From Daphnia carinata (lineage: Eukaryota; Arthropoda; Branchiopoda; Diplostraca; Daphniidae): a DNA stretch of 64,000 bases. Numbering within the stretch: the stretch's first letter is position 1; each line of letters begins with the position of its first letter. The stretch lies in NCBI RefSeq assembly GCF_022539665.2, contig NC_081332.1:6042303-6106302 (forward strand), written 5' to 3'. The notes under the pieces were generated by a model. It saw only the letters and a program-made list of their open reading frames with translations, was not told the DNA's origin and searched no databases. The position numbers and the translations under genes were made by a program. Below are positions 1 to 64,000 of this stretch, in pieces.

Positions 1-2381
1 GTAGAAGTTACCTGACACAACTGTAAATGAATCCATAGTAGCATGATTCACAAACAAAATGAACAATAATTGTAGCAAAGATAATGCTTACTGATAACAC
101 AGTCAAGATTCGATAAAACAATACAGAGCTATTCTTAGTCAGTCAAAACCCTACGTACTTGTATCATTCGAAGTGGAGTGTGAGAGATGCAACCTTGCGT
201 GACTTTCGTCAATGTGTCGATAAACATTGCCCGCAATTCGGCTGATTTGTTATACATTAGATCAATGTGTGGCCACCATGACAATAGTTGTTGCGTTATA
301 ATCCTTAAAATGGGTAATATATACGTTAAACATGAAAACTAACAGAAACCGAAGGAGATTGAAGTAACCTGTATAAGGAAGCGACGAGGACATAATGAAA
401 TGTAGGAGGTGAATGGGGGTTGAGGCAGACTTTAAGAGCTTCGTTGTTGTGTGGATTTATGCGGAAACAAGAGACGAAACAGTCAATCATCAAATCGATG
501 TCCTGATTCATGTAGGCCTGGCCGCGGGAAAATGGCTTGCCCGGGTTAAATAGCAACACCTGCCCAAACGGTGAGCTCAGTTGTCAATAAATACAAAACA
601 TGAAAAATATTGACATTATCACCTTTAAGTCGTTGAGTACAGATTGAACAAGCGCAAAAACAACATTTCCGGAATCCAGGAAGTGAATGTAAGTGGAGAC
701 CTTACAGAGCTTGACGGCAGTGACGGCAGCCGCTTCTGTCAGTTGTCGACTAGAACTGTGGGGAGCCAGGGCTTTTTTGAGGGAATCTGAAGATAAAATG
801 GATATATTAAGTGATTGTTTGCAAAGAAGATAAACGGTTTTTTTTATACCCAGAAATGTTTTTTTTTTCGAATGGCGGGGAGAGCAGGGTGCTCCGGAAT
901 CCGCATTTACAATCTCTTCTAACACTTTAGGCGATATGACCAACAACATAATCTGAAGTGGCCACACAGCAGCTCGTCGCTTATTATTTTCTGCGAATAA
1001 ATCCAGTATGTCAAAAAGCTGCTCACAACACTTGGACAAGTCAGCATTAGGACATTTCTATAGTTATGAAGTGATTATAACAATTAGTGTACCGTTTTCT
1101 TTTCTCTTTTTCTTTCTAGTTACGTACTTGAATTTCGGTGAACTCATGCGGATAGGTGTCCATCCAATTCCAAATAGCTTTCTCTAGGGAGGCGATCAAA
1201 ACTAGGTGCACCGATTTTCTTAATAGCTTACTTTTTGATATTGTCTCTAGATACGAAATGTGAATTTTAATAAACTTTTAGTGAACAGTAAAAAAAAATT
1301 TTTAACTAAAAATAAAAAAATATAATACTTATTCCGTACCATTCAACAGTTTGATAAGTCGTATCGTATCTACATTAATGTGTTGGATAAGTTCGATGTC
1401 GCTTAAGTCAGGGTTCTCTTCGTTGGATGAGCTTAGTTCTTGCAGTCTAGCGAAAATGTTGAATTAATACATTAGTATAAATGATATTGGTCGCTCCGGT
1501 TTACCTTGATGATATCCGGCTGAAGACAGCATTAAAATTGTTAAGACTGAGGGCAAACAAAACTTTGGAAGCTAAAGCTTTAAGCTGATTAACCATTGGG
1601 TTTTCATTTGGCAGATCTATATCAATTAGTCAAATTTTTATATCATGCCAGATTGAATAATTGTAAACAGAATTTACCAATAAATTGGCAGATTTCTCGC
1701 AGCAACAGTTTGACGTTCATGGCTTCATCAAACCTTGTTGTATCTTTTGGCTGTCCACTTAAGCATTTTTCTAAAGTGTCTAAAACAATTAGCAATGATT
1801 CATAATAATTTTTCTCATAGTCAGGTCCATGTGTTCTCTGTTGGAAGGAAGATGTAGTCATGATCACATCCTTTGTTTACATACATGTTGTGGTGACATG
1901 ACACTAAACTATAACATATAAAACTTACTGATTCATTAACCCTCTGTAAAATCTTTGTAAGTCCTGATATCACAAGGGAAAATTTATATTTGCTGATTTG
2001 GATGAGACACTCCTTATTTTGTTCCACCATCTGACGGGCATGTGATGTTTGGGGTCCAGTTCGATATGGTAGCTATAAAAAGAAGGAATTCCGTTAAAAT
2101 GGTCAACCTGAGCATTGAGAGACATTTGGAATTGAATGTAAACATATTCATTCTGAATGCAACTGGACGAGCCGCAATCAATACACTAGCATGCGCCTAC
2201 GCACGGCTACAGAATCCCATGGCGAATGTATGAATGGGCCAAGAGATCCTCGCCGCCGACTAGGGCAATACTTCGTTTACGGGTTGGAAAAATAAGTTAC
2301 ATGTGCAAAAAATGGACTCACCTGTTCTTCAAAACGAATAATCAGCGACGAAACCCACTCAACGGGCTTTTGCGTGGCCAT
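1..2381 (-). CDS. NF1: Neurofibromin, 5' portion (gene runs off the left edge)
   Basis: This is the N-terminal part of neurofibromin, the Ras GTPase-activating protein. The start codon is at 2379-2381 and exon 1 (2322-2381) reads MATQKPVEWVSSLI, close to the vertebrate NF1 start. Later exons carry family landmarks: NKECLIQISKYKFSLVISGL (about 1930-2070), IVLDTLEKCLSGQPKDT (about 1690-1850), RKAAVWPLQI-type sequence (about 900-1030), SRQLTEAAAVTAVKLCK (about 640-788), LLFNPGKPFSRG with DLMIDCFVSCFRI (about 340-570), and a block ending near 160. About nine exons are visible, separated by short introns. The GAP and CRAL-TRIO/PH regions lie outside the window. The reading frame is open in every exon recognised, so the gene looks functional. 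Identity rests on many collinear motif matches; exact exon borders were not all fixed. Confidence 0.93.
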
Positions 2382-3513
2382 TTCCGTCAATTTCGGTGTT
2401 CCTTGGTGTGAGATACAAAACACACAATGTCAAAAAACCTTCATCTTTGTGGTAGCCACCTACCGGAGCTATAGCCAACAAAAAGCATTCCTTAGAAAAT
2501 ACTGTACATGTATTTGCAAATAATATTAATCGACCAAAAATTATTTGGATTTTCTTTTTTCCCTTTTTTTTTCTCTGTAACATTATTTTTTTTTAATTAA
2601 CTCTTAAAAGGAAAGAATTACTTTGAAAAAAAAGAAGACCAAGAGAACAATTTATTATGTATTTACATTTATTTTTATTGTTTACTTAAACGATAATGGT
2701 ACTATCTCACAAAGGGTTATGTTTCAGGTACCAATAATATTTCACGGTTCATGGTGAACACGGATTATTATTTGAAACTGATACAATTCCTCCTCGAGAC
2801 TTCGTTGTTGAAATAATTCCAACAGAGGTTTCCTGGGCGGAGGGCCGTAACGTGTAGCTGAGCCGTCAGCCAGAATTACTATTTATTATTTTATTTTTTA
2901 TCTCATTTTTTTCATTTTTATTTACTATTCTATAGTGACGTACCAGGTAGATAAGCTAAACCATATATCGCGCAAACTAGGAACAATTTGCTAATGAAAG
3001 TTTACATTTTCCCGTCATCCGTGAAATCAATTATTTTATATGATCGTGCTCCAAGTTGCAGATAATCCTACTGCAGCAATTACGCAAACAGTTAAATTTC
3101 TCTGAGTAAAGGACAAAGTGCTTCTTCCCAAATGTAAGTTCATGTTAAAGTAACATTTTTTATGAAATGCGCGTGTTATTTATTCTCGACAGAGCGACAA
3201 ATTGACTAACAGATGACTCTCGAAAAGTAAAAGTTGTTTACATGAAGCCTCTGCCATCCCGCAAATTATAAGGTTTGATAGTTCAATAGATAAGGTCATA
3301 ACTCACAAAGATAAAGGGTTAATGATACAATCGTCATTTAGGGTCTTTCAACTGATTTAAAATACTCCCACCGGCTCTATTTGTTTACATAGGGTAGATA
3401 GGCGGACAGAAAATCAATATTTATTCTGAACGTGAAAAAGTGCATAGTTGCGTACTGCGAAATTGACTTAAAGACTAGCCTTCCGTACGAACGGTGCTTC
3501 TTCGCTAGAAGTA
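2382..3513. other. Intergenic region between divergent NF1 and DGAT2-like genes
   Basis: AT-rich sequence of 1.1 kb between two divergent starts, so it probably holds both promoters. I see poly-A/T tracts around 2550-2640 and no coding signal or repeat. Confidence 0.6.
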
Positions 3514-4734
3514 ATGAAAATTTTTGGGATTGAGTACGCCCCGCTATTAGTTCCTCTCGAACGAAGAAGACAAACATGGGCTGTTTTCGTTTGGATCGGC
3601 TCTTTTTTTTTTATGGGGCCAGCAGCTCTTCTAGGATTTTTGTACCTGTTCTTCTTCACACGTTTCTACTTTGTCCCTTTATTCTATGTGGCCTGGTATG
3701 TAGCTGACATTAAAACACCTGAATGTGGGGGAAGAAGGTAATTGTTTAAATAACCTATATCAGTCAAAAATAATGAAAATCATCTTTTATGTTGGTGTTT
3801 TTTCATAGGTGGAATTGGGTACGAAGATGGTCTTTATGGAAAGACTATGCATCCTATTTCCCAGTAACACTGGTGAAAGAAGCTGATTTAGATCCAAAAT
3901 TCAATTATTTTATTGGCTCTCACCCTCATGGAATCCTGTGCTCTGGTGCCTTTTGCAACTTTGCTACAGAAGGAACAAATGTTTCTAAAGTCTATCCAGG
4001 AATTACCTTCTCATTAACAACATTGAACTGCCAGTTTGTAATGCCCTTCTACAGAGAATTTTTCATGACAAGTGGAGCTGTTTCTGCTTCCAGAAGGAGC
4101 ATCGATCATATCTTAGGGAGTAGTCCTGGAGGCAATGCTGTCATATTGGTGGTTGGGGGAGCACCAGAATCACTTGATACTCATCCCAATGTTGATGATG
4201 TCACCTTAATTCTAAAACCAAGAAAGGGATTTATTCGTTTGGCTCTTAAGCATGGGTTAGCACTGATGATAAACTTAGCTATAAAATTACTCTATGGCAA
4301 TTTTAATTGTGTAGGGCTCATTTAGTACCATCTTTTTCTTTTGGTGAAAATGAAGTGTATGATCAAGTTGACAATCCTCGTGGTTCAAAGTTAAGAAGTT
4401 TTCAAGATTACCTCCAGAAAATGATTGGACTAGCACCAGTTTTGATAAAGGGGAGAGGCATATTTCAGTACTCATTTGGTATCATTCCATACCGTAGACC
4501 AATCACTACAGTTGGTAAATAAATATTGATAAAATCATTTTTTTATCACATCTCAATTAAATTTAAATTATTTCAGTTGGTAAACCAATATTTGTGGAGA
4601 GGACAGGCAATCCTAGTGATGAGCAAGTTAATGAGTTACACTCAAAATATATTGATGAGCTTGTTGCCCTTTTTGAGCGACACAAGCATAAATACTACCC
4701 ACCAAGAGAACATATCAAGTTGAAAATTCTCTAA
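3514..4734 (+). CDS. DGAT2: Diacylglycerol/monoacylglycerol O-acyltransferase 2 family
   Basis: Acyl-CoA-dependent acyltransferase of the DGAT2/MOGAT family, which makes triacylglycerol at the ER and lipid droplets. Four exons join in phase: 3514-3737, 3809-4255, 4315-4514 and 4577-4734, giving 342 residues, normal for the family. An N-terminal hydrophobic hairpin (about residues 20-65) precedes the catalytic HPHG motif (GSHPHGILC in exon 2). Further family motifs are [35 protein letters not shown] and PITTVVGKPI. The C-terminus is hydrophilic. All splice junctions use GT/AG and no lesion is seen. DGAT2 and MOGAT2 cannot be separated by eye, so the symbol is at family level. Confidence 0.93.
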
Positions 4735-5549
4735 AATTTTATACTTTTGTTGTGTTAGATTTGCTGTTTGTTTCATACTACTAAAAACAGGGTTCCTAAC
4801 TGAAAGATTTTTCAAAATCATAGAAATACACAGTGCAAGCCTGTAGCGTATAATGTCAACGATGTGTACAATTTTCCGCAATCTCAGTTTTTATTATTTT
4901 TTAACAAAAGGTTTTACGCTGTGGAACTAACACAAAACTGTCCTACGCGTATGTCACTATTTCTTAAATAAACATTTTTGCGCCCTCTCCATTGTAAAAA
5001 CAAAAATTCGGAAGCTTTTCGAATTTCGATCATTTTTTCTTTTTCGACATCCACAAGATGGCGTCTTGATGGGGAAAATATGGCACAAGAAAACATCACA
5101 GCAGCAATAACTCATAGTTCATAGTTTTGCCAAGATCTTGATAGTCATTAGTTTTTTTTTGTTTCTTTTCAAATATAAAATACCTGCAGTGCCTTGAGGT
5201 GAGGGACGGATAAGGGAAGGCAAACAGTATAGCAGAAAAAAATGATAACTAATCTAATCATTGCTGAATACATTTATCACTGAAATGGCCGGGTTTTTTT
5301 TATTCTTGTTTGTTGTATTTGAAAAAATAGCTAGTTCTTTTCGAATAGGAACAACTTGAACAAATTAGATACTTAAAAAAACTAGTTGATCGTTCCGACC
5401 TGGACCCTCATCTCTGCTCCGGTTGTAATAGTGGGAGAATGCTCAACATTTTGTTTTTTCAATAGGAAGATCAGTTTCCTCGGACGATTTGCCTGATTTT
5501 TTTTCATCAGAAATTAGATTAGTCTCAGAACATATCTACCAAGTTAAGT
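4735..5549. other. Intergenic region (convergent 3' ends)
   Basis: About 0.8 kb between the 3' ends of the DGAT2-like gene and the minus-strand acyltransferase. It is AT-rich with several short T tracts. No gene, repeat or RNA is recognised. Confidence 0.55.
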
Positions 5550-8549
5550 TTAGTACAAAATACTTTTTAACTTCGATGAAAATATGAGTTTTTCCAGATT
5601 CAGAAAAGATGCTTCGACCGTTACTGCTGCCACGAAAGCCAGTGCAAAAGAAATGAAGATGAGACCGAAAGACGTCGTAAACTGTTGCAACATAGTATAA
5701 TAGAATTGCTTTCGTATGGCGGAGTAATAGACGTTCAGAAAATCATAGTGAATCAGGTAGACACAGTAAGTCAATCTGCCCAGCGGTAGGAAGCCTTTCC
5801 AAGACAGAATCCGGTTGATGAAACCTAAGCAACATAACAAGCTTATTTCGAATTTCAGTCGCAAAATATCACGAAATCAACTGATACCTCCATAGCCGCG
5901 CGAACATGCAAAGATGATCCAAGCTATTACGCAAGCCCAGGCAGTTCTATGCAGAGGCCCATATATCATACTGACCGTAGAACTAATATCCGGCACTTCA
6001 GATTGGTCAACATAAGGTGCCAGACCGTAAACAACTGCTAGCCCAACAGCCGTAGTGATCGCCCATCCCATTGCCGTCAACGTCTTCAATATGCATTTTT
6101 AAAATATCAAATTATTTTTCAAAAAATCTTATGACACTTTGTACTTTTGACAGCCGAAAGGTTGATTCTTTGGTATTATGAAGATACCACCCTGCCCAGA
6201 TGCCCAAAAGGTAAGGTGGGGCTCTTGTCCACGGCTTCAAATAGTAATGGTCATAAAAATCGGACGCTGTGCCTAAGTTATCTCTAAAAAAATCAATTTG
6301 GTTCATTAATTTTTAATAAATAAGGTAAAAAAACAGAGAATCGATAAATACAGCCGGGTGGGTATGTATGCTGGAGGCAGATCATAAATGGCGTAAGCGG
6401 CAAATATCGTTGCATAGCTGATCGTGGCAACAAAGATCAGGAAAGCAAGTCCAGCCTTTCTCCATCGCCAAAGCGGATAGATAAACAGAGGTGATAAGAT
6501 GAACAGTTGCATGTCAACTGCTAGATACCACGCTTGCCCAATACACTGAAACAATTACGCGTTATTTTTTAAAAGTAGGAAATATACTTGTCATCCGGTT
6601 TCTCACCTGATGATAAGGATCCACGGGAAACAAATTGTTTACTGTGGAAGCAAAAAAAGGTGTTATCTGCAGATTATTTTAACTATGACAAAATGCTACT
6701 GCTTTTCAAACTGACTGTAGAGGAATTGTCGCCACCAGGAGATCCGACAGGCGTTGGATAAAAGATTGACATTGTACCAATTAGGTCCGGTGCCAAGATA
6801 GACCATAAGCGTCGCCACGAAACCGAGGATGACTGCGTACACTGGCGTTAACCTCAGATACCGATGCAAGTAGAAGAGACCAACGTTGAATTTGCCTTTG
6901 TTGCGATCCAGCTCGCGCAGCAAGAGGAACGATACGAGAAGGCCGCTCATTAAAAAGAACGTATCCACTGAAACAGATCCATTAACAATTGTTTGCATCC
7001 CTAAACCGTAGGCATCCTGAAATTTTTCAAATTCTAGTTATATTCAACGGTGGCGTTACAGTTACAAGGCAATTACTGTTAAAACTGCTTTGGGATTCAT
7101 CGTTTTGTATGGCATCAAGCTCCACGAATGTCCTAAGACGACCCAGCATGTCGAAAAGAAGCGAATGCCGTGAATGCAGCCAAAGTTATCTTTTGCAGAA
7201 GATGCTGACACTTTCATCGATAGGATTTTCTTGCCATTGCTCAGCGCAGAGAAACAGTGTAGGGCGCTCAAAAGCTTGCCATCCGCATTTGGGTCAAAGT
7301 TAATGTCGTAGTACATGCGGTACGCCTCGTGAATCGTGGCCAAGACAACCAGAACACCAAGAAAGCTGAGAACCATTCTGTTTTTACAAAAGGAAGTTGA
7401 GTTTTAATGTTAAGTTTAGCAGAAAAAATAATGAAAGTCATGTTACATAACGGTGATGTCGGGGCCATCTAAAATGCGTTTTTCGTTCGTGTCTTTGAAA
7501 CAATATTGCTCGTCAGAGAGCGTGACGATAGAATTGTTTGCGATGACGTAGCTCCCAACAAGTTGGGCAACCGCTTTGCCTAGATCAGACGCGCTGCATG
7601 ACGATGGTAGGCAAAAACTGACGCTGGGCAAAATAAACGTGTAAGGTCCAACTCCAGACATTTTGGGCTCTACCCGATCGTATCCCAGTAGTTGACCCAG
7701 GATTTGAAATATTGTTATGAAGTTACTTCGTTCGTGATACCCCTCGTCAGACGATATTCTCGAAGTGATGTCCGTCTGATCGACCGGAGCATTTTTGAAA
7801 AATACTTTGCAATATTGTCCATTGAAAATGGGTGCGCGAACGGCCTTGCATTCATCAAATAGTCCATCGGCTTGAAAATTGAGGGCTCCAAATAACCCCG
7901 GTGGCAATTGCCCTGATGATTCTTGCACTGCAAAAATAATCATAGGACTTTGTACAGTTAACATCGAACGTAAGATTCATATACCATTAACTCGCAGTAA
8001 ACTAATATGAAATATGGAAGCAGCTTAATCTTTGGTGGCGAGATAACATATCTACATAGCTTCATACAATGCCCTAAGCCGAACAACAACCAAACAAGTC
8101 TATTATTTGTCCAGAAGTTCTATTTTAAAAACTTTTATGAAACAAGTTTGAATGAGAAGAAAGGCAACTCATTTAAACAAGGCGTATAAAACGAATGTAT
8201 ACGATAGGTTAAAAAAAAAATACCTTGATTATGACTTACTCTGCAAGGCCCATAAACTTCGATTAACATAAAGGTTATGAACGTAGAATTGGCTGTCTTC
8301 AATACATCGCTGGCTGATATTTTTGGCCACTGCAGTCGGGAAGTGGGATGACTTTAGTGTTGCTAAAATGTTATGTAATAGATCCCTTGTATCATAAAAG
8401 TCTTCAGTTGCTATCAATTGTTCTGCGACAGCGACAGCAAATGTCTCCCATTTTTGGTTTACTACAGGTGAAACGGAATCCAATAAAAATTGGGGCTCGA
8501 TTTCTGTCAATAACAAGAGAAAGCTGAGGAGAACGGCTACAAATTTCAT
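5550..8549 (-). CDS. Nose-resistant-to-fluoxetine (nrf-6)-like membrane acyltransferase
   Basis: Multi-exon gene of the nrf-6/acyltransferase-3 family, found in nematodes and arthropods and implicated in lipid or drug transport. The start at 8547-8549 opens a signal peptide (MKFVAVLLSFLLLLTEIEP). The extracellular NRF domain spans exon 1 (about 8245-8549) and the exon at about 7445-7927, with conserved cysteines (DECKAV, QYCKVFF, CLPSSCSASDL). The acyltransferase-3 core begins at about 7376 with NFGCIHGIRFFSTCWVVLGH. It continues through DTFFLMSGLLVSFLLLREL, FNVGLFYLHRYLRLTPVYA and AWYLAVDMQLFILSPL to the last exon, GRLTYCVYLIHYDFL, near 5700-5770. At least ten membrane helices are apparent. 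Stop is at 5550. No frame-breaking change was noticed. Family assignment is firm; the substrate is unknown. Confidence 0.9.
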
Positions 8550-9242
8550 GGTGGGGATTCTAGTTGAAGCTCTAAGGGAGTTGCTACATGACTGACGAAT
8601 ATATTAAAATGCTATTATTTATAAACTTCGAACAATTATTCAAGGATTCAGGCTTACAGTATTCAAATTGACCAACCATGATCTCGATTTGCCTGGCACC
8701 TTTGCCCTTTGATTTTTTCACTGTTTATCGGTCGATGAAACTAACATTGCATCACATCACGTATTCTCCCTTGCCTCTCAAAAGTTTTCTTTACATTTTT
8801 TACTTGTTTTTTTTCTTTATATTTTTACTTTTTTACTTTTGTGAATCCATCAATAGTTTTTTTAAACGAATCGTTTGAATATTTTGTTTTGTTTTTCTAA
8901 CATTTTCCATCACTACCTTATTTGTAACGTTGTAGTCCATATCAAATGTAAGATATTATATTATATTATGGAAGACGCAGTTATCAAACTTTTGGGCGTC
9001 ATATAATCACGCGAGGTGGTCCGATTAATAGATAGCATTATCTTGAATCACACCATCTTCTTTGATTGGATCGCTGGTTCGTATGAAGGTTGTATTCGTA
9101 AAGTAAAAAAAAAATTATTCGAGAGTTCGTTTAAAGTATCGTAGCAGCTACAAACCACAGTGACGAGGTAAAAATTTATTTTCGTAAAAAAAAACCACTC
9201 ATATATTTTTATTAACGTCGTGTGTTTGAAAGTACAGGAAAA
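8550..9242. other. Intergenic region at the left edge of the accessory cluster
   Basis: About 0.7 kb between divergent starts of the nrf-6-like gene and the receptor-like gene. It is rich in A/T tracts and shows no coding signal. Confidence 0.5.
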
Positions 9243-11080
9243 ATGCCACTAACACAGAAAACTAATGCTTTCGTAATAGCTTGGATGTTTTTCGTGCTGG
9301 TGCAGTTCCTTCCCAACCAAGCGCTCGAAACTGTAAGTTGAATGTTGTATTGATTCAATTGTCGTTTATGTTCCTCTTTAAAAATAATAACTTCACTAGA
9401 ACCTCTGCACGTTAAACACGATTGTAAAGAACACGTTGTGTTTTAACGTTTTTGAGCATAATAATTCTCTGCTGAAAATGTGTGCACGGTTTTCTTCATT
9501 GCCCATTAAAGAGAGAAATCCGCCAGTGCAGTAATATCGTCTTATCCCAGATTTTGTAGACTACCATATTTAAAACTTTAATTGTAGACCAAAGGTTTTT
9601 CCCACTCGAGCTCGCTTCAAAGATCATCCCTAAAAATATTAAGGATTTTAATGCATTTAGTGGTAACGAAAGGTCATTCGGAAAAAAAAAAAAAAAAAAA
9701 ACTGTAGAACGTTCTGTCAGAACATCCGAAAATAGAGATGGATGTTGTTTGAACACTATTGGTCAAAAAATGACAACATTTCTATGCAAACTTCGATGGA
9801 TTACACGACAGTGGCAGCCATTTTCTCGACTCCTGTAAAAAAAAAAAAAAATTCTAGAACGTTTTGTGCAGAACATCTAAACGAAAATAGAGATAAGGGG
9901 CAATGTTGCGTGATATCTATTGGTCAAGTCTTTTAAGGCAATGACAGAACAAAAATCATTTCCCCGTTTGACAGGTAAAAAAAAAACACATAGAAATTTT
10001 TTTTTGGTAATTTTAAATTGTAGAAACGATAAAAATTTTTTTTTTTTTGCATTTTCCTCTTTTCACAAATAGTGTCGTAGAGATGCGGAGTGCACGACAC
10101 CAGGTACCTACTGCCTAGGTGGATTTTGCGATGGCCACTGCATCCCGTGCCATCAGTTCCTGCGCAATCCTCCTTATTCCGGTGATTGCGCTAAACGGGA
10201 AGAAGATTGCGGGACATGTGTTCCTGGGTATTCGCTTCAATTTACATCGCTCTGTGCAGACGTTACTAATTGACCTTGTTTCTTTTCGGATCAGGACTGT
10301 TGCGGAGGAGCTGGTAGGGATGCGGCACGCCTTCCGATGTAAAAAAGCTGAAGATCCTATTCCCTACCCGAAGCCGGCTTTTACGGTACCCGAATGGCGC
10401 ACTTTGACGTTTAGCGTTGTTGGCTTGACAGTGGTGTTGGCATTGGTCGCCGTGGGCACCTTCCTCAAGCACAAAGGCATTGGTGGTCAAAGCAAACAAA
10501 TTCATGTGGCGTCTCAAATATATTATCAACTAAATCATCCGTTAAAAATGAATTTTTAGTTTTCCGCCATCGGCAGACGTCTGGAACGTCTCTTACCACT
10601 CCAAATAATTCAACTGGAGTGTTAGATGAGGCGGAACAGCCCTTAACGTCAGGCGTCCCGCCGAATGAAGAACGACGTTTGGAGAGGGAGAGAAATGTCA
10701 AAGCCCAGCCAATAGACGATCCAGTCTCTACCAATTCGATGGAGAATTTGGAGCTTTCTGCTCCCCCATTTCCTTCCGATGTACCATCCATTCCAGACGG
10801 AAGCGCAAACAACAACGTATTAGCTGGTGGTACGTACGATGGGGTTACCATAGAACTTTCCGGCTATCGAAACGGGAATCAAACGGAATCCACTGCACCT
10901 TCGGCCACTTTGCCAATTTCCAATGCTGTCCCTGTTGCCATCGAAATGGAACCGGATGGATCGGATAATGAATCGGGGGAAGATACCAAGGAAAGCTGCT
11001 ACGAGCAGTTCAACTTTGGCTTTTTCTTTAAAGCTGAAAGAGTAAGCACAAGGACAGCAGGATGCGCTAATAATAACTAA
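9243..11080 (+). CDS. Cysteine-rich single-pass receptor-like protein, long cytoplasmic tail
   Basis: Not assigned to a known family. Four exons join in phase: 9243-9332, 10073-10227, 10295-10482 and 10560-11080, giving 317 residues. Exon 1 is a signal peptide. Exon 2 encodes an extracellular module with about ten cysteines (CRRDAECTTPGTYC, DGHCIPCHQF, CGTCVPG). Exon 3 holds a last cysteine (HAFRCKK) and one membrane helix near residues 100-125 (FSVVGLTVVLALVAVGTFL). Exon 4 is a roughly 170-residue acidic, Ser/Pro-rich cytoplasmic tail. The layout resembles small TNF-receptor-like proteins of invertebrates, but that is inference. A paralogue lies at 39504-40354, and relics of the exon 4 tail recur at 13239-13463, 35037-35246 and about 40381-40640. 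The gene converges on the first pseudokinase-caspase copy. The exon 3-4 junction uses a weak GTGGTC donor and is the least certain part. Confidence 0.72.
9661..9935. repeat. Imperfect tandem duplication with poly-A tracts in intron 1
   Basis: Two copies about 150 bp apart share a long A tract followed by GTAGAACGTTCTGTCAGAAC (near 9704) or a diverged version (near 9854), then AATAGAGAT and a TATTGGTCAA box. The GAAnnTTC arrangement resembles a heat-shock element, but it may be chance. Confidence 0.5.
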
Positions 11081-11514
11081 AGGCAGTGCTTCTTACTAAA
11101 CGGCAGGCAAAGAGTAAGGCTATTAGTTATAATTAACGTAATTAAATAAGAAGCATCTATTCAGTAAATTTTTAAGCCTAATTTCCAAGGCAAGAAATGG
11201 AATGTTAGTTAATCACCCCTCACTTCAAATCTTCAAATAAGAAGTACTGCTACTACAATAACGCCGCTCGAGTCACGTCACAAAAGACCCCGAAAGCTCC
11301 CAAATGAGCTGCTTTGGTGATTCCATGATTAGCTGAAGTGCGTAATTCATTTTGTTCGACGTGTTCCATTTAACCCATTTAAGAAACTTTACTTCAAATA
11401 AGGTCGCTACATACATACTTTTCTTTCTTTTAAAATGCTAATGTTAAATAACAGGGTAACTACAGATTTGAATAAAATGCCCTTTTCCATGACAAGGCCA
11501 GCCAAACTTGAATT
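11081..11514. other. 3' flank between the receptor-like gene and pseudokinase-caspase copy 1
   Basis: Noncoding. It matches 3' flanks of the other cluster copies (31550-31980 and 35580-36020), including a conserved stretch around TGAGCTGCTTTGGTGATT-type sequence. It therefore belongs to the duplicated unit. Confidence 0.55.
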
Positions 11515-13234
11515 TTAAGGCGAAGTGGATTCTTCTACAAGAGTGGTATGATTAAAGAAGAAATTGTTTCGTTCTGTGAGTCGGCGATTGCTGAATACAC
11601 TGCCGTTATCTGTTGCATCGCTATCAGTTAAGACGATCTGGTTGCTGCGTCTGAACACGATGTATTTCCTGAGGTAGGTTTCGCACGAAATCGTTTGCCT
11701 ATATTCTTTGTTTTGTATCTTGTTGTTCATGATGGGTTGGACACCGTCTGCTCCTCTCAACATCCCCTCCAGGTCCCGAATGGGGCTTTCATCAGGTAAC
11801 AAGCCATCACACGCACTGCTTAAATATTCTTCTTCCATTTTCTGACACAAGGTTTGAATGAAATAGGTTCCTTGTATCGCATCAGAAAGGTGACACGAGA
11901 ATATATTTAGAAATGATTGATTCTATTATTCATGAGAATCTATATAACACTTACCAATGCAAGCATTCCTTAAGGAAACGAATCCCGGAATAGTTGATTT
12001 AATGGTCATGAAATCCATAATAGATGGATTACGATTGAGCTTGTCTTCTTCGACGTTGAAGGATTTAAAGCAATTGGATATATATTTGATGGCAGCGGAT
12101 GCAGGACTCAGCAGCACGGTGGATTCTTTGTTTCCTTCGGCACTGTCTATAAAAAGAAATTAAAAAATATATATATATTTTTATCCTACATACATCAGCA
12201 AAGTTAAATTTTAGCTACGATAAATTGCATTTGCGTCGTTAACTGCACTACGATGAGTAGAGAAAATGCTGATCCTGGGAACGCTAGTGGTACGACCTGT
12301 GTTTGGCTCTGTTCCAGATCTCCTTGGCACGCTTGGACGATGAAGATTTTTGGTTTGCCGTACAGGGTCGGACAAAAGTTATAAAAAAACTTGTACTTGT
12401 GCTTGTTAATGTTGACTTAATGTCCGTCAAAGCCGGCAATAGCGTTCACCATGCCGTAGGACAAGAGGCAAACAACTAGGCAGTCATATTTCGAGAAATT
12501 TCTAGCTGCCAGGTTTTTCATTTCGCCTTCGATATCATACGACATCAAATCGTGGTGAACGACAACATCAAAACCCAATTTCAAGAAAATGCGTGTTAAG
12601 CTTGTCCAATCATGTTCGCTTCCAGCTCGATGTGAGAGCTATGGTAAAAAAAAATTAGATCCATTGTCGTCAAAAAAATTTATCCACATCGTCTGTTCCA
12701 GTCAAGATGTAGTAATAGAAACAGCCGAGAAGAAACACATCCAAGGACTGATGAAGGGGCTGATTCTTGCGCCGGCTCTCCGAGGATTCCCAACCTTCCG
12801 ACGCCACAGTTCCAGACAAGTCCTTATCAGGATCAAGCATTCTACTCAACCGAAAATCTGTTATTTTGATTGCGTAACGAGCCGGGCCATTGCCCGGCTG
12901 TATTTCCTTCACAAGGAAACTGCTCGACTTTACGTTACGATGGACAAAATGATTTTGATGAAGGTAGTCAAGTCCTCTGGTTGCCTGGAACAAGATTCCT
13001 TTTATCGTTAGGGATGATAAAATGGCCGTTTTCAACGGATCATTTACGGGCTTTCGTTCAAAGATATCAGTAATAGAGCATAAGCAGAGCTCTGTCGCAA
13101 TATACCTATGTAACAAATTGGGGTTTACCATCAGCAATAGAAATAAATGAAACGTATTTGCCTTACACGAAATCGTTTTTTTCATCCGTTTCATAGCTGA
13201 AATAGCGAATAAAGTTTTCGTGAATATCCAATTA
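11515..13234 (-). pseudogene. Pseudokinase-caspase fusion, copy 1, truncated and inactivated
   Basis: Degenerate relative of the intact gene at 36021-38774. It starts inside the kinase N-lobe near 13234 (ENFIRYFSYETDE), so exons 1, 2 and most of 3 are missing. The C-lobe runs to about 12670 (VHRNVKSSS, ITDFRLSRM, LDVFLLGCFYYY) and then jumps into A-rich sequence. The kinase tail and first caspase strand are deleted, about 0.3-0.5 kb. The caspase exon (about 12270-12635) has TCC TAC GGC where intact copies have Ser-His-Gly, so the catalytic His is Tyr. A TAA follows shortly after (near 12418-12420). QACQG is still present. The splice donor after the caspase p20 exon has changed from GTATT to CATT. 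Exons 6 (11955-12146) and 7 (11515-11870) remain open. Five independent lesions make a functional protein very unlikely. Confidence 0.85.
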
Positions 13235-13238
13235 GTTA

Positions 13239-13463
13239 TTGGTTTCCAATTATATCCAATTGGTTACCATAGAACTTGGTGACTATCGAGACGGGAATCA
13301 AACGGAATCCATTGCACCTTGGGCCACTTTGCCAACTTCCAATGCTGTCCCGATTGCCATCGAAATGGATCCGGATGGATCGGATAATGACTCGGGGGAA
13401 GATACCGAGGAAAGCTGCTACGAGCAGATCGATTTTGGCTTTTTTTTAAAGCTAAAAGAGTAA
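13239..13463 (+). pseudogene. Relic of the receptor-like cytoplasmic tail
   Basis: The frame at 13262-13462 matches the last 70 residues of the receptor-like gene ending at 11080 (NQTESIAPWATLP, DGSDNDSGEDTEES, SCYEQIDFGFF). It has no signal, cysteine or membrane exons upstream. It abuts the broken end of copy 1, so it marks a duplication breakpoint rather than a gene. Confidence 0.75.
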
Positions 13464-15049
13464 ACCCAAGGACCCACTAATAAAAGCCGTAGGACGCCCT
13501 AATAATAATTAGAGACGGTGCCAATTACTAAACAGAAGGCAAAGAATAAGACTATTGTGTATAATTAATGCAATTAATGCCGGTTCGAACCCTCGTTTGG
13601 CGAACCGCTGAGGGATAATTCTTTTTGGCTGTGGTCGGAAAGTTTCGTAAGTTTAAAACGTAATATTGGCTTTAAAATTAAAGACCATTACGTCAAACTG
13701 CCTGTAACTTTGCGTTCCATTTAGCAAATTTAATAAACTTCAAAATAAATAATACTTGTCAGATTACAATTTAAAAAACTTGTAAGCTTAACAGAGGAAT
13801 TCCTATTGTGCTCCCCTGAAAAACCAAACTTTTTCCTATGGACACAGTTTCGATTTTGTAATGTACATTTTTGTTACATTACATTACTTTAACTTTACTA
13901 ATCAATATTGTTCTAATTGCTGGTTTTTAATAGCACCACCTGTGCCAAAATAGATAAGAAATAAGAAAAATATATATAATAAGAATATAACAAGAAATAT
14001 ATAAGAATATATAAGAATAAACACCGTTAATAATGAATACTATTTTGCAGTTCTCTCAAAGTGAATCAATCTGTAATTGTATTTTAAAAATTAAGAACCT
14101 TTATTTTTAATTCAAAAACGCCATATAAAAAATTTAATGCTAAAAACTTTAGCTGAATGGCTATTCCCTTATTAAGGACTAGGATGTGGTGGACTCTACG
14201 CTCTGTTCTGGTGGTGTGCATGAGGCTGTCCCAAATGCCGATCCTACTGCCCAATGGTAAATCGTACACCGTATTTGTCGTTTCAATTTTCTTTTACCGT
14301 ATAAGACTATTGCGGTGAAAAATTTCAACAGGCCGTGAATGTGACGCGTGGCTTTAAAGGTGATTACATGAAATAAAAACAAAATGGCGAGTTCTGAGCA
14401 ATATTTTGATGCCCCACTTTTGCCTACCTAGGGATGCCGTGGGTAGGCAAACGTGACCACTTATCCAAACATTATTGTAGCTTCTAGACACAACACCCTT
14501 TAATATAGGATTGAGTGGAACTGGGTCTGGAGAGATTCAAAGCGGGCACGGGCCCTGTGAGGCAGCCAGGACGAACTAATAAGCGGTAGACGGGTGGTAC
14601 CAAGTGCCAAGTCACACCGCACCATTCGTGTGCCATCGTCTCACAGGGTGCATCCCCTCAAGGATCGTAGATTTTATATTTGATAGCGATCTGGGATGCA
14701 CTTTCCGCACCCTTTGTTTTAATCATGGAAAGGGTCGGCGCAGCAATCAATCCTCATTTTTTTATTTTGAATATTCCGAATCATTATTGGAACCGCAGCC
14801 ATCCGAATTACTGAGAAATAATTTTTTTTTTTTCGTTTTGTTCCGACAGTTTTGTAAGTTTGAAACCTAAATTTTGGTTTTCTTTAATCTGATGAATTGA
14901 GTTTTGATTGGGGAAAAAGACCATTTCATTTCAAACAAGGTGGCCATTTCTATATTTTTTGTTTCTCCTACAATGTTCGTGTTAAACAATCGTGTTACTA
15001 AACATTTGAATAAAATTTACTTTTCGATGACAAGAATACCAACTTGAAT
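13464..15049. other. Non-coding interval between cluster copies 1 and 2
   Basis: 1.6 kb with no supported gene. It contains diverged cluster 3' flank, an AT-rich stretch of TATAAGAATATA-type repeats near 13970-14025, and an isolated tRNA B-box-like GGTTCGAACCC at about 13582. Confidence 0.5.
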
Positions 15050-17609
15050 TTAAGGCGAACCGGATTCTTTTATAGGGGCGCTATGGTTAACGAAGAAATT
15101 GTTCCGTTCTGTGAATCGGCGATTGCTGGATTCACTGTCATTATCTTTTGCATCGTCATCGGTTTTGACGTGTTTCTCGAACACGATGTATTTCCTTAGG
15201 TAGGTTTCACACGAAATCGTTTGTCTTTTTTCTGTGTTCTGTAACTTTTTGTTCATGATGGATTGGACACCGTCGTCTCCTCTCAATATTCCCTCCAAGT
15301 CCCGAATGCCATCATACGCCCTGGTTAAATATACTTCTTCCATTTTCTGACACAAGGCTTGAATGAAATAGGTTCCTTATATCGCGTCAGAAAGATAACA
15401 CGAGAATATATTTTAAAATGGTTTAGAAATGTTCAATTCGATAATTGCGTGGGACACAACTATATAACACTTACCAGTATAGGTATTCCGAAAGGAAACG
15501 AATCCCGGAATAGTTGATGTGATGGTCATAAAATCCATAATAGGTGGATTCCCATTGAGCTTGTCTTCGTTGACGTTGATGGATTGAAAGCAATGGGACA
15601 TATATTTGATAGCAGCGGATGCAGGACTCAGTTGCACGGTGGATTCTTTGTTTTCTTCGGCATTGTCAATAAAAAAGAAATTAAAAAATATATATATTTT
15701 TTATCCTATGTACATCACCCGAGTTAAATGTTAGCTACGACAAATTGCATTTGCGTCGTTAACTGCACTACGATGTGTAGAGAACATACCTGATCCTGGG
15801 GAGACTGGTGGTACGATCCCTGTTTGACTCTGTTTCAGTTCTCCTTGGCACGCTTGAATGATGAAAATTTTTGGTTTGCCGTACAGGCTAGGGCAACGCT
15901 CATAACGAAACTTGTACTTGAGTTTGTTAGTGTTGGCGTAAAATCCGTCAGAGCCGGCAATAGCGTTCTCTACGCCGTGGGACAAAAGACAAACAACTAG
16001 GCAGCCATAGTCCGAGAAGTCTTTCTTTGCCAGGTTTTTCATTTGGTGTTTGATACCGAGCGACATTAAATTGTGATGACGATCGTCAACTTCAAAACCT
16101 AATTTCTTGAAAATGTCTTTTAACCTTGCCCCATCACGGTCAGTTGCAAGCCGGCGTTGAGGCTATGGTTTTAAAAAGATTAGGTGTTTGAATTCGTTCA
16201 TTAGGTTTATTTATCAAAAATGAAAATGAATTGTGAAAGACCAATACCTCTACGTTGGCGAAATACTCCTGATTAAATATAACACAAAGACCTGGCTTAT
16301 TAGAATCGTATATCGGATAGTGTTCCTTCATAGGTGGCCGGAAATATTTATGATCGAGGACTTCCGATAGGCTTAGTCGCTGGTTTTCATCGAACTTGAT
16401 CATCTGCTTGATCAAAGCTATCGCATTTTCATTCTTTACGCCTGATGGCTTCCATTCTGCGTTGTAAACAAAGTAATCCAAATCGTTAATGTTCGTGGTA
16501 CGTCTGAGTTTATCATCACTGAACGGATGAGATGGACTGGGATTCTCGTCGCCTGTTCCAGTCAAGACGTAGTGATAGAAACAACCGAGAATAAACACGT
16601 CCAAGGACTGATCAACTTCCTGATCCGTGCGTTGGCTTTCCGGGGCCACCCACTCATCCGAGGCAATAGTTCCAGACCAACACTTGCCTGGAACAATCAT
16701 TCTGCTCAACCGAAAATCTGTTATCTTGATTGCGTAACCAACAATGTGTTTGCCCGACAGTATTTCCTTCACAAGGAAACTGCTCGGCTTTACGTTACGA
16801 TGGACAAAATGATTTTGATGAAGGTAGGCAAGTCCCCTAGTTGCCTGTAACAAGATTCCTTTCGCCGTTAGCGATTTTAAAACAGTTTTTTTCAACGAAT
16901 CTTTTTCTTTTCGTTCAAAGATGTCAGCAATAGAGCACAAGCACAGCTCTGTCGCTATATACCTATGTAAGAAATTGGGATTTACCATCAGCAATAGCAA
17001 TAAATCAAACGTATTTGCCTTACACGAAATTGTCTAATTCATCCGTTTCGTAGCTGAAATAGCGAATAAAATTTTCATGTACATCCAATTTTCGTAGAAT
17101 ACGTTTTTCACGTTTAATTTCAGTTTCCAAATCGGGTTTTATTTCTATTTTTTCGATGGCTACTAGAATTTTTTTTCATAAAAACCTTGGAAAATTTGTC
17201 GTTGAATGGGCGATGCTTCTTTTGGGGAGTTCAAAACTGTTTTGGGTTCGCATCTCTGGGATGTTGTATCCTTCGGCAACGACTTGCAGTCGTAGCTCAG
17301 TTTACCACCATTTCGTACCCAAGTTCTATCTGTAAACTCCACCGTTTTGGGACGTACGTGTTATGTATTATTAGCAATGTAATTTAGTATAGTGCGTTTG
17401 GTAATTGGGCTGGCCTACCTTTGTACGTATCACTTTTGGAAACGATTTCATTAGGAAGAATTCTGACCTCTGTGACACCCAGGGATGGATCTTTCTGAAT
17501 CGCCAGCCGAATTTGGCTAAACGTTGAAGTTCACGCCAAGTGCGTACAGCATTAAAATAGAATCGCAAATTTTATAGGCTCCATTTGCCTCTTAATGTAT
17601 ACCTGGAAA

Positions 17610-20244
17610 CAGACCTGCCGTCCGATTATTTCTTGAGCGATTATCGGTAGCCGTCGATAATCGCAAAAAAAATGATCGGCGATCATTTGTCTGTTGAAAA
17701 AATTTGATCGGCGATTAAATTTCTTTGATTGTTTTTCCGATTATTTTTGATCGCCATCTAGCAGTAAGAAAATAACTTGCCATTGTTAAAATTGAAAAAA
17801 TTGAAACAAGTAGACATTTCAAAAACAACATGGTCTCCGCGAGTTGACTCGACCGTTCGGGTTGTAAGAGGCACAAAATTCCTGCGTTTTGATTGGCTCT
17901 CCAGCTCTGATGCCAGTGGCAACCACCACTGAAAGAAAGCAAGCTGTTGATGTGTCGTCTGCTTGTGCCGTCTGCCTGTCGTCTGCATCGATTTTAATTT
18001 TCAAAATAATTCAATTTTCAAATAACAAAATTACTAATCAAAAATCATAAAACGTTCCTAATATCAACACTGACATCTTTTACCACAACCCCTTGGACTC
18101 GACGGTAAGCAATTTTTTTGTTTTTAGTGAGCCATGATAATGTAAGTAGTTGTAAAAATAATGTAAGACTGTGAATATTTGAATATGAAAATAAACCAAA
18201 TGAAAAAGCTTTTCTTTTCTTTTTGTATTATAATAACGATATACCTATACCATAAGACAAACTTGGAATCGTAAAACTGTTTTTAAACTTTTTTTACGTT
18301 GACCATAATGGAAATTTGAAAAATGCCGCCTAAAAATAATGGCATCCGTTTTCTCTACTGTGATTGGTTGCTCGTAATTTAGTATTTCTTTAACTAATTC
18401 GATAAATTTTTGTTGTTTAATGGCCACCAAAACATTCCTCGTGACACAAGGAAGCTAGATATTACCTTTATAACATATAATAAGCCTAAAGAATGCCTTA
18501 ACGAAGGGCCCAAAGTTTTCGGTTTTTCATAGTTTCCCCTCCTCTCATACACCGTCCAAAAATTAAATATTTATTAATGGACAAACTATTGGTCTGAAAT
18601 GAATTATTTTAATTTCAATGAATAGCTCTTAGTATGAGCTTTCTACTTCTGTAACATTAAAAGTAGGATTCCCGTAATCAAAAAATTTCTGGAACGAAAG
18701 ATTTTTTGTCGTTTTATCGTTTGGGTCCATTACATCTTTGGATCGCAAAACTTTGCAAAATAAAATTTTTTATATTTTTTTGTCATGGAAATATTGCATT
18801 AAGTTTTACGAAAATCGAAAGCCCTTACAATGGGCTATTCACTGCAATTAGAATTATTTTAGACCAATAGTTTGTCCATTAATAAATATTTAATTTTTGG
18901 ACGGTGTATGGGAGGAGGGGAAACTATGAAAAACCGAAAACTTTGGGCCCTTCGTTAAGGCAACAAACTATTGGTCTAAAATAATTCTAATTGCAGTGAA
19001 TAGCCCATTGTAAGGGCTTTCGATTTTCGTAAAACTTAATGCAATATTTCCATGACAAAAAAATATAAAAAATTTTATTTTGCAAAGTTTTGCGATCCAA
19101 AGATGTAATGGACCCAAACGATAAAACGACAAAAAATCTTTCGTTCCAGAAATTTTTTGATTACGGGAATCCTACTTTTAATGTTACAGAAGTAGAAAGC
19201 TCATACTAAGAGCTATTCATTGAAATTAAAATAATTCATTTCAGACCAATAGTTTGTCCATTAATAAATATTTAATTTTTGGACGGTGTATGAGAGGAGG
19301 GGAAACTATGAAAAACCGAAAACTTTGGGCCCTTCGTTAAGGCATTCTTTAGGCTTATTATATGTTATAAAGGTAATATCTAGCTTCCTTGTGTCACGAG
19401 GAATGTTTTGGTGGCCATTAAACAACAAAAATTTATCGAATTAGTTAAAGAAATACTAAATTACGAGCAACCAATCACAGTAGAGAAAACGGATGCCATT
19501 ATTTTTAGGCGGCATTTTTCAAATTTCCATTATGGTCAACGTAAAAAAAGTTTAAAAACAGTTTTACGATTCCAAGTTTGTCTTATGGTATAGGTATATC
19601 GTTATTATAATACAAAAAGAAAAGAAAAGCTTTTTCATTTGGTTTATTTTCATATTCAAATATTCACAGTCTTACATTATTTTTACAACTACTTACATTA
19701 TCATGGCTCACTAAAAACAAAAAAATTGCTTACCGTCGAGTCCAAGGGGTTGTGGTAAAAGATGTCAGTGTTGATATTAGGAACGTTTTATGATTTTTGA
19801 TTAGTAATTTTGTTATTTGAAAATTGAATTATTTTGAAAATTAAAATCGATGCAGACGACAGGCAGACGGCACAAGCAGACGACACATCAACAGCTTGCT
19901 TTCTTTCAGTGGTGGTTGCCACTGGCATCAGAGCTGGAGAGCCAATCAAAACGCAGGAATTTTGTGCCTCTTACAACCCGAACGGTCGAGTCAACTCGCG
20001 GAGACCATGTTGTTCAAAAAAGCGTCTGCTAAAAAAGTGACACAGCTATGAGTAGACTTTCATATAGTCTCATCTACCGTTCATAGATGTCGCTAAATAA
20101 TCGAAAAATAATCGCGATTAAAAATTAATTCTTTTCCACTTTAATCGCCGATTGCGATTGTTTTAAAATAATTTGATCGCCGATTAAAATTTTAATCGAA
20201 ATCGCAATCGCGATTAATTTTCAATCGCGATTACGGCAGGTCTG
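17610..20244. mobile_element. Non-autonomous hAT-like foldback element with 8-bp target-site duplication
   Basis: The 2635-bp element starts CAGACCTGCCGT and ends ACGGCAGGTCTG, a perfect 12-bp terminal inverted repeat. It is flanked by the same octamer, CCTGGAAA, at 17602-17609 and 20245-20252. An 8-bp duplication and CAG-type ends are hallmarks of the hAT superfamily. Almost the whole element is a palindrome about an axis near 18919: arms of about 1.27 kb and a loop of about 85 bp. Identical 61-residue frames occur at 18245-18430 (minus) and 19408-19593 (plus). The ends carry clustered GCGATTA/TAATCGC motifs. There is no transposase, so mobility would depend on a partner. Empty sites exist in the sister copies (38560-38580, 34475-34495), which proves insertion. 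Confidence 0.9.
18495..19343. repeat. Nested inverted-repeat element inside the hAT-like palindrome
   Basis: A smaller element, 18495-18961, begins GCCTTAACGAAGGGCCCAAA and ends with its reverse complement, with TIRs of roughly 110 bp. A mirrored, partial second copy fills 18962-19343. This suggests that a MITE inserted first and the larger palindrome formed later by inverted duplication. Confidence 0.75.
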
Positions 20245-20445
20245 CCTGGAAACATGATCGTGGCTGTTAGGAGAAACTCGGATTTCACTATAAGTTGCCT
20301 CATTTTGCTCCGGTAATCCGTCCTCGGCCAGTCGAGCGCTGGATGAACCATCACCACCCATTTCCTTATTATTACCTAGTACCAGGTTCCATAAGAATGG
20401 AACATTCGAAGATGGACCAATATTAACTAACAGGGAAAAAGACAT

Positions 20446-20935
20446 TTTGCCCAGCTTTCGCCAAATACTGAAACAATAAAGTAGTTGCGCGGTGGTTGAA
20501 GAAACTCTAAAGCAAATGAGCTTATCATAGCGTTCATAGAGATAGCACGTGATAAAACGATTTAATTTCCGGTCTTATCTCAAGTGTGAAGAAATAATGT
20601 GGTGATACAAGTAGCTCGAAAAACAGTCAGCAAAGCTAAATAACAATTCAAAATTTTAATTGCATACAAACGAGGGCATGAAAGAAAATGTAATGAACTA
20701 AATTTTTCGCTTGTGTTTCCAACTATCGAAACAGCAAGCCAATCTAGATTTCTATTCAGTATATTAAATGTTACTACATAAGCCACACAGTAAAAACAAA
20801 ATGTAAAACTTAATTCTAGTGCTACACGATGGATATTTCACGTTTGTTCTGATATGCTCCAAGTTAATCCAACCCGCGGTTATGTAACGTGCAGTGTAGT
20901 TCATAATTACTGTATTGTAAATTGCTATTTGACGC
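20446..20935. other. 5' flank of copy 2
   Basis: Non-coding sequence matching the 5' flanks of the other copies (compare 34690-35000 and 38775-39050), including a CTTATCATAGCGTCCATGGA-type block. Probable promoter region of the duplicated gene. Confidence 0.5.
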
Positions 20936-21211
20936 TTAATGCTTCGCACTATTGATGTGATTTAGCTCTCCGAATCGCCTCTCGAATTTTGCTAAACGTT
21001 TAAATTCAAGCCAAGTGCATAGAGCATCAAAATATAGCCTATTTAAAAGACTTAATTTGCTTCTTATATACCTGTAAACATCATTGTTGGTGTTAAGAGA
21101 AATCCTGATTTGACAAGAAGTTGGCTCATCTTGCTCTGGTAATCCGTCTTCAGCCAGTCCAGCACTGGATGAACCATCACCACCATTTTCCTGACGATTA
21201 TCTGGTTTCAT
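20936..21211 (-). pseudogene. Orphan duplicate of pseudokinase-caspase exons 1 and 2
   Basis: Exon 1 (21072-21211, MKPDNRQENGGDGSSS) is almost identical to the first exon of the copy at 31988-34621. Exon 2 starts at 20991 with the same SKIREAI sequence, but after AKS it runs into unrelated sequence and a stop. No kinase or caspase exons follow. It is a truncated segmental duplicate lying between the copy 2 promoter and the 6.6-kb inverted-repeat element. Confidence 0.75.
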
Positions 21212-23359
21212 TTTAGTTCCCTAAGATTGAAACACTCGAAGATGGGCTAATATCAACTAACAGTGAAAGTGATAGTTTGCCTAACTATCGCTAAGTAATG
21301 CAACAAGAAAATGGTTGCGCGGTCATTGAAAAAAAAAAACACTAAAGCGAATGAGCTTATCATAGCGTCCATGGAGATAGCGCGGAAATAAAACGGATTT
21401 TAAATATCTGGTCTTATCACAAGTGTGACGAAATAATTGTGGTGATGCAAGGGAGGTCGGAGAAAAAGGCCCAGACGAAAAAGGCCCAGACGAAAAAGGC
21501 CCGCGAAAAAGGCCCAGACGAAAAAGGCCCATACAAAAAAGGCCCACTTTATTCCAAATTTTAAAGTGGGCCTTTTTCTCCATTAAACTGGGCCTTTTTC
21601 TCCGCTTAATTTCCATGTTCCTAAATCTTTATTGAGTTTCCAAAAAGTATTTCCCACTTCCTATTCCGTGGAAGTTGGAATATATAAAGGTTGCTGAAAC
21701 CGTGACCATCTATAAGGTTTGTCCATATGAAACAATGTTAGCGTATATACGCTAGTTAATCTTTGATTATTTATTATGTAGCTATCGGATTTCGGATTAT
21801 GTTAGTATTTATCTATTGCTAATATCCCGTTAAATAAAGTTCATTTTTCACAATTTTTGTTTATTGAACTACTTTAGCTTCTTTAAATATAATATAAGAA
21901 TTATAAGTTTTCCGCACTTAGCCTTGTTCTGTCCACCCTCTTTGATCATTCCCCCACCTCTAAATCCATCTTCATTATAACTTCTCTTTGTCGATACTTA
22001 TTCCATAGGTTAAGACCACTGATTTGTTATGAATACGGAAACTGAATGAGTTCCGCGGGGCTTTTGTGGTTGCTGGGAACAAAGATATGTTAATACGAAG
22101 ACTAGTTCATTATTATTAACATTTGATAAATAATTTTTTGAGGAAGAACACTACAAGCTTAAACTATCGTTTGCGATAAGGACAAAAAGAAAGAATATTG
22201 TAATTCAATATTGATTTTCATACCATTTATTTCCTTATCACATTTTCAATTTTTTTCACGATTACAAAGAGCCCAATAAATATATTAAAATCATAACCTA
22301 CTGCTATAAATATGCCAGGCCTTTTACTGCTAACTGTTGTCTTGGAGCGCTTTTCAGCAAAACTATAAATAGTTCTAGCATAACTGGAATATTTAATTTG
22401 CATAAGAACGTCTATGAGTCAAACTTAAATAGTAATGGCTTTTGGTAAAGAGCAGTCTTTTGTTAAAGAGTAACCTCACCTTTAGTTCGAGAGAACCATA
22501 TACGTCTCTGGTGAGAACTCGCGTTTTCAAGCAATGATAAATAATTTTTTACGTTCTTCGTGTCTTGTTTTCCCCTTATGCACATATTCCAGCTGCTATT
22601 GTTTACCTAATTCACATCATATACTACAATGAACAATAAGGAAGCCTTGCACCTGAAGTTGACAAAGCTATTAACAAGTACAAATCAATTTTAATTATTT
22701 TCTACCATGAAAGACTGTTTTTATGAGTCTGCTATAGTGAAGACACTAAACAATTAAAAATGAATCTAAGATTTTTTTCTTCAAATTTTCCAAAATCATG
22801 AAAGGCATGCCAGTGTATTTTTCTAAAAGACTGTCGCGCCATGGTTTGCACATGAAAGAACACGAGTTTAGCTCATCTATGAGTCTGTATCATTATTTCA
22901 TACGATAAATTTTCCTTTTTTTGATTTGGTTTAATCACTGTATGTTCTTTTTTTTCAGTTTCTTTTTCTTAATGTTGGCTTTTCTCTTTTTCTGTTGTCA
23001 TTCCTTTCTCTTTTTCTGTTGTCATTCCTTTCTCTTTTCCTTTTCTTCGTTGCGATCAGCCCAATTTATTTTATTTTCTGATTTGATTTTACCTCGTTTC
23101 TTTATTTATTTGCCAAGGAATTCCACACAGTCTTCTACCTATTGCAATACAGAAACGTTAGAAGTTTTGAACACCTTACAAATATGTTTGTCAAATTGAT
23201 AGTTTACCTGAAAACCTTCAGCTATGTGTAGAGCACCATTGCAAGCCTGTTTTTCTTCCATGCTTCTGGATTCTCACCTTCAGCTTGGCCTACCAAGATT
23301 TTCACTTTTTGTTTAAGTATTTTTTTTTTCATTTTAATCGTTGCCAATTATGGATCTAA

Positions 23360-26300
23360 AGTGGTCTTTTTCAGAATGGGTGAGGGATTAAATAGTTCTC
23401 CAAAATCAAATTTGCTGAAAACTGGGCAGCCTTCACTGTTGAAAATTGGTGTTGGCAATGTACTTGCTAGTCTTGGTTCAGAAATTTCTGTTTAGACAAA
23501 CTCTGAAAGAACAGAGGTTGGTGACACAGATGCTACCTTGGTTGCTCATGCAAGTTTGGCAATTCAGGACCTCCTCTTCTTTTTTTTGCTTTATAATTTT
23601 TTCTTCGTTTCATTTAACTTCCGTTTAGTTTGATTTTTGTTTTCTTATCAGATAAATCCAGCTTTTTTCCTGAAAATCAATGGAATAAACTGGCAGGTCT
23701 TACTTAAATGTAAAGATTAACACATACCTGTGAAAAGCGAGAGCTTAGCTGTTAGCTGTTTTTCCATTTCTTAAGGATTGGAAGCATGGTTCCTGGTGTT
23801 TTTTCAGAAACGGCTGGCATATCCAAATCATTGCAATCAGGATCTGTATGAAGCTGTTCAGCAGCATAATCAACAGCAGTCATCCATTCTTCCCTAGAAT
23901 CCAATAACAAATTTATGCTCTCAGTTTGTTATATGATGCACAAGAAAACCACAATGTATGAAAATTTTTAAAATTAGGTTTTGACCCTTCACATACCTTT
24001 TTTTCAGGCTCAATATGAAAACTCGTTTCAATTACATTCATCCATTTAAGACCTCCAATCTGAAAGGTGCATGGTTTGGGTGATCCCCTGGCATCATGCA
24101 AAAACAAAGTAAAGATATTCTAAGACATATTGGTTACTAAAATGTTATACCGCTTTCATAATTTTGCATCCTTTCACAGTAAAATTGTTGAGTGGTTAAG
24201 CAAGTCCTAAGTTTGGCTTTGGTTTATGCTTGGATCCTAGTAATAATCAATAATCCCGTATAACAAAACATCCTTGACGCCAATTTTTTTTGAGTTCTCC
24301 TAGGAAACAAAATAAACATTGAATGTGAATGAGAATGCATAATATATTCCACATCAACAATTTGATTGCAAGCTGCACGTAAGTCTCTGAAGAAGAGCTT
24401 ACTCAACTTACCTCTTTAAAGCAGCTAGCCGTCCTTTATGATAAAAGGAGTTTTTCGTAGAATCTATTGCACCAAACATTTTGTTGCAATAACGGCCTTT
24501 TCCCTTGTTTCACTGAATTTTTTCGGTATTAGCTTCGATGCTAGCAGACAATAACAGCAAAGCTATCAATGGAATTTTCGTACTACACAGATAGATGGAG
24601 GCCATGAACAATAACAAAGTAACTAAATTTTATTGAATTTGTAATATAAGACTTAATTTTTTTTTAAATTTCAATAGGCAATCTTAGGGGTTTATTTTAC
24701 TACGTTTGTTTTTTGAACTACGGTTCATACGATTTTTTGTATACTTTCTCTGCTTAGACTGCCCTAAGGTGGAGGCGTCCTCAAGCTAGATTTGGCTTGA
24801 AAGGTAGTACAAAAAACAAATGTAGTAAAATAAATTCTTATGATTGTCTATTGAAATTTTAAGAAAATTTTAATTCTTATATTATACAAATATAATAATA
24901 TTCTTATATCTTATACAAATTCAACACAATTTAGTTACTTTGTTATTGCTCATGGTTTCCATCTGCTTATACTGCCCTCAAGTGGAGGCGTCCTGAAGCT
25001 GGATTTGGCTTGAAATGCCGTTCCCTAAAGAAAATAACAATAGACTTGTTTCGTATAGTTTGATCTATGGAGTGATCAGTGATAATGTTGAGAGATCAAA
25101 TAATTAATAATAAAGTTTAAAGGTTATAAGATGAGAGGCAGTTTTTGTAAATGGAAAAAGAGAAAACAAGTACTTGAAAGTGTCGTCTAAACAAAATTTG
25201 TAGGAAATGACCCAAAAAATCAAGAGCCTTATAAAACGCGAGGGTCCATTGACATCGTCGCTCTTAAAAAGTAACTCTCTCCTGAAGATTTTGTCATTTC
25301 TAGCTTATTGACCAACATTTCAACTGAAAGTGTATCTACAGTTGAAGATCTCAATAGCAATAAGGTTGGTGTTGAATTGGAAGAATGTCTAGCAGCTAAC
25401 ACCTCACACTTAACAGGTATGTGTTAATCTTTAAGTTTAAGGAAGACAGGCCAGCTTATTCCATCTGTTTTCAGGGAAAAGGCAAACAGAGTTTGTCAAA
25501 ACCGGTATTCCTGAACCAAGACAAACAAGTACACCGCCAACACCAATTTTCAACAGTGAAGGCTGCCTAGTATTCAGCAAATTTGATTTAGGAGAACTAT
25601 CTAATCCCTCACCCATTCTGAACAAGACCACTTTAGATTCAAAAGTGGCAACAAAAAAAAACTCAAAGCCAAAGTTAAAATCTTGGATGGCCAAGCTGAA
25701 GTTGAGAATGCGAGAAGTATTGAAGAGAAACGGGCATGAAAAGGTGCCCTGCAAATAGCCAAAGTCTTTCAGGTAAACTTTCAATTTGACAAACATATTT
25801 GTAAGATCTTAAATAATTTTAACCTTTCTGTATTGCAATAGGTAAAAAAACAATGTGGAATTACTTGCTAAATCTATTAAGAAACAAGATGAAATCAAAT
25901 CAGATAGTAAAAAGAAGTTGGCTGAACGCATTGAAGAATAGGAAAAGAGAAAGGAATAACAACAGAAAACGAAAAAACCCAACATTAAGAAAAAGAAAAC
26001 TGAAAAGAAAGAACATAATCCGAATGAACACCTCACACTTTACAGGTACGTTTTAACATTTACATTTAAGGAAGACCGGCCAGTTTATTCCATTGATTTT
26101 CAGGGAAAAAGCTGTAATTGTCTGATAAGACAACGAAAATCAAACTTAAACGGAAGCTAGAAGGAATGAAGAAGAAATTAAAAAGGAAAAGTAAGAAGAA
26201 GAGGTCCTGCATTGCCAAACATGCTCGAGCAACAAGGCAGTATCTGTGTCATCAACCTCTGGTCTTTCAGAGTTTGTTAAAACAGAAATTCCTGAACCAA

Positions 26301-26570
26301 GACTAGCAAGTACACTGCCAACAACAATTTTTAACAGTGAAGGCTGTCTAGTTTCCAGCAAATTTGATTTTGGAGAACTTTCTAATTCCTCACCCATTCT
26401 GGAAACGACCACTTTAGATCCAAAGTGGCAACGATTAAAATGAAAGAAAATAAAATTTAAACCCAAGATGAAAATCTTAGTAGGCCAAGCTGAAGTTGAG
26501 AATGCAAGAAGCATTGAAGAGAAACAGGCATGAAATGGTGCTCTGCAAATAGCTGAAGGTTTTCAGGTAA
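23360..26570. pseudogene. Multiplied remnants of a Lys/Glu-rich coding sequence inside the inverted-repeat arms
   Basis: Three related pieces are seen: about 25450-25790 (plus), 26240-26540 (plus) and inverted at about 23360-23520. They share a frame with EFVKTEIPEPR, TIFNSEGCLVSS and KFDFGELSNSSP. Each is followed by a Lys-rich stretch and intron-like GTAAAC..TTGCAATAG spacers. Stops and frame changes break them all. They look like copied exons of a captured host gene or degenerate element protein; I cannot name the source. Confidence 0.45.
24590..25020. repeat. Central repeat core of the 6.6-kb element
   Basis: Two direct copies of a CTGCCCT..GTGGAGGCGTCCT..AAGCT..GATTTGGCTTGAAA block (near 24758 and 24970) flank the symmetry axis. 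They are embedded in inverted AT-rich sequence containing AACAAAGTAACTAAATT-type words. This is a nested repeat rather than a gene. Confidence 0.55.
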
Positions 26571-28199
26571 ACTTCCAATTTGACAAAAATATTTGTAAGA
26601 TCTTCAAAACTTTTAACCTTTCTGTATTGCAATAGGTAAAAGACTATGTGGAATTGCTTGCCAAATCAATTAATGAACGAGATCAAATCAGAAAGTCACA
26701 TAAATTGCGCCGAACGAATCGAAGAAAAGGAAAAGAGAAAAGAATAACAACAGAAAAAGAGAAAAGCCAGCATGTAGAAAAAGAAAACTGAAAAGAAAGA
26801 ACATAAAGTGAATAAACTAAAGAAAAGAGGCAAATTTGTCGTATGAAAGACTGAAACTGACTCATGGATGAGCTAAACTCGTGTTCTTTTATGTGCAGCT
26901 ATGCGTGATAGTTTTTTAGAAAAATACACTGGCATGCCTTCCATGATCGTGGAAAATTTGAAGAAAAAAAAATCTTAGATTCATTTAAAAAGGTTTAGTG
27001 TCTTCACTAATAACAGACTCCCATTTAAAAAAAAGTCCGTCATGGTAGAAAATTGATTTGGCCTTATTAGTAACTTTGTTAACGCAAAGTGTAAAGGTTC
27101 CTTATATCTCAATGTAGTATGTAATGTGTAATAAGGTAATCAATAGCTGCTTGAAAATGTGCAAAAGGTGAAAACAGGACACGAAGAACGAGCAAAATCA
27201 TTTATAGCAGTAGGTTTTGATTTTAATATATTTATTGGGCTCTTTGAAATTGTTAAAAGAATTGAAAATGTATAAGGAATAAATGGTATTGGAATCTTGA
27301 ATTACAATAGTCCTTGTTGCCTCAGATGATAGTTTAAGTTTGTAATATTATTCCTATAAACATTACTTATCAAATGTTAATAATAATAAACTAGTCTTCG
27401 TGGTACATATCTTTGTTCCCAGCAACCACAAAAGCCCCGCGGAACTTATTCAGTTTCCGTATTCACAACGAATCAGTGGTCTTTACCTATGGCATAAGCA
27501 TCGACAAAGGGAAGTGATAAGGGAAATGGACTGGGGGTTGGGAGGAATGATCAAAGAGGGTGGACAGAACAAGGCTAAGTGCGGAAAACTTATAATTCTT
27601 ATATTATATTTAAAGAAGCTAAAGTAGTTCAATAAACAAAAATTGTGAAAAATGAACTTTATTTAACGGGATATTAGCAATAGATAAATACTAACATAAT
27701 CCGAAATCCGATAGCTACATAATAAATAATCAAAGATTAACTAGCGTATATACGCTAACATTGTTTCATATGGGCAAACCTTATAGAAGGTCACGGTTTC
27801 AGCAACCTTTATATATTCCAACTTCCACGGAATAGGAAGTGGGAAATACTTTTGGAAACTCAATAAAGATTTAGGAACATGGAAATTAAGCGGAGAAAAA
27901 GGCCCAGTTTAATGGAGAAAAAGGCCCACTTTAAAATTTGGAATAAAGTGGGCCTTTTTTGTATGGGCCTTTTTCGCGGGCCTTTTTCGTCTGGGCCTTT
28001 TTCGTCTGGGCCTTTTTCTCCGCCAATCTAAAAGAAAATGTAATGAACCGAGTTTTTCGCTTGTGTTTCCAACTATCGAAACGGCAAGCCAATCTATATT
28101 TTCTGTTCTTACGTTTTCTTTCTTTTTCTTTAAGTTTTCTCTGCTTGGCTGTTGAATATTTTGTGAAAATCATGTCACAATATTTATCTAATCAGTGAT

Positions 28200-29800
28200 C
28201 GCAATTCTTATGTTTTTTACATAAGCTCCCATGACACTAATTTGGGACAGCAGACTACGTACTAAGACACACGTTATGCTTTTCTAGATATTTTTATTCA
28301 GTATGGCATAATCGTACGATGTTGGATTGCCAACATAAAGGCTGAAGGATCTATACTCTATGGGAACTATATATAAGTTTTTTTTTCTTTATTTTTGAAT
28401 TTTTTGCCATTTGGTGAGATATTTTGAAATCACTTGGTACACCTTATACTAAAGCAATATCATCAATACTGGTATCAATAGATTCGTTTAAGTTTCCTTT
28501 ACATGGCTGTTAAATATTTTATGAAAATCATGTGAGAATACTTATCTAATGGCTGATTGTAATTCTTATCTATTTTCCATAAGCTCCCGTGACGCTAATT
28601 TGGGACAGCAGACTACATACAGAAAGACTTGTTATGCTTTTGAACTTCTTTGTGTGAACCATGGCATAGTCGTAAGACGTTCGATTGCCAGACCAAAAGG
28701 TTAATGGTTCTATACTGTCAAGTCATTGTTTTAAATTTTTTAATCCTCCTTTCCTCATTTTCCCCGTTCTTGTTAGATTTTTTAAAATCACTTAAGATAC
28801 CTTACACCACTGCAATATCAACAATATTAGGATCGATTGATTCGTTTAAGTTTTCTCTACATGGCTATTGAATGTCATATGAAAATCATGTAAAAATATG
28901 CATCTAATCGATGATTGCAATTCTTATGTTTTTTACATAAGCTCCCGTGACGCTAATTTGGGACAGCAGACTACATACTAGATGACATATTATGCTTTTG
29001 AAAAATGTTTAATTCAAGATGGCATAGTCGTAAGACGTGGGATTGCTAACCAATAGGATCGTGGTTCTATACTGACCAGTCACTACTATATCATTTTTTG
29101 AATTTTCCCATTTTTTGTGAGATATTTTTAAATCACTTAAGATACCTTACACTAACACAATATAAAAAATATTAGGATCAATGGATTCGTTGAAGTTTTC
29201 TCTCCATGGTTGTCGAATATTTTGTGAAAATCATGTTATAATATTCATCTAATCGGTGATTGCAAGTCTTGTGTTTTTTGCATAAGCTCCCATGACGCTA
29301 ATTTGGGACAGCACACTACATACTAAATGACTTATTATAGTTTTCTGTTACAATATGTCAAGGGTGGCATAGTCGTAAGACGTTGGATTGCTAACCTGAA
29401 GAGTCATGGTTCAATTCCAGTTGTAGAAAATCAAAACTTACTTTTGCCTAAATTTTTCACTTTTTATCACATTTTGTGAGATTCTTTTAAATCTTCAATG
29501 ACGCCTTGAGCTAACGCAATATCAACAAACACTGGTATCAATAGAATCGATAAACTTTCCTCTACATGGCAGTTGAATTTATCATGAAAATCATGTGATA
29601 ATATTAATCTAATTAGTCATTGCAATTCTTATGTTTTTTACATAAGCCCCCGTGACGCTAATTTGGGACAGCAGACTACATACTAAGTGACATATTATGC
29701 TTTTCAAAAAAATTTATTTGCCATGGCGTAGTGGTAAGACGTTGGATTGCTAACACCAAATGGTATGGTTCTATACTGACAGTGCACAACATGCAAAGTT
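28200..29800 (+). repeat. Five-unit tandem array, unit about 355 bp, each with a tRNA-like core
   Basis: Each unit contains TTTTTTACATAAGCTCCCGT, then GACGCTAATTTGGGACAGCA, then a tRNA-like core, then a conserved spacer with ATCACTTAAGATACCTTACA. Cores start near 28302, 28660, 29019, 29362 and 29722, so spacing is 343-360 bp. Units differ by many substitutions, so the array is not brand new. Confidence 0.85.
29362..29425 (+). pseudogene. tRNA-like sequence, best of five in the array
   Basis: GGCATAGTCGTAAGACGTTG resembles a D-arm/A-box, TTGGATTGCTAACC an anticodon arm with GCT in the anticodon position (serine-like), and GGTTCAATTCC a B-box. The acceptor stem is poor. The other four units have the weaker GGTTCTATACT in the B-box position. 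Probably tRNA-derived rather than functional tRNA. Confidence 0.45.
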
Positions 29801-30119
29801 CAATTAAATCGATTTGTAATTTTTCCCTATGTGTGAGATATTTTGAAATCATTAAAGACATATTCAACTAACGCAATATCAACAAACATTGCGATTAATA
29901 GATTCATATAAATTTTCCCTACATGGCTGTTGTTGTTTTTCGTTGTTGTTTTACATCATTCTTGATTTTTTCACATTTCGTGCGATATTGTTGCATCGCA
30001 GTTTGTAAGAAAAATTGCAGAAAAAAGAAAACTCATTAAGAATTTTTTACTTCGTCGCTATATGTTTACTGCTGTATGATAGTTTCCTAGCGTTCTGCAA
30101 AATAGCTATTCAGTTTTAA

Positions 30120-30190
30120 CTTCTATCTGGCATTGAACTGCAGTCCTTATTATCATGAGTCTAATGCTTTACCTCTGAGCTACCAAACTT
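30120..30190 (-). pseudogene. tRNA-Met-like sequence
   Basis: On the minus strand: GGTAGCTCAGAGGTAAAGCA (A-box-like), GACTCATGA placing CAT in the anticodon loop, and AGTTCAATGCC (B-box-like). The acceptor stem pairs poorly. A tRNA or tRNA-derived relic; a covariance-model scan would decide. Confidence 0.45.
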
Positions 30191-30344
30191 CTGATGATAA
30201 AACTTCTATTTATAAATACTATTTAAATGTTACCCCAAAATGCAGACAAAAATATTACTTTTTGGGGATTTTATTTGACATGATAGGCAGATATCGTCTA
30301 TCGTCCCTATAAATACATCGAATGTATTAATTAAACACAAGATT

Positions 30345-30416
30345 ATATTTGAGCTGCTGAGAATTGAACCTCAGACCTCCGTCTCACCATCCAGACATTC
30401 ATCCACTGTGCCATTT
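30345..30416 (-). pseudogene. tRNA-like sequence
   Basis: On the minus strand: TGGCACAGTGGATGAATGTC followed by a possible GTCT/AGAC anticodon stem and GAGGTTCAATTCTC (B-box-like). Anticodon identity is unclear. Confidence 0.4.
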
Positions 30417-31448
30417 CGTAAGATAAAAAATGAAAATTACCGCCACCCCACGCCCTTCGAAAACAGTGTCCAGAATTAGCGCTTTCGCTTAAAGCACAAT
30501 CAAATGGGGCTATGACGAGAACAACAAAACAGTTTTTTTTTTATTTTTACTTAAAACCAATGACTTATTAACAAATTTCTTCTACGACAAGTAAAAGGAA
30601 CATGAAAAGCGTGAAAAACCACTGAAATTTCTGAAAAAAACTACAAATAAACTTGTGTCCCAATAAGGGACAACAGTTTCCGAAAAATTTCTCGTTTAGT
30701 CACTGGTAAAATGAAATAAAAAATACGGAATTACCTTTAAAAATATAAAAAGTTTATTGGCTTTGAAGTTACGAAAAAAAAAGTGAAAGAATGTAAATTA
30801 ATTTTTTAAAAAGGCTGCGTGGATGAACCCAGACTAGATTCTAAGTCCCTAAAGTATTTTTGCGTTATTTCTATGAAAATGATTCAAAAAACGGATAAAT
30901 ATCCTACATCAATCGATTTATTTTTGAATTCTGCGTCGATTGATGTAAAAATATTGAAAAAAAGTTTTTTTTTTTTTTTTTTCGAAAATATCTGTGTCCT
31001 AAATTAGCGTCGGCTGTCCCAAATTAGCAGGAATGGGGGTTTTTTCTGGTTTGTAATATTAGAATAATACTAGCATTTAATGGGACAGACTTGTACTTAA
31101 TCTGTAGAACTTAACTTGCTCTACTGTTTGATATAATTATTTAATGGGTTTCTTCAATTTTACCTTAGAAATTTCCTGTGCCGTCCAGGTGTCAGCTAAC
31201 AAATCGTACGCTGTTTAGGTTTTTCGCCCGCAAGCAAAACGCACAGATTTCAATTACCGTTTTCTCGAATATTGTTATGTTTTAAATTTTGCCCTTTTGA
31301 TAAATTGCGTAACCCCCTTTTAGTTTATAATTCGCCTATAAGATGTCCCAATAGAACCCCTATCAGTATACCATTCGTGATGCGACGAAATGTATGTTTT
31401 TTGTCCCAAATTAGCAGGAACCGGGCCTGTGTCCCAATTCGCTCTTTT

Positions 31449-31987
31449 ACCTTAGTTCACAAATACTGTATTGCGAATTTCTATTTAATGCTTGATGCTT
31501 AGCGCTCTTGATGCATAGCATTTAACTTGAAACCGTTGTTAAGAAATTGAAACCTATTTTCAGGTGAGAAATGGGCTGTGAGTTAATCACGGGTCAAATT
31601 AAGTTTACAGGCAAAAAGTACTGCTGCTATGATAACGCCCAGTCGACTCACGTCACGAAAATAGAGCCGAAGATTCCCAAATTAGCTGCTTTGGTGATTG
31701 CATCATCAACTGAAGTGCGTATAGTTATGGGGGGCGTAATTTTTAAACGTAATTTTTGGTTTTCTTTACTTTGATGAATTGGGGAAAAAGACCATCACGT
31801 CTATTTGCTTCTTACTTTGCGTTCCATTTTGCCTATTTAATAAATTTCATTTCCAACAAGGTCGCTATTTCTGTCTTTATTGTTTCTCCTAGAATGTTGG
31901 TGTTAAACAATAGTGTCACTACATATTTGGATAAAATTTACTTTTCAATGACAAGAATAGTTAAACTTGAATTTCAAGCGGATTCCT
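31449..31987. other. 3' flank of pseudokinase-caspase copy 3
   Basis: Non-coding; nearly identical to 35490-36020, with similarity to 11200-11510. Part of the duplicated unit. Confidence 0.6.
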
Positions 31988-34621
31988 CTACCGAGCGCTA
32001 TTGTTAACGAAGAAATTGTTTCGTTCTGCGAGTCGGCGATTGCTGGATTCACTGTCGTTATCTTTTGCATCGTCATCAGTAAAGACTATCTGGTTGCTGC
32101 GCCTGAACACGATGTATTTCCTGAGGTAGGTTTCGCACGAAATCGTTTGCCTATATTCTTTGTTCTGTATCTTGTTGTTCATGGTGGACTGAACACCGTT
32201 CTCTCCTCTCAAAATCCCCTCCAGGTCCCGAATGTTCTTGTCATCCGGCAACAAGCCATCACACGCACTGATTAAATACTCTTCTTCCATTTTCTGACAC
32301 AAGGCTTGAATGAAATAGGTTCCTTGTATCGCGTCAGAAATAAGACACGAGAATATATATAGGAATGATTGATTCTATCATTCATGAGAATCATCTATAT
32401 AACACTTACCAGTACAAGCATTCCGTAACGAAACGAACCCCGGAATAGTTGATTTGATGGTCATAAAATCCATGATAGGTGGATTCCGATTGAGCTTGTC
32501 TTCTGTGACGTTGAAGGATTTAAAGCAATTTGATATGTATTTGATGACAGCGGATGCAGGACTCAGCAGCACGGTGGATTCTTTGTTTCCTTCTGCACTG
32601 TCTATAAATAATAAATAAATATATATTGTTATCCTAAATACATCACTAGATTTAAATACTAGCTACGACAAATTGCATTCCCGTCCTTAACTGTATTACG
32701 ATGAATATGCAAAATACCTGATCCTGGGAAGGTTAATGGTACGACCTGTGTTTGACTCTGTTCCAGATCTCCTTGGCAAGCTTGTACGATGAAGATTTTT
32801 GGTTTGCCGTACAGGCTCGGACAAAAGTTATAAGAAAACTTGTACTTGAGCTTGTTAATGTTGACGTAATGCCCGTCAAAGCCGGCAATAGCGTTCTCTA
32901 TGCCGTGGGACAAGAGGCAAACGACTAGGCAGCCATATTGCGAGAAATCTCTAGCTGCCAGTTTTTCCATTTCGCCTTTGATATCATACGACATTAAATC
33001 GTGATGAACGACAACATCAAAACCCAATTTCAAGAAAATGCATTTTAAGTTTGTCCAATCATGTTCACTTCCAGCCCGATGTGGAAGCTATGGTAAAAAA
33101 AAATTAGATATTTTAAATTCGTCGTTCAAGATGAAAGTGAATTATGAAAGGCCAATTTATTTACCGCGGAGAAATATTCCTGGTTAAAAATAACACAAAG
33201 GCCTGGCTTATTAGAATCGTATATCGGATAGTGTTCCTTGAGTGGTGGTCGAAAATATTCATGGTCGAGTACTTGCGAAAGGCTTGGCCGCTGTTTTTCA
33301 TCGAACTGGATCATTTGCTTCATCAAAGCTATAGCAGTTTCATTCTGTAGTCCTGATGGCTGCCATTTTTCTTTGTACACAAAGTATTTCGAATTGCGAA
33401 TGTTCATGAGGCGTGCGCCTTCACCATCACCAAACGGATGGGTCGGCCTGGCATCCCCATCGTCTGTTCCAGTCAAGATGTAGTAATAGAAACAGCCGAG
33501 AATAAACACATCCAAGGACTGATGAAGTGGCTGATTCTTGCGTCGGCTCTCCGGGGATTCCCACCCTTCCGACGCAACAGTTCCAGACAAATCCTTATCC
33601 GGATCAAGCATTCTGCTCAACCGGAAATCTGTTATTTTGATTGCGTAACGAATCGAGCCATTGCCCGACCGGACTTCCTTCACAAGGAAACTGCTCGGCT
33701 TTACGTTACGATGGACAAAATGATTTTGATGAAGGTAGTCAAGTCCCCTGGTTGCCTGGAATAAGATTCCTTTTACCGTTAGGGATGATAAAATGGCCGT
33801 TTTCAACGGAACATTTACGGACTTTTGTTCAAAGATATCAGCAATAGAGCACAAGCACAGCTCTGTGGCAATATACCTATGTAAGAAATTGGGGTTTACC
33901 ATCAGCAATAGAAATAAAAGAAACGTATTTGCCTTACACAAAATCGTTTGTTTCATCCGTTTCATAGCAGAAATAGCGAATAAAGTTTTCGTGAATATTC
34001 AATTCACGTAGAATACGAAATTCACGTTCAATTTTAGACAACAAATCTTCCCTGATTAGTTTTTTCTCGATGGCTACTGGAATGTCGTACTCGTGAAAAC
34101 CTTGGAAAATTCGACGTCGATTGGACGATGTTTGTCTTGGAGAGTTCAAAAATATTTTGGGCTCGCACTTCCGGAGTCCTTCATTGTTCACCAACCACTT
34201 GCAGTCGTAGCTCAGTTTGCCACGATTTCGTACCCAAGCTCTACCTGTAAACTCCACCATTTTGGGACGTACGTATTATGTATTATTAGCAATGTAATGT
34301 CGTATTGTCTGTTAGTTAATTGGGGTGACCTACCTTTAAACCTATCACTTTTGGAAACCACACCCAGTGATTTAGCTCTCCGAATCGCCTCTCGAATTTT
34401 GCTAAACGTTTAAGTTCACACCAAGTGCATAGAGCATCAAAATATAGCCTATTTAAAAGACTTAATTTGCTTCTTATATACCTGTAAACATCATTGTTGG
34501 TGTTAAGAGAAATCCTGATTTGACAAGAAGTTGGCTCATCTTGCTCTGGTAATCCGTCTTCAGCCAGTCCAGCACTGGATGAACCATCACCACCATTTTC
34601 CTGACGATTATCTGGTTTCAT
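31988..34621 (-). CDS. Pseudokinase-caspase fusion protein, copy 3 (intact)
   Basis: Seven exons join in phase: 34482-34621, 34334-34401, 33938-34244, 33165-33876, 32718-33087, 32410-32601 and 31988-32322, giving 707 residues. Order: acidic N-terminus (about 1-70), IRE1-like pseudokinase (about 105-400), caspase p20 and p10 (about 400-675), Ser/Asn-rich tail. Kinase signs: EYDIPVAIEKK (lysine position is Glu), YIATELCLCS, FVHRNVKPSS (HRD to HRN), ITDFRLSRM (DFG to DFR), LDVFILGCFYYYILTG. Caspase signs: NKPGLCVIFNQEYF, LPHRAGSEHDW, CLLSHGIENA, FIVQACQGD, PGFVSLRNA, YFIQALCQKM. The catalytic His and Cys are both present. An upstream ATG (about 34690) matching the start in the sister gene runs into a stop after 20 codons, so translation must begin at 34621. 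I infer cytosolic location, as no signal peptide or membrane helix is seen. Confidence 0.85.
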
Positions 34622-36020
34622 TTTAGTTCCCTAAGATTGAAACACTCGAAGATGGGCTGATATTAACTAACAGCGACAGAGACATTTTGCTAAACTATCG
34701 CTAAGTAATGCAACAAGAAAATGATTGAGCGGTCATTGAAAAAACTCTAAAGCGAATGAGCTTATCACAGCGTCCATGGAGATAGCGCGGAAATAAAACG
34801 GATTTTAAATATCTGGTCTTATCACAAGTGTGACGAAATAATTGTGGTGATGCAAGTAGTTTGAAATGTAGCTCGCAAAGCAAAATAACAATTCAAAATG
34901 TTTAATTGCATACAACTAGGGCATAAAAGAAAATGTAATGAACCGAGTTTTTCGCTTGTGTTTCCAACTATCGAAACGGCAAGCCAATCTATATTTTCTG
35001 TTCTTACGTTTCGCTGAAAGCTTCATGTTTTCTTAAATGACCGACGATAAAATGATTTTGAAAAAACAAGAAATTGAAGTTAGGAATCAAATGGAACAAA
35101 TATCCATTGTATCTTTGCCCACTTTGCCGGCTTTCGATTGTGTCCCTCTTGGTATCGAAATGGAACGCCGGATGGATCGGATAATGGATCGTAGGAAGAT
35201 ACTGGGGAAAGGTGCCACGAGCAGATCAACTTTAGGTTTCTTTTGAAATTAAAAAGAGCAATCACGAGGACAGCAGGGATGCGCTAATAATATTTTGCGA
35301 CAGTACTAATTTCTAAACAGCAGGCAAAGAATAAGGCTATTTATAGTCTATTAAATGTCACTACGTAACCCTCATAGTAAAAAGATAATGGAAAACATAA
35401 TTTTAGTGCTATACAATGGATATTTCACATTTGTTCTAATATGCTGCCAGTTAACCCAACCCGTTGTTATTTAACGTGCATTGTAGTTCACAAATAGGCT
35501 ACTGTATTGCGAATTTCTATTTAATGCTTGATGCTTAGCGCTCTTGATGCATAGCATTTAACTTGAAACCGTTGTTAAGAAATTGAAACCTATTTTCAGG
35601 TGAGAAATGGGCTGTGAGTTAATCACGGGTCAAATTAAGTTTACAGATAAAAGTACTGCTGTTATGATAACGCCCAGTCGACTCACGTCACGAAAATAGA
35701 GCCGAAATTCCCAAATTAGCTGCTTTGGTGATTGCATCATCAACCGAATTGCGTATAGGTATGGCGGTCGTAATTTTGAAACATAATTTTGGTTTTCTTT
35801 AATTTGATGAATTGGGGAAAAAGACCATCACGTCTATTTGCTTCTTACTTTGCGTTCCATTTTGCCTATTTAATAAATTTCATTTCCAACAAGGTCGCTA
35901 TATCTGTCTTTATTGTTTCTCCTAGAATGTTGATGTTAAACAATAGTGTCACTACATATTTGGATAAAATTTACTTTTCAATGACAAGAATAGTTAAACT
36001 TGAATTTCAAGCGGATTCCT
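34622..36020. other. Spacer between copies 3 and 4, with receptor-tail relic
   Basis: It holds the 5' flank of copy 3 (34690-35010), a relic of the receptor tail (35037-35246) and the 3' flank of copy 4 (35490-36020), which is nearly identical to 31449-31987. Confidence 0.6.
35037..35246 (+). pseudogene. Degenerate receptor-tail relic
   Basis: DNA similarity to the exon 4 tail of the receptor-like gene (GGAATCAAA..GGAA, then ATCGAAATGGAAC..CCGGATGGATCGGATAATG) with a one-base insertion that shifts the frame. No upstream exons. Confidence 0.65.
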
Positions 36021-38774
36021 CTACCGAGCGCTATTGTTAACGAAGAAATTGTTTCGTTCTGCGAGTCGGCGATTGCTGGATTCACTGTCGTTATCTTTTG
36101 CATCGTCATCAGTAAAGACTATCTGGTTGCTGCGCCTGAACACGATGTATTTCCTGAGGTAGGTTTCGCACGAAATCGTTTGCCTATATTCTTTGTTCTG
36201 TATCTTGTTGTTCATGGTGGACTGAACACCGTTCTCTCCTCTCAAAATCCCCTCCAGGTCCCGAATGTTCTTGTCATCCGGCAACAAGCCATCACACGCA
36301 CTGATTAAATACTCTTCTTCCATTTTCTGACACAAGGCTTGAATGAAATAGGTTCCTTGTATCGCGTCAGAAAGACGACGCGATAATATATTTAGAAATA
36401 ATTTAGAAACGTTTGATTCGATTATTTCGTGAGAATCATCTATAGAACACTTACCTGTACAGGCATTCCTTAAGGAAACGAATCCCGGAATAGTTGATTT
36501 AATGGTCATAAAATCCATGATAGGTGGATTCCGATTGAGCTTGTGTTCTTTGACGTTGAAGGATTTAAAGCAATTGGACATGTATTTGATAGCAGCGGAT
36601 GCAGGACTCAGCTGCACGGTCGATTCTTTGTTTCCTTCGGCGCTGTCTATAAGTAAAAATTAAAAAAATATATATTGTTATCCTAAATACATCACCAGAT
36701 TTGAATACTAGCTACGATAAATTGCATTTCCGTCCTTAACTGTACTACAGTGAGTAGACTATGTAAAATACCTGATCCTGGGAAGGTTAGTGGTACGACC
36801 TGTGTTTGACTCTGTTCCAGATCTCCTTGGCAAGCTTGTACGATGAAAATTTTCGGTTTGCCGTACAGGCTAGGACAAAAGTTATAAGAAAACTTGTACT
36901 TGAGCTTGTTAGTGTTGACATAATGCCCGTCAAAGCCGGCAATAGCGTTCTCTATGCCGTGGGACAAGAGGCAAACAACTAGGCAGCCATATTGCGAGAA
37001 ATTTCTAGCTGCCAGTTTTGTCATCTCGCCTTTGATATCGTACGACATTAAATCGTGATGAACGTCAACATCAAAACCCAATTTCAAGAAAATGCGTTTT
37101 AAGCTTTTCCAATCATGCTCGCTTCCAGCCCGATGTGGAAGCTATGGTAAAAAAAAAATTTGATGTTTTAAAATTCGTCGTCCAAGGTGAAAATGAATTA
37201 TTAAGGACCAATGTTTTACCGTGGAGAAATATTCCTGGTTAAAAATAACGCAAAGGCCTGGCTTATTAGAATCGTATATCGGATAGTGTTCCTTGATTGG
37301 TGGCCGGAAATATTCATGATCGAGTACTTGCGATAGGCTTGGCCGCTGTTTTTCATCGAACTGGATCATTTGCTTGATCAAAGCTATCGCAGTTTCATTC
37401 GGTAGTCCTGATGGCTGCCATTTTTCTTTGTACACAAAGTATTTCGAATTGGGAATGTTCATGAGGCGTGCGCCTTCACTATTACCAAACGGATGAGATG
37501 GCGTGGCATCCACATCGTCTGTTCCAGCCAAGATGTAGTAATAGAAACAACCGAGAATAAACACATCCAAGGACTGATGAAGTGGCTGATTCTTGCGTCG
37601 GCTCTCCGGGGATTCCCACCCTTCCGATGCCACAGTTCCAGACAAGTCCTTATCAGGATCAAGCATTCTGCTCAACCGGAAATCTGTTATTTTGATTGCG
37701 TAACGAACCGAGCCACTGCCCGACTGTACTTCCTTCACAAGGAAACTGCTCGGCTTTACGTTACGATGGACAAAATGATTTTGATGAAGGTAGGCAAGTC
37801 CTCTGGTTGCCTGGAACAAGATTCCTTTGGCCGTTAGCGATGATAAAATGGCTGTTTTCAACGGAACATTTACGGATTTTTGTTCAAAGATATCAGCAAT
37901 AGAGCACAAGCACAGCTCGGTCGCAATATACCTATGTAACAAATTGGGGTTTACCATCAGCAATAGAAATAAATGAAACTTATTTGCCTTACACGAAATC
38001 GTTTCTTTCATCCGTTTCATAGCTGAAATAGCGAATAAAGTTTTCGTGACTATCCAATTCGCGTAGAATGCGAAATTCACGTTCTATTTCAGTGATCAAA
38101 TCGGCCGTCATTTCTGTTCTTTCGATGGCTACTGGAATGTCGTACTCGTGAAAACCTTGGAAAATTCGACGTCGATTGGACGATGCTTGTCTTGGAGAGT
38201 TCAAAAATATTTTGGGCTCGCACTTCCGGCATCCTTTATCGTTCGTCAACCACTTGCAGTCGTAGCTCAGTTTGCCACCATTTCGTACCCAAGCTCTACC
38301 TGTAAACTCCGTCATTACAAAAGTAGTATGTATTATTAGCAATATAATGTCGTATAGTGTGTTAGTTAATTGGGCTGGTCTACGTATAAACGTACCACTT
38401 TTGGAAACAATTTCATTGGGAAGAATTTTGAGCTCTGTCACACCCAGCGATGGATCTTGCTGAATCGCCTGCCAAATTTGGCTAAACGTTTAAGTTCACG
38501 CCAAGTGCGTACAACATCAAAATACAGAATCGCGTATTTAAAAAACTTAAGAGCTTCTTAATGTATACCTGTAAACATCGTCGTGGTTGTTAAGAGAAAT
38601 ACGGATTTCACGAGAAGTTAACTCATTTTGTTCTGGTAATCCGCCCTCGGCCAGTCCAGCGCTGGATGAACCATCCTCACTATTTTCTTCACGGTGACGG
38701 GCACCTAGTTCCAGATGCCCTAAAATTGGAACACTTGAAGATGGGCTAATATTCACTAACAGCGACAGTGACAT
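36021..38774 (-). CDS. Pseudokinase-caspase fusion protein, copy 4 (intact, longest)
   Basis: Seven exons join in phase with GT/AG borders: 38569-38774, 38384-38481, 37993-38299, 37220-37931, 36772-37141, 36455-36646 and 36021-36355, giving 739 residues. Exons 1-2 (about 1-100) encode an acidic, low-complexity region with no recognised death fold. The kinase-like domain (about 135-430) aligns collinearly with IRE1: VAIERTE, HENFIRYFSYE, YIATELCLCS, QATRGLAYLHQ, VHRNVKPSS, ITDFRLSRM, DEKQRPSLSQVLDHEYF. Catalytic Lys, HRD Asp and DFG Gly are lost and no glycine loop is visible. In IRE1 the KEN nuclease follows here; instead exon 4 runs into GLCVIFNQEYF, the first caspase strand. Exon 5 has LPHRAGSEHDW, CLLSHGIEN and QACQGD (catalytic His and Cys). 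Exons 6-7 hold GFVSLRNACTG, YFIQALCQKM and CETYLRKYIVF. S1-pocket Arg, Gln and Arg are kept. Function unknown; I infer a dimerisation-controlled protease. Confidence 0.88.
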
Positions 38775-39503
38775 TTTGCCCAGCTATCACTAAGTACTGC
38801 AACAAGAAAATAGTTCTAATGGAGATTTAAGAAACTGATTACAAATCTGAGCTTATCATCGGAACGCTGGCGTCCATGGAGATGGGGAAGCGCGCGATAA
38901 AAAGCCTTAAATTATCTTATTACAAATGTGAAGAAATGATGTGGTAATACAAGTAGCCCGAAATATAGCTCGCAAAGCTAAGTAATAATTCAAAATGTTT
39001 AGTTGCATACAAACGAGGACATAAAAGAAAATGTAATGAAGTTTTCGCTTAGGTTGCCATAGTAAAAAAAAGTGGGTCTGGTAAAAAGGGCGACGCAAAA
39101 TTTCTACACTGCCAAACAGCTGTAGGTTTTCCATTCTTGTTCTATTTACTGGAAAAATATAAGTATAAAATCCCAGGCCATAGTTGCGAGGCCCCTCTCG
39201 CCAACACATACAATGTAAGTTGCACGTAACAAATTTCAGTAAATAAGATGACTACAGTTTTACCAAAGTTATCCGACATTACATTTTGGGTTGGGTCGCT
39301 TATCATTCTATTGCGTCGCAATGTAGGATGAGTTCGTCTGATTGCATTCTCTACATACAATTTTCCACAGTGTGGCTTTCTTCTCTCTCATCTTCGCACT
39401 GACGGCGCAAAAAGTGTACTAATTTTTTAGTCTGCAGATTTCTGAGTTTCTTAACCCAAAGACACTAGTGTTTACTTTAAAGAATATCTTTATTAAAATT
39501 CAG
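38775..39503. promoter_or_regulatory. Shared 5' region between divergent pseudokinase-caspase and receptor-like genes
   Basis: 730 bp separate the two start codons, which point away from each other. The first 250 bp are shared with the 5' flanks of copies 2 and 3. No specific sites are assigned; the label reflects the head-to-head arrangement. Confidence 0.45.
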
Positions 39504-40354
39504 ATGAGGATTCCAAGCATCAAAATGATTCCAACTTCAACAATCTTGTGGGTTTGCCTTGTCGGGCTGCATTTTCACCTTGTCAGCGCTTTGCAAGAGG
39601 TAAATGTGTTGGAACTTCATTCTACATTTTAATTGGGCATTTTTTTGTGCCATAAAAATTTTAGATTTTTTTCTTGCATAAGTCTAGATTCAAGCTGAAT
39701 TCGAAATCGCCCTTAAATTCTTCTTGAATCTATTCTTAAGCTGATGTTCGTGAAATTCGTTTCGTCATGGGTCAAAAAAGACTGCGACGAAAAGAATTAG
39801 AAAAAAAGTGATTTATATTCTTGTTTTACAAAAAAAAATCATGTAACTTTTAATACTAATAGTTGTAATTATTTACTTATTGGTTGCGTTTCAAAAGTGT
39901 CAAATAGATTCCGATTGTTCTTCGCCTGATGTCTACTGCTTGGATGGCTACTGTGACGGACATTGCATCCCTTGCGAAAACTTTCTACGACAACCCCCTT
40001 ATTTAGGTGGATGTGCTAAAAATAAGGAGGACTGCGGCTCGTGTGTCCCAGGGTAAGCGTTCGACTTGCATCTCCCAATAACACCAGAAGATAACCAACT
40101 GACATCCAACAAATATTTCATTTATTTCCAGAGCTGCCCCAGAGGAGCATGTAGGATTCCAACACTCCTTTCGATGTGAAATGATACATGAGTCTGCTCC
40201 CATTGATTCTGGTATGATACCGCAATGGTTTGCTTGGACGGCTACCGGCTTGGCATCCGTCCTTTTTATATGGGTCGTCTTTAGGTGCATTCGTCGTATC
40301 CGTCGCATTCGTCGCACGAAAAAATCTAATTCAGAACAACAATTGTTACCTTAG
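39504..40354 (+). CDS. Cysteine-rich single-pass receptor-like protein, short tail
   Basis: Paralogue of the gene at 9243-11080. Three exons join in phase: 39504-39599, 39898-40052 and 40132-40354, giving 157 residues. Exon 1 is a signal peptide (MRIPSIKMIPTSTILWVC). Exon 2 carries the cysteine module with the same spacing (CQIDSDCSSPDVYC, DGHCIPCENF, CAKNKEDCGSCVPG), and exon 3 a final cysteine (HSFRCEM), a membrane helix (FAWTATGLASVLFIWVVF) and a basic tail of repeated CIRRIRRIRR. Exon lengths 1 and 2 and phases match the paralogue, supporting both models. The long acidic tail of the paralogue is absent here: a TAG stops translation, while a degenerate version of the tail persists downstream. 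It lies head to head with the intact fusion gene. Family unassigned; TNF-receptor-like is only a guess. Confidence 0.75.
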
Positions 40355-40380
40355 CCATATACGACCATGCAGATATTATC

Positions 40381-40690
40381 ATCACCATTGACTAATAAAT
40401 TACCCTGTGCCGAAATGAAACGGAGGAACTAACGGAAAGAATAGAAGTGATTATCTTCGCCACCAGTCCCGTGTACTAGACAAAGGGCTCAGTGTCAAAA
40501 ACGAACTGCCACTCCTACCACCTACTTTGGCAGCTTCCGTTGATGTTCCTTGTACAGTGAACATGTATCGACAAGACAAGGAAAATGAATCGGAGGATTT
40601 CACCGAAGGAAGGCACAGTGAAAAAAACTAAAATTCGAGACCAACCAAATAAAAGCACTGTGGCTTCGTCCGAGAGTAAAGAATAAATAA
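40381..40690 (+). pseudogene. Degenerate tail exon downstream of the short receptor-like gene
   Basis: One frame reads LPLLPPTLAASVDVP, then DKENESEDFTEG, matching the order of the long receptor tail (ATLPISNAVPVAIE, DGSDNESGEDTKE). Stops lie between it and the preceding exon. It may be a lost exon or an unused alternative 3' exon. Confidence 0.45.
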
Positions 40691-40806
40691 ACGTGCAACT
40701 ATGTAAATTTTTTCTCAAATTTTGTATTCAATTCAAACAGTTATTCCGTTGTTTGCCATAATTTCAAGCAGTAAACGTAGTTGAAGAAGACGACCTTCCT
40801 TTTTTT

Positions 40807-42252
40807 CTATCTCTTACAGATAAAAGGTAGCATCCAGTCGTCAGCTGACAGGATGTCTCTGTCAAGTATTTGCCAGCAACTGCGACCGATACGGTGGCCA
40901 GTAAAATCCAGAATGACGTGAGCCCAGCGCCTGTCGCAGGGATTAAGATTAGACGCTCCGAATGTTTGAGCTTTCAATAAGGATAAAGCCTGGTCGATCA
41001 CCAAGTGGACATCTTTCGATTCTGGACAGAAATTCCAGTAGGATGAGGCTTCCATTGGTTTCGGATGATCAACCCAGCGCAGTTCATACGGTAAATGGGA
41101 TTCCAAATCAAAATAACCACCTGTCCACATGTATCGCGAATATTCTTCGGTGTACCCAAATATGTCTTTCTGATGGGATTTCACGTAAGCGTCGACGATT
41201 CGTTCTTCATGCCCTGCTTCGATCGAAAGTAAACGCGATCCTTGGCCGATCTGACGGCAAATTTCTACGCTTTTTGCGTAACTGACGGGCTCCCTGAAGA
41301 ACTCGTAACTATACTGGGTTGACACTTTCTCTGCGGTGAGTAATGGCCGAAGGGGACGCTTGTTCTTTGAAAACACAAAATTGGGAAACGGAGCTGGTCT
41401 CTTTATAACTGCTGTCACAATCGGTGAAGATAAAACTGCAGTGTTAACTATTTCATCAGCACTGAACGGGAGGACTGTTGTCTGCTGAATTAAGTCGTTT
41501 GAAACATCATCGTACCTCTCAAGAGTCGAACTTATTTCTGGTGTTACTTCCGCTTCAACCTCGAAACTAGGTAACGTAACTGTTGTAGCAAGAGTTCCAA
41601 CAGTTGTTTGTTCCGTTTGAAATGTGACTCTTGGAGTGTCGTGTAACAAAACAACTTCATCAATAATCGGATTGGCAACAGCAGATTCATTAGCTGAAAC
41701 AACGACGTCGTTTCTCGTAGTTTCGTTGAGTTGTGGCTCCATCGTAGTGGCCACTGCAGTTTTACTGTCCATAGGGAGAGGAGCAACATCTTCGTGATTT
41801 GGAACCGTGTACGCAGATCGGTCTTCAGATGAAAGAGCACGTAGGACATCAAAGATAACCTTCGTGAATAATCGATAACGTTCTATTTCGGTCAGTCTGT
41901 CATTAGGAATTCTGATCCTCACAGGTGCGAATTCTTCATCGTCGATGCTGGTATCGTCAGGTGTCAACTGATGTTCGTTCCCTAACCTGGTAACAAATCT
42001 AGTATCGAATGAGTTAGTTGATGTGCTCTTTATCAGCTCAGGAGGGATAGTGTTTCCGGTATGTTCATCGTTAAGTTGTGTGGTCTTGTCAAATATATGG
42101 CTGGTTTCATTATCGCCAAGCAATATGGGCACAGCCACCCTGAACGTGAGAGAGAGCATAACGACAAATACGAGTGTCCCAATGATCCAGGCAAAAACAG
42201 GAAGGCACGATCTTTCGTTAGTATCTCCCATTTTTCCTTTCTTTTGTTTCAA
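40807..42252 (-). CDS. Type II membrane protein with C-terminal C-type-lectin-like domain
   Basis: Single open frame of 481 codons. A short cytoplasmic N-terminus is followed by one helix at about residues 17-45 (VFAWIIGTLVFVVMLSLTF). A long Thr/Ser/Glu-rich, probably glycosylated stalk extends to about residue 310. A C-terminal domain of about 160 residues then shows C-type-lectin features: FFREPVSYAKSVEICRQIG, GSRLLSIEA, YMWTGGYFD, YWNFCPE, LNPCDRRWAHV and a final DDWMLPFICKR. The Ca-binding EPN/QPD and WND signatures are not evident, so glycan binding is unsure. A second in-frame ATG at 42229-42231 could be used. No introns are seen, unlike the neighbours. It is transcribed toward the short receptor-like gene. 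Confidence 0.8.
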   Translation of the reverse strand: MKQKKGKMGDTNERSCLPVFAWIIGTLVFVVMLSLTFRVAVPILLGDNETSHIFDKTTQLNDEHTGNTIPPELIKSTSTNSFDTRFVTRLGNEHQLTPDDTSIDDEEFAPVRIRIPNDRLTEIERYRLFTKVIFDVLRALSSEDRSAYTVPNHEDVAPLPMDSKTAVATTMEPQLNETTRNDVVVSANESAVANPIIDEVVLLHDTPRVTFQTEQTTVGTLATTVTLPSFEVEAEVTPEISSTLERYDDVSNDLIQQTTVLPFSADEIVNTAVLSSPIVTAVIKRPAPFPNFVFSKNKRPLRPLLTAEKVSTQYSYEFFREPVSYAKSVEICRQIGQGSRLLSIEAGHEERIVDAYVKSHQKDIFGYTEEYSRYMWTGGYFDLESHLPYELRWVDHPKPMEASSYWNFCPESKDVHLVIDQALSLLKAQTFGASNLNPCDRRWAHVILDFTGHRIGRSCWQILDRDILSADDWMLPFICKR

Positions 42253-42761
42253 AATAGAAATGTCAGCACATTAGGTATTGCTGGCAATGTTGTCTTCGTA
42301 CCTTACACTTTGTCTGTTGAGATGGCGATCGTGTTTAATGTACTATTCAATCAAATTTGATATTTGCCATTATAACACCAGTATTCATTTCGTTTTCAGT
42401 TTTTGGCATTAAATATAAAAAACATTGTTCTGCAAGTGTTAAATAAACAATATTATTTTTTGTTGCTTCTTTTTCCAAATGTAGTAAACAGTACTGTTTA
42501 TGACTCGGCTAGGATCGCCGGAAAACGATTCGGTGGTAAAACAAGCTGGAAAAGAAATTTCAACGTGTTTCCCTCATGGAAGAGCCATGCTGTTTTCTCA
42601 GACGCAAAACTAACAAATGGCAACGCTGCTTTGTTTAGGTTCGGATTCTTTCAAAGAAACTATTTCTACCGCCCACCTCGTAATATAATATATGTTCACG
42701 TTAACAGCAAATTAAATTTTTAAGTTCTATCCAATCGCATTTTTACTAACACTGAAACTAA
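42253..42761. other. Divergent intergenic region
   Basis: About 0.5 kb between the lectin-like gene and CLN3, pointing apart. AT-rich, probably with both promoters; no specific element identified. Confidence 0.5.
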
Positions 42762-44647
42762 ATGAGTTATTCACATGCCGACGAAATCGACCACACAGTG
42801 CCGTACGAAGGTTTTTATCATTCCTTATACCATTATCTTTTGCATACGTAAATGCGTAACAATAACCTGTGTGCTACGCATTAGATGAAACAGAAGTAAC
42901 GACTCAAAAAGAAAAACCCCGTAATCTGATTGCCTACTGGCTTTTGGGCCTTTGCAACAATTATGCATATGTCATTATGCTGAGTGCTGCCCATGATATT
43001 CTCAGTGAAGATTTTCAAGGAAATGTAAGTTATTAAAACTCATTTCGTTTAACAGAAAGTTATATGGTTTCTGGATCAAAACAGAGCACAAATCCTACAC
43101 CAAGTCCAATAGTTAATAATAATTCAAGGGACTGCAACCCAGTTTCAACTGGTGCCATTTTACTTGCAGATGTCCTACCAAGTCTAGCTATGAAGCTTAC
43201 GATGCCTTTTCTCCTAACTCATGTCAGGTATGACAAATGCCACATATAATATAGAGCAAAAAATAACAATATTGCTGCTTTAAGGTTGAGAGTTCTAATT
43301 GTGATAGCATTGAGCAGTGCAAGTTTTCTGTTGGTTTCATTCAGCACTGCTCAGTGGCAAGCATTTTTGGGTGTTGTGTTTGCCGCAATTAGTGGTGGAC
43401 TTGGGGAGGTTACCTTTCTCCAATATTCATCAAAATATGACAAGTAAAAGTTGAATGCTTATTACATTTGCCACTTTTTTAGTACCTGAATTCTACAGGA
43501 ACGTAGTCTCCACCTGGTCATCCGGTACTGGCGGGTCAGGACTTTTTGGGGCATTATCATTTGCTGCTTTAACTACCGCCGGCCTTAGTGCACGAAAGAC
43601 AGTTCTATTGATGTTAGTAGTACCGGCATTAATGGCAATCACGTTTTTCTTCATACTTGACCATGCAAAACGGCGCATAAAATCACGTGACAATAGGTTT
43701 GTGCTAGAGTAATCAGGTAAAAAAAAATCTCTGGTAAAAGTTGGTTTGGTTCTTTTTATTTATCTCTAGTGATTCCGAACCTTTGATAGAAGAGAGTCAA
43801 TCTGGTGTTAAGGAGCACACTCCGCCAATCAGTATGCGATCCAAATGTCGAATGCTTCCGCGAATGGCTCGCTTTATTATTCCTTTGGGATTGGTTTATC
43901 TGTTTGAATATTTTATCAACCAAGGAGTGGTACCTGGAAATGCCCTTATCTTAAAAAAATTTAAATTAACATAAAATAATAACTATTATTTTTCTATTTG
44001 GATCTAGTTTGAGTTGATATATTTCAAAGGCATATGGCTGGATCACCATAGCCAATATAGATGGCTACAAGTGGATTATCAGCTTGGAGTTTTTCTGTCC
44101 CGTTCCTCCGTCAATTTGTTTCGGGTAAACGCCATTTGGCTTTTAGCTGTTTTACAGGTACAAGTATTAAGACTGTTCCTCACAACAGCAACTAAATCGA
44201 AATTTGTAATCTGCAGTTTGTAAATGTGATTCTCCTGACCACCGAAGCAATTTTCTTGTACATTCCTTCCATATGGGTCGTCTTTACAATTGTTTTTTGG
44301 TATGTCGCGATTATAGCCCATTCTAAAAAAAAAAAGTCGTTTTAAAGCAGTCATTATCGTTTTTACAGGGAAGGACTCTTGGCCGGCGCCGCCTATGTAA
44401 ATACATTTTATCGGGTAGCCCATGAGGTACAATTTTGAGCAATTTTGCACATCTTATTTTAAAAAGCTCAGCAAATATTATCACTCATGAAAACACATTT
44501 CAGACCATTCCTCAAGAAAAGGCATTTGCGATGGGAATCACCTCGCTCGCTGGCAGCGTCGGAGTCTCAACCGCTGGAGCCTTGGCTGTTCCCTTCCATC
44601 AATATCTGTGCTCGCTTCCGCTAATCAATCGCATTAGTAAATGGTGA
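42762..44647 (+). CDS. CLN3: Battenin (CLN3), lysosomal membrane protein
   Basis: Orthologue of CLN3, the multi-pass lysosomal/endosomal membrane protein lost in juvenile Batten disease. Exons: 42762-42810, 42885 to 43006 or 43024, 43056-43227, 43285-43443, 43499-43696, 43770-43929, 44008-44157, 44217-44299, 44369-44426 and 44504-44647. Motifs match human CLN3 in order: [121 protein letters not shown]. About 410 residues. The end of exon 2 is unsure: the strong GTAAGT donor at 43025 leaves the next exon out of frame, whereas a weaker GTGAAG about 18 bases earlier keeps frame. The CLN3 stop lies 200 bp from the end of KMO on the other strand. Confidence 0.93.
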
Positions 44648-44849
44648 ACAAAGCTTTGCTTTTTATGATGTATTGTTCAGCTCTTTTGATGCACGTGATA
44701 AAAGGCAAATTAATTTGAATTTCATTTATTTTCAAAATGCAGAGCTTTTGTCGTACCGCAATAAAGTCTTTCACCCAGTAATCAAAATGCGTGGCAAAAA
44801 TATACCAGTTCAACGGGAGCTACTGAAGACTAGTTATTGGGCGAAGCAA

Positions 44850-47437
44850 TTAAAACAACTTCTGCAGGTAAGATCGGAAATTGTATAAGGCAACGACAGC
44901 TGTGGCAACGACGGCCGTTCCGGTACTCCAAAGGAGTTTTGTAACCACCTACAAAAAAAAGAGAGAAGAACAGGTGTTAGCTTTATATCTGCCCATATAT
45001 TAATATCAATAATCTTACGCGATCCTGCCACTTTTTGTTTTCGATACACAAGTGATAGCGCATCCTCGAGAAAGTCACCGAAGTGTACAGTGGGACCCAC
45101 CAGTTAGGGAACAGCCAATGCATGACGGTGTCGAAGCGCTTCCTTACCAAAAATGAAAAGCGATTCACCAGGTCTCGCATCTACACATCGTCATAAATGA
45201 AAAACAACGTCTTGAATAGTGACCTTAGGACAAGAATCAAGAATTCCAAACCTCAATGAAATTGTACAGAGCCAAATCGCAAATCGCGTGTGCGTCTACG
45301 TGACGATATTCCGTGTAAGCTGGTAAGACTTTTTCTAAATTATGGTCCCCATACTGATTAAGGAATTCGTTAAAAACCAGGCAGTCCTCGAAACCCTGTA
45401 TAAATTTTGCAATCGATGATCTCCTTATTCAGATATACTTTACAAAACGAATAGCTTACAGCATTCATTCCTTGTCCATAGAAAGGCACCATGGCATGAG
45501 CTGCATCGCCCATTAGTAAAGCTTTTCCGGCTTGATGGGGATAGCACTTAGACATGGATCAACAACGTTAGGTAAACTTGCAGTTCGAAGTGAAAAATAT
45601 TCAACGTTAACATGGTAATAATTACTTTAACAGAGATGAGTCCCGATGGTTTGGTAGCGAAGTAATCTTTCACGAGCCTTTCCTTTCCGATTAAAGGTAA
45701 TGAATCGGCATAATGAGTTTGAAAGAACGCGATCAATTTCTCGGGAGTTGTCAGTTGCTCAAACATTTCGTGTGGCATAAAAAGTGTCACAGTCCATGAA
45801 GCATCTTGATTGGGTAACGCAATCATCATAAAGGAACCTCGAGGCCAGATGTGTAAACATTTCGGATTCATGGCGAACTATGGTTCAATATGTTTAGATT
45901 TCCGAAATCTTATTCATTGCTATTGGAAAATCTCAAACTTACATTTCCAGAAGCTGTTGGAGGTATGCATAGTTCCAGATAATAACACGGAATATACTCC
46001 TAAATTCAAATACGATTAAAATTATAACTGCAATCGTCTCAGGCACCGTAAACTTACTTGTGAGTAATTGAAACGTGCTCTTTTCATGAACTGCTTGCGT
46101 ACGGCAGAGTAAGCACCGTCAGTGCCGAGAATCAGATCGGCATTCGTTTCTACGATTTCTCCGTTGTTGAGACTACGATTTGAAGACGAAGTGAGATAAT
46201 TTTATAGTCATAGTATAAAGGATAATTAATTCTCACTTTTTAAAAGTCATGGTGCCCTTGTCCAGGTCAGAATCCACCATCTTGTGGGCAAAATTGAAAT
46301 GGACGTTCGGCAGCTTTTCCGCGGCTGTAATTTAAATGAAATTGATAAGAAAATGGATTAATGCATCCGTATCCTAGCAATAAAATTACCATTCAGGAGA
46401 ACCTCGTTGACGAAACGACGACCAACGGAGTAAATGCACTGAACACGGAGAAATTTTTTTTATTGCGTCACACAAAGAATCGAGTAACGAGCATTTTTAA
46501 GCTATTAACAATACGAGTGTTTGCCAATTTTTACCTGTCCTTTTTTTCCGTAGGGAATTTGATAAGTAGAGCCGTCCACCCGATGGATCATGCGCGATTC
46601 CATCGGAAGCCCGTGATTTTTGATGATCTCATCTTCTAGTCCAACTTCTTTCAGTCCCGAACGCCCCCGGATTGACATAGCCAAATTGATACTCCTACCT
46701 GGCACATGCTCCATTAGCCTAATGTCTAAAGAAAAACAGTCGGTGAAAACATGACTTTCTAATGAGTTCTTAACGACCGTCCTCTACGTTTGAATTTTTA
46801 AAAGGGCGTTTTTACCATCTCGTAGTTCGTACAGCTCGACATGATGTCCACGTTTGGCCATATAGCATGCCTGCAGCGATCCTACCTTTGGAATATAAAA
46901 GAATGCTGAACATTTTTGTGTCGAAAAACGGCAGGTCAATTATTACTACGCAAACGGCGGACAACGAAACCTTACGACGTTAGCCGGTGAATCCATTCAA
47001 ACGTCACCCGTCCGTATATGACATCTTACCCCGCCATGAAGTTTTAACATAACAACATGGCTTTGTAAGTGCATTTTAAAATTTTATTGTGACGTCATCA
47101 ATATTATACTAAAACGACTTTATTTTAGGATGGAACTAGTAAAGATAATAGCGTTATAGAACTTTCCGCAGAGAAACCTCCAGGGTTGATACTGCCGGAG
47201 ATGCCAAAACAAGGTCGTTCTCTAAATGGTCAGGCTATTTGTTAACAGCCTTCATAGGAATATGGCATTGGCATTGCTATAACAACACTACCAATTTACA
47301 TAACAAAGTTTAACAAAAAAAAGAGCTAACAACTTCGATTCTGTTATCGTGCGCTTACATAAGCAAGGAGTGTAACTTACCAATCCGCCGCCAACCACAG
47401 CAATTTTGAGTTTCTTCTGCGGATCTCGGCTGGTCAT
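44850..47437 (-). CDS. KMO: Kynurenine 3-monooxygenase
   Basis: FAD- and NADPH-dependent hydroxylase of the kynurenine (tryptophan) pathway, anchored in the outer mitochondrial membrane; in arthropods it feeds ommochrome pigment synthesis. The start at 47435-47437 gives [19 protein letters not shown] and [13 protein letters not shown], the FAD GxGxxG fold. Later exons: [20 protein letters not shown] (46535-46725), [12 protein letters not shown] (46390-46438), [16 protein letters not shown] (about 46240-46325), then an exon over about 45570-45870. [19 protein letters not shown], the second FAD motif, falls near 45470-45530. The C-terminus has [15 protein letters not shown] and a single helix ([17 protein letters not shown]) before the stop at 44850-44852. 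Family-typical length of about 470 residues. No lesion seen. Confidence 0.93.
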
Positions 47438-48252
47438 TTTCAAAAATTAGCAACGCGATATAGACTGCACCTAGACTCCCTCAAACAAGATTGAGATGCG
47501 AAAAAATTGCAACTAGCGGATTGCTATGTGGACTGATTCTGATTGGGAACTGTGAATTTATTGGTTGGAGCAGAAGCACCAGTCTGACCTGTTGTGAGGT
47601 GCGATCGAACGACGACTGCGCGAGGCCGACTGCGTAGCAACATGCATACATTAGGACTTCTTGAACAAAACAGCCTCAGGGAGGAACATATAGTTTCAAA
47701 GGCCTTTAGGAAATGCATTTCGTCTGCGGGGGAAACGGAAAACATGCAGACAACAAACGGAAACGCGAAGTCGAAAAAGTGCCCTTCGCTGGAATACATG
47801 AAATGTGATCTACGGTTTAAGCACAGCAATGATGGGTACCTACTTCGTAAGGCTGTACTTCCGTTCGATTACATCCGTTTTTCCTCTACCGAAGTAATGT
47901 AATATTGATATGGACAGTTCCGACCCAATCCATAATCCAATAGGACAAGTATAATTGTATTTTGTATAGAAACAGTGAATTGATTAATAAGGCATTGTTT
48001 TTATTCATTTCTACATGATAAAATTCATTTAATGTTCTGCATTTCAACACTTGTCGCCTTACAAACAAGACGTTTTAACGCGAACTTAAACTATACTTAT
48101 AATTTTCAGGATATTCTCCTTGTCGTTTAGAAAACGGACACGAGATGGCGTAAAAGAATATTGACGTGTCAGCCTGCTCTTAGGAGTTCAGACGAAAAAG
48201 TGTCACTTTGAACGCATGTGACTAGTGAAACTTTACGATATACACGAAAGAA
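47438..48252. other. Divergent intergenic region between KMO and UFC1
   Basis: 0.8 kb. Open frames on both strands at 47524-47902 are unsupported by motif or homology. The region probably holds the KMO and UFC1 promoters. Confidence 0.45.
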
Positions 48253-48962
48253 ATGGTGGACGAAGCGACTCGGAAAAGTTTGAGCGGTATCCCTTTGCTT
48301 AAAACTAAAGCTGGCCCTCGCGACAAAGAGCTTTGGGTTCAAAGGTTGAAAGAGGAATTCCAGGCACTCATCAAGTATGTCGAAACAAACAAGCAACAGG
48401 ATAATGACTGGTTTAGACTCGAATCCAATAAAGAAGGCACCAGGTGGTTTGGCAAATGTTGGTACATACAAGATCTGCTAAAGTATGAGTTTGATGTTGA
48501 ATTTGATGTGAGTAAACCTTTTCTACTTATTTGATTGAGACACCTTGTTATCACTATAGTAAAACATAAGAGAAATGTAAAAAAGCTTGCTGTGTAATAA
48601 CAACAATCTTTTTCGCACCAAAAGATTCCAGTAACCTATCCAACTACAGCACCTGAAATTGCTCTGCCAGAGTTGGATGGAAAAACTGCCAAGATGTACC
48701 GTGGTGGAAAAATTTGTCTAACTGACCATTTTAAGCCCCTTTGGGCTAGAAATGTTCCCAAATTTGGAATAGCTCATGCTATGGCTCTTGGGGTATGTAT
48801 GGCCTTTTAAAATTAGTTGAGGGAGAATAAGTGATGATTGCCAATCATGTTCCTGGAAATTAACATAAAAATAATCTTATGTTATTGCAGCTAGGACCAT
48901 GGTTGGCTGTAGAAATTCCCGATCTTATCCAGAAAGGTGTCATCGTATATAAAGAAAAGTAA
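48253..48962 (+). CDS. UFC1: UFM1-conjugating enzyme 1
   Basis: E2-like enzyme that carries UFM1 from UBA5 to UFL1 in ufmylation, linked to ER homeostasis. Three exons in phase: 48253-48507, 48625-48792 and 48891-48962, 164 residues, standard length. Near-complete match to animal UFC1: [60 protein letters not shown], then [19 protein letters not shown] with the catalytic cysteine in KICLTDHF, and [18 protein letters not shown]. It ends KEK, slightly shorter than vertebrate forms. Intact. Confidence 0.97.
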
Positions 48963-50018
48963 TGCAACATATTTTCATTTTGTGTTGTACTTCTGTTGCA
49001 AAATGTAAAAACAAAAACAAAAAACAAAAACAAAAACAAGCGAGCGATTTAAATGTATTGTACTGCACGGGAAAAGAATACAGACGAACTGCTTTTATTA
49101 TGCAAGGATCCAAGGAAGCCATGCACATCGATTAATTTTATCGATTCAACTAACTACGTTGCATAGGTATGCAATTGAAAAAAAAAATCCGAGCCCTTTT
49201 CCCTACACCGTTCATATACATATACTTCTGTACCATGCTCTATGTAAAAAAACCTTCCATGTCTTCTTCATACGTTCGCTCTCCCCCATTTACCGCCTGC
49301 TTTATGTCTCCATGACAACGAAAAGCTTGATGGGGTCAATAGATCGAAGTTGCTCCTCACCGCACAACTAGTTGTATGCATTTTGTGTCTTAATTCACGT
49401 TCAATCTTCAGGGAGAACGCTCATGTCGCTGCATTTTAGTGCGAATCAGGTAAGGTTCATTATTCATTTCTAATAGAATTGTAACAAAAATAAAGCTTAG
49501 TTTTAGACAAGCACTGTTCCTAGGATTACTAAACAACAGGACACTGGTCCGCTCGATTATAACTATTATTACTGGGGGCATACGTTACAATTGTCCCCGA
49601 TTCTTCCAGGTTGAGTAATTGTTTAAAGGCATTATGCAAACGATTGAGGTATTAAGCGGATAACAGTCTTTTTTCTCACTAGACTCCCGCCCTTTTGTTG
49701 TAGTTACGATGGCTTGATGGAAAATCCATTCGCTTCTCGTGGGACACATTTTTCTACTCTCGTGCTTCTTTTTTCCCCCCTTTAACATTACCGTCCAAGT
49801 GGCGCAGAGACAGATGGGGTATCTCGATTGAATTTGTCAGCTAAAAAAAAGCGAGTCGCAGGTGCCGTTGTGTTGAACGTAGATCTATGTAGCTGTTCCA
49901 GTCCAGTCGACCAGACGTCTGTAAAAATCCATCGCTTTACGTGAACAATTAATTGAATTTTACAACTGCAAAAAAAAACATCGATCGTCTTAAAAAATGT
50001 ACTCTTATCAACGTGTAG
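48963..50018. other. Intergenic region with a short AAAAAC repeat
   Basis: About 1 kb downstream of UFC1. A short array of AAAAAC units lies at about 49005-49038. Poly-purine and AT tracts elsewhere; upstream exons of the next gene may lie here but I could not identify them. Confidence 0.5.
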
Positions 50019-52003
50019 TTTGAAGATGCTTACGCACCGCAGCGGCTTGGCAACTGGCAAGTGCCAAAGAATTTTCAAGAGCGGCCCCGGATTCGACTTG
50101 GTGCAACCCGCACAGTTGCTGATGACAATGGTCATTTTGTCGGTGGCCTCCCATCAGGCGGACGGAAGAATAATAACCACCATCTAAGATTTCAGGTAGC
50201 CTTACGTTAATTACGGACTTGCTAAAAAAATAACTTGGATATCATTTTCTTTTTCAGAGCGCACCATTGCCAAAGACGAACCAACTCTTTATTTCTGGTT
50301 TGGCGGTGTCGACGGCCAAACCAGCTAAGTTAGCCAATAAAGGCAATCAGCCATCGGGTGGATCGAACGAAACTGCATCGTCTCGAAAAATCCAATCTTC
50401 AGTGGAAAACGAGCAAGAGTTGCGTGAAGAAGACGAGGAGAGTGGAGAGAACGATTTGCGAAGTGGGAAAGACGAAAGCCATCTTCAACTTTTGAAACCA
50501 CTGAGCAAACTTTCGTCATCCATGCTTCCCGAAAATCCACGTAAAGCGGCCATGGTCTTGGCCGCTCGCCAAAAAAACCACCGACCTCTGCCCGATCTGA
50601 TGTTGGAGTCGCGTGACGTGCTCATTCCGCGCAACTGGAACCAGCCGGAAGCGTCGGCCGTGACGGTGGAGACGACCAAAGCCAAGGGACCAACCTCGTG
50701 CACCAAACGGATGGTGGTCCGTTTGCTCCCCGAGGGCGAATCGGTGATAGAACGCCGTCCGAACGTGATGGAATTGGCCATCAAGTGGGACGTCACCAGC
50801 CCGCCATCCAGCGCAAGAACGCGAAATATTAATCTTGCTGCCGCTAATACCAAACCCGTTGAAAAAACACTTGAATGGCTCTACGATGCTCCGGTCATCC
50901 AACGCTCAATCAGCCGACCTGAATTGAGAAACCAACCTATCAATAGCTCAATTAGTCAAGCTCAAAAATCGCCTCCTTCCGATTCAGCGCATGGAAGTGC
51001 CCGTTCCAATGATAGTATGGCTTCGGGTAGAAGCCATCAATGTCCACTGAAGAATGCGGAAACGGCTGTCAATCGAAGCCGATCAGAGTTAGGATCCGAA
51101 CCGGAATCGACCAACAATAGTCCACGTTGGCCGAAAGATACCAATAAGGCGGCGCTGGCTGACCTTGACGAACCAGTCAAGAACACGTACAGATCCGCCG
51201 TTTCGTCCGCAAGTCCGCCAAAGAATCACTTTCTCGTTTCCACTTCCGCTTTCGAAGCCAAGGCAAACGAACGGAGTGAGCCAATCATGCTACCAGAATA
51301 TCCACTTCAACGCCGATCTCCTGTCCTTCAGTCATTCGCTTCCAAATCTCTTCCTACCGAGCCTAAACAAAGTATGCATCAGCCCCCATTTCCGTTGAAT
51401 GAATATCCGCCGCAACATACGGAATCAGCTACTTCGAACCATTATCGTGCTCGTGATTCTCAACCATCACCACATCATCAATGTGATCACGATTCAGGTA
51501 TCGGAGATGTACAGGATAGGCCAGACATCGAAGAAGAGGAGTACGAAGATCGACACGAAGATCCGGACAACGGGATTCGCCATTCCGGTCAGTTATTACG
51601 CAGCACTTCTCGACCTTGTTTGGCTTGCCATTCGTCACCGCAACCGAATAACAAAAGCATTATTAAGAATCATAAGAAGGCGCCTTACAAACAAGCCATG
51701 AAAGCAGGAAAGCCTTGCCTCAAAAACCAAGTGGAATTGGAGAAAGTGATTCAACGGAGACAGAGCTACCGTGCTCCCAAACCGGCGCCGTTAAGCTCTC
51801 ACGCACGTCACATCCGCGGTACGTTGGCCCCTCCGCTGTCTGCCGGCATCGGCAACGAGCCGATAGTCGATTATCCCGATTTCAAACGACTGGATTCGAC
51901 TTACCGGCTGTCTTACGGGGCCCACACGCAAACTCAACGTCGACGCCCGAAGACACTGACGGCCATATTGAACGAGAAGAATTGCCGGCAATGGAGGTCA
52001 TAA
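50019..52003 (+). CDS. Uncharacterised, mostly disordered protein (5' end unresolved)
   Basis: Two exons are supported: 50019-50195 (frame FEDAYAPQRLGNWQVPKNF..) and 50258-52003, joined in phase through a TTTTTCAG acceptor. About 640 residues are visible. Composition is rich in Ser, Pro, Arg, Gln and Glu with no fold recognised. More conserved-looking stretches are RRPNVMELAIKWDVTSPP, VEKTLEWLYDAPVIQRS (about residues 215-265 of the visible part), PCLACHSSPQP, and the C-terminus DYPDFKRLDSTYRLSYG. Codon use and GC content are higher than the surroundings and the long frame is unbroken, so it is surely coding. The true start lies upstream and was not found. Function unknown; possibly a cytoskeletal or ciliary scaffold by its look, but that is weak. 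Confidence 0.75.
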
Positions 52004-53532
52004 ACATTCCATCTGCAGTGGTGCCCCAATATCTCTAGTCAATCGTTACGAAACACTGCCACTTCATTATTTCCATCGTCCTGTTCTTTCCATTTTTTTT
52101 TTAGTTGAATATGATCATCGTTTAATCAGACTTGCAAACAAATCCGTGCACGTTGTTTCGTCCTTTTTGGATCTTCATATTTCATATAACGTTCTTCGCA
52201 ATTTCACTTTTTAGCTCAATATTATTATCTTGTCACCTCTTTTTAATTACTCATTTCTTTATGTTTTCGATTGACGTTTTTTGGCCGATTCGTTTTGAAA
52301 GCGGGAAGAAAGCACAACGAATACAACTTGATCTCTATTGTCATGCGCGGAAGATGCTGGATTTTTTCCTCCCCCGTACTGATGTCCCTTCCGCTGATTG
52401 GTGAACCGGCAGCAGGATGTTCTGTTCTAGCTTTTGCGGATTGGTTCTCTCCTTATATCCTTGACTGCTACGGTGATCCGGATGCCTACCTACTTGGACG
52501 AAAACAACGAGTAGACCAAAGCGATTGCAGCTTCCCATCGCCGAAGATCATCCCAGTTGCAGTCCCGCTTCTATATTATTCTGCATACGGTTTGGAAAGG
52601 TAACTATTTAAAACCTTAAGCGCTAGTGAACTTGTAATTTAGCAAAATGTTATTTTATTTTTTAAATATTTAAAACTCCAAATGACTGATAGTTGAGTAA
52701 TAGCTAGTTTACCTGCTGGGTCTAAATTGACAAGTTTTATCCAAGCGCTTTGCTTGAATCTTTTATCTTACATGTCGTAAAGCTTATGCTGAGTGTTGAT
52801 AATGTTTTACACAAAAGATTGGAAAAAGAAAAGACAAGATTGATTGAAGAGAATTGATAGCCCTGTATAACGTAATAGATGTTGGGAGGGGCGCAAAATA
52901 ACAGCGTTGGGACTACCGGAGAAATAATATCGAGGGGTGTTACCCATCCGTGTCAGTGTTATTTCCCAGCGGAGCGCTCCTGTTCACTCCGTTGCTGACG
53001 CACAATCACCCCTTTTTTTTCTAGTCAAAACATACCCCTTCCGTTCAGTTTAGAAATTGATTGTATAATGTGAATTAAAAAAAAAATAGGAGTCAATGCT
53101 GATGGATGAAAAAAGGGGAATTTATGGTGTTACTAAAAAAAAATAGGAACAGACCTAGGTATGTTGCTAATTTTATTTTAATCCACTGAAATCTAATTTG
53201 ATGGCAGTAACGTTAACAAATTTAGGTTACAATAACGTAGATGCTCATGTCTTAGAAAATGCGATCTCAATTTGCAAAATTTCAGTATTCTGAAAGGTTT
53301 AGTTTCGTTAACGATTGGGAAAATGACGCGGAAACTCATCGGATTATGGAAGCAGTAGGATAGAGAATGTCCTGTTGTAAGATTGTTCGCTCATTGGATT
53401 GTGTTGGCTCAACGTTAAGCACTTTGGGGCAATGACAACAACACGAATGTATTAAACGGAAAACTAACGTCAACCAGCTTGTTCAAACCCTTCCAAAAGC
53501 GTATCAATTATTCTTTTTCCCTCGTCCTACAG
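52004..53532. other. Interval upstream of the NHLH gene, with a possible 5' exon
   Basis: 1.5 kb, AT-rich. A frame ending at 52599 stops at a good GT donor, and its phase fits the acceptor at 53531-53532. It could therefore be an upstream exon, probably 5' UTR, of the bHLH gene. Nothing else is seen. Confidence 0.35.
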
Positions 53533-54075
53533 GGAATTACAAGCGGGTAACTGCTCATTGAGAATAGAAAACCTCTTTTCTCACTGCCACTACAAAAGTC
53601 GAGTTCCAGAAGGAGAACTAAACATGAGCTATTCCATGCCTCACTATCATCCAGGATCGGACCTAGGGCTCAATGCACAGCTGCAAACCAATACAGTCAC
53701 GTCATCTTCTATCCCGCCATCCAACACTTATGCCCAGTTTCATCAAGATGAAAAGCTATCAAAAAAGAAGTAAACATATCTAATGCCTATAAATGCCCCT
53801 ATTCAAGTTGCGCTTTAAAAATTAGGAATTTAAGGACGCCTCCTGGAGTGACATTGAGCCGAGAAGAACGAAGGCGTCGACGGAGGGCGACGCCCAAATA
53901 CCGGTCAGCTCACGCGTCCCGTGAGCGCGTTCGCGTAGAGGCCTTCAATTCCGCTTTCGCTGATCTCAGAAAGCTACTTCCAACTCTTCCACCGGACAAG
54001 AAACTCTCCAAGATCGAGATCCTCCGTCTGGCTATCTGTTACATTGGCTATCTCAATCACGTTCTTGATGTCTAG
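53533..54075 (+). CDS. NHLH: Helix-loop-helix protein 1/2 (NHLH/HEN) neuronal bHLH factor
   Basis: Transcription factor of the NSCL/HEN family, acting in nervous-system development. Two exons: 53533-53769 with a likely start ATG at 53624, and 53835-54075, joined in phase ([18 protein letters not shown]). The C-terminal 70 residues are the b[74 protein letters not shown], ending exactly as vertebrate NHLH1/2. From ATG 53624 the protein is about 128 residues. The N-terminal half is Ser/Pro/Gln-rich and not conserved. An in-frame opening continues upstream of the ATG to the acceptor at 53532, so a longer N-terminus is possible. Confidence 0.93.
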
Positions 54076-54493
54076 ATTCAATTTCCACTATGGTATTAGC
54101 TTTATCGGTTTTGTGTGTAAATACAGCATCTTGTAATATTCAACAATGTTTAGGTGTAGTGAGATCCAATACAAAAGAACTTGTATCACTGCGATTTTCC
54201 GCCAATTACCGTTACCCTCGCAACTGGCGGATCACAGATGGTCTCGTGGTTGATTTTGAGGAAGCTTAATGGTGTCATTGGCAGGATGTCTTTTATCCAC
54301 AAGAGGGGAGGGGAAAGAACCCACACGGAGGCAGCACGGGGACAAAAAAAAGTCAGTTAATAAATGCAAACGATCACGGATACATTTGCATAAAAAAACG
54401 TATCGAGCAAATCTTGTGTGTGGAGTGGAAGGCTCTTGTTTATTACGTTGGTGACTATACAACAGCACAGGGGAGGGAGTGATGCGGTTTTAA
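54076..54493. other. 3' flank between convergent NHLH and TMEM223
   Basis: 0.4 kb, no coding signal; probably both 3' UTRs. Confidence 0.5.
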
Positions 54494-55319
54494 TCACTTA
54501 CTTAATATACGCTTCAGACCGACTGTAGCATCGAAAAGGGTGGGATTTTTAAATTCACCCTTCATGTCGATCACGAAATAGCCCATATAGCCTTTGACTT
54601 TCACCGGAAGAGAGACAGGAGCACGGCTTCGCGACTGAGTAGCACTCACCTAGATTAAGATCGGAAAAAAATTTTAAGCAGTTTAACGAGGCACTCTAGT
54701 GACTCTTTTTGAACTATCTTACGTTTCTGAGCGGCGTCTCCACATATCTTATTTTATTGAATGGCGCATATGTTATGATGGTGATGTCTTTGCCTCCCTT
54801 CCTCAAAACAATATTTTTAATGGACTTTAGTGAAAACATCCAACTACCCCCCAGAATCAAAACTCCTGTGGAAAAATTTTAATTTTTTATACTATCTATT
54901 TGTGGTGAAAAGATGTCATTCTACTTACCAAGTGCAAGACATACACCTGTAATGCCTCTCCTGTATTTTTCTTCTCCTAAGTTTATTGAACGATACCATG
55001 GGAGATTTGAATTTGAGTCTTGTTTTGGGACTGGTACATCTTTTAACGTGGACAGAGAGAATTCAGCGAGGTAGAACCAAAAACCCAACTGCGTCAGAGC
55101 AAATATGTTGAGATACTTGTGAAACTGAGGATTGTGATGGGCATAAAGGACAACATCCTTGGCTACGTTAGTGTCCATTTCCCAAGCAGGTTTTGTTGAA
55201 AACTTCGTATGGTTAACAACCTTTGTTACGGTACTATTGTCTTTTAAACGATTTACATGACGAGATAATAGCAATGGCCACGGACGAAAAAAAGAAGAGA
55301 GCTTCATCAAGGCTGCCAT
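54494..55319 (-). CDS. TMEM223: Transmembrane protein 223 (mitochondrial)
   Basis: Orthologue of TMEM223, a mitochondrial inner-membrane protein linked to cytochrome c oxidase subunit 1 assembly. The start at 55319 opens a mitochondrial targeting-like N-terminus (MAALMKLSSFFRPWPLLLSR). Exon 1 then gives AKDVVLYAHHNPQFHKYLNI, FALTQLGFWFYLAEFSLSTL (first helix) and RRGITGVCLALG. Two further exons carry GVLILGGSWMFSLKSIKNIV (second helix), RKGGKDITIITYAPF and VKVKGYMGYFVIDMKGEF, stopping at 54494-54496. About 225 residues. It lies head to head with the ataxin-3 gene. Confidence 0.9.
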
Positions 55320-55914
55320 TGTTCCTGACAGCGAGTAGCACCTTCGGAAAGGTAATTTTTTATTTATGGTAACTAAATGAGAAGAAACTTAGTTAAGTTT
55401 AAGTTAATAGTTAGTTACTAAACCAGCTTACTGAAACCGCTTAACCTATACACGTGAAAATTCAGTGTATGGTTGTCTTAGAGATCAATCTTTAAAAAAC
55501 CATGGGTAAACAAAACCCTGTCTCACTCGGGATTTTTTCTCTTCTGTGGCCCAGTAGGCCAGTGGCTGCACAATTTGGTCGGCCTGGTCGGCTGTCAGGC
55601 GCAGTTCAGTACAGCAAAAAATTAAACGTGAACTGGACACACACTCTTATATCAAGGTCTTCTTATTATAGTTGGTAAAAATGATTTCGATAGAGAAGCA
55701 TGTGAGCGCTATGCGTAAAAATCTGAAGGTTTCGTTAAAGTCGGAAAAATAATGGATGGATGCCGCAATTCGATATTATAAATAGCATTAACGGAAATGT
55801 TTGTTTTCTCACCTATCTATAATTTATTTGCTTTACTAATGGAAATATTTTTACAAAACTAAGTGTAATTTGGAACTTAAATACTTGAATTGTATCAGCT
55901 GGTTTCCCATAAGA
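55320..55914. promoter_or_regulatory. Divergent promoter region of TMEM223 and ataxin-3
   Basis: About 0.6 kb between two divergent starts. No specific motif assigned. Confidence 0.4.
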
Positions 55915-56670
55915 ATGACCGTAGGTAAGAGAGCACGAGCTGGAATTTACCACGAAACGCAGACCGGAAATCTATGTGCCCTTCACGCCATCAATAATCT
56001 TTTGCAAGATGCTGTTTTCACAGCGAACGATTTGATCCACATAGGGCAGGAACTGGATAAGAACGAGAGAGCTCTAATCCAATCATCCTCAGGTGACGTT
56101 GATGATAGTTTGGAACTTCCTCAGAATCTTGATCTCAGCGGTAACTTTTCTATACAGGTGATCATCGTCGCATTGGCTTTCTGTGGATTAGAACTGGTAT
56201 CACTGAACAGCTCAGATCCACGAGCTATTTTAGCAGACCAAAACACATACAGCCAACAAGCGTTCCTCTGTCATAAAAATGACCACTGGTTTACAATACG
56301 TAAGTTTGGATCAAAATGGTTCAACCTCAATTCGCTACTTCCACGTCCCAAAAAAGTGTCTCACAACGGGAGTCATCTTTCTCTTTTCGCTACCAAGGAG
56401 CTCAGAGACCGTTACACCGGAATATTTGTTGTGTTTGGAAATTTACCCAATGCCGAAACAAAGGAATCGGATGAAAGTGGTGATTCTGGTCGTAGTCCTG
56501 AGGACCCTATTGGAATTTCGCCCATTTCACTTAATCAAGAGCCACAACAGTGCATCCTCCGTGATGACAAAGGTCCTTCTACAGATCGTTATCCGATAAA
56601 CCAAGAACGTAAATGGAGGCAAACGATTGCAAATTTACTGAAGCTGTTGCATGGAGAATGGAAAAGTTAA
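55915..56670 (+). CDS. ATXN3: Ataxin-3-like Josephin deubiquitinase, intronless
   Basis: Cysteine protease that edits ubiquitin chains. A single open frame of about 251 residues starts at ATG 55915. The Josephin domain (about 8-190) has the catalytic Cys in GNLCALHAINNLLQ, the family's FSIQVI segment, the catalytic His in NDHWFTIRKFG and the Asn in WFNLNSLLPRP; FVVFGNLP closes the domain. The C-terminal 60 residues are acidic, then basic, ending LLKLLHGEWKS. I see neither ubiquitin-interacting motifs nor a polyglutamine tract, both usual in vertebrate ataxin-3. The lack of introns in a region where most genes have many suggests a retrocopy or intron loss. Catalytic residues are intact. A GTAGGTAAG just after the ATG resembles a donor but no partner was found. 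Confidence 0.9.
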   Translation: MTVGKRARAGIYHETQTGNLCALHAINNLLQDAVFTANDLIHIGQELDKNERALIQSSSGDVDDSLELPQNLDLSGNFSIQVIIVALAFCGLELVSLNSSDPRAILADQNTYSQQAFLCHKNDHWFTIRKFGSKWFNLNSLLPRPKKVSHNGSHLSLFATKELRDRYTGIFVVFGNLPNAETKESDESGDSGRSPEDPIGISPISLNQEPQQCILRDDKGPSTDRYPINQERKWRQTIANLLKLLHGEWKS

Positions 56671-57306
56671 ATGTTGCAAATACCAATCGTGATATGTAAC
56701 TGGAAATAAAAAATAACACTTGTCTGAAAACAGAAAAAACTAATAGAATCTGATTTGGTTTTCTAGCTGCAAATCGTACTCATTTTTTTCTCTCGTGGTC
56801 GTGGACATTCGTACAACGTACGAATTTCATAAAATAATTAGCTAAAATTAGTGGGTAGACGTGGTGACTACAGCACTCTACAAAACGAGGTGTTCTATGC
56901 TTTCTCATCAACAGAATTTATGTTCGTATCGATATTCACGGCAAACTGTTGGAATACGGAAGCGTAGCAGACGCTCAGCTAGCACCAAGATCGTCGGGTC
57001 TCCGTCTCCTGTTGGGGAAGAGTGGCTGTAGAAAGGTTGCAAAATTATTGGATTATTGGGTGCAATTGTAGAGGCCGGTATTGCATAATGCCTGTGCCAT
57101 AAAAGGTAGGAATTGATAAGGTATTTCAACACTTCACTATTGTCACGTTTACTACGGCGTGTTTTTCGTTGTAGTTTTTCACGAACGCGTGTTGTCAGCC
57201 CTCGGCTTTCATATCCTACTTAATGTAAGTGGGAAGCAGAGTACGATACTAGTACTCCGAGATTTCTTTCAGGCCGTTATCTGCGTGTTTCGGTTTTCCA
57301 TCTAAC
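56671..57306. other. Intergenic region upstream of NFX1
   Basis: 0.6 kb; no coding signal. A frame at 56908-57132 on the minus strand is not supported. Confidence 0.5.
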
Positions 57307-60300
57307 ATGGCTTCTCATAACGGTAATGGAATCCATGGTGGAAATGATGGTTCCTCCAGAGGAGTGTATAGTGGCAGATATAGAAACAGACAACATCCAA
57401 GAGGAAATGAAAGAAGGCCAAATTTTCCAAATAATCATCCATCTTCAGTCAGTGGGCATAACACCATGGAAGGACAGCACACCCAAGAAATAGGTGATAC
57501 AGTACCAAACACTGAAAGTTCAATTTCATCAACAGCACCCAAACCAAGACGAGGAAGGGGCTTTGCTGGAGCACCCAGAAATGCATATAGAAATCAACCT
57601 CAAAGTCAATATCAAGTTACTGGCAATAATCCAAGGCAAGGATACACTTTAAGAGATGACTCATATTATGCACATGATCTGGGTCCCCCAAGTAGAAATA
57701 CTTCATCCCAAGATGTGAGACAACACATACAAAATGTAAACGTTGGTGGACTCCAGACCAGAAATCCCCAAAATTTATCTCAGAATGGTATGTTGAATCT
57801 TTTAACAAGCTCATTAATGGTATTTTGTTTTCATTTAATCAGTCTTACTTCTAATATTTCTGCAGATTCAGCACAAGCTTCCGGAGGTTCGTCATATGTT
57901 GATGGGCGAGCCAATCGAATGGAAACTAGTTATGCGGAAAGGGGAGCATCAAGCAGACCAAAACAAGCCAGAGGCCCAAGAAAGCCATTCAGACCTCAGT
58001 ACACAAAAGACTACGTAGAAAGGGATCGTTCTGAAAGAGCCTCTGCCGCCCCGTATAACAATTCCTCATATCCACCTGACTCTGCGTCAACATCAGTTAC
58101 CTCGGCTAGTGCCAATCTGGAACACCAACCCTTTGAAAATATTCGAAGAGAGTACTCAAAGTACGAAAACCGACCACCTTTTGAAGCCCAATATGAAGGT
58201 AGAAGTGGCAGCAGAAACACTCATGAAAAACATCGTCGAGATGAAAGGAGTGGAGGCTATGGTTCCCAAGAAAGATTTCGCAAAGGTGAAAGCAGTGGAA
58301 ACTATGCTTCACGAGATCGCTACTGTCCAGAAGAGCCTAGAGTATCTACTTCAAGCAGCATAGAGCAATCGAGTTTCAATAGGCCATCTCGGATTTATGA
58401 TTCTCAAAATTGGCGGTCAGAGGGCTTCAAAAAAGGGATCTCTGCTCGTACGCAAAAAATTGGCGAGGCTATGGCTGACACTGCCATGCAACGTGAACGT
58501 TTGACCACGCAGCTGACCAGCGGGACTTACGAATGTATGGTCTGTTGCGAATCAGTTAAGCCAGCACAAGTATGTTCTTATCTTTTTAATTCATTTAAGG
58601 CATCTTGATTACGATTGCTTGCTTTTTGTGGCATGTTTTTTCTGTTTTTTGTAGCCAATTTGGAATTGCAGTCAATGTTTTCACGCTTTCCATCTCGGTT
58701 GCGTGCGGCGTTGGTCCCGTACTTCACAAGACGGTATGTATCCACAGCTCCTTCAGTTTTGATTTAAAAGATATAATGACGATGAATATTAGTATTAATG
58801 TGTGGACAATTTTATTAATCATAGAAAGTGGACATTGGCGTTGCCCTGGATGTCAATCGGTCAGCACGTCTCTGCCTAACTCCTATTTGTGTTTTTGCAC
58901 TAAAAGAAAGGATCCAGAATGGAACCGACGTGAAACTCCACATTCTTGCGGCGAAGTTTGTGGCAAGGCACTGGGAGATGGTGTTAGTTGCACACACTCC
59001 TGCACTCTTCTATGCCACCCAGGGCCTTGTCCAATCTGTTCGGCCCAAACCCAACGTAAATGCCCCTGTGGTAAATCGTCGCAGTTGGTTAAATGCGGAT
59101 CATCAGACGCATTACTCTGTGGTGAATTATGTGGCAAGCAACTCTCCTGTGGGCTGCATACATGCCAAGAAGCATGTCATATTGGCCCATGTAAACAGTG
59201 TCCGCTCACCGTTCAGCAAGTCTGCTTCTGTGGCCAGAGCAATAGGGAATTGCCGTGTTCTATTGAACATCCAGAAGATGAAAAATTTTCATGCGATCTT
59301 ATTTGCAATAAAAAATTGAGCTGCGGAAGACACAGTTGCCAAAAAAAGTGCCACATTGGCGATTGTGGAACTTGCCAACTTGAAGTGGATGTCGTTGCTA
59401 CCTGTCCTTGTGAAAAAGTTCAGTTGAAGCAGCTTTACAAAACTAAGGGAGTTGCAGAACGTAAATTTTGCACTGATCCTATTCCCGTTTGTGGGAAAGT
59501 TTGCGGCAAAATTATGACATGTGGTCCTGCAGAGAATCCGCACGTTTGCGCAGTGCTTTGTCATGGAGGTGCATGTCCGCCTTGTCCGCTTTCAACAGAT
59601 CTGCGTTGCCGGTGTGGCCGGAACGAGAAAAAATTCCCATGTCGGAAACTAAGTGAAATAGAAGAAGTTTTATGCGAACGACGTTGCAACAAAAAGCGCC
59701 AATGTGGACGGTAATACATTTCTTTCTTTTGTTTTTCTTTCTTTCTTTCTTAATTTCGTTAACTTGTCTTCGTACTATTTGAACAGACATAAGTGTACCC
59801 AAGTTTGCTGCATTGACACGGAGCACATCTGCCCAATGGTTTGCGGTCGTACGCTCAGTTGTGGTCTTCACCGATGTGAGGCTTTATGTCACGCTGGTAA
59901 CTGCAATCGCTGTCATCAAGTGTCTTTCGACGAACTGAGGTGCCACTGTGGAACTCAGGTGGTGTATCCACCGGTACCCTGTGGAACACGCCCGCCCGAC
60001 TGCAACAAACCGTGCACCAGAGTGCGTCCGTGTGGTCATTCTCCATCTCACAACTGCCATCCAGACGCTAATGGCTGCCCTCCGTGTACTACTTTATGCG
60101 AAAAGTTTTGTTATGGGAAACACGAGAAAAGGAAGAATATCCCGTGCCATTTAACTGAGGTGAGTTGTGGAAAGCCTTGTGGGCGCCCCATGAAATGTGG
60201 TAAACACACATGCCCCGTCATCTGTCATCCCGGTCCATGTCCGTCTACTTGCACGCAACCGTGCCCAGTCCAACGAACTGACTGTGATCATACTTGCGGC

Positions 60301-61327
60301 TTACCATGCCACGAAGGAAATTGCCCAGGGACGCCTTGCCGTGAAAAAATTAAAGTTCAGTGTCAGGTATGTAATCTCTTCAATTGACTAGAATAAGTTT
60401 TGAAATCATAACTATCTGAAAGTTTTCCTTTTTTAGTGTGGTCAGCGTACAGCTACTGTGTCTTGTGAAGAAAACGAGCTTTCTTACCGGAAAATGGCAA
60501 CGGGGCTGTTGGCATCTAAGATGGCCCAGTTGCAGTCTGGCGAGTGTGTTGACCTTAAAGATCTATTGGGCAAGAGCGCCGCTAATAAGACAAAGAGTCT
60601 GGAATGCAACGAAGAGTGTGCTCTAGTGGAGCGAAACCGACGTCTGGCACTGGCGTTACAGATTAAGAACCCCAATCCAAAACCGGGCGCCCCGCCTTAT
60701 CCTGATTCGCTAAAAGAGTGGGCCAAGAAAGACCAGCGCTTTGTGCAAATGGTACACGACAAATTGACCGAATTAGTCCAACTGGCAAAGCAATCAGTCG
60801 GAAAAATGAAAAGCCGGAGCCATTCGTTCGACTCGATGAATCGCGACAAACGTCAGTTCATCCACGAATACTGTGTTTTCTTCGGTTGTGAATCTATGTA
60901 AGAACCGTTTGGGGGTGTTGTTTAGAAAACAGATATTTTAACTTGGTATTTTTTTTATAGGTCTTATGACGACGAACCGAAACGTAACGTTGTAGCCACA
61001 GCTTTTGGAGAATTGTCGTTCTTGCCCGCTATCAGCATCTTAGATGTTACACGTCGCGAACTGGGGCAGCGTAAAATGCCTGCGCCACCTCGAGGTCTTA
61101 CTGTTCTCACTTCAGGTCAACAGCAGCAGCAGCAACAAGTGCCTCAACCGCCACAGAAGCCACCAAATGCATGGGGAAGTGGTGGTTCCGCTGCGCCGTT
61201 TAGAACCTTGTCTGATGTCGTTAAAAGCACTCCAGCACCCAATAATGCAACAGAATCGCCTGCCCCGGACAAGACATCTCAAGATACTAAGCCACCTGTG
61301 GTTGATTATTTTGATTTTACTTCATAA
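57307..61327 (+). CDS. NFX1: NFX1 / shuttle craft zinc-finger protein with R3H domain
   Basis: Nuclear RNA/DNA-binding regulator; the Drosophila orthologue is shuttle craft. Seven exons join in phase: 57307-57787, 57866-58569, 58655-58733, 58825-59710, 59787-60366, 60437-60897 and 60961-61327, giving 1185 residues. The N-terminal 380 residues are Arg/Gly/Ser/Asn-rich and disordered. A RING-like finger straddles exons 2-4 (YECMVCCESV, WNCSQCFHAFHLGC, HWRCPGCQS). A long run of NFX1-type Cys/His fingers follows (CGKQLSCGLHTCQEACHIGP, CNKKLSCGRHSCQKKCH, and others) to about residue 910. An R3H domain comes after (KEWAKKDQRFVQMVHDKLT, RDKRQFIHEYCVFFGCESM). The tail has a short CAG/CAA-encoded Gln run (near 61118-61138). 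Intact. It converges on CNTD1 with 230 bp between stops. Confidence 0.95.
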
Positions 61328-61556
61328 GAATCACGCAGGTGTTTTCTGAGTTCCTTAAAATTCACAGGTGTATGGTACATTTCCTTATGAGAAGTTAAAT
61401 TAAAATGCGCTTTGGAAGTTCATATTCCAGTAATTTTGACAGTTGGATCAATATTTGGAAACATCATATGATCGTCTTCGTATCATACAACATTAGCAAG
61501 GATGTGTTTGTACTTCTTTTTCATTTGCAGGGCGTAGTTTCATTTGGAAATTACTG

Positions 61557-62859
61557 TTATGTTTCAGGAACTAAATGCGTGACCAGAACGGAAGAAACTA
61601 CTGCTACGTCAGCTGGGTGAGCCCCCGTTCGGGTGTAGAGTTCTTTCATAACATTGGCGGCGGCGTTTTCTTGTACTAAAAATGTTGCAGCTGAAATTGC
61701 TCCGGCAGCTAGCAGAACCTTGTCACATTGCACTTGGTTGAAATCGCGAAAATTTCGCCGATGGCTGCTGTAAAAGTACAATCAGGTTTTAGTAACTGTA
61801 ACAAACAAATTATTTTCCCAAACTACCACATGACTCTTTCTTTTTGGGTTTCAGTAGGTAGGCCCGCCACTATTTGTCGCACAATCAACTGCTGATCAAA
61901 GTAAATAGCGCGTATAAATTCCAGAGATATTTCGTGGATCTCATCCACTGCCGCTAACAATTGTGAAGATTTGACCGTTACTGGTTTCCTTTTTAGAACC
62001 AAAATTAACTGACAGATGAACGTATCCACATAATCACTGATGGGTGGATAGCTAACCTAAGAAATGTTTAATGAATGGTTAAGAAAAGGTGCACACATTA
62101 GAGATTCTGTTATTTAATACTACGTCGTATTTAAGTGTAACAAGAACAAGAATTTCGGAATTCACAATCGTTGAACGATCACAAGGTCTCTGGGACTGGC
62201 GGAGTAGCATGGCTGCATCCGTCACTGTTACCAACTGCAGACATAGTAATATCTGTAAAACATTTTGAACCTTATAACGAATTCTAACAAACCAACCTTG
62301 TACCCATTTTCCAATTTTGAGGCAATCTGAAGGCACGATACCAGATGTAATAATGACTGATGTCTCATTTCCGTACAAAATTCTTGCCATCGCATTTTGC
62401 AAGACGTCTTTAGGGTTTTGGATCCATCGATTGCAGTTTTCGGATAGAGGCTTTGACAGCAATATGACAGGGCGAATCGCTCATAGATTTCAACGGTTCG
62501 GTATGAAACTCCAGTAGGTTGTTTAAGCTGTTGGCACCATTTGAAAGCAACATCAAAGACGAATGGTGGTGTTAGATGGTCCACCGGCTGCCATAATGAG
62601 CCCAAATCAATTGGGAAAGTTTCATACCATGAACTTGCCTTGTCATTGTACCATCGTAAATGTTTCAACCATTCCTCAAAAGAAGCATCTTGAGTGATTA
62701 CGGCCAGTATTATTTCACCAACAGTTAACATATGTGGTAATTTTTAAAATATTTATATTACCTACCTAGAAAACAGGAATCCCAGTGTGCTTCAAAACTG
62801 GAAACAGAATGCTGTTCTTCAATATTTGGCTGCTTTAGTGGTATCAAAGTTTGTTCCAT
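61557..62859 (-). CDS. CNTD1: Cyclin N-terminal domain-containing protein 1 (meiotic crossover factor)
   Basis: Cyclin-like protein related to vertebrate CNTD1 and nematode COSA-1, which mark and mature meiotic crossovers. Start at 62857-62859 (MEQTLIPLKQPNIEEQ); exon 1 is 62766-62859. Exon 2 begins at about 62688 (DASFEEWLKHLRWYND). Matches to CNTD1 in order: FVFDVAFKWCQQLKQPTGVS, YRTVEIYERFALSYC, HLVSCLQIASKLENGYK (cyclin box), then about 62030-62220 (ILVLVTLKYDV) and 61840-62055 (SYPPISDYVDTFICQLILVL). The last exon has KVLLAAGAISAATFLVQEN, VMKELYTRTGAHPADVAVVS and SVLVTHLV, stopping at 61557-61559. About 330 residues, as in vertebrates. Exon borders in the middle are approximate. No lesion seen. 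Confidence 0.85.
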
Positions 62860-63564
62860 TTTTCACTGCTGACAGAATCAGGTCACTAGACACATTTGCA
62901 GAAACAAATATCACGAGTTCGGTGTTTCAGTGAACGTGGCAAAACGTTTGCCGCTTGCTCGCAAACGACACTTGGTACTGCTACTTTGTTATGTTTTATA
63001 TCGTATGGAAAATTTGAGTTTCCACGTTTCTTGGTTGTTATGATTGGTAATTTGTCGATTGCCGCAGCCCGGCTCAGTTCAAACTTGAACGTTACTAGCA
63101 AATAAAAACAAACCAAGTGTCGTCTGCACTACAACTTTGAAATCGAAGTACTTGCTAGCGCGCCAGTACGCTACAGCTCTAGCGTGACACATAACACACA
63201 GCTCTTTGATTTTCTTAAATAATCAACAAACATATGGCTATGGCAATCCGTTTTACATAAAAAAAAAAAAATGGCGGAAAAAAAAATGGCGAAAAAAAAA
63301 ATCGCACTTTTTTCTTTTTTTCCGACACGTAGTCATCTACCGCTCAGACTCGTTATTACTTATGGCAATCCGTTTTACATAAAAAAAAAAAAAATGGCGG
63401 GAAAAAAAAAATCGCACTTTTTTCTCTTTTTTCTACCCGTAGCCATCTATCAGTCGGTTTCGTTATTACAGGCATGTAAGCAATTTGAGTTAATTGTATA
63501 CCATTAGCAGTTAATTGAGTAGCGTGGCTGGAGAACAACGCGTGGCTGGAGGAACAATTGAAAA
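62860..63564. other. Divergent intergenic region at the right edge
   Basis: 0.7 kb between the starts of CNTD1 and the coiled-coil gene. It contains the 122-bp tandem duplication listed separately; otherwise no coding signal. Confidence 0.5.
63239..63470. repeat. 122-bp tandem duplication with AAAATGGCGG boxes
   Basis: Two copies start with TATGGCAATCCGTTTTACAT (63239 and 63361), followed by a poly-A run into ATGGCGG, AAAATCGCACTTTTTTCT, a CGTAG..CATCTA segment and CGTTATTAC. AAAATGGCGG fits the YY1/Pleiohomeotic core and lies upstream of a start codon. Confidence 0.75.
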
Positions 63565-64000
63565 ATGGATAAGATAATAAAACAAAAAAATGGTAAGTAT
63601 AAACATTATTATATTGGTTTTCAATTATTAAGTATTGTTTATTAGATCAAATTATGAAGCTGCAGGCCCAGTTATTGGAACAACACAAAATATTAGATAA
63701 CAAAGCTAAGGATCGTAGGCCTAACACGTAATGATTCTATTTATTTGCTTTTATTCATTCGTGTTTTGTAGCTCAAATTTTGAGTCTTCAAGCTCAGCTA
63801 GGGGAAAAGAACAAATTGGAACGGAACAGTTTCCAAACAGTGAAGGAGGTTTTTCAAAACTCATTTCTAACTGAACGTAAGGATGAGTTGGCATTAGGCG
63901 AACACAGCCAGGTACCTAAAGTTTTCAAATAAGAATTCAAAATAAGTATAGAATTTTAAAAAACAATTATTTATTGCTTAGTTATTCAGTCCACCACCTG
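63565..64000 (+). CDS. Start of an unidentified coiled-coil protein (runs off the right edge)
   Basis: Three small exons join in phase: 63565-63592 (MDKIIKQKN), 63646-63714 and 63772-63911, then a GTACCT donor. The two larger exons each open with a similar heptad-like segment (QIMKLQAQLLEQHK and QILSLQAQLGEKNK), followed by charged helical sequence (NSFQTVKEVFQNSFLTERKD). About 78 residues are visible. A coiled coil is likely. No family can be named from this fragment, and transcript support is needed. Confidence 0.55.

Follow-up and report, generated by a model that had tools for sequence, protein, structure and literature searches.

Two intact genes in a 64,000-nucleotide stretch of Daphnia carinata DNA (the window) each encode one protein in which an IRE1-like pseudokinase is followed by a complete caspase. 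This kinase-caspase combination is real and common to several Daphnia species, and it is apparently undescribed so far. We favor, with a probability of about 0.55, the reading that it represents a Dredd-type caspase in which the death-effector prodomain has been replaced by an IRE1-like pseudokinase controlling activation by proximity. The reading builds on the observed architecture, the loss of kinase residues, the retention of caspase residues, a Dredd-like gene structure and the spread of the fusion through Daphnia.

Gene structure and fusion junction

The gene on which the analysis centers, copy B (Table 1), has GT/AG borders and agreeing phases at all of its exons, and the gene model thus bears out the single 739-residue frame in seven exons proposed by the first-pass annotation. 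The fusion had also been placed within a single exon, and exon 4 does pass the junction unbroken; in copies A, B and C nothing interrupts the stretch between RPSLSQVLDHEYF (RLSLSEVLDHKYF in C) and GLCVIFNQEYF. A Pfam scan of copy B, for which a 735-residue version with exon 2 ending four codons early was used, detected Pkinase at residues 164-408 (E = 2.1e-32) and Peptidase_C14 at residues 425-639 (E = 2.4e-37), in addition to the related PK_Tyr_Ser-Thr (E = 3e-16) and one further row below the cut-off. Pfam, the diagnostic residues and the presence of both p20 and p10 support the description of the protein as an IRE1-like pseudokinase joined to a complete caspase.

Table 1. Features of the window and of other loci in the D. 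carinata genome. Positions without a contig name refer to the window or, where a locus handle is given, to that locus.
Feature	Position	Strand	Remarks
Copy B gene, pseudokinase-caspase	36021..38774	(-)	7 exons, 739 aa, frame open throughout; from borders, phases, translation, Pfam
Copy B exon 1	38774-38569	(-)	
Copy B exon 2	38481-38384	(-)	
Copy B exon 3	38299-37993	(-)	Start of kinase N-lobe (VAIE, lysine lost)
Copy B exon 4	37931-37220	(-)	Remaining pseudokinase, with HRN and DFR, then first caspase strand GLCVIFN; fusion junction
Copy B exon 5	37141-36772	(-)	Caspase p20 with R445, SHG (H502), QACQG (C545)
Copy B exon 6	36646-36455	(-)	p20/p10 linker and start of p10 (R624)
Copy B exon 7	36355-36021	(-)	Remaining p10 plus C-terminal tail; same sequence as exon 7 of copy A
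Copy A, same architecture	31988..34621	(-)	7 exons, same phases as B, 707 aa
Copy C, decayed	15050..17571 (about)	(-)	Exon 3 frame broken near 17165
Copy D, decayed	11515..13263 (about)	(-)	Exon 4 end absent; SHG changed to SYG; stop inside exon 5
Stray copies of fusion exon 1 and upstream region	20221-20574, 20936-21220	(-)	
Perfect inverted repeat	17824-18875 / 18963-20014		1052 bases, 87-base spacer
Receptor-like gene	39423-40354	(+)	
Receptor-like gene	10073-11080	(+)	
Remnants of receptor-like gene	13236-13463, 35037-35246		
Fusion loci (eight)	C1 5.81-5.83 Mb and 6.63-6.64 Mb		
Fusion loci (four)	C2		Window
Additional fusion fragment	C4		
Dredd gene L035	C3 3.459 Mb		
Ankyrin-kinase locus L040	C6 9.84 Mb		
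Ankyrin-kinase locus L041	C6 9.81 Mb		
Ankyrin-kinase locus L043	C3 12.36 Mb		
L043 frame	2002-2565	(-)	HRN and DFR
Second KEN locus L039	C3 11.878 Mb; about 2959-4591	(+)	Pseudokinase-KEN (HGN, ANFE)

Copies and neighbors in the window

The protein of copy A equals, letter for letter, the NCBI D. carinata protein of LOC130686695 (P0002). This copy had been called an exact repeat of copy B, which is true of the architecture and not of the sequence, the two being 88.8% identical over 713 columns. At 707 residues, copy A is shorter by 32. The ATG matching the start of copy B opens a frame of only about 20 codons there, so the frame of copy A begins at an inner ATG instead. Exon 7 is the sole exon identical between the two (335 of 335 bases), and this identity, together with a 3' flank that is 97.4% identical, suggests gene conversion. 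Two decayed copies, C and D, lie in the same window and were absent from the first-pass finding. In copy C the AG that copies A and B use ahead of exon 6 is absent, and no exon 1 was seen in the sequence inspected up to position 17750.

Two stray copies of fusion exon 1 with its upstream region, without the remainder of the gene, are also present in the window. Upstream of copy C lies a perfect inverted repeat that looks like a foldback or mobile element. Beside the fusion genes, a cysteine-rich receptor-like gene (CDGHCIPC...CGxCVPG) occurs twice, along with two remnants. It is probably membrane-bound and was perhaps duplicated together with the fusion genes. A Pfam scan of this gene gave zero matches over the cut-off; from resemblance only, it could be TNF-receptor-like.

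Distribution in the genome and in Daphnia

The fusion is present at 12 loci of the D. carinata genome, four of which, including the two decayed ones, are in the window. At 11 of the 12 loci a single uninterrupted segment holds both the end of the kinase and the first strand of the caspase, the exception being copy D, which is without that kinase end. Searches of protein databases with precomputed Pfam annotation yielded at least 24 protein clusters with both domains: at least ten in D. magna, seven in D. carinata, three in D. sinensis, and one each in D. pulex and D. galeata. The searches scored only the roughly 8000 candidates with the most words in common, which makes all counts of relatives lower bounds, and some of the clusters are partial models (P0019 and P0021 are without p10). 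The source names of these proteins are inconsistent and include Caspase-8, putative Caspase Dronc, ire-1 and mitogen-activated protein kinase 4.

Among the candidates scored, the nearest to copy B are P0002 (89%) and P0001 (86%), with no row reaching 90% identity. P0001 is an unbroken frame of 745 residues on a contig of 2381 bases; so short a contig could not accommodate the introns of the window genes, and P0001 therefore most probably derives from a transcript. P0022, P0032 and P0033 are pieces of the pseudokinase that gave no caspase match, and the remaining matches (P0024-P0029, P0034-P0045) are caspases or kinases without the fusion.

One D. sinensis model, P0003 (1194 residues), contains two tandem kinase-caspase units and probably represents two adjacent genes merged by annotation. 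A distant relative, P0023, is 31% identical and has lost catalytic residues in both kinase and caspase, with both folds still recognized by Pfam. A search with P0023, limited by shared words, returned itself and 25 kinases and no Daphnia fusions.

Further caspase-domain genes of the D. carinata genome are L032, two genes in L033, L034, the Dredd gene L035 and L036, a paracaspase-like gene that has Ig-like parts. Going by motifs, which are the source of all names here other than Dredd, we take L032 and both L033 genes to be effector-like and L034 (QFCRG) to be Dronc.

The pseudokinase

HRD has become HRN in all 28 rows with data, DFG has become DFR in 27 of 28, and the β3 lysine is kept in none of 27. 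Judged by these residues, the kinase part of the fusions is a pseudokinase; an active kinase was ruled out on the change of the catalytic Asp of HRD to Asn and the missing β3 lysine. The closest kinase fold, by sequence as well as by structure, is that of IRE1 (tree support 80/89). When we checked whether profile and relative searches would put the kinase part in a different family, IRE1 scored far above the next one, and a kinase of another family was therefore rejected. RNase L is absent among the 60 chains listed in the relative search, an absence that weighs little, and NCBIfam matches were far under the cut-offs.

The KEN ribonuclease (PF06479), which was detected at two other loci of the genome, was found in none of the 24 fusion rows. 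We modeled the nearly pure pseudokinase P0022 (mean pLDDT 71.9, pTM 0.74), and in this predicted structure the alignment with IRE1 stops at human residues 837-838, corresponding to model residues 396-397. The caspase strand begins at residue 406, about nine residues past this point. In human IRE1 we take KEN to start near residue 835. The position at which the alignment ends and the lack of KEN in all 24 rows place the caspase, as modeled, where KEN would be. A model of the whole protein reached only moderate confidence (mean pLDDT 62.5), because of which the relative placement of kinase and caspase was left uninterpreted; fold searches with it returned caspases only and are uninformative on the kinase.

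No membrane-span-like stretch was seen in copies A and B, P0001, P0014 or P0030, in which the highest 19-residue hydropathy is 1.52, compared with 1.75 for the control, a likely membrane span. The fusions thus seem to be without the ER anchoring of IRE1.

The caspase and its possible kinship with Dredd

The caspase fold is complete, with both p20 and p10. Among rows with data, the catalytic His is kept in 25 of 26 and the catalytic Cys in 24 of 25, as are the arginines of the S1 pocket (R445 in 24 of 25, R624 in 22 of 22). The fusion caspase would be expected to cleave after Asp. An Asp is present in the linker in all ten rows inspected at a variable position, and since it has no fixed place we claim no processing site. 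The solved structures closest to the fusion caspase in sequence are those of the insect effectors Drice and Sf caspase-1.

The only Dredd_N locus found in the D. carinata genome is L035, with Dredd_N over the cut-off (E = 1.2e-17) and Dredd_2nd under it. It is a clear Dredd gene, whereas DREDD is scored 0 for Daphnia in the table of PMC4833078, within the part of that paper covered. With L035 as positive control, Dredd_N is missing from the 21 families to which the 24 fusion rows gave matches.

In the caspase part, the fusions and L035 share introns at three of three places (splice sites predicted): a phase 0 intron in the loop past the first strand and two phase 1 introns, one in the p20/p10 linker and the other ahead of the first p10 helix. 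The two shortest predicted options for the first of these in L035 are both phase 0. The comparison covered, besides L035, the genes L032 and L034 and the plus-strand one of the two L033 genes. These three have no introns in the first-strand loop, in the linker or ahead of the p10 helix. Instead, L032 and the L033 gene carry an intron at the QAC site and L034 carries one past QFCR; the fusions and L035 are uninterrupted at these sites. The gene structure of the caspase part points to an origin from Dredd (caspase-8).

In a caspase tree of 23 rows, the 14 fusions group together (100/99), with L035 on their side (98/96); the branch that places it there is very short (0.035), and the tree contains no caspase-8 sequence. 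L035 is nearest by tree path to Sf caspase-1 and Drice, has its top identity (39%) to L032, and has human caspase-7 and -3, not caspase-8, as its best solved relatives. The assignment to Dredd rested on gene structure; among the sequence results, the tree support of 98/96 favors kinship, and the short branch and the effector relatives speak against it.

Comparison with known systems

The fusions share with IRE1 (ERN1) and RNase L a kinase fold, closest to that of IRE1, and an effector domain attached straight to the C-lobe. They differ in that the effector is a caspase rather than KEN and in that their kinase residues are lost; moreover, IRE1 is ER-anchored, and no membrane-span-like stretch was seen in the five fusion rows inspected. 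With Dredd and caspase-8 they have in common a complete p20/p10, the intron places and phases of L035, and the active site QACQG, which we take to be a caspase-8 signature. Where those proteins have a prodomain (Dredd_N in Dredd), the fusions have the pseudokinase. RIPK-type and DAPK-type death kinases also place a kinase fold in a death or immune pathway. There the kinase fold is accompanied by DEATH, RHIM or ankyrin parts, and the caspases on which these kinases act are separate proteins, whereas in the fusions kinase fold and caspase are in one chain.

The ankyrin-kinase genes L040, L041 and L043 resemble the fusions in their IRE1/RNase L-like kinase frames, but ankyrin frames adjoin the kinase instead of a caspase, and they lie outside the fusion clade. 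Separate ankyrin frames follow the kinase in all three and also precede it in L040 and L041. HRD and DFG are kept in L040 and in the 435-residue frame of L041, not in L043. The latter has a frame with HRN and DFR as in the fusions, yet it groups with the ankyrin kinases, which would reflect repeated loss or convergence. About 35 weaker IRE1/RNase L-like kinase rows, 20 of them on C6, make up an expanded kinase family in the genome. Canonical IRE1 is L038; the second KEN locus, L039, encodes a pseudokinase-KEN protein that forms a long branch adjoining the fusions in the kinase tree.

Proposed mechanism

In IRE1 and RNase L, self-association of the kinase-fold scaffold joins two KEN effector domains and thereby activates them, and initiator caspases are activated by proximity. 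The fusion protein would be a soluble initiator-type caspase, with the pseudokinase in place of the Dredd/caspase-8 prodomain and the caspase in place of KEN. Self-association of the pseudokinase would be controlled by what it binds, be it a ligand, a partner or a nucleotide, and would bring two caspase domains together; the paired domains would then cleave after Asp. The arrangement suggests a caspase that is triggered by a pseudokinase rather than by the usual death domains. Such a mechanism would predict that the protein is an active protease, dimerizes, responds to a ligand and acts in immunity or cell death. The Arg of DSRDVAVKR in D. carinata IRE1, which we take to be part of the back-to-back dimer contact, is replaced by Ile in copy B and by Ile, Val or a different residue in other fusions. 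As this residue is not conserved, the dimer of the fusions, if any, may differ from that of IRE1.

Selection and alternative readings

A different working is possible, though we think it somewhat unlikely: the pseudokinase could be a bait or inhibitor that silences the caspase and frees it upon attack by a pathogen factor or protease, as a guard or integrated decoy, and not through dimerization. The basis for this reading is the faster change of the exon-4 piece. Among paralogues, for which dN/dS is descriptive because pairs share branches and gene conversion is likely, the median is 0.64 for the exon-4 piece (10 loci; 24 of 45 pairs usable) and 0.32 for the exon-5 piece (31 of 55 pairs usable, from the 11 loci free of a stop; copy D, with a stop, was left out). 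These rates fit a sensor part evolving faster than an enzyme part. Between copies A and B, dN/dS (NG86) is 0.36 overall (0.0538/0.1501) and reaches 0.92 in the N-terminal 140 residues, which again would suit a bait, as would the clustering of the copies and the decay of some of them. However, the same pair appears constrained elsewhere, with 0.29 in the kinase, 0.17 in caspase residues 416-628, and 0.17 and 0.21 for exons 4 and 5; no paralogue pair exceeds 1 (maxima 0.84 and 0.89). The near invariance of HRN and DFR likewise points to a retained structural or binding role.

Far less probable is a regulatory, c-FLIP-like caspase half without proteolysis in the living animal. P0023, which lacks the catalytic His and Cys, and the SYG of decayed copy D would agree with it, but P0023 is the sole row with lost caspase residues among those with data, all others keeping His, Cys and the S1 arginines, and the caspase exon is under constraint. 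Slightly more improbable still, the kinase part might phosphorylate by an unusual mechanism, with the caspase as its regulated partner: the Asp of DFG is retained in all 28 rows with data, the αC Glu in 25 of 27, and all 27 rows have a K, R or Q right after the position of the lost lysine, but the uniform loss of the HRD Asp and of the β3 lysine argues against activity. That gene prediction joined adjacent kinase and caspase genes can practically be dismissed, since, although P0003 resembles such a merger, the uninterrupted segment at 11 of 12 loci rules out a joining artefact at the junction, and the fusion recurs in five named Daphnia species and in the unbroken frame of P0001.

Significance

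The first-pass annotation regarded the architecture as a candidate for an undescribed one, and in agreement with this we found no animal kinase-caspase protein in the open-licence literature. None appears in the passages covered of PMC2685406, PMC3710099, PMC3482391, PMC4833078 and PMC8283722. The part of PMC2685406 covered reports eight caspases in D. pulex, five in clades unique to this species and two in the Dredd clade, and it omitted prodomains as too variable for alignment; the word "kinase" occurs 0 times in its main text. PMC3710099, in the part covered, lists KEN partners, and "caspase" occurs there 0 times.

If the proposed mechanism is true, the fusions would be an animal caspase that a pseudokinase controls within one chain. 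They would also be an IRE1-type scaffold that has exchanged RNA cutting for protein cutting as its output, and would provide a direct test of the IRE1/RNase L kinase folds as general proximity switches. A bolder and rather doubtful extension is that they form a fast-changing family of one-protein immune switches, in which recognition of a product of pathogens or stress by the IRE1-like pseudokinase would set off the Dredd-type caspase directly, with no need of a receptor, an adaptor or death-effector domains, in an animal without PGRP. Daphnia (D. pulex) is without PGRPs according to the part of PMC4833078 covered, and the D. carinata genome gave no Amidase_2 (PGRP-type) match. The fusions may also bear on a question raised in that same part of PMC4833078, namely how Daphnia, without PGRPs, uses the Imd/Dredd branch.
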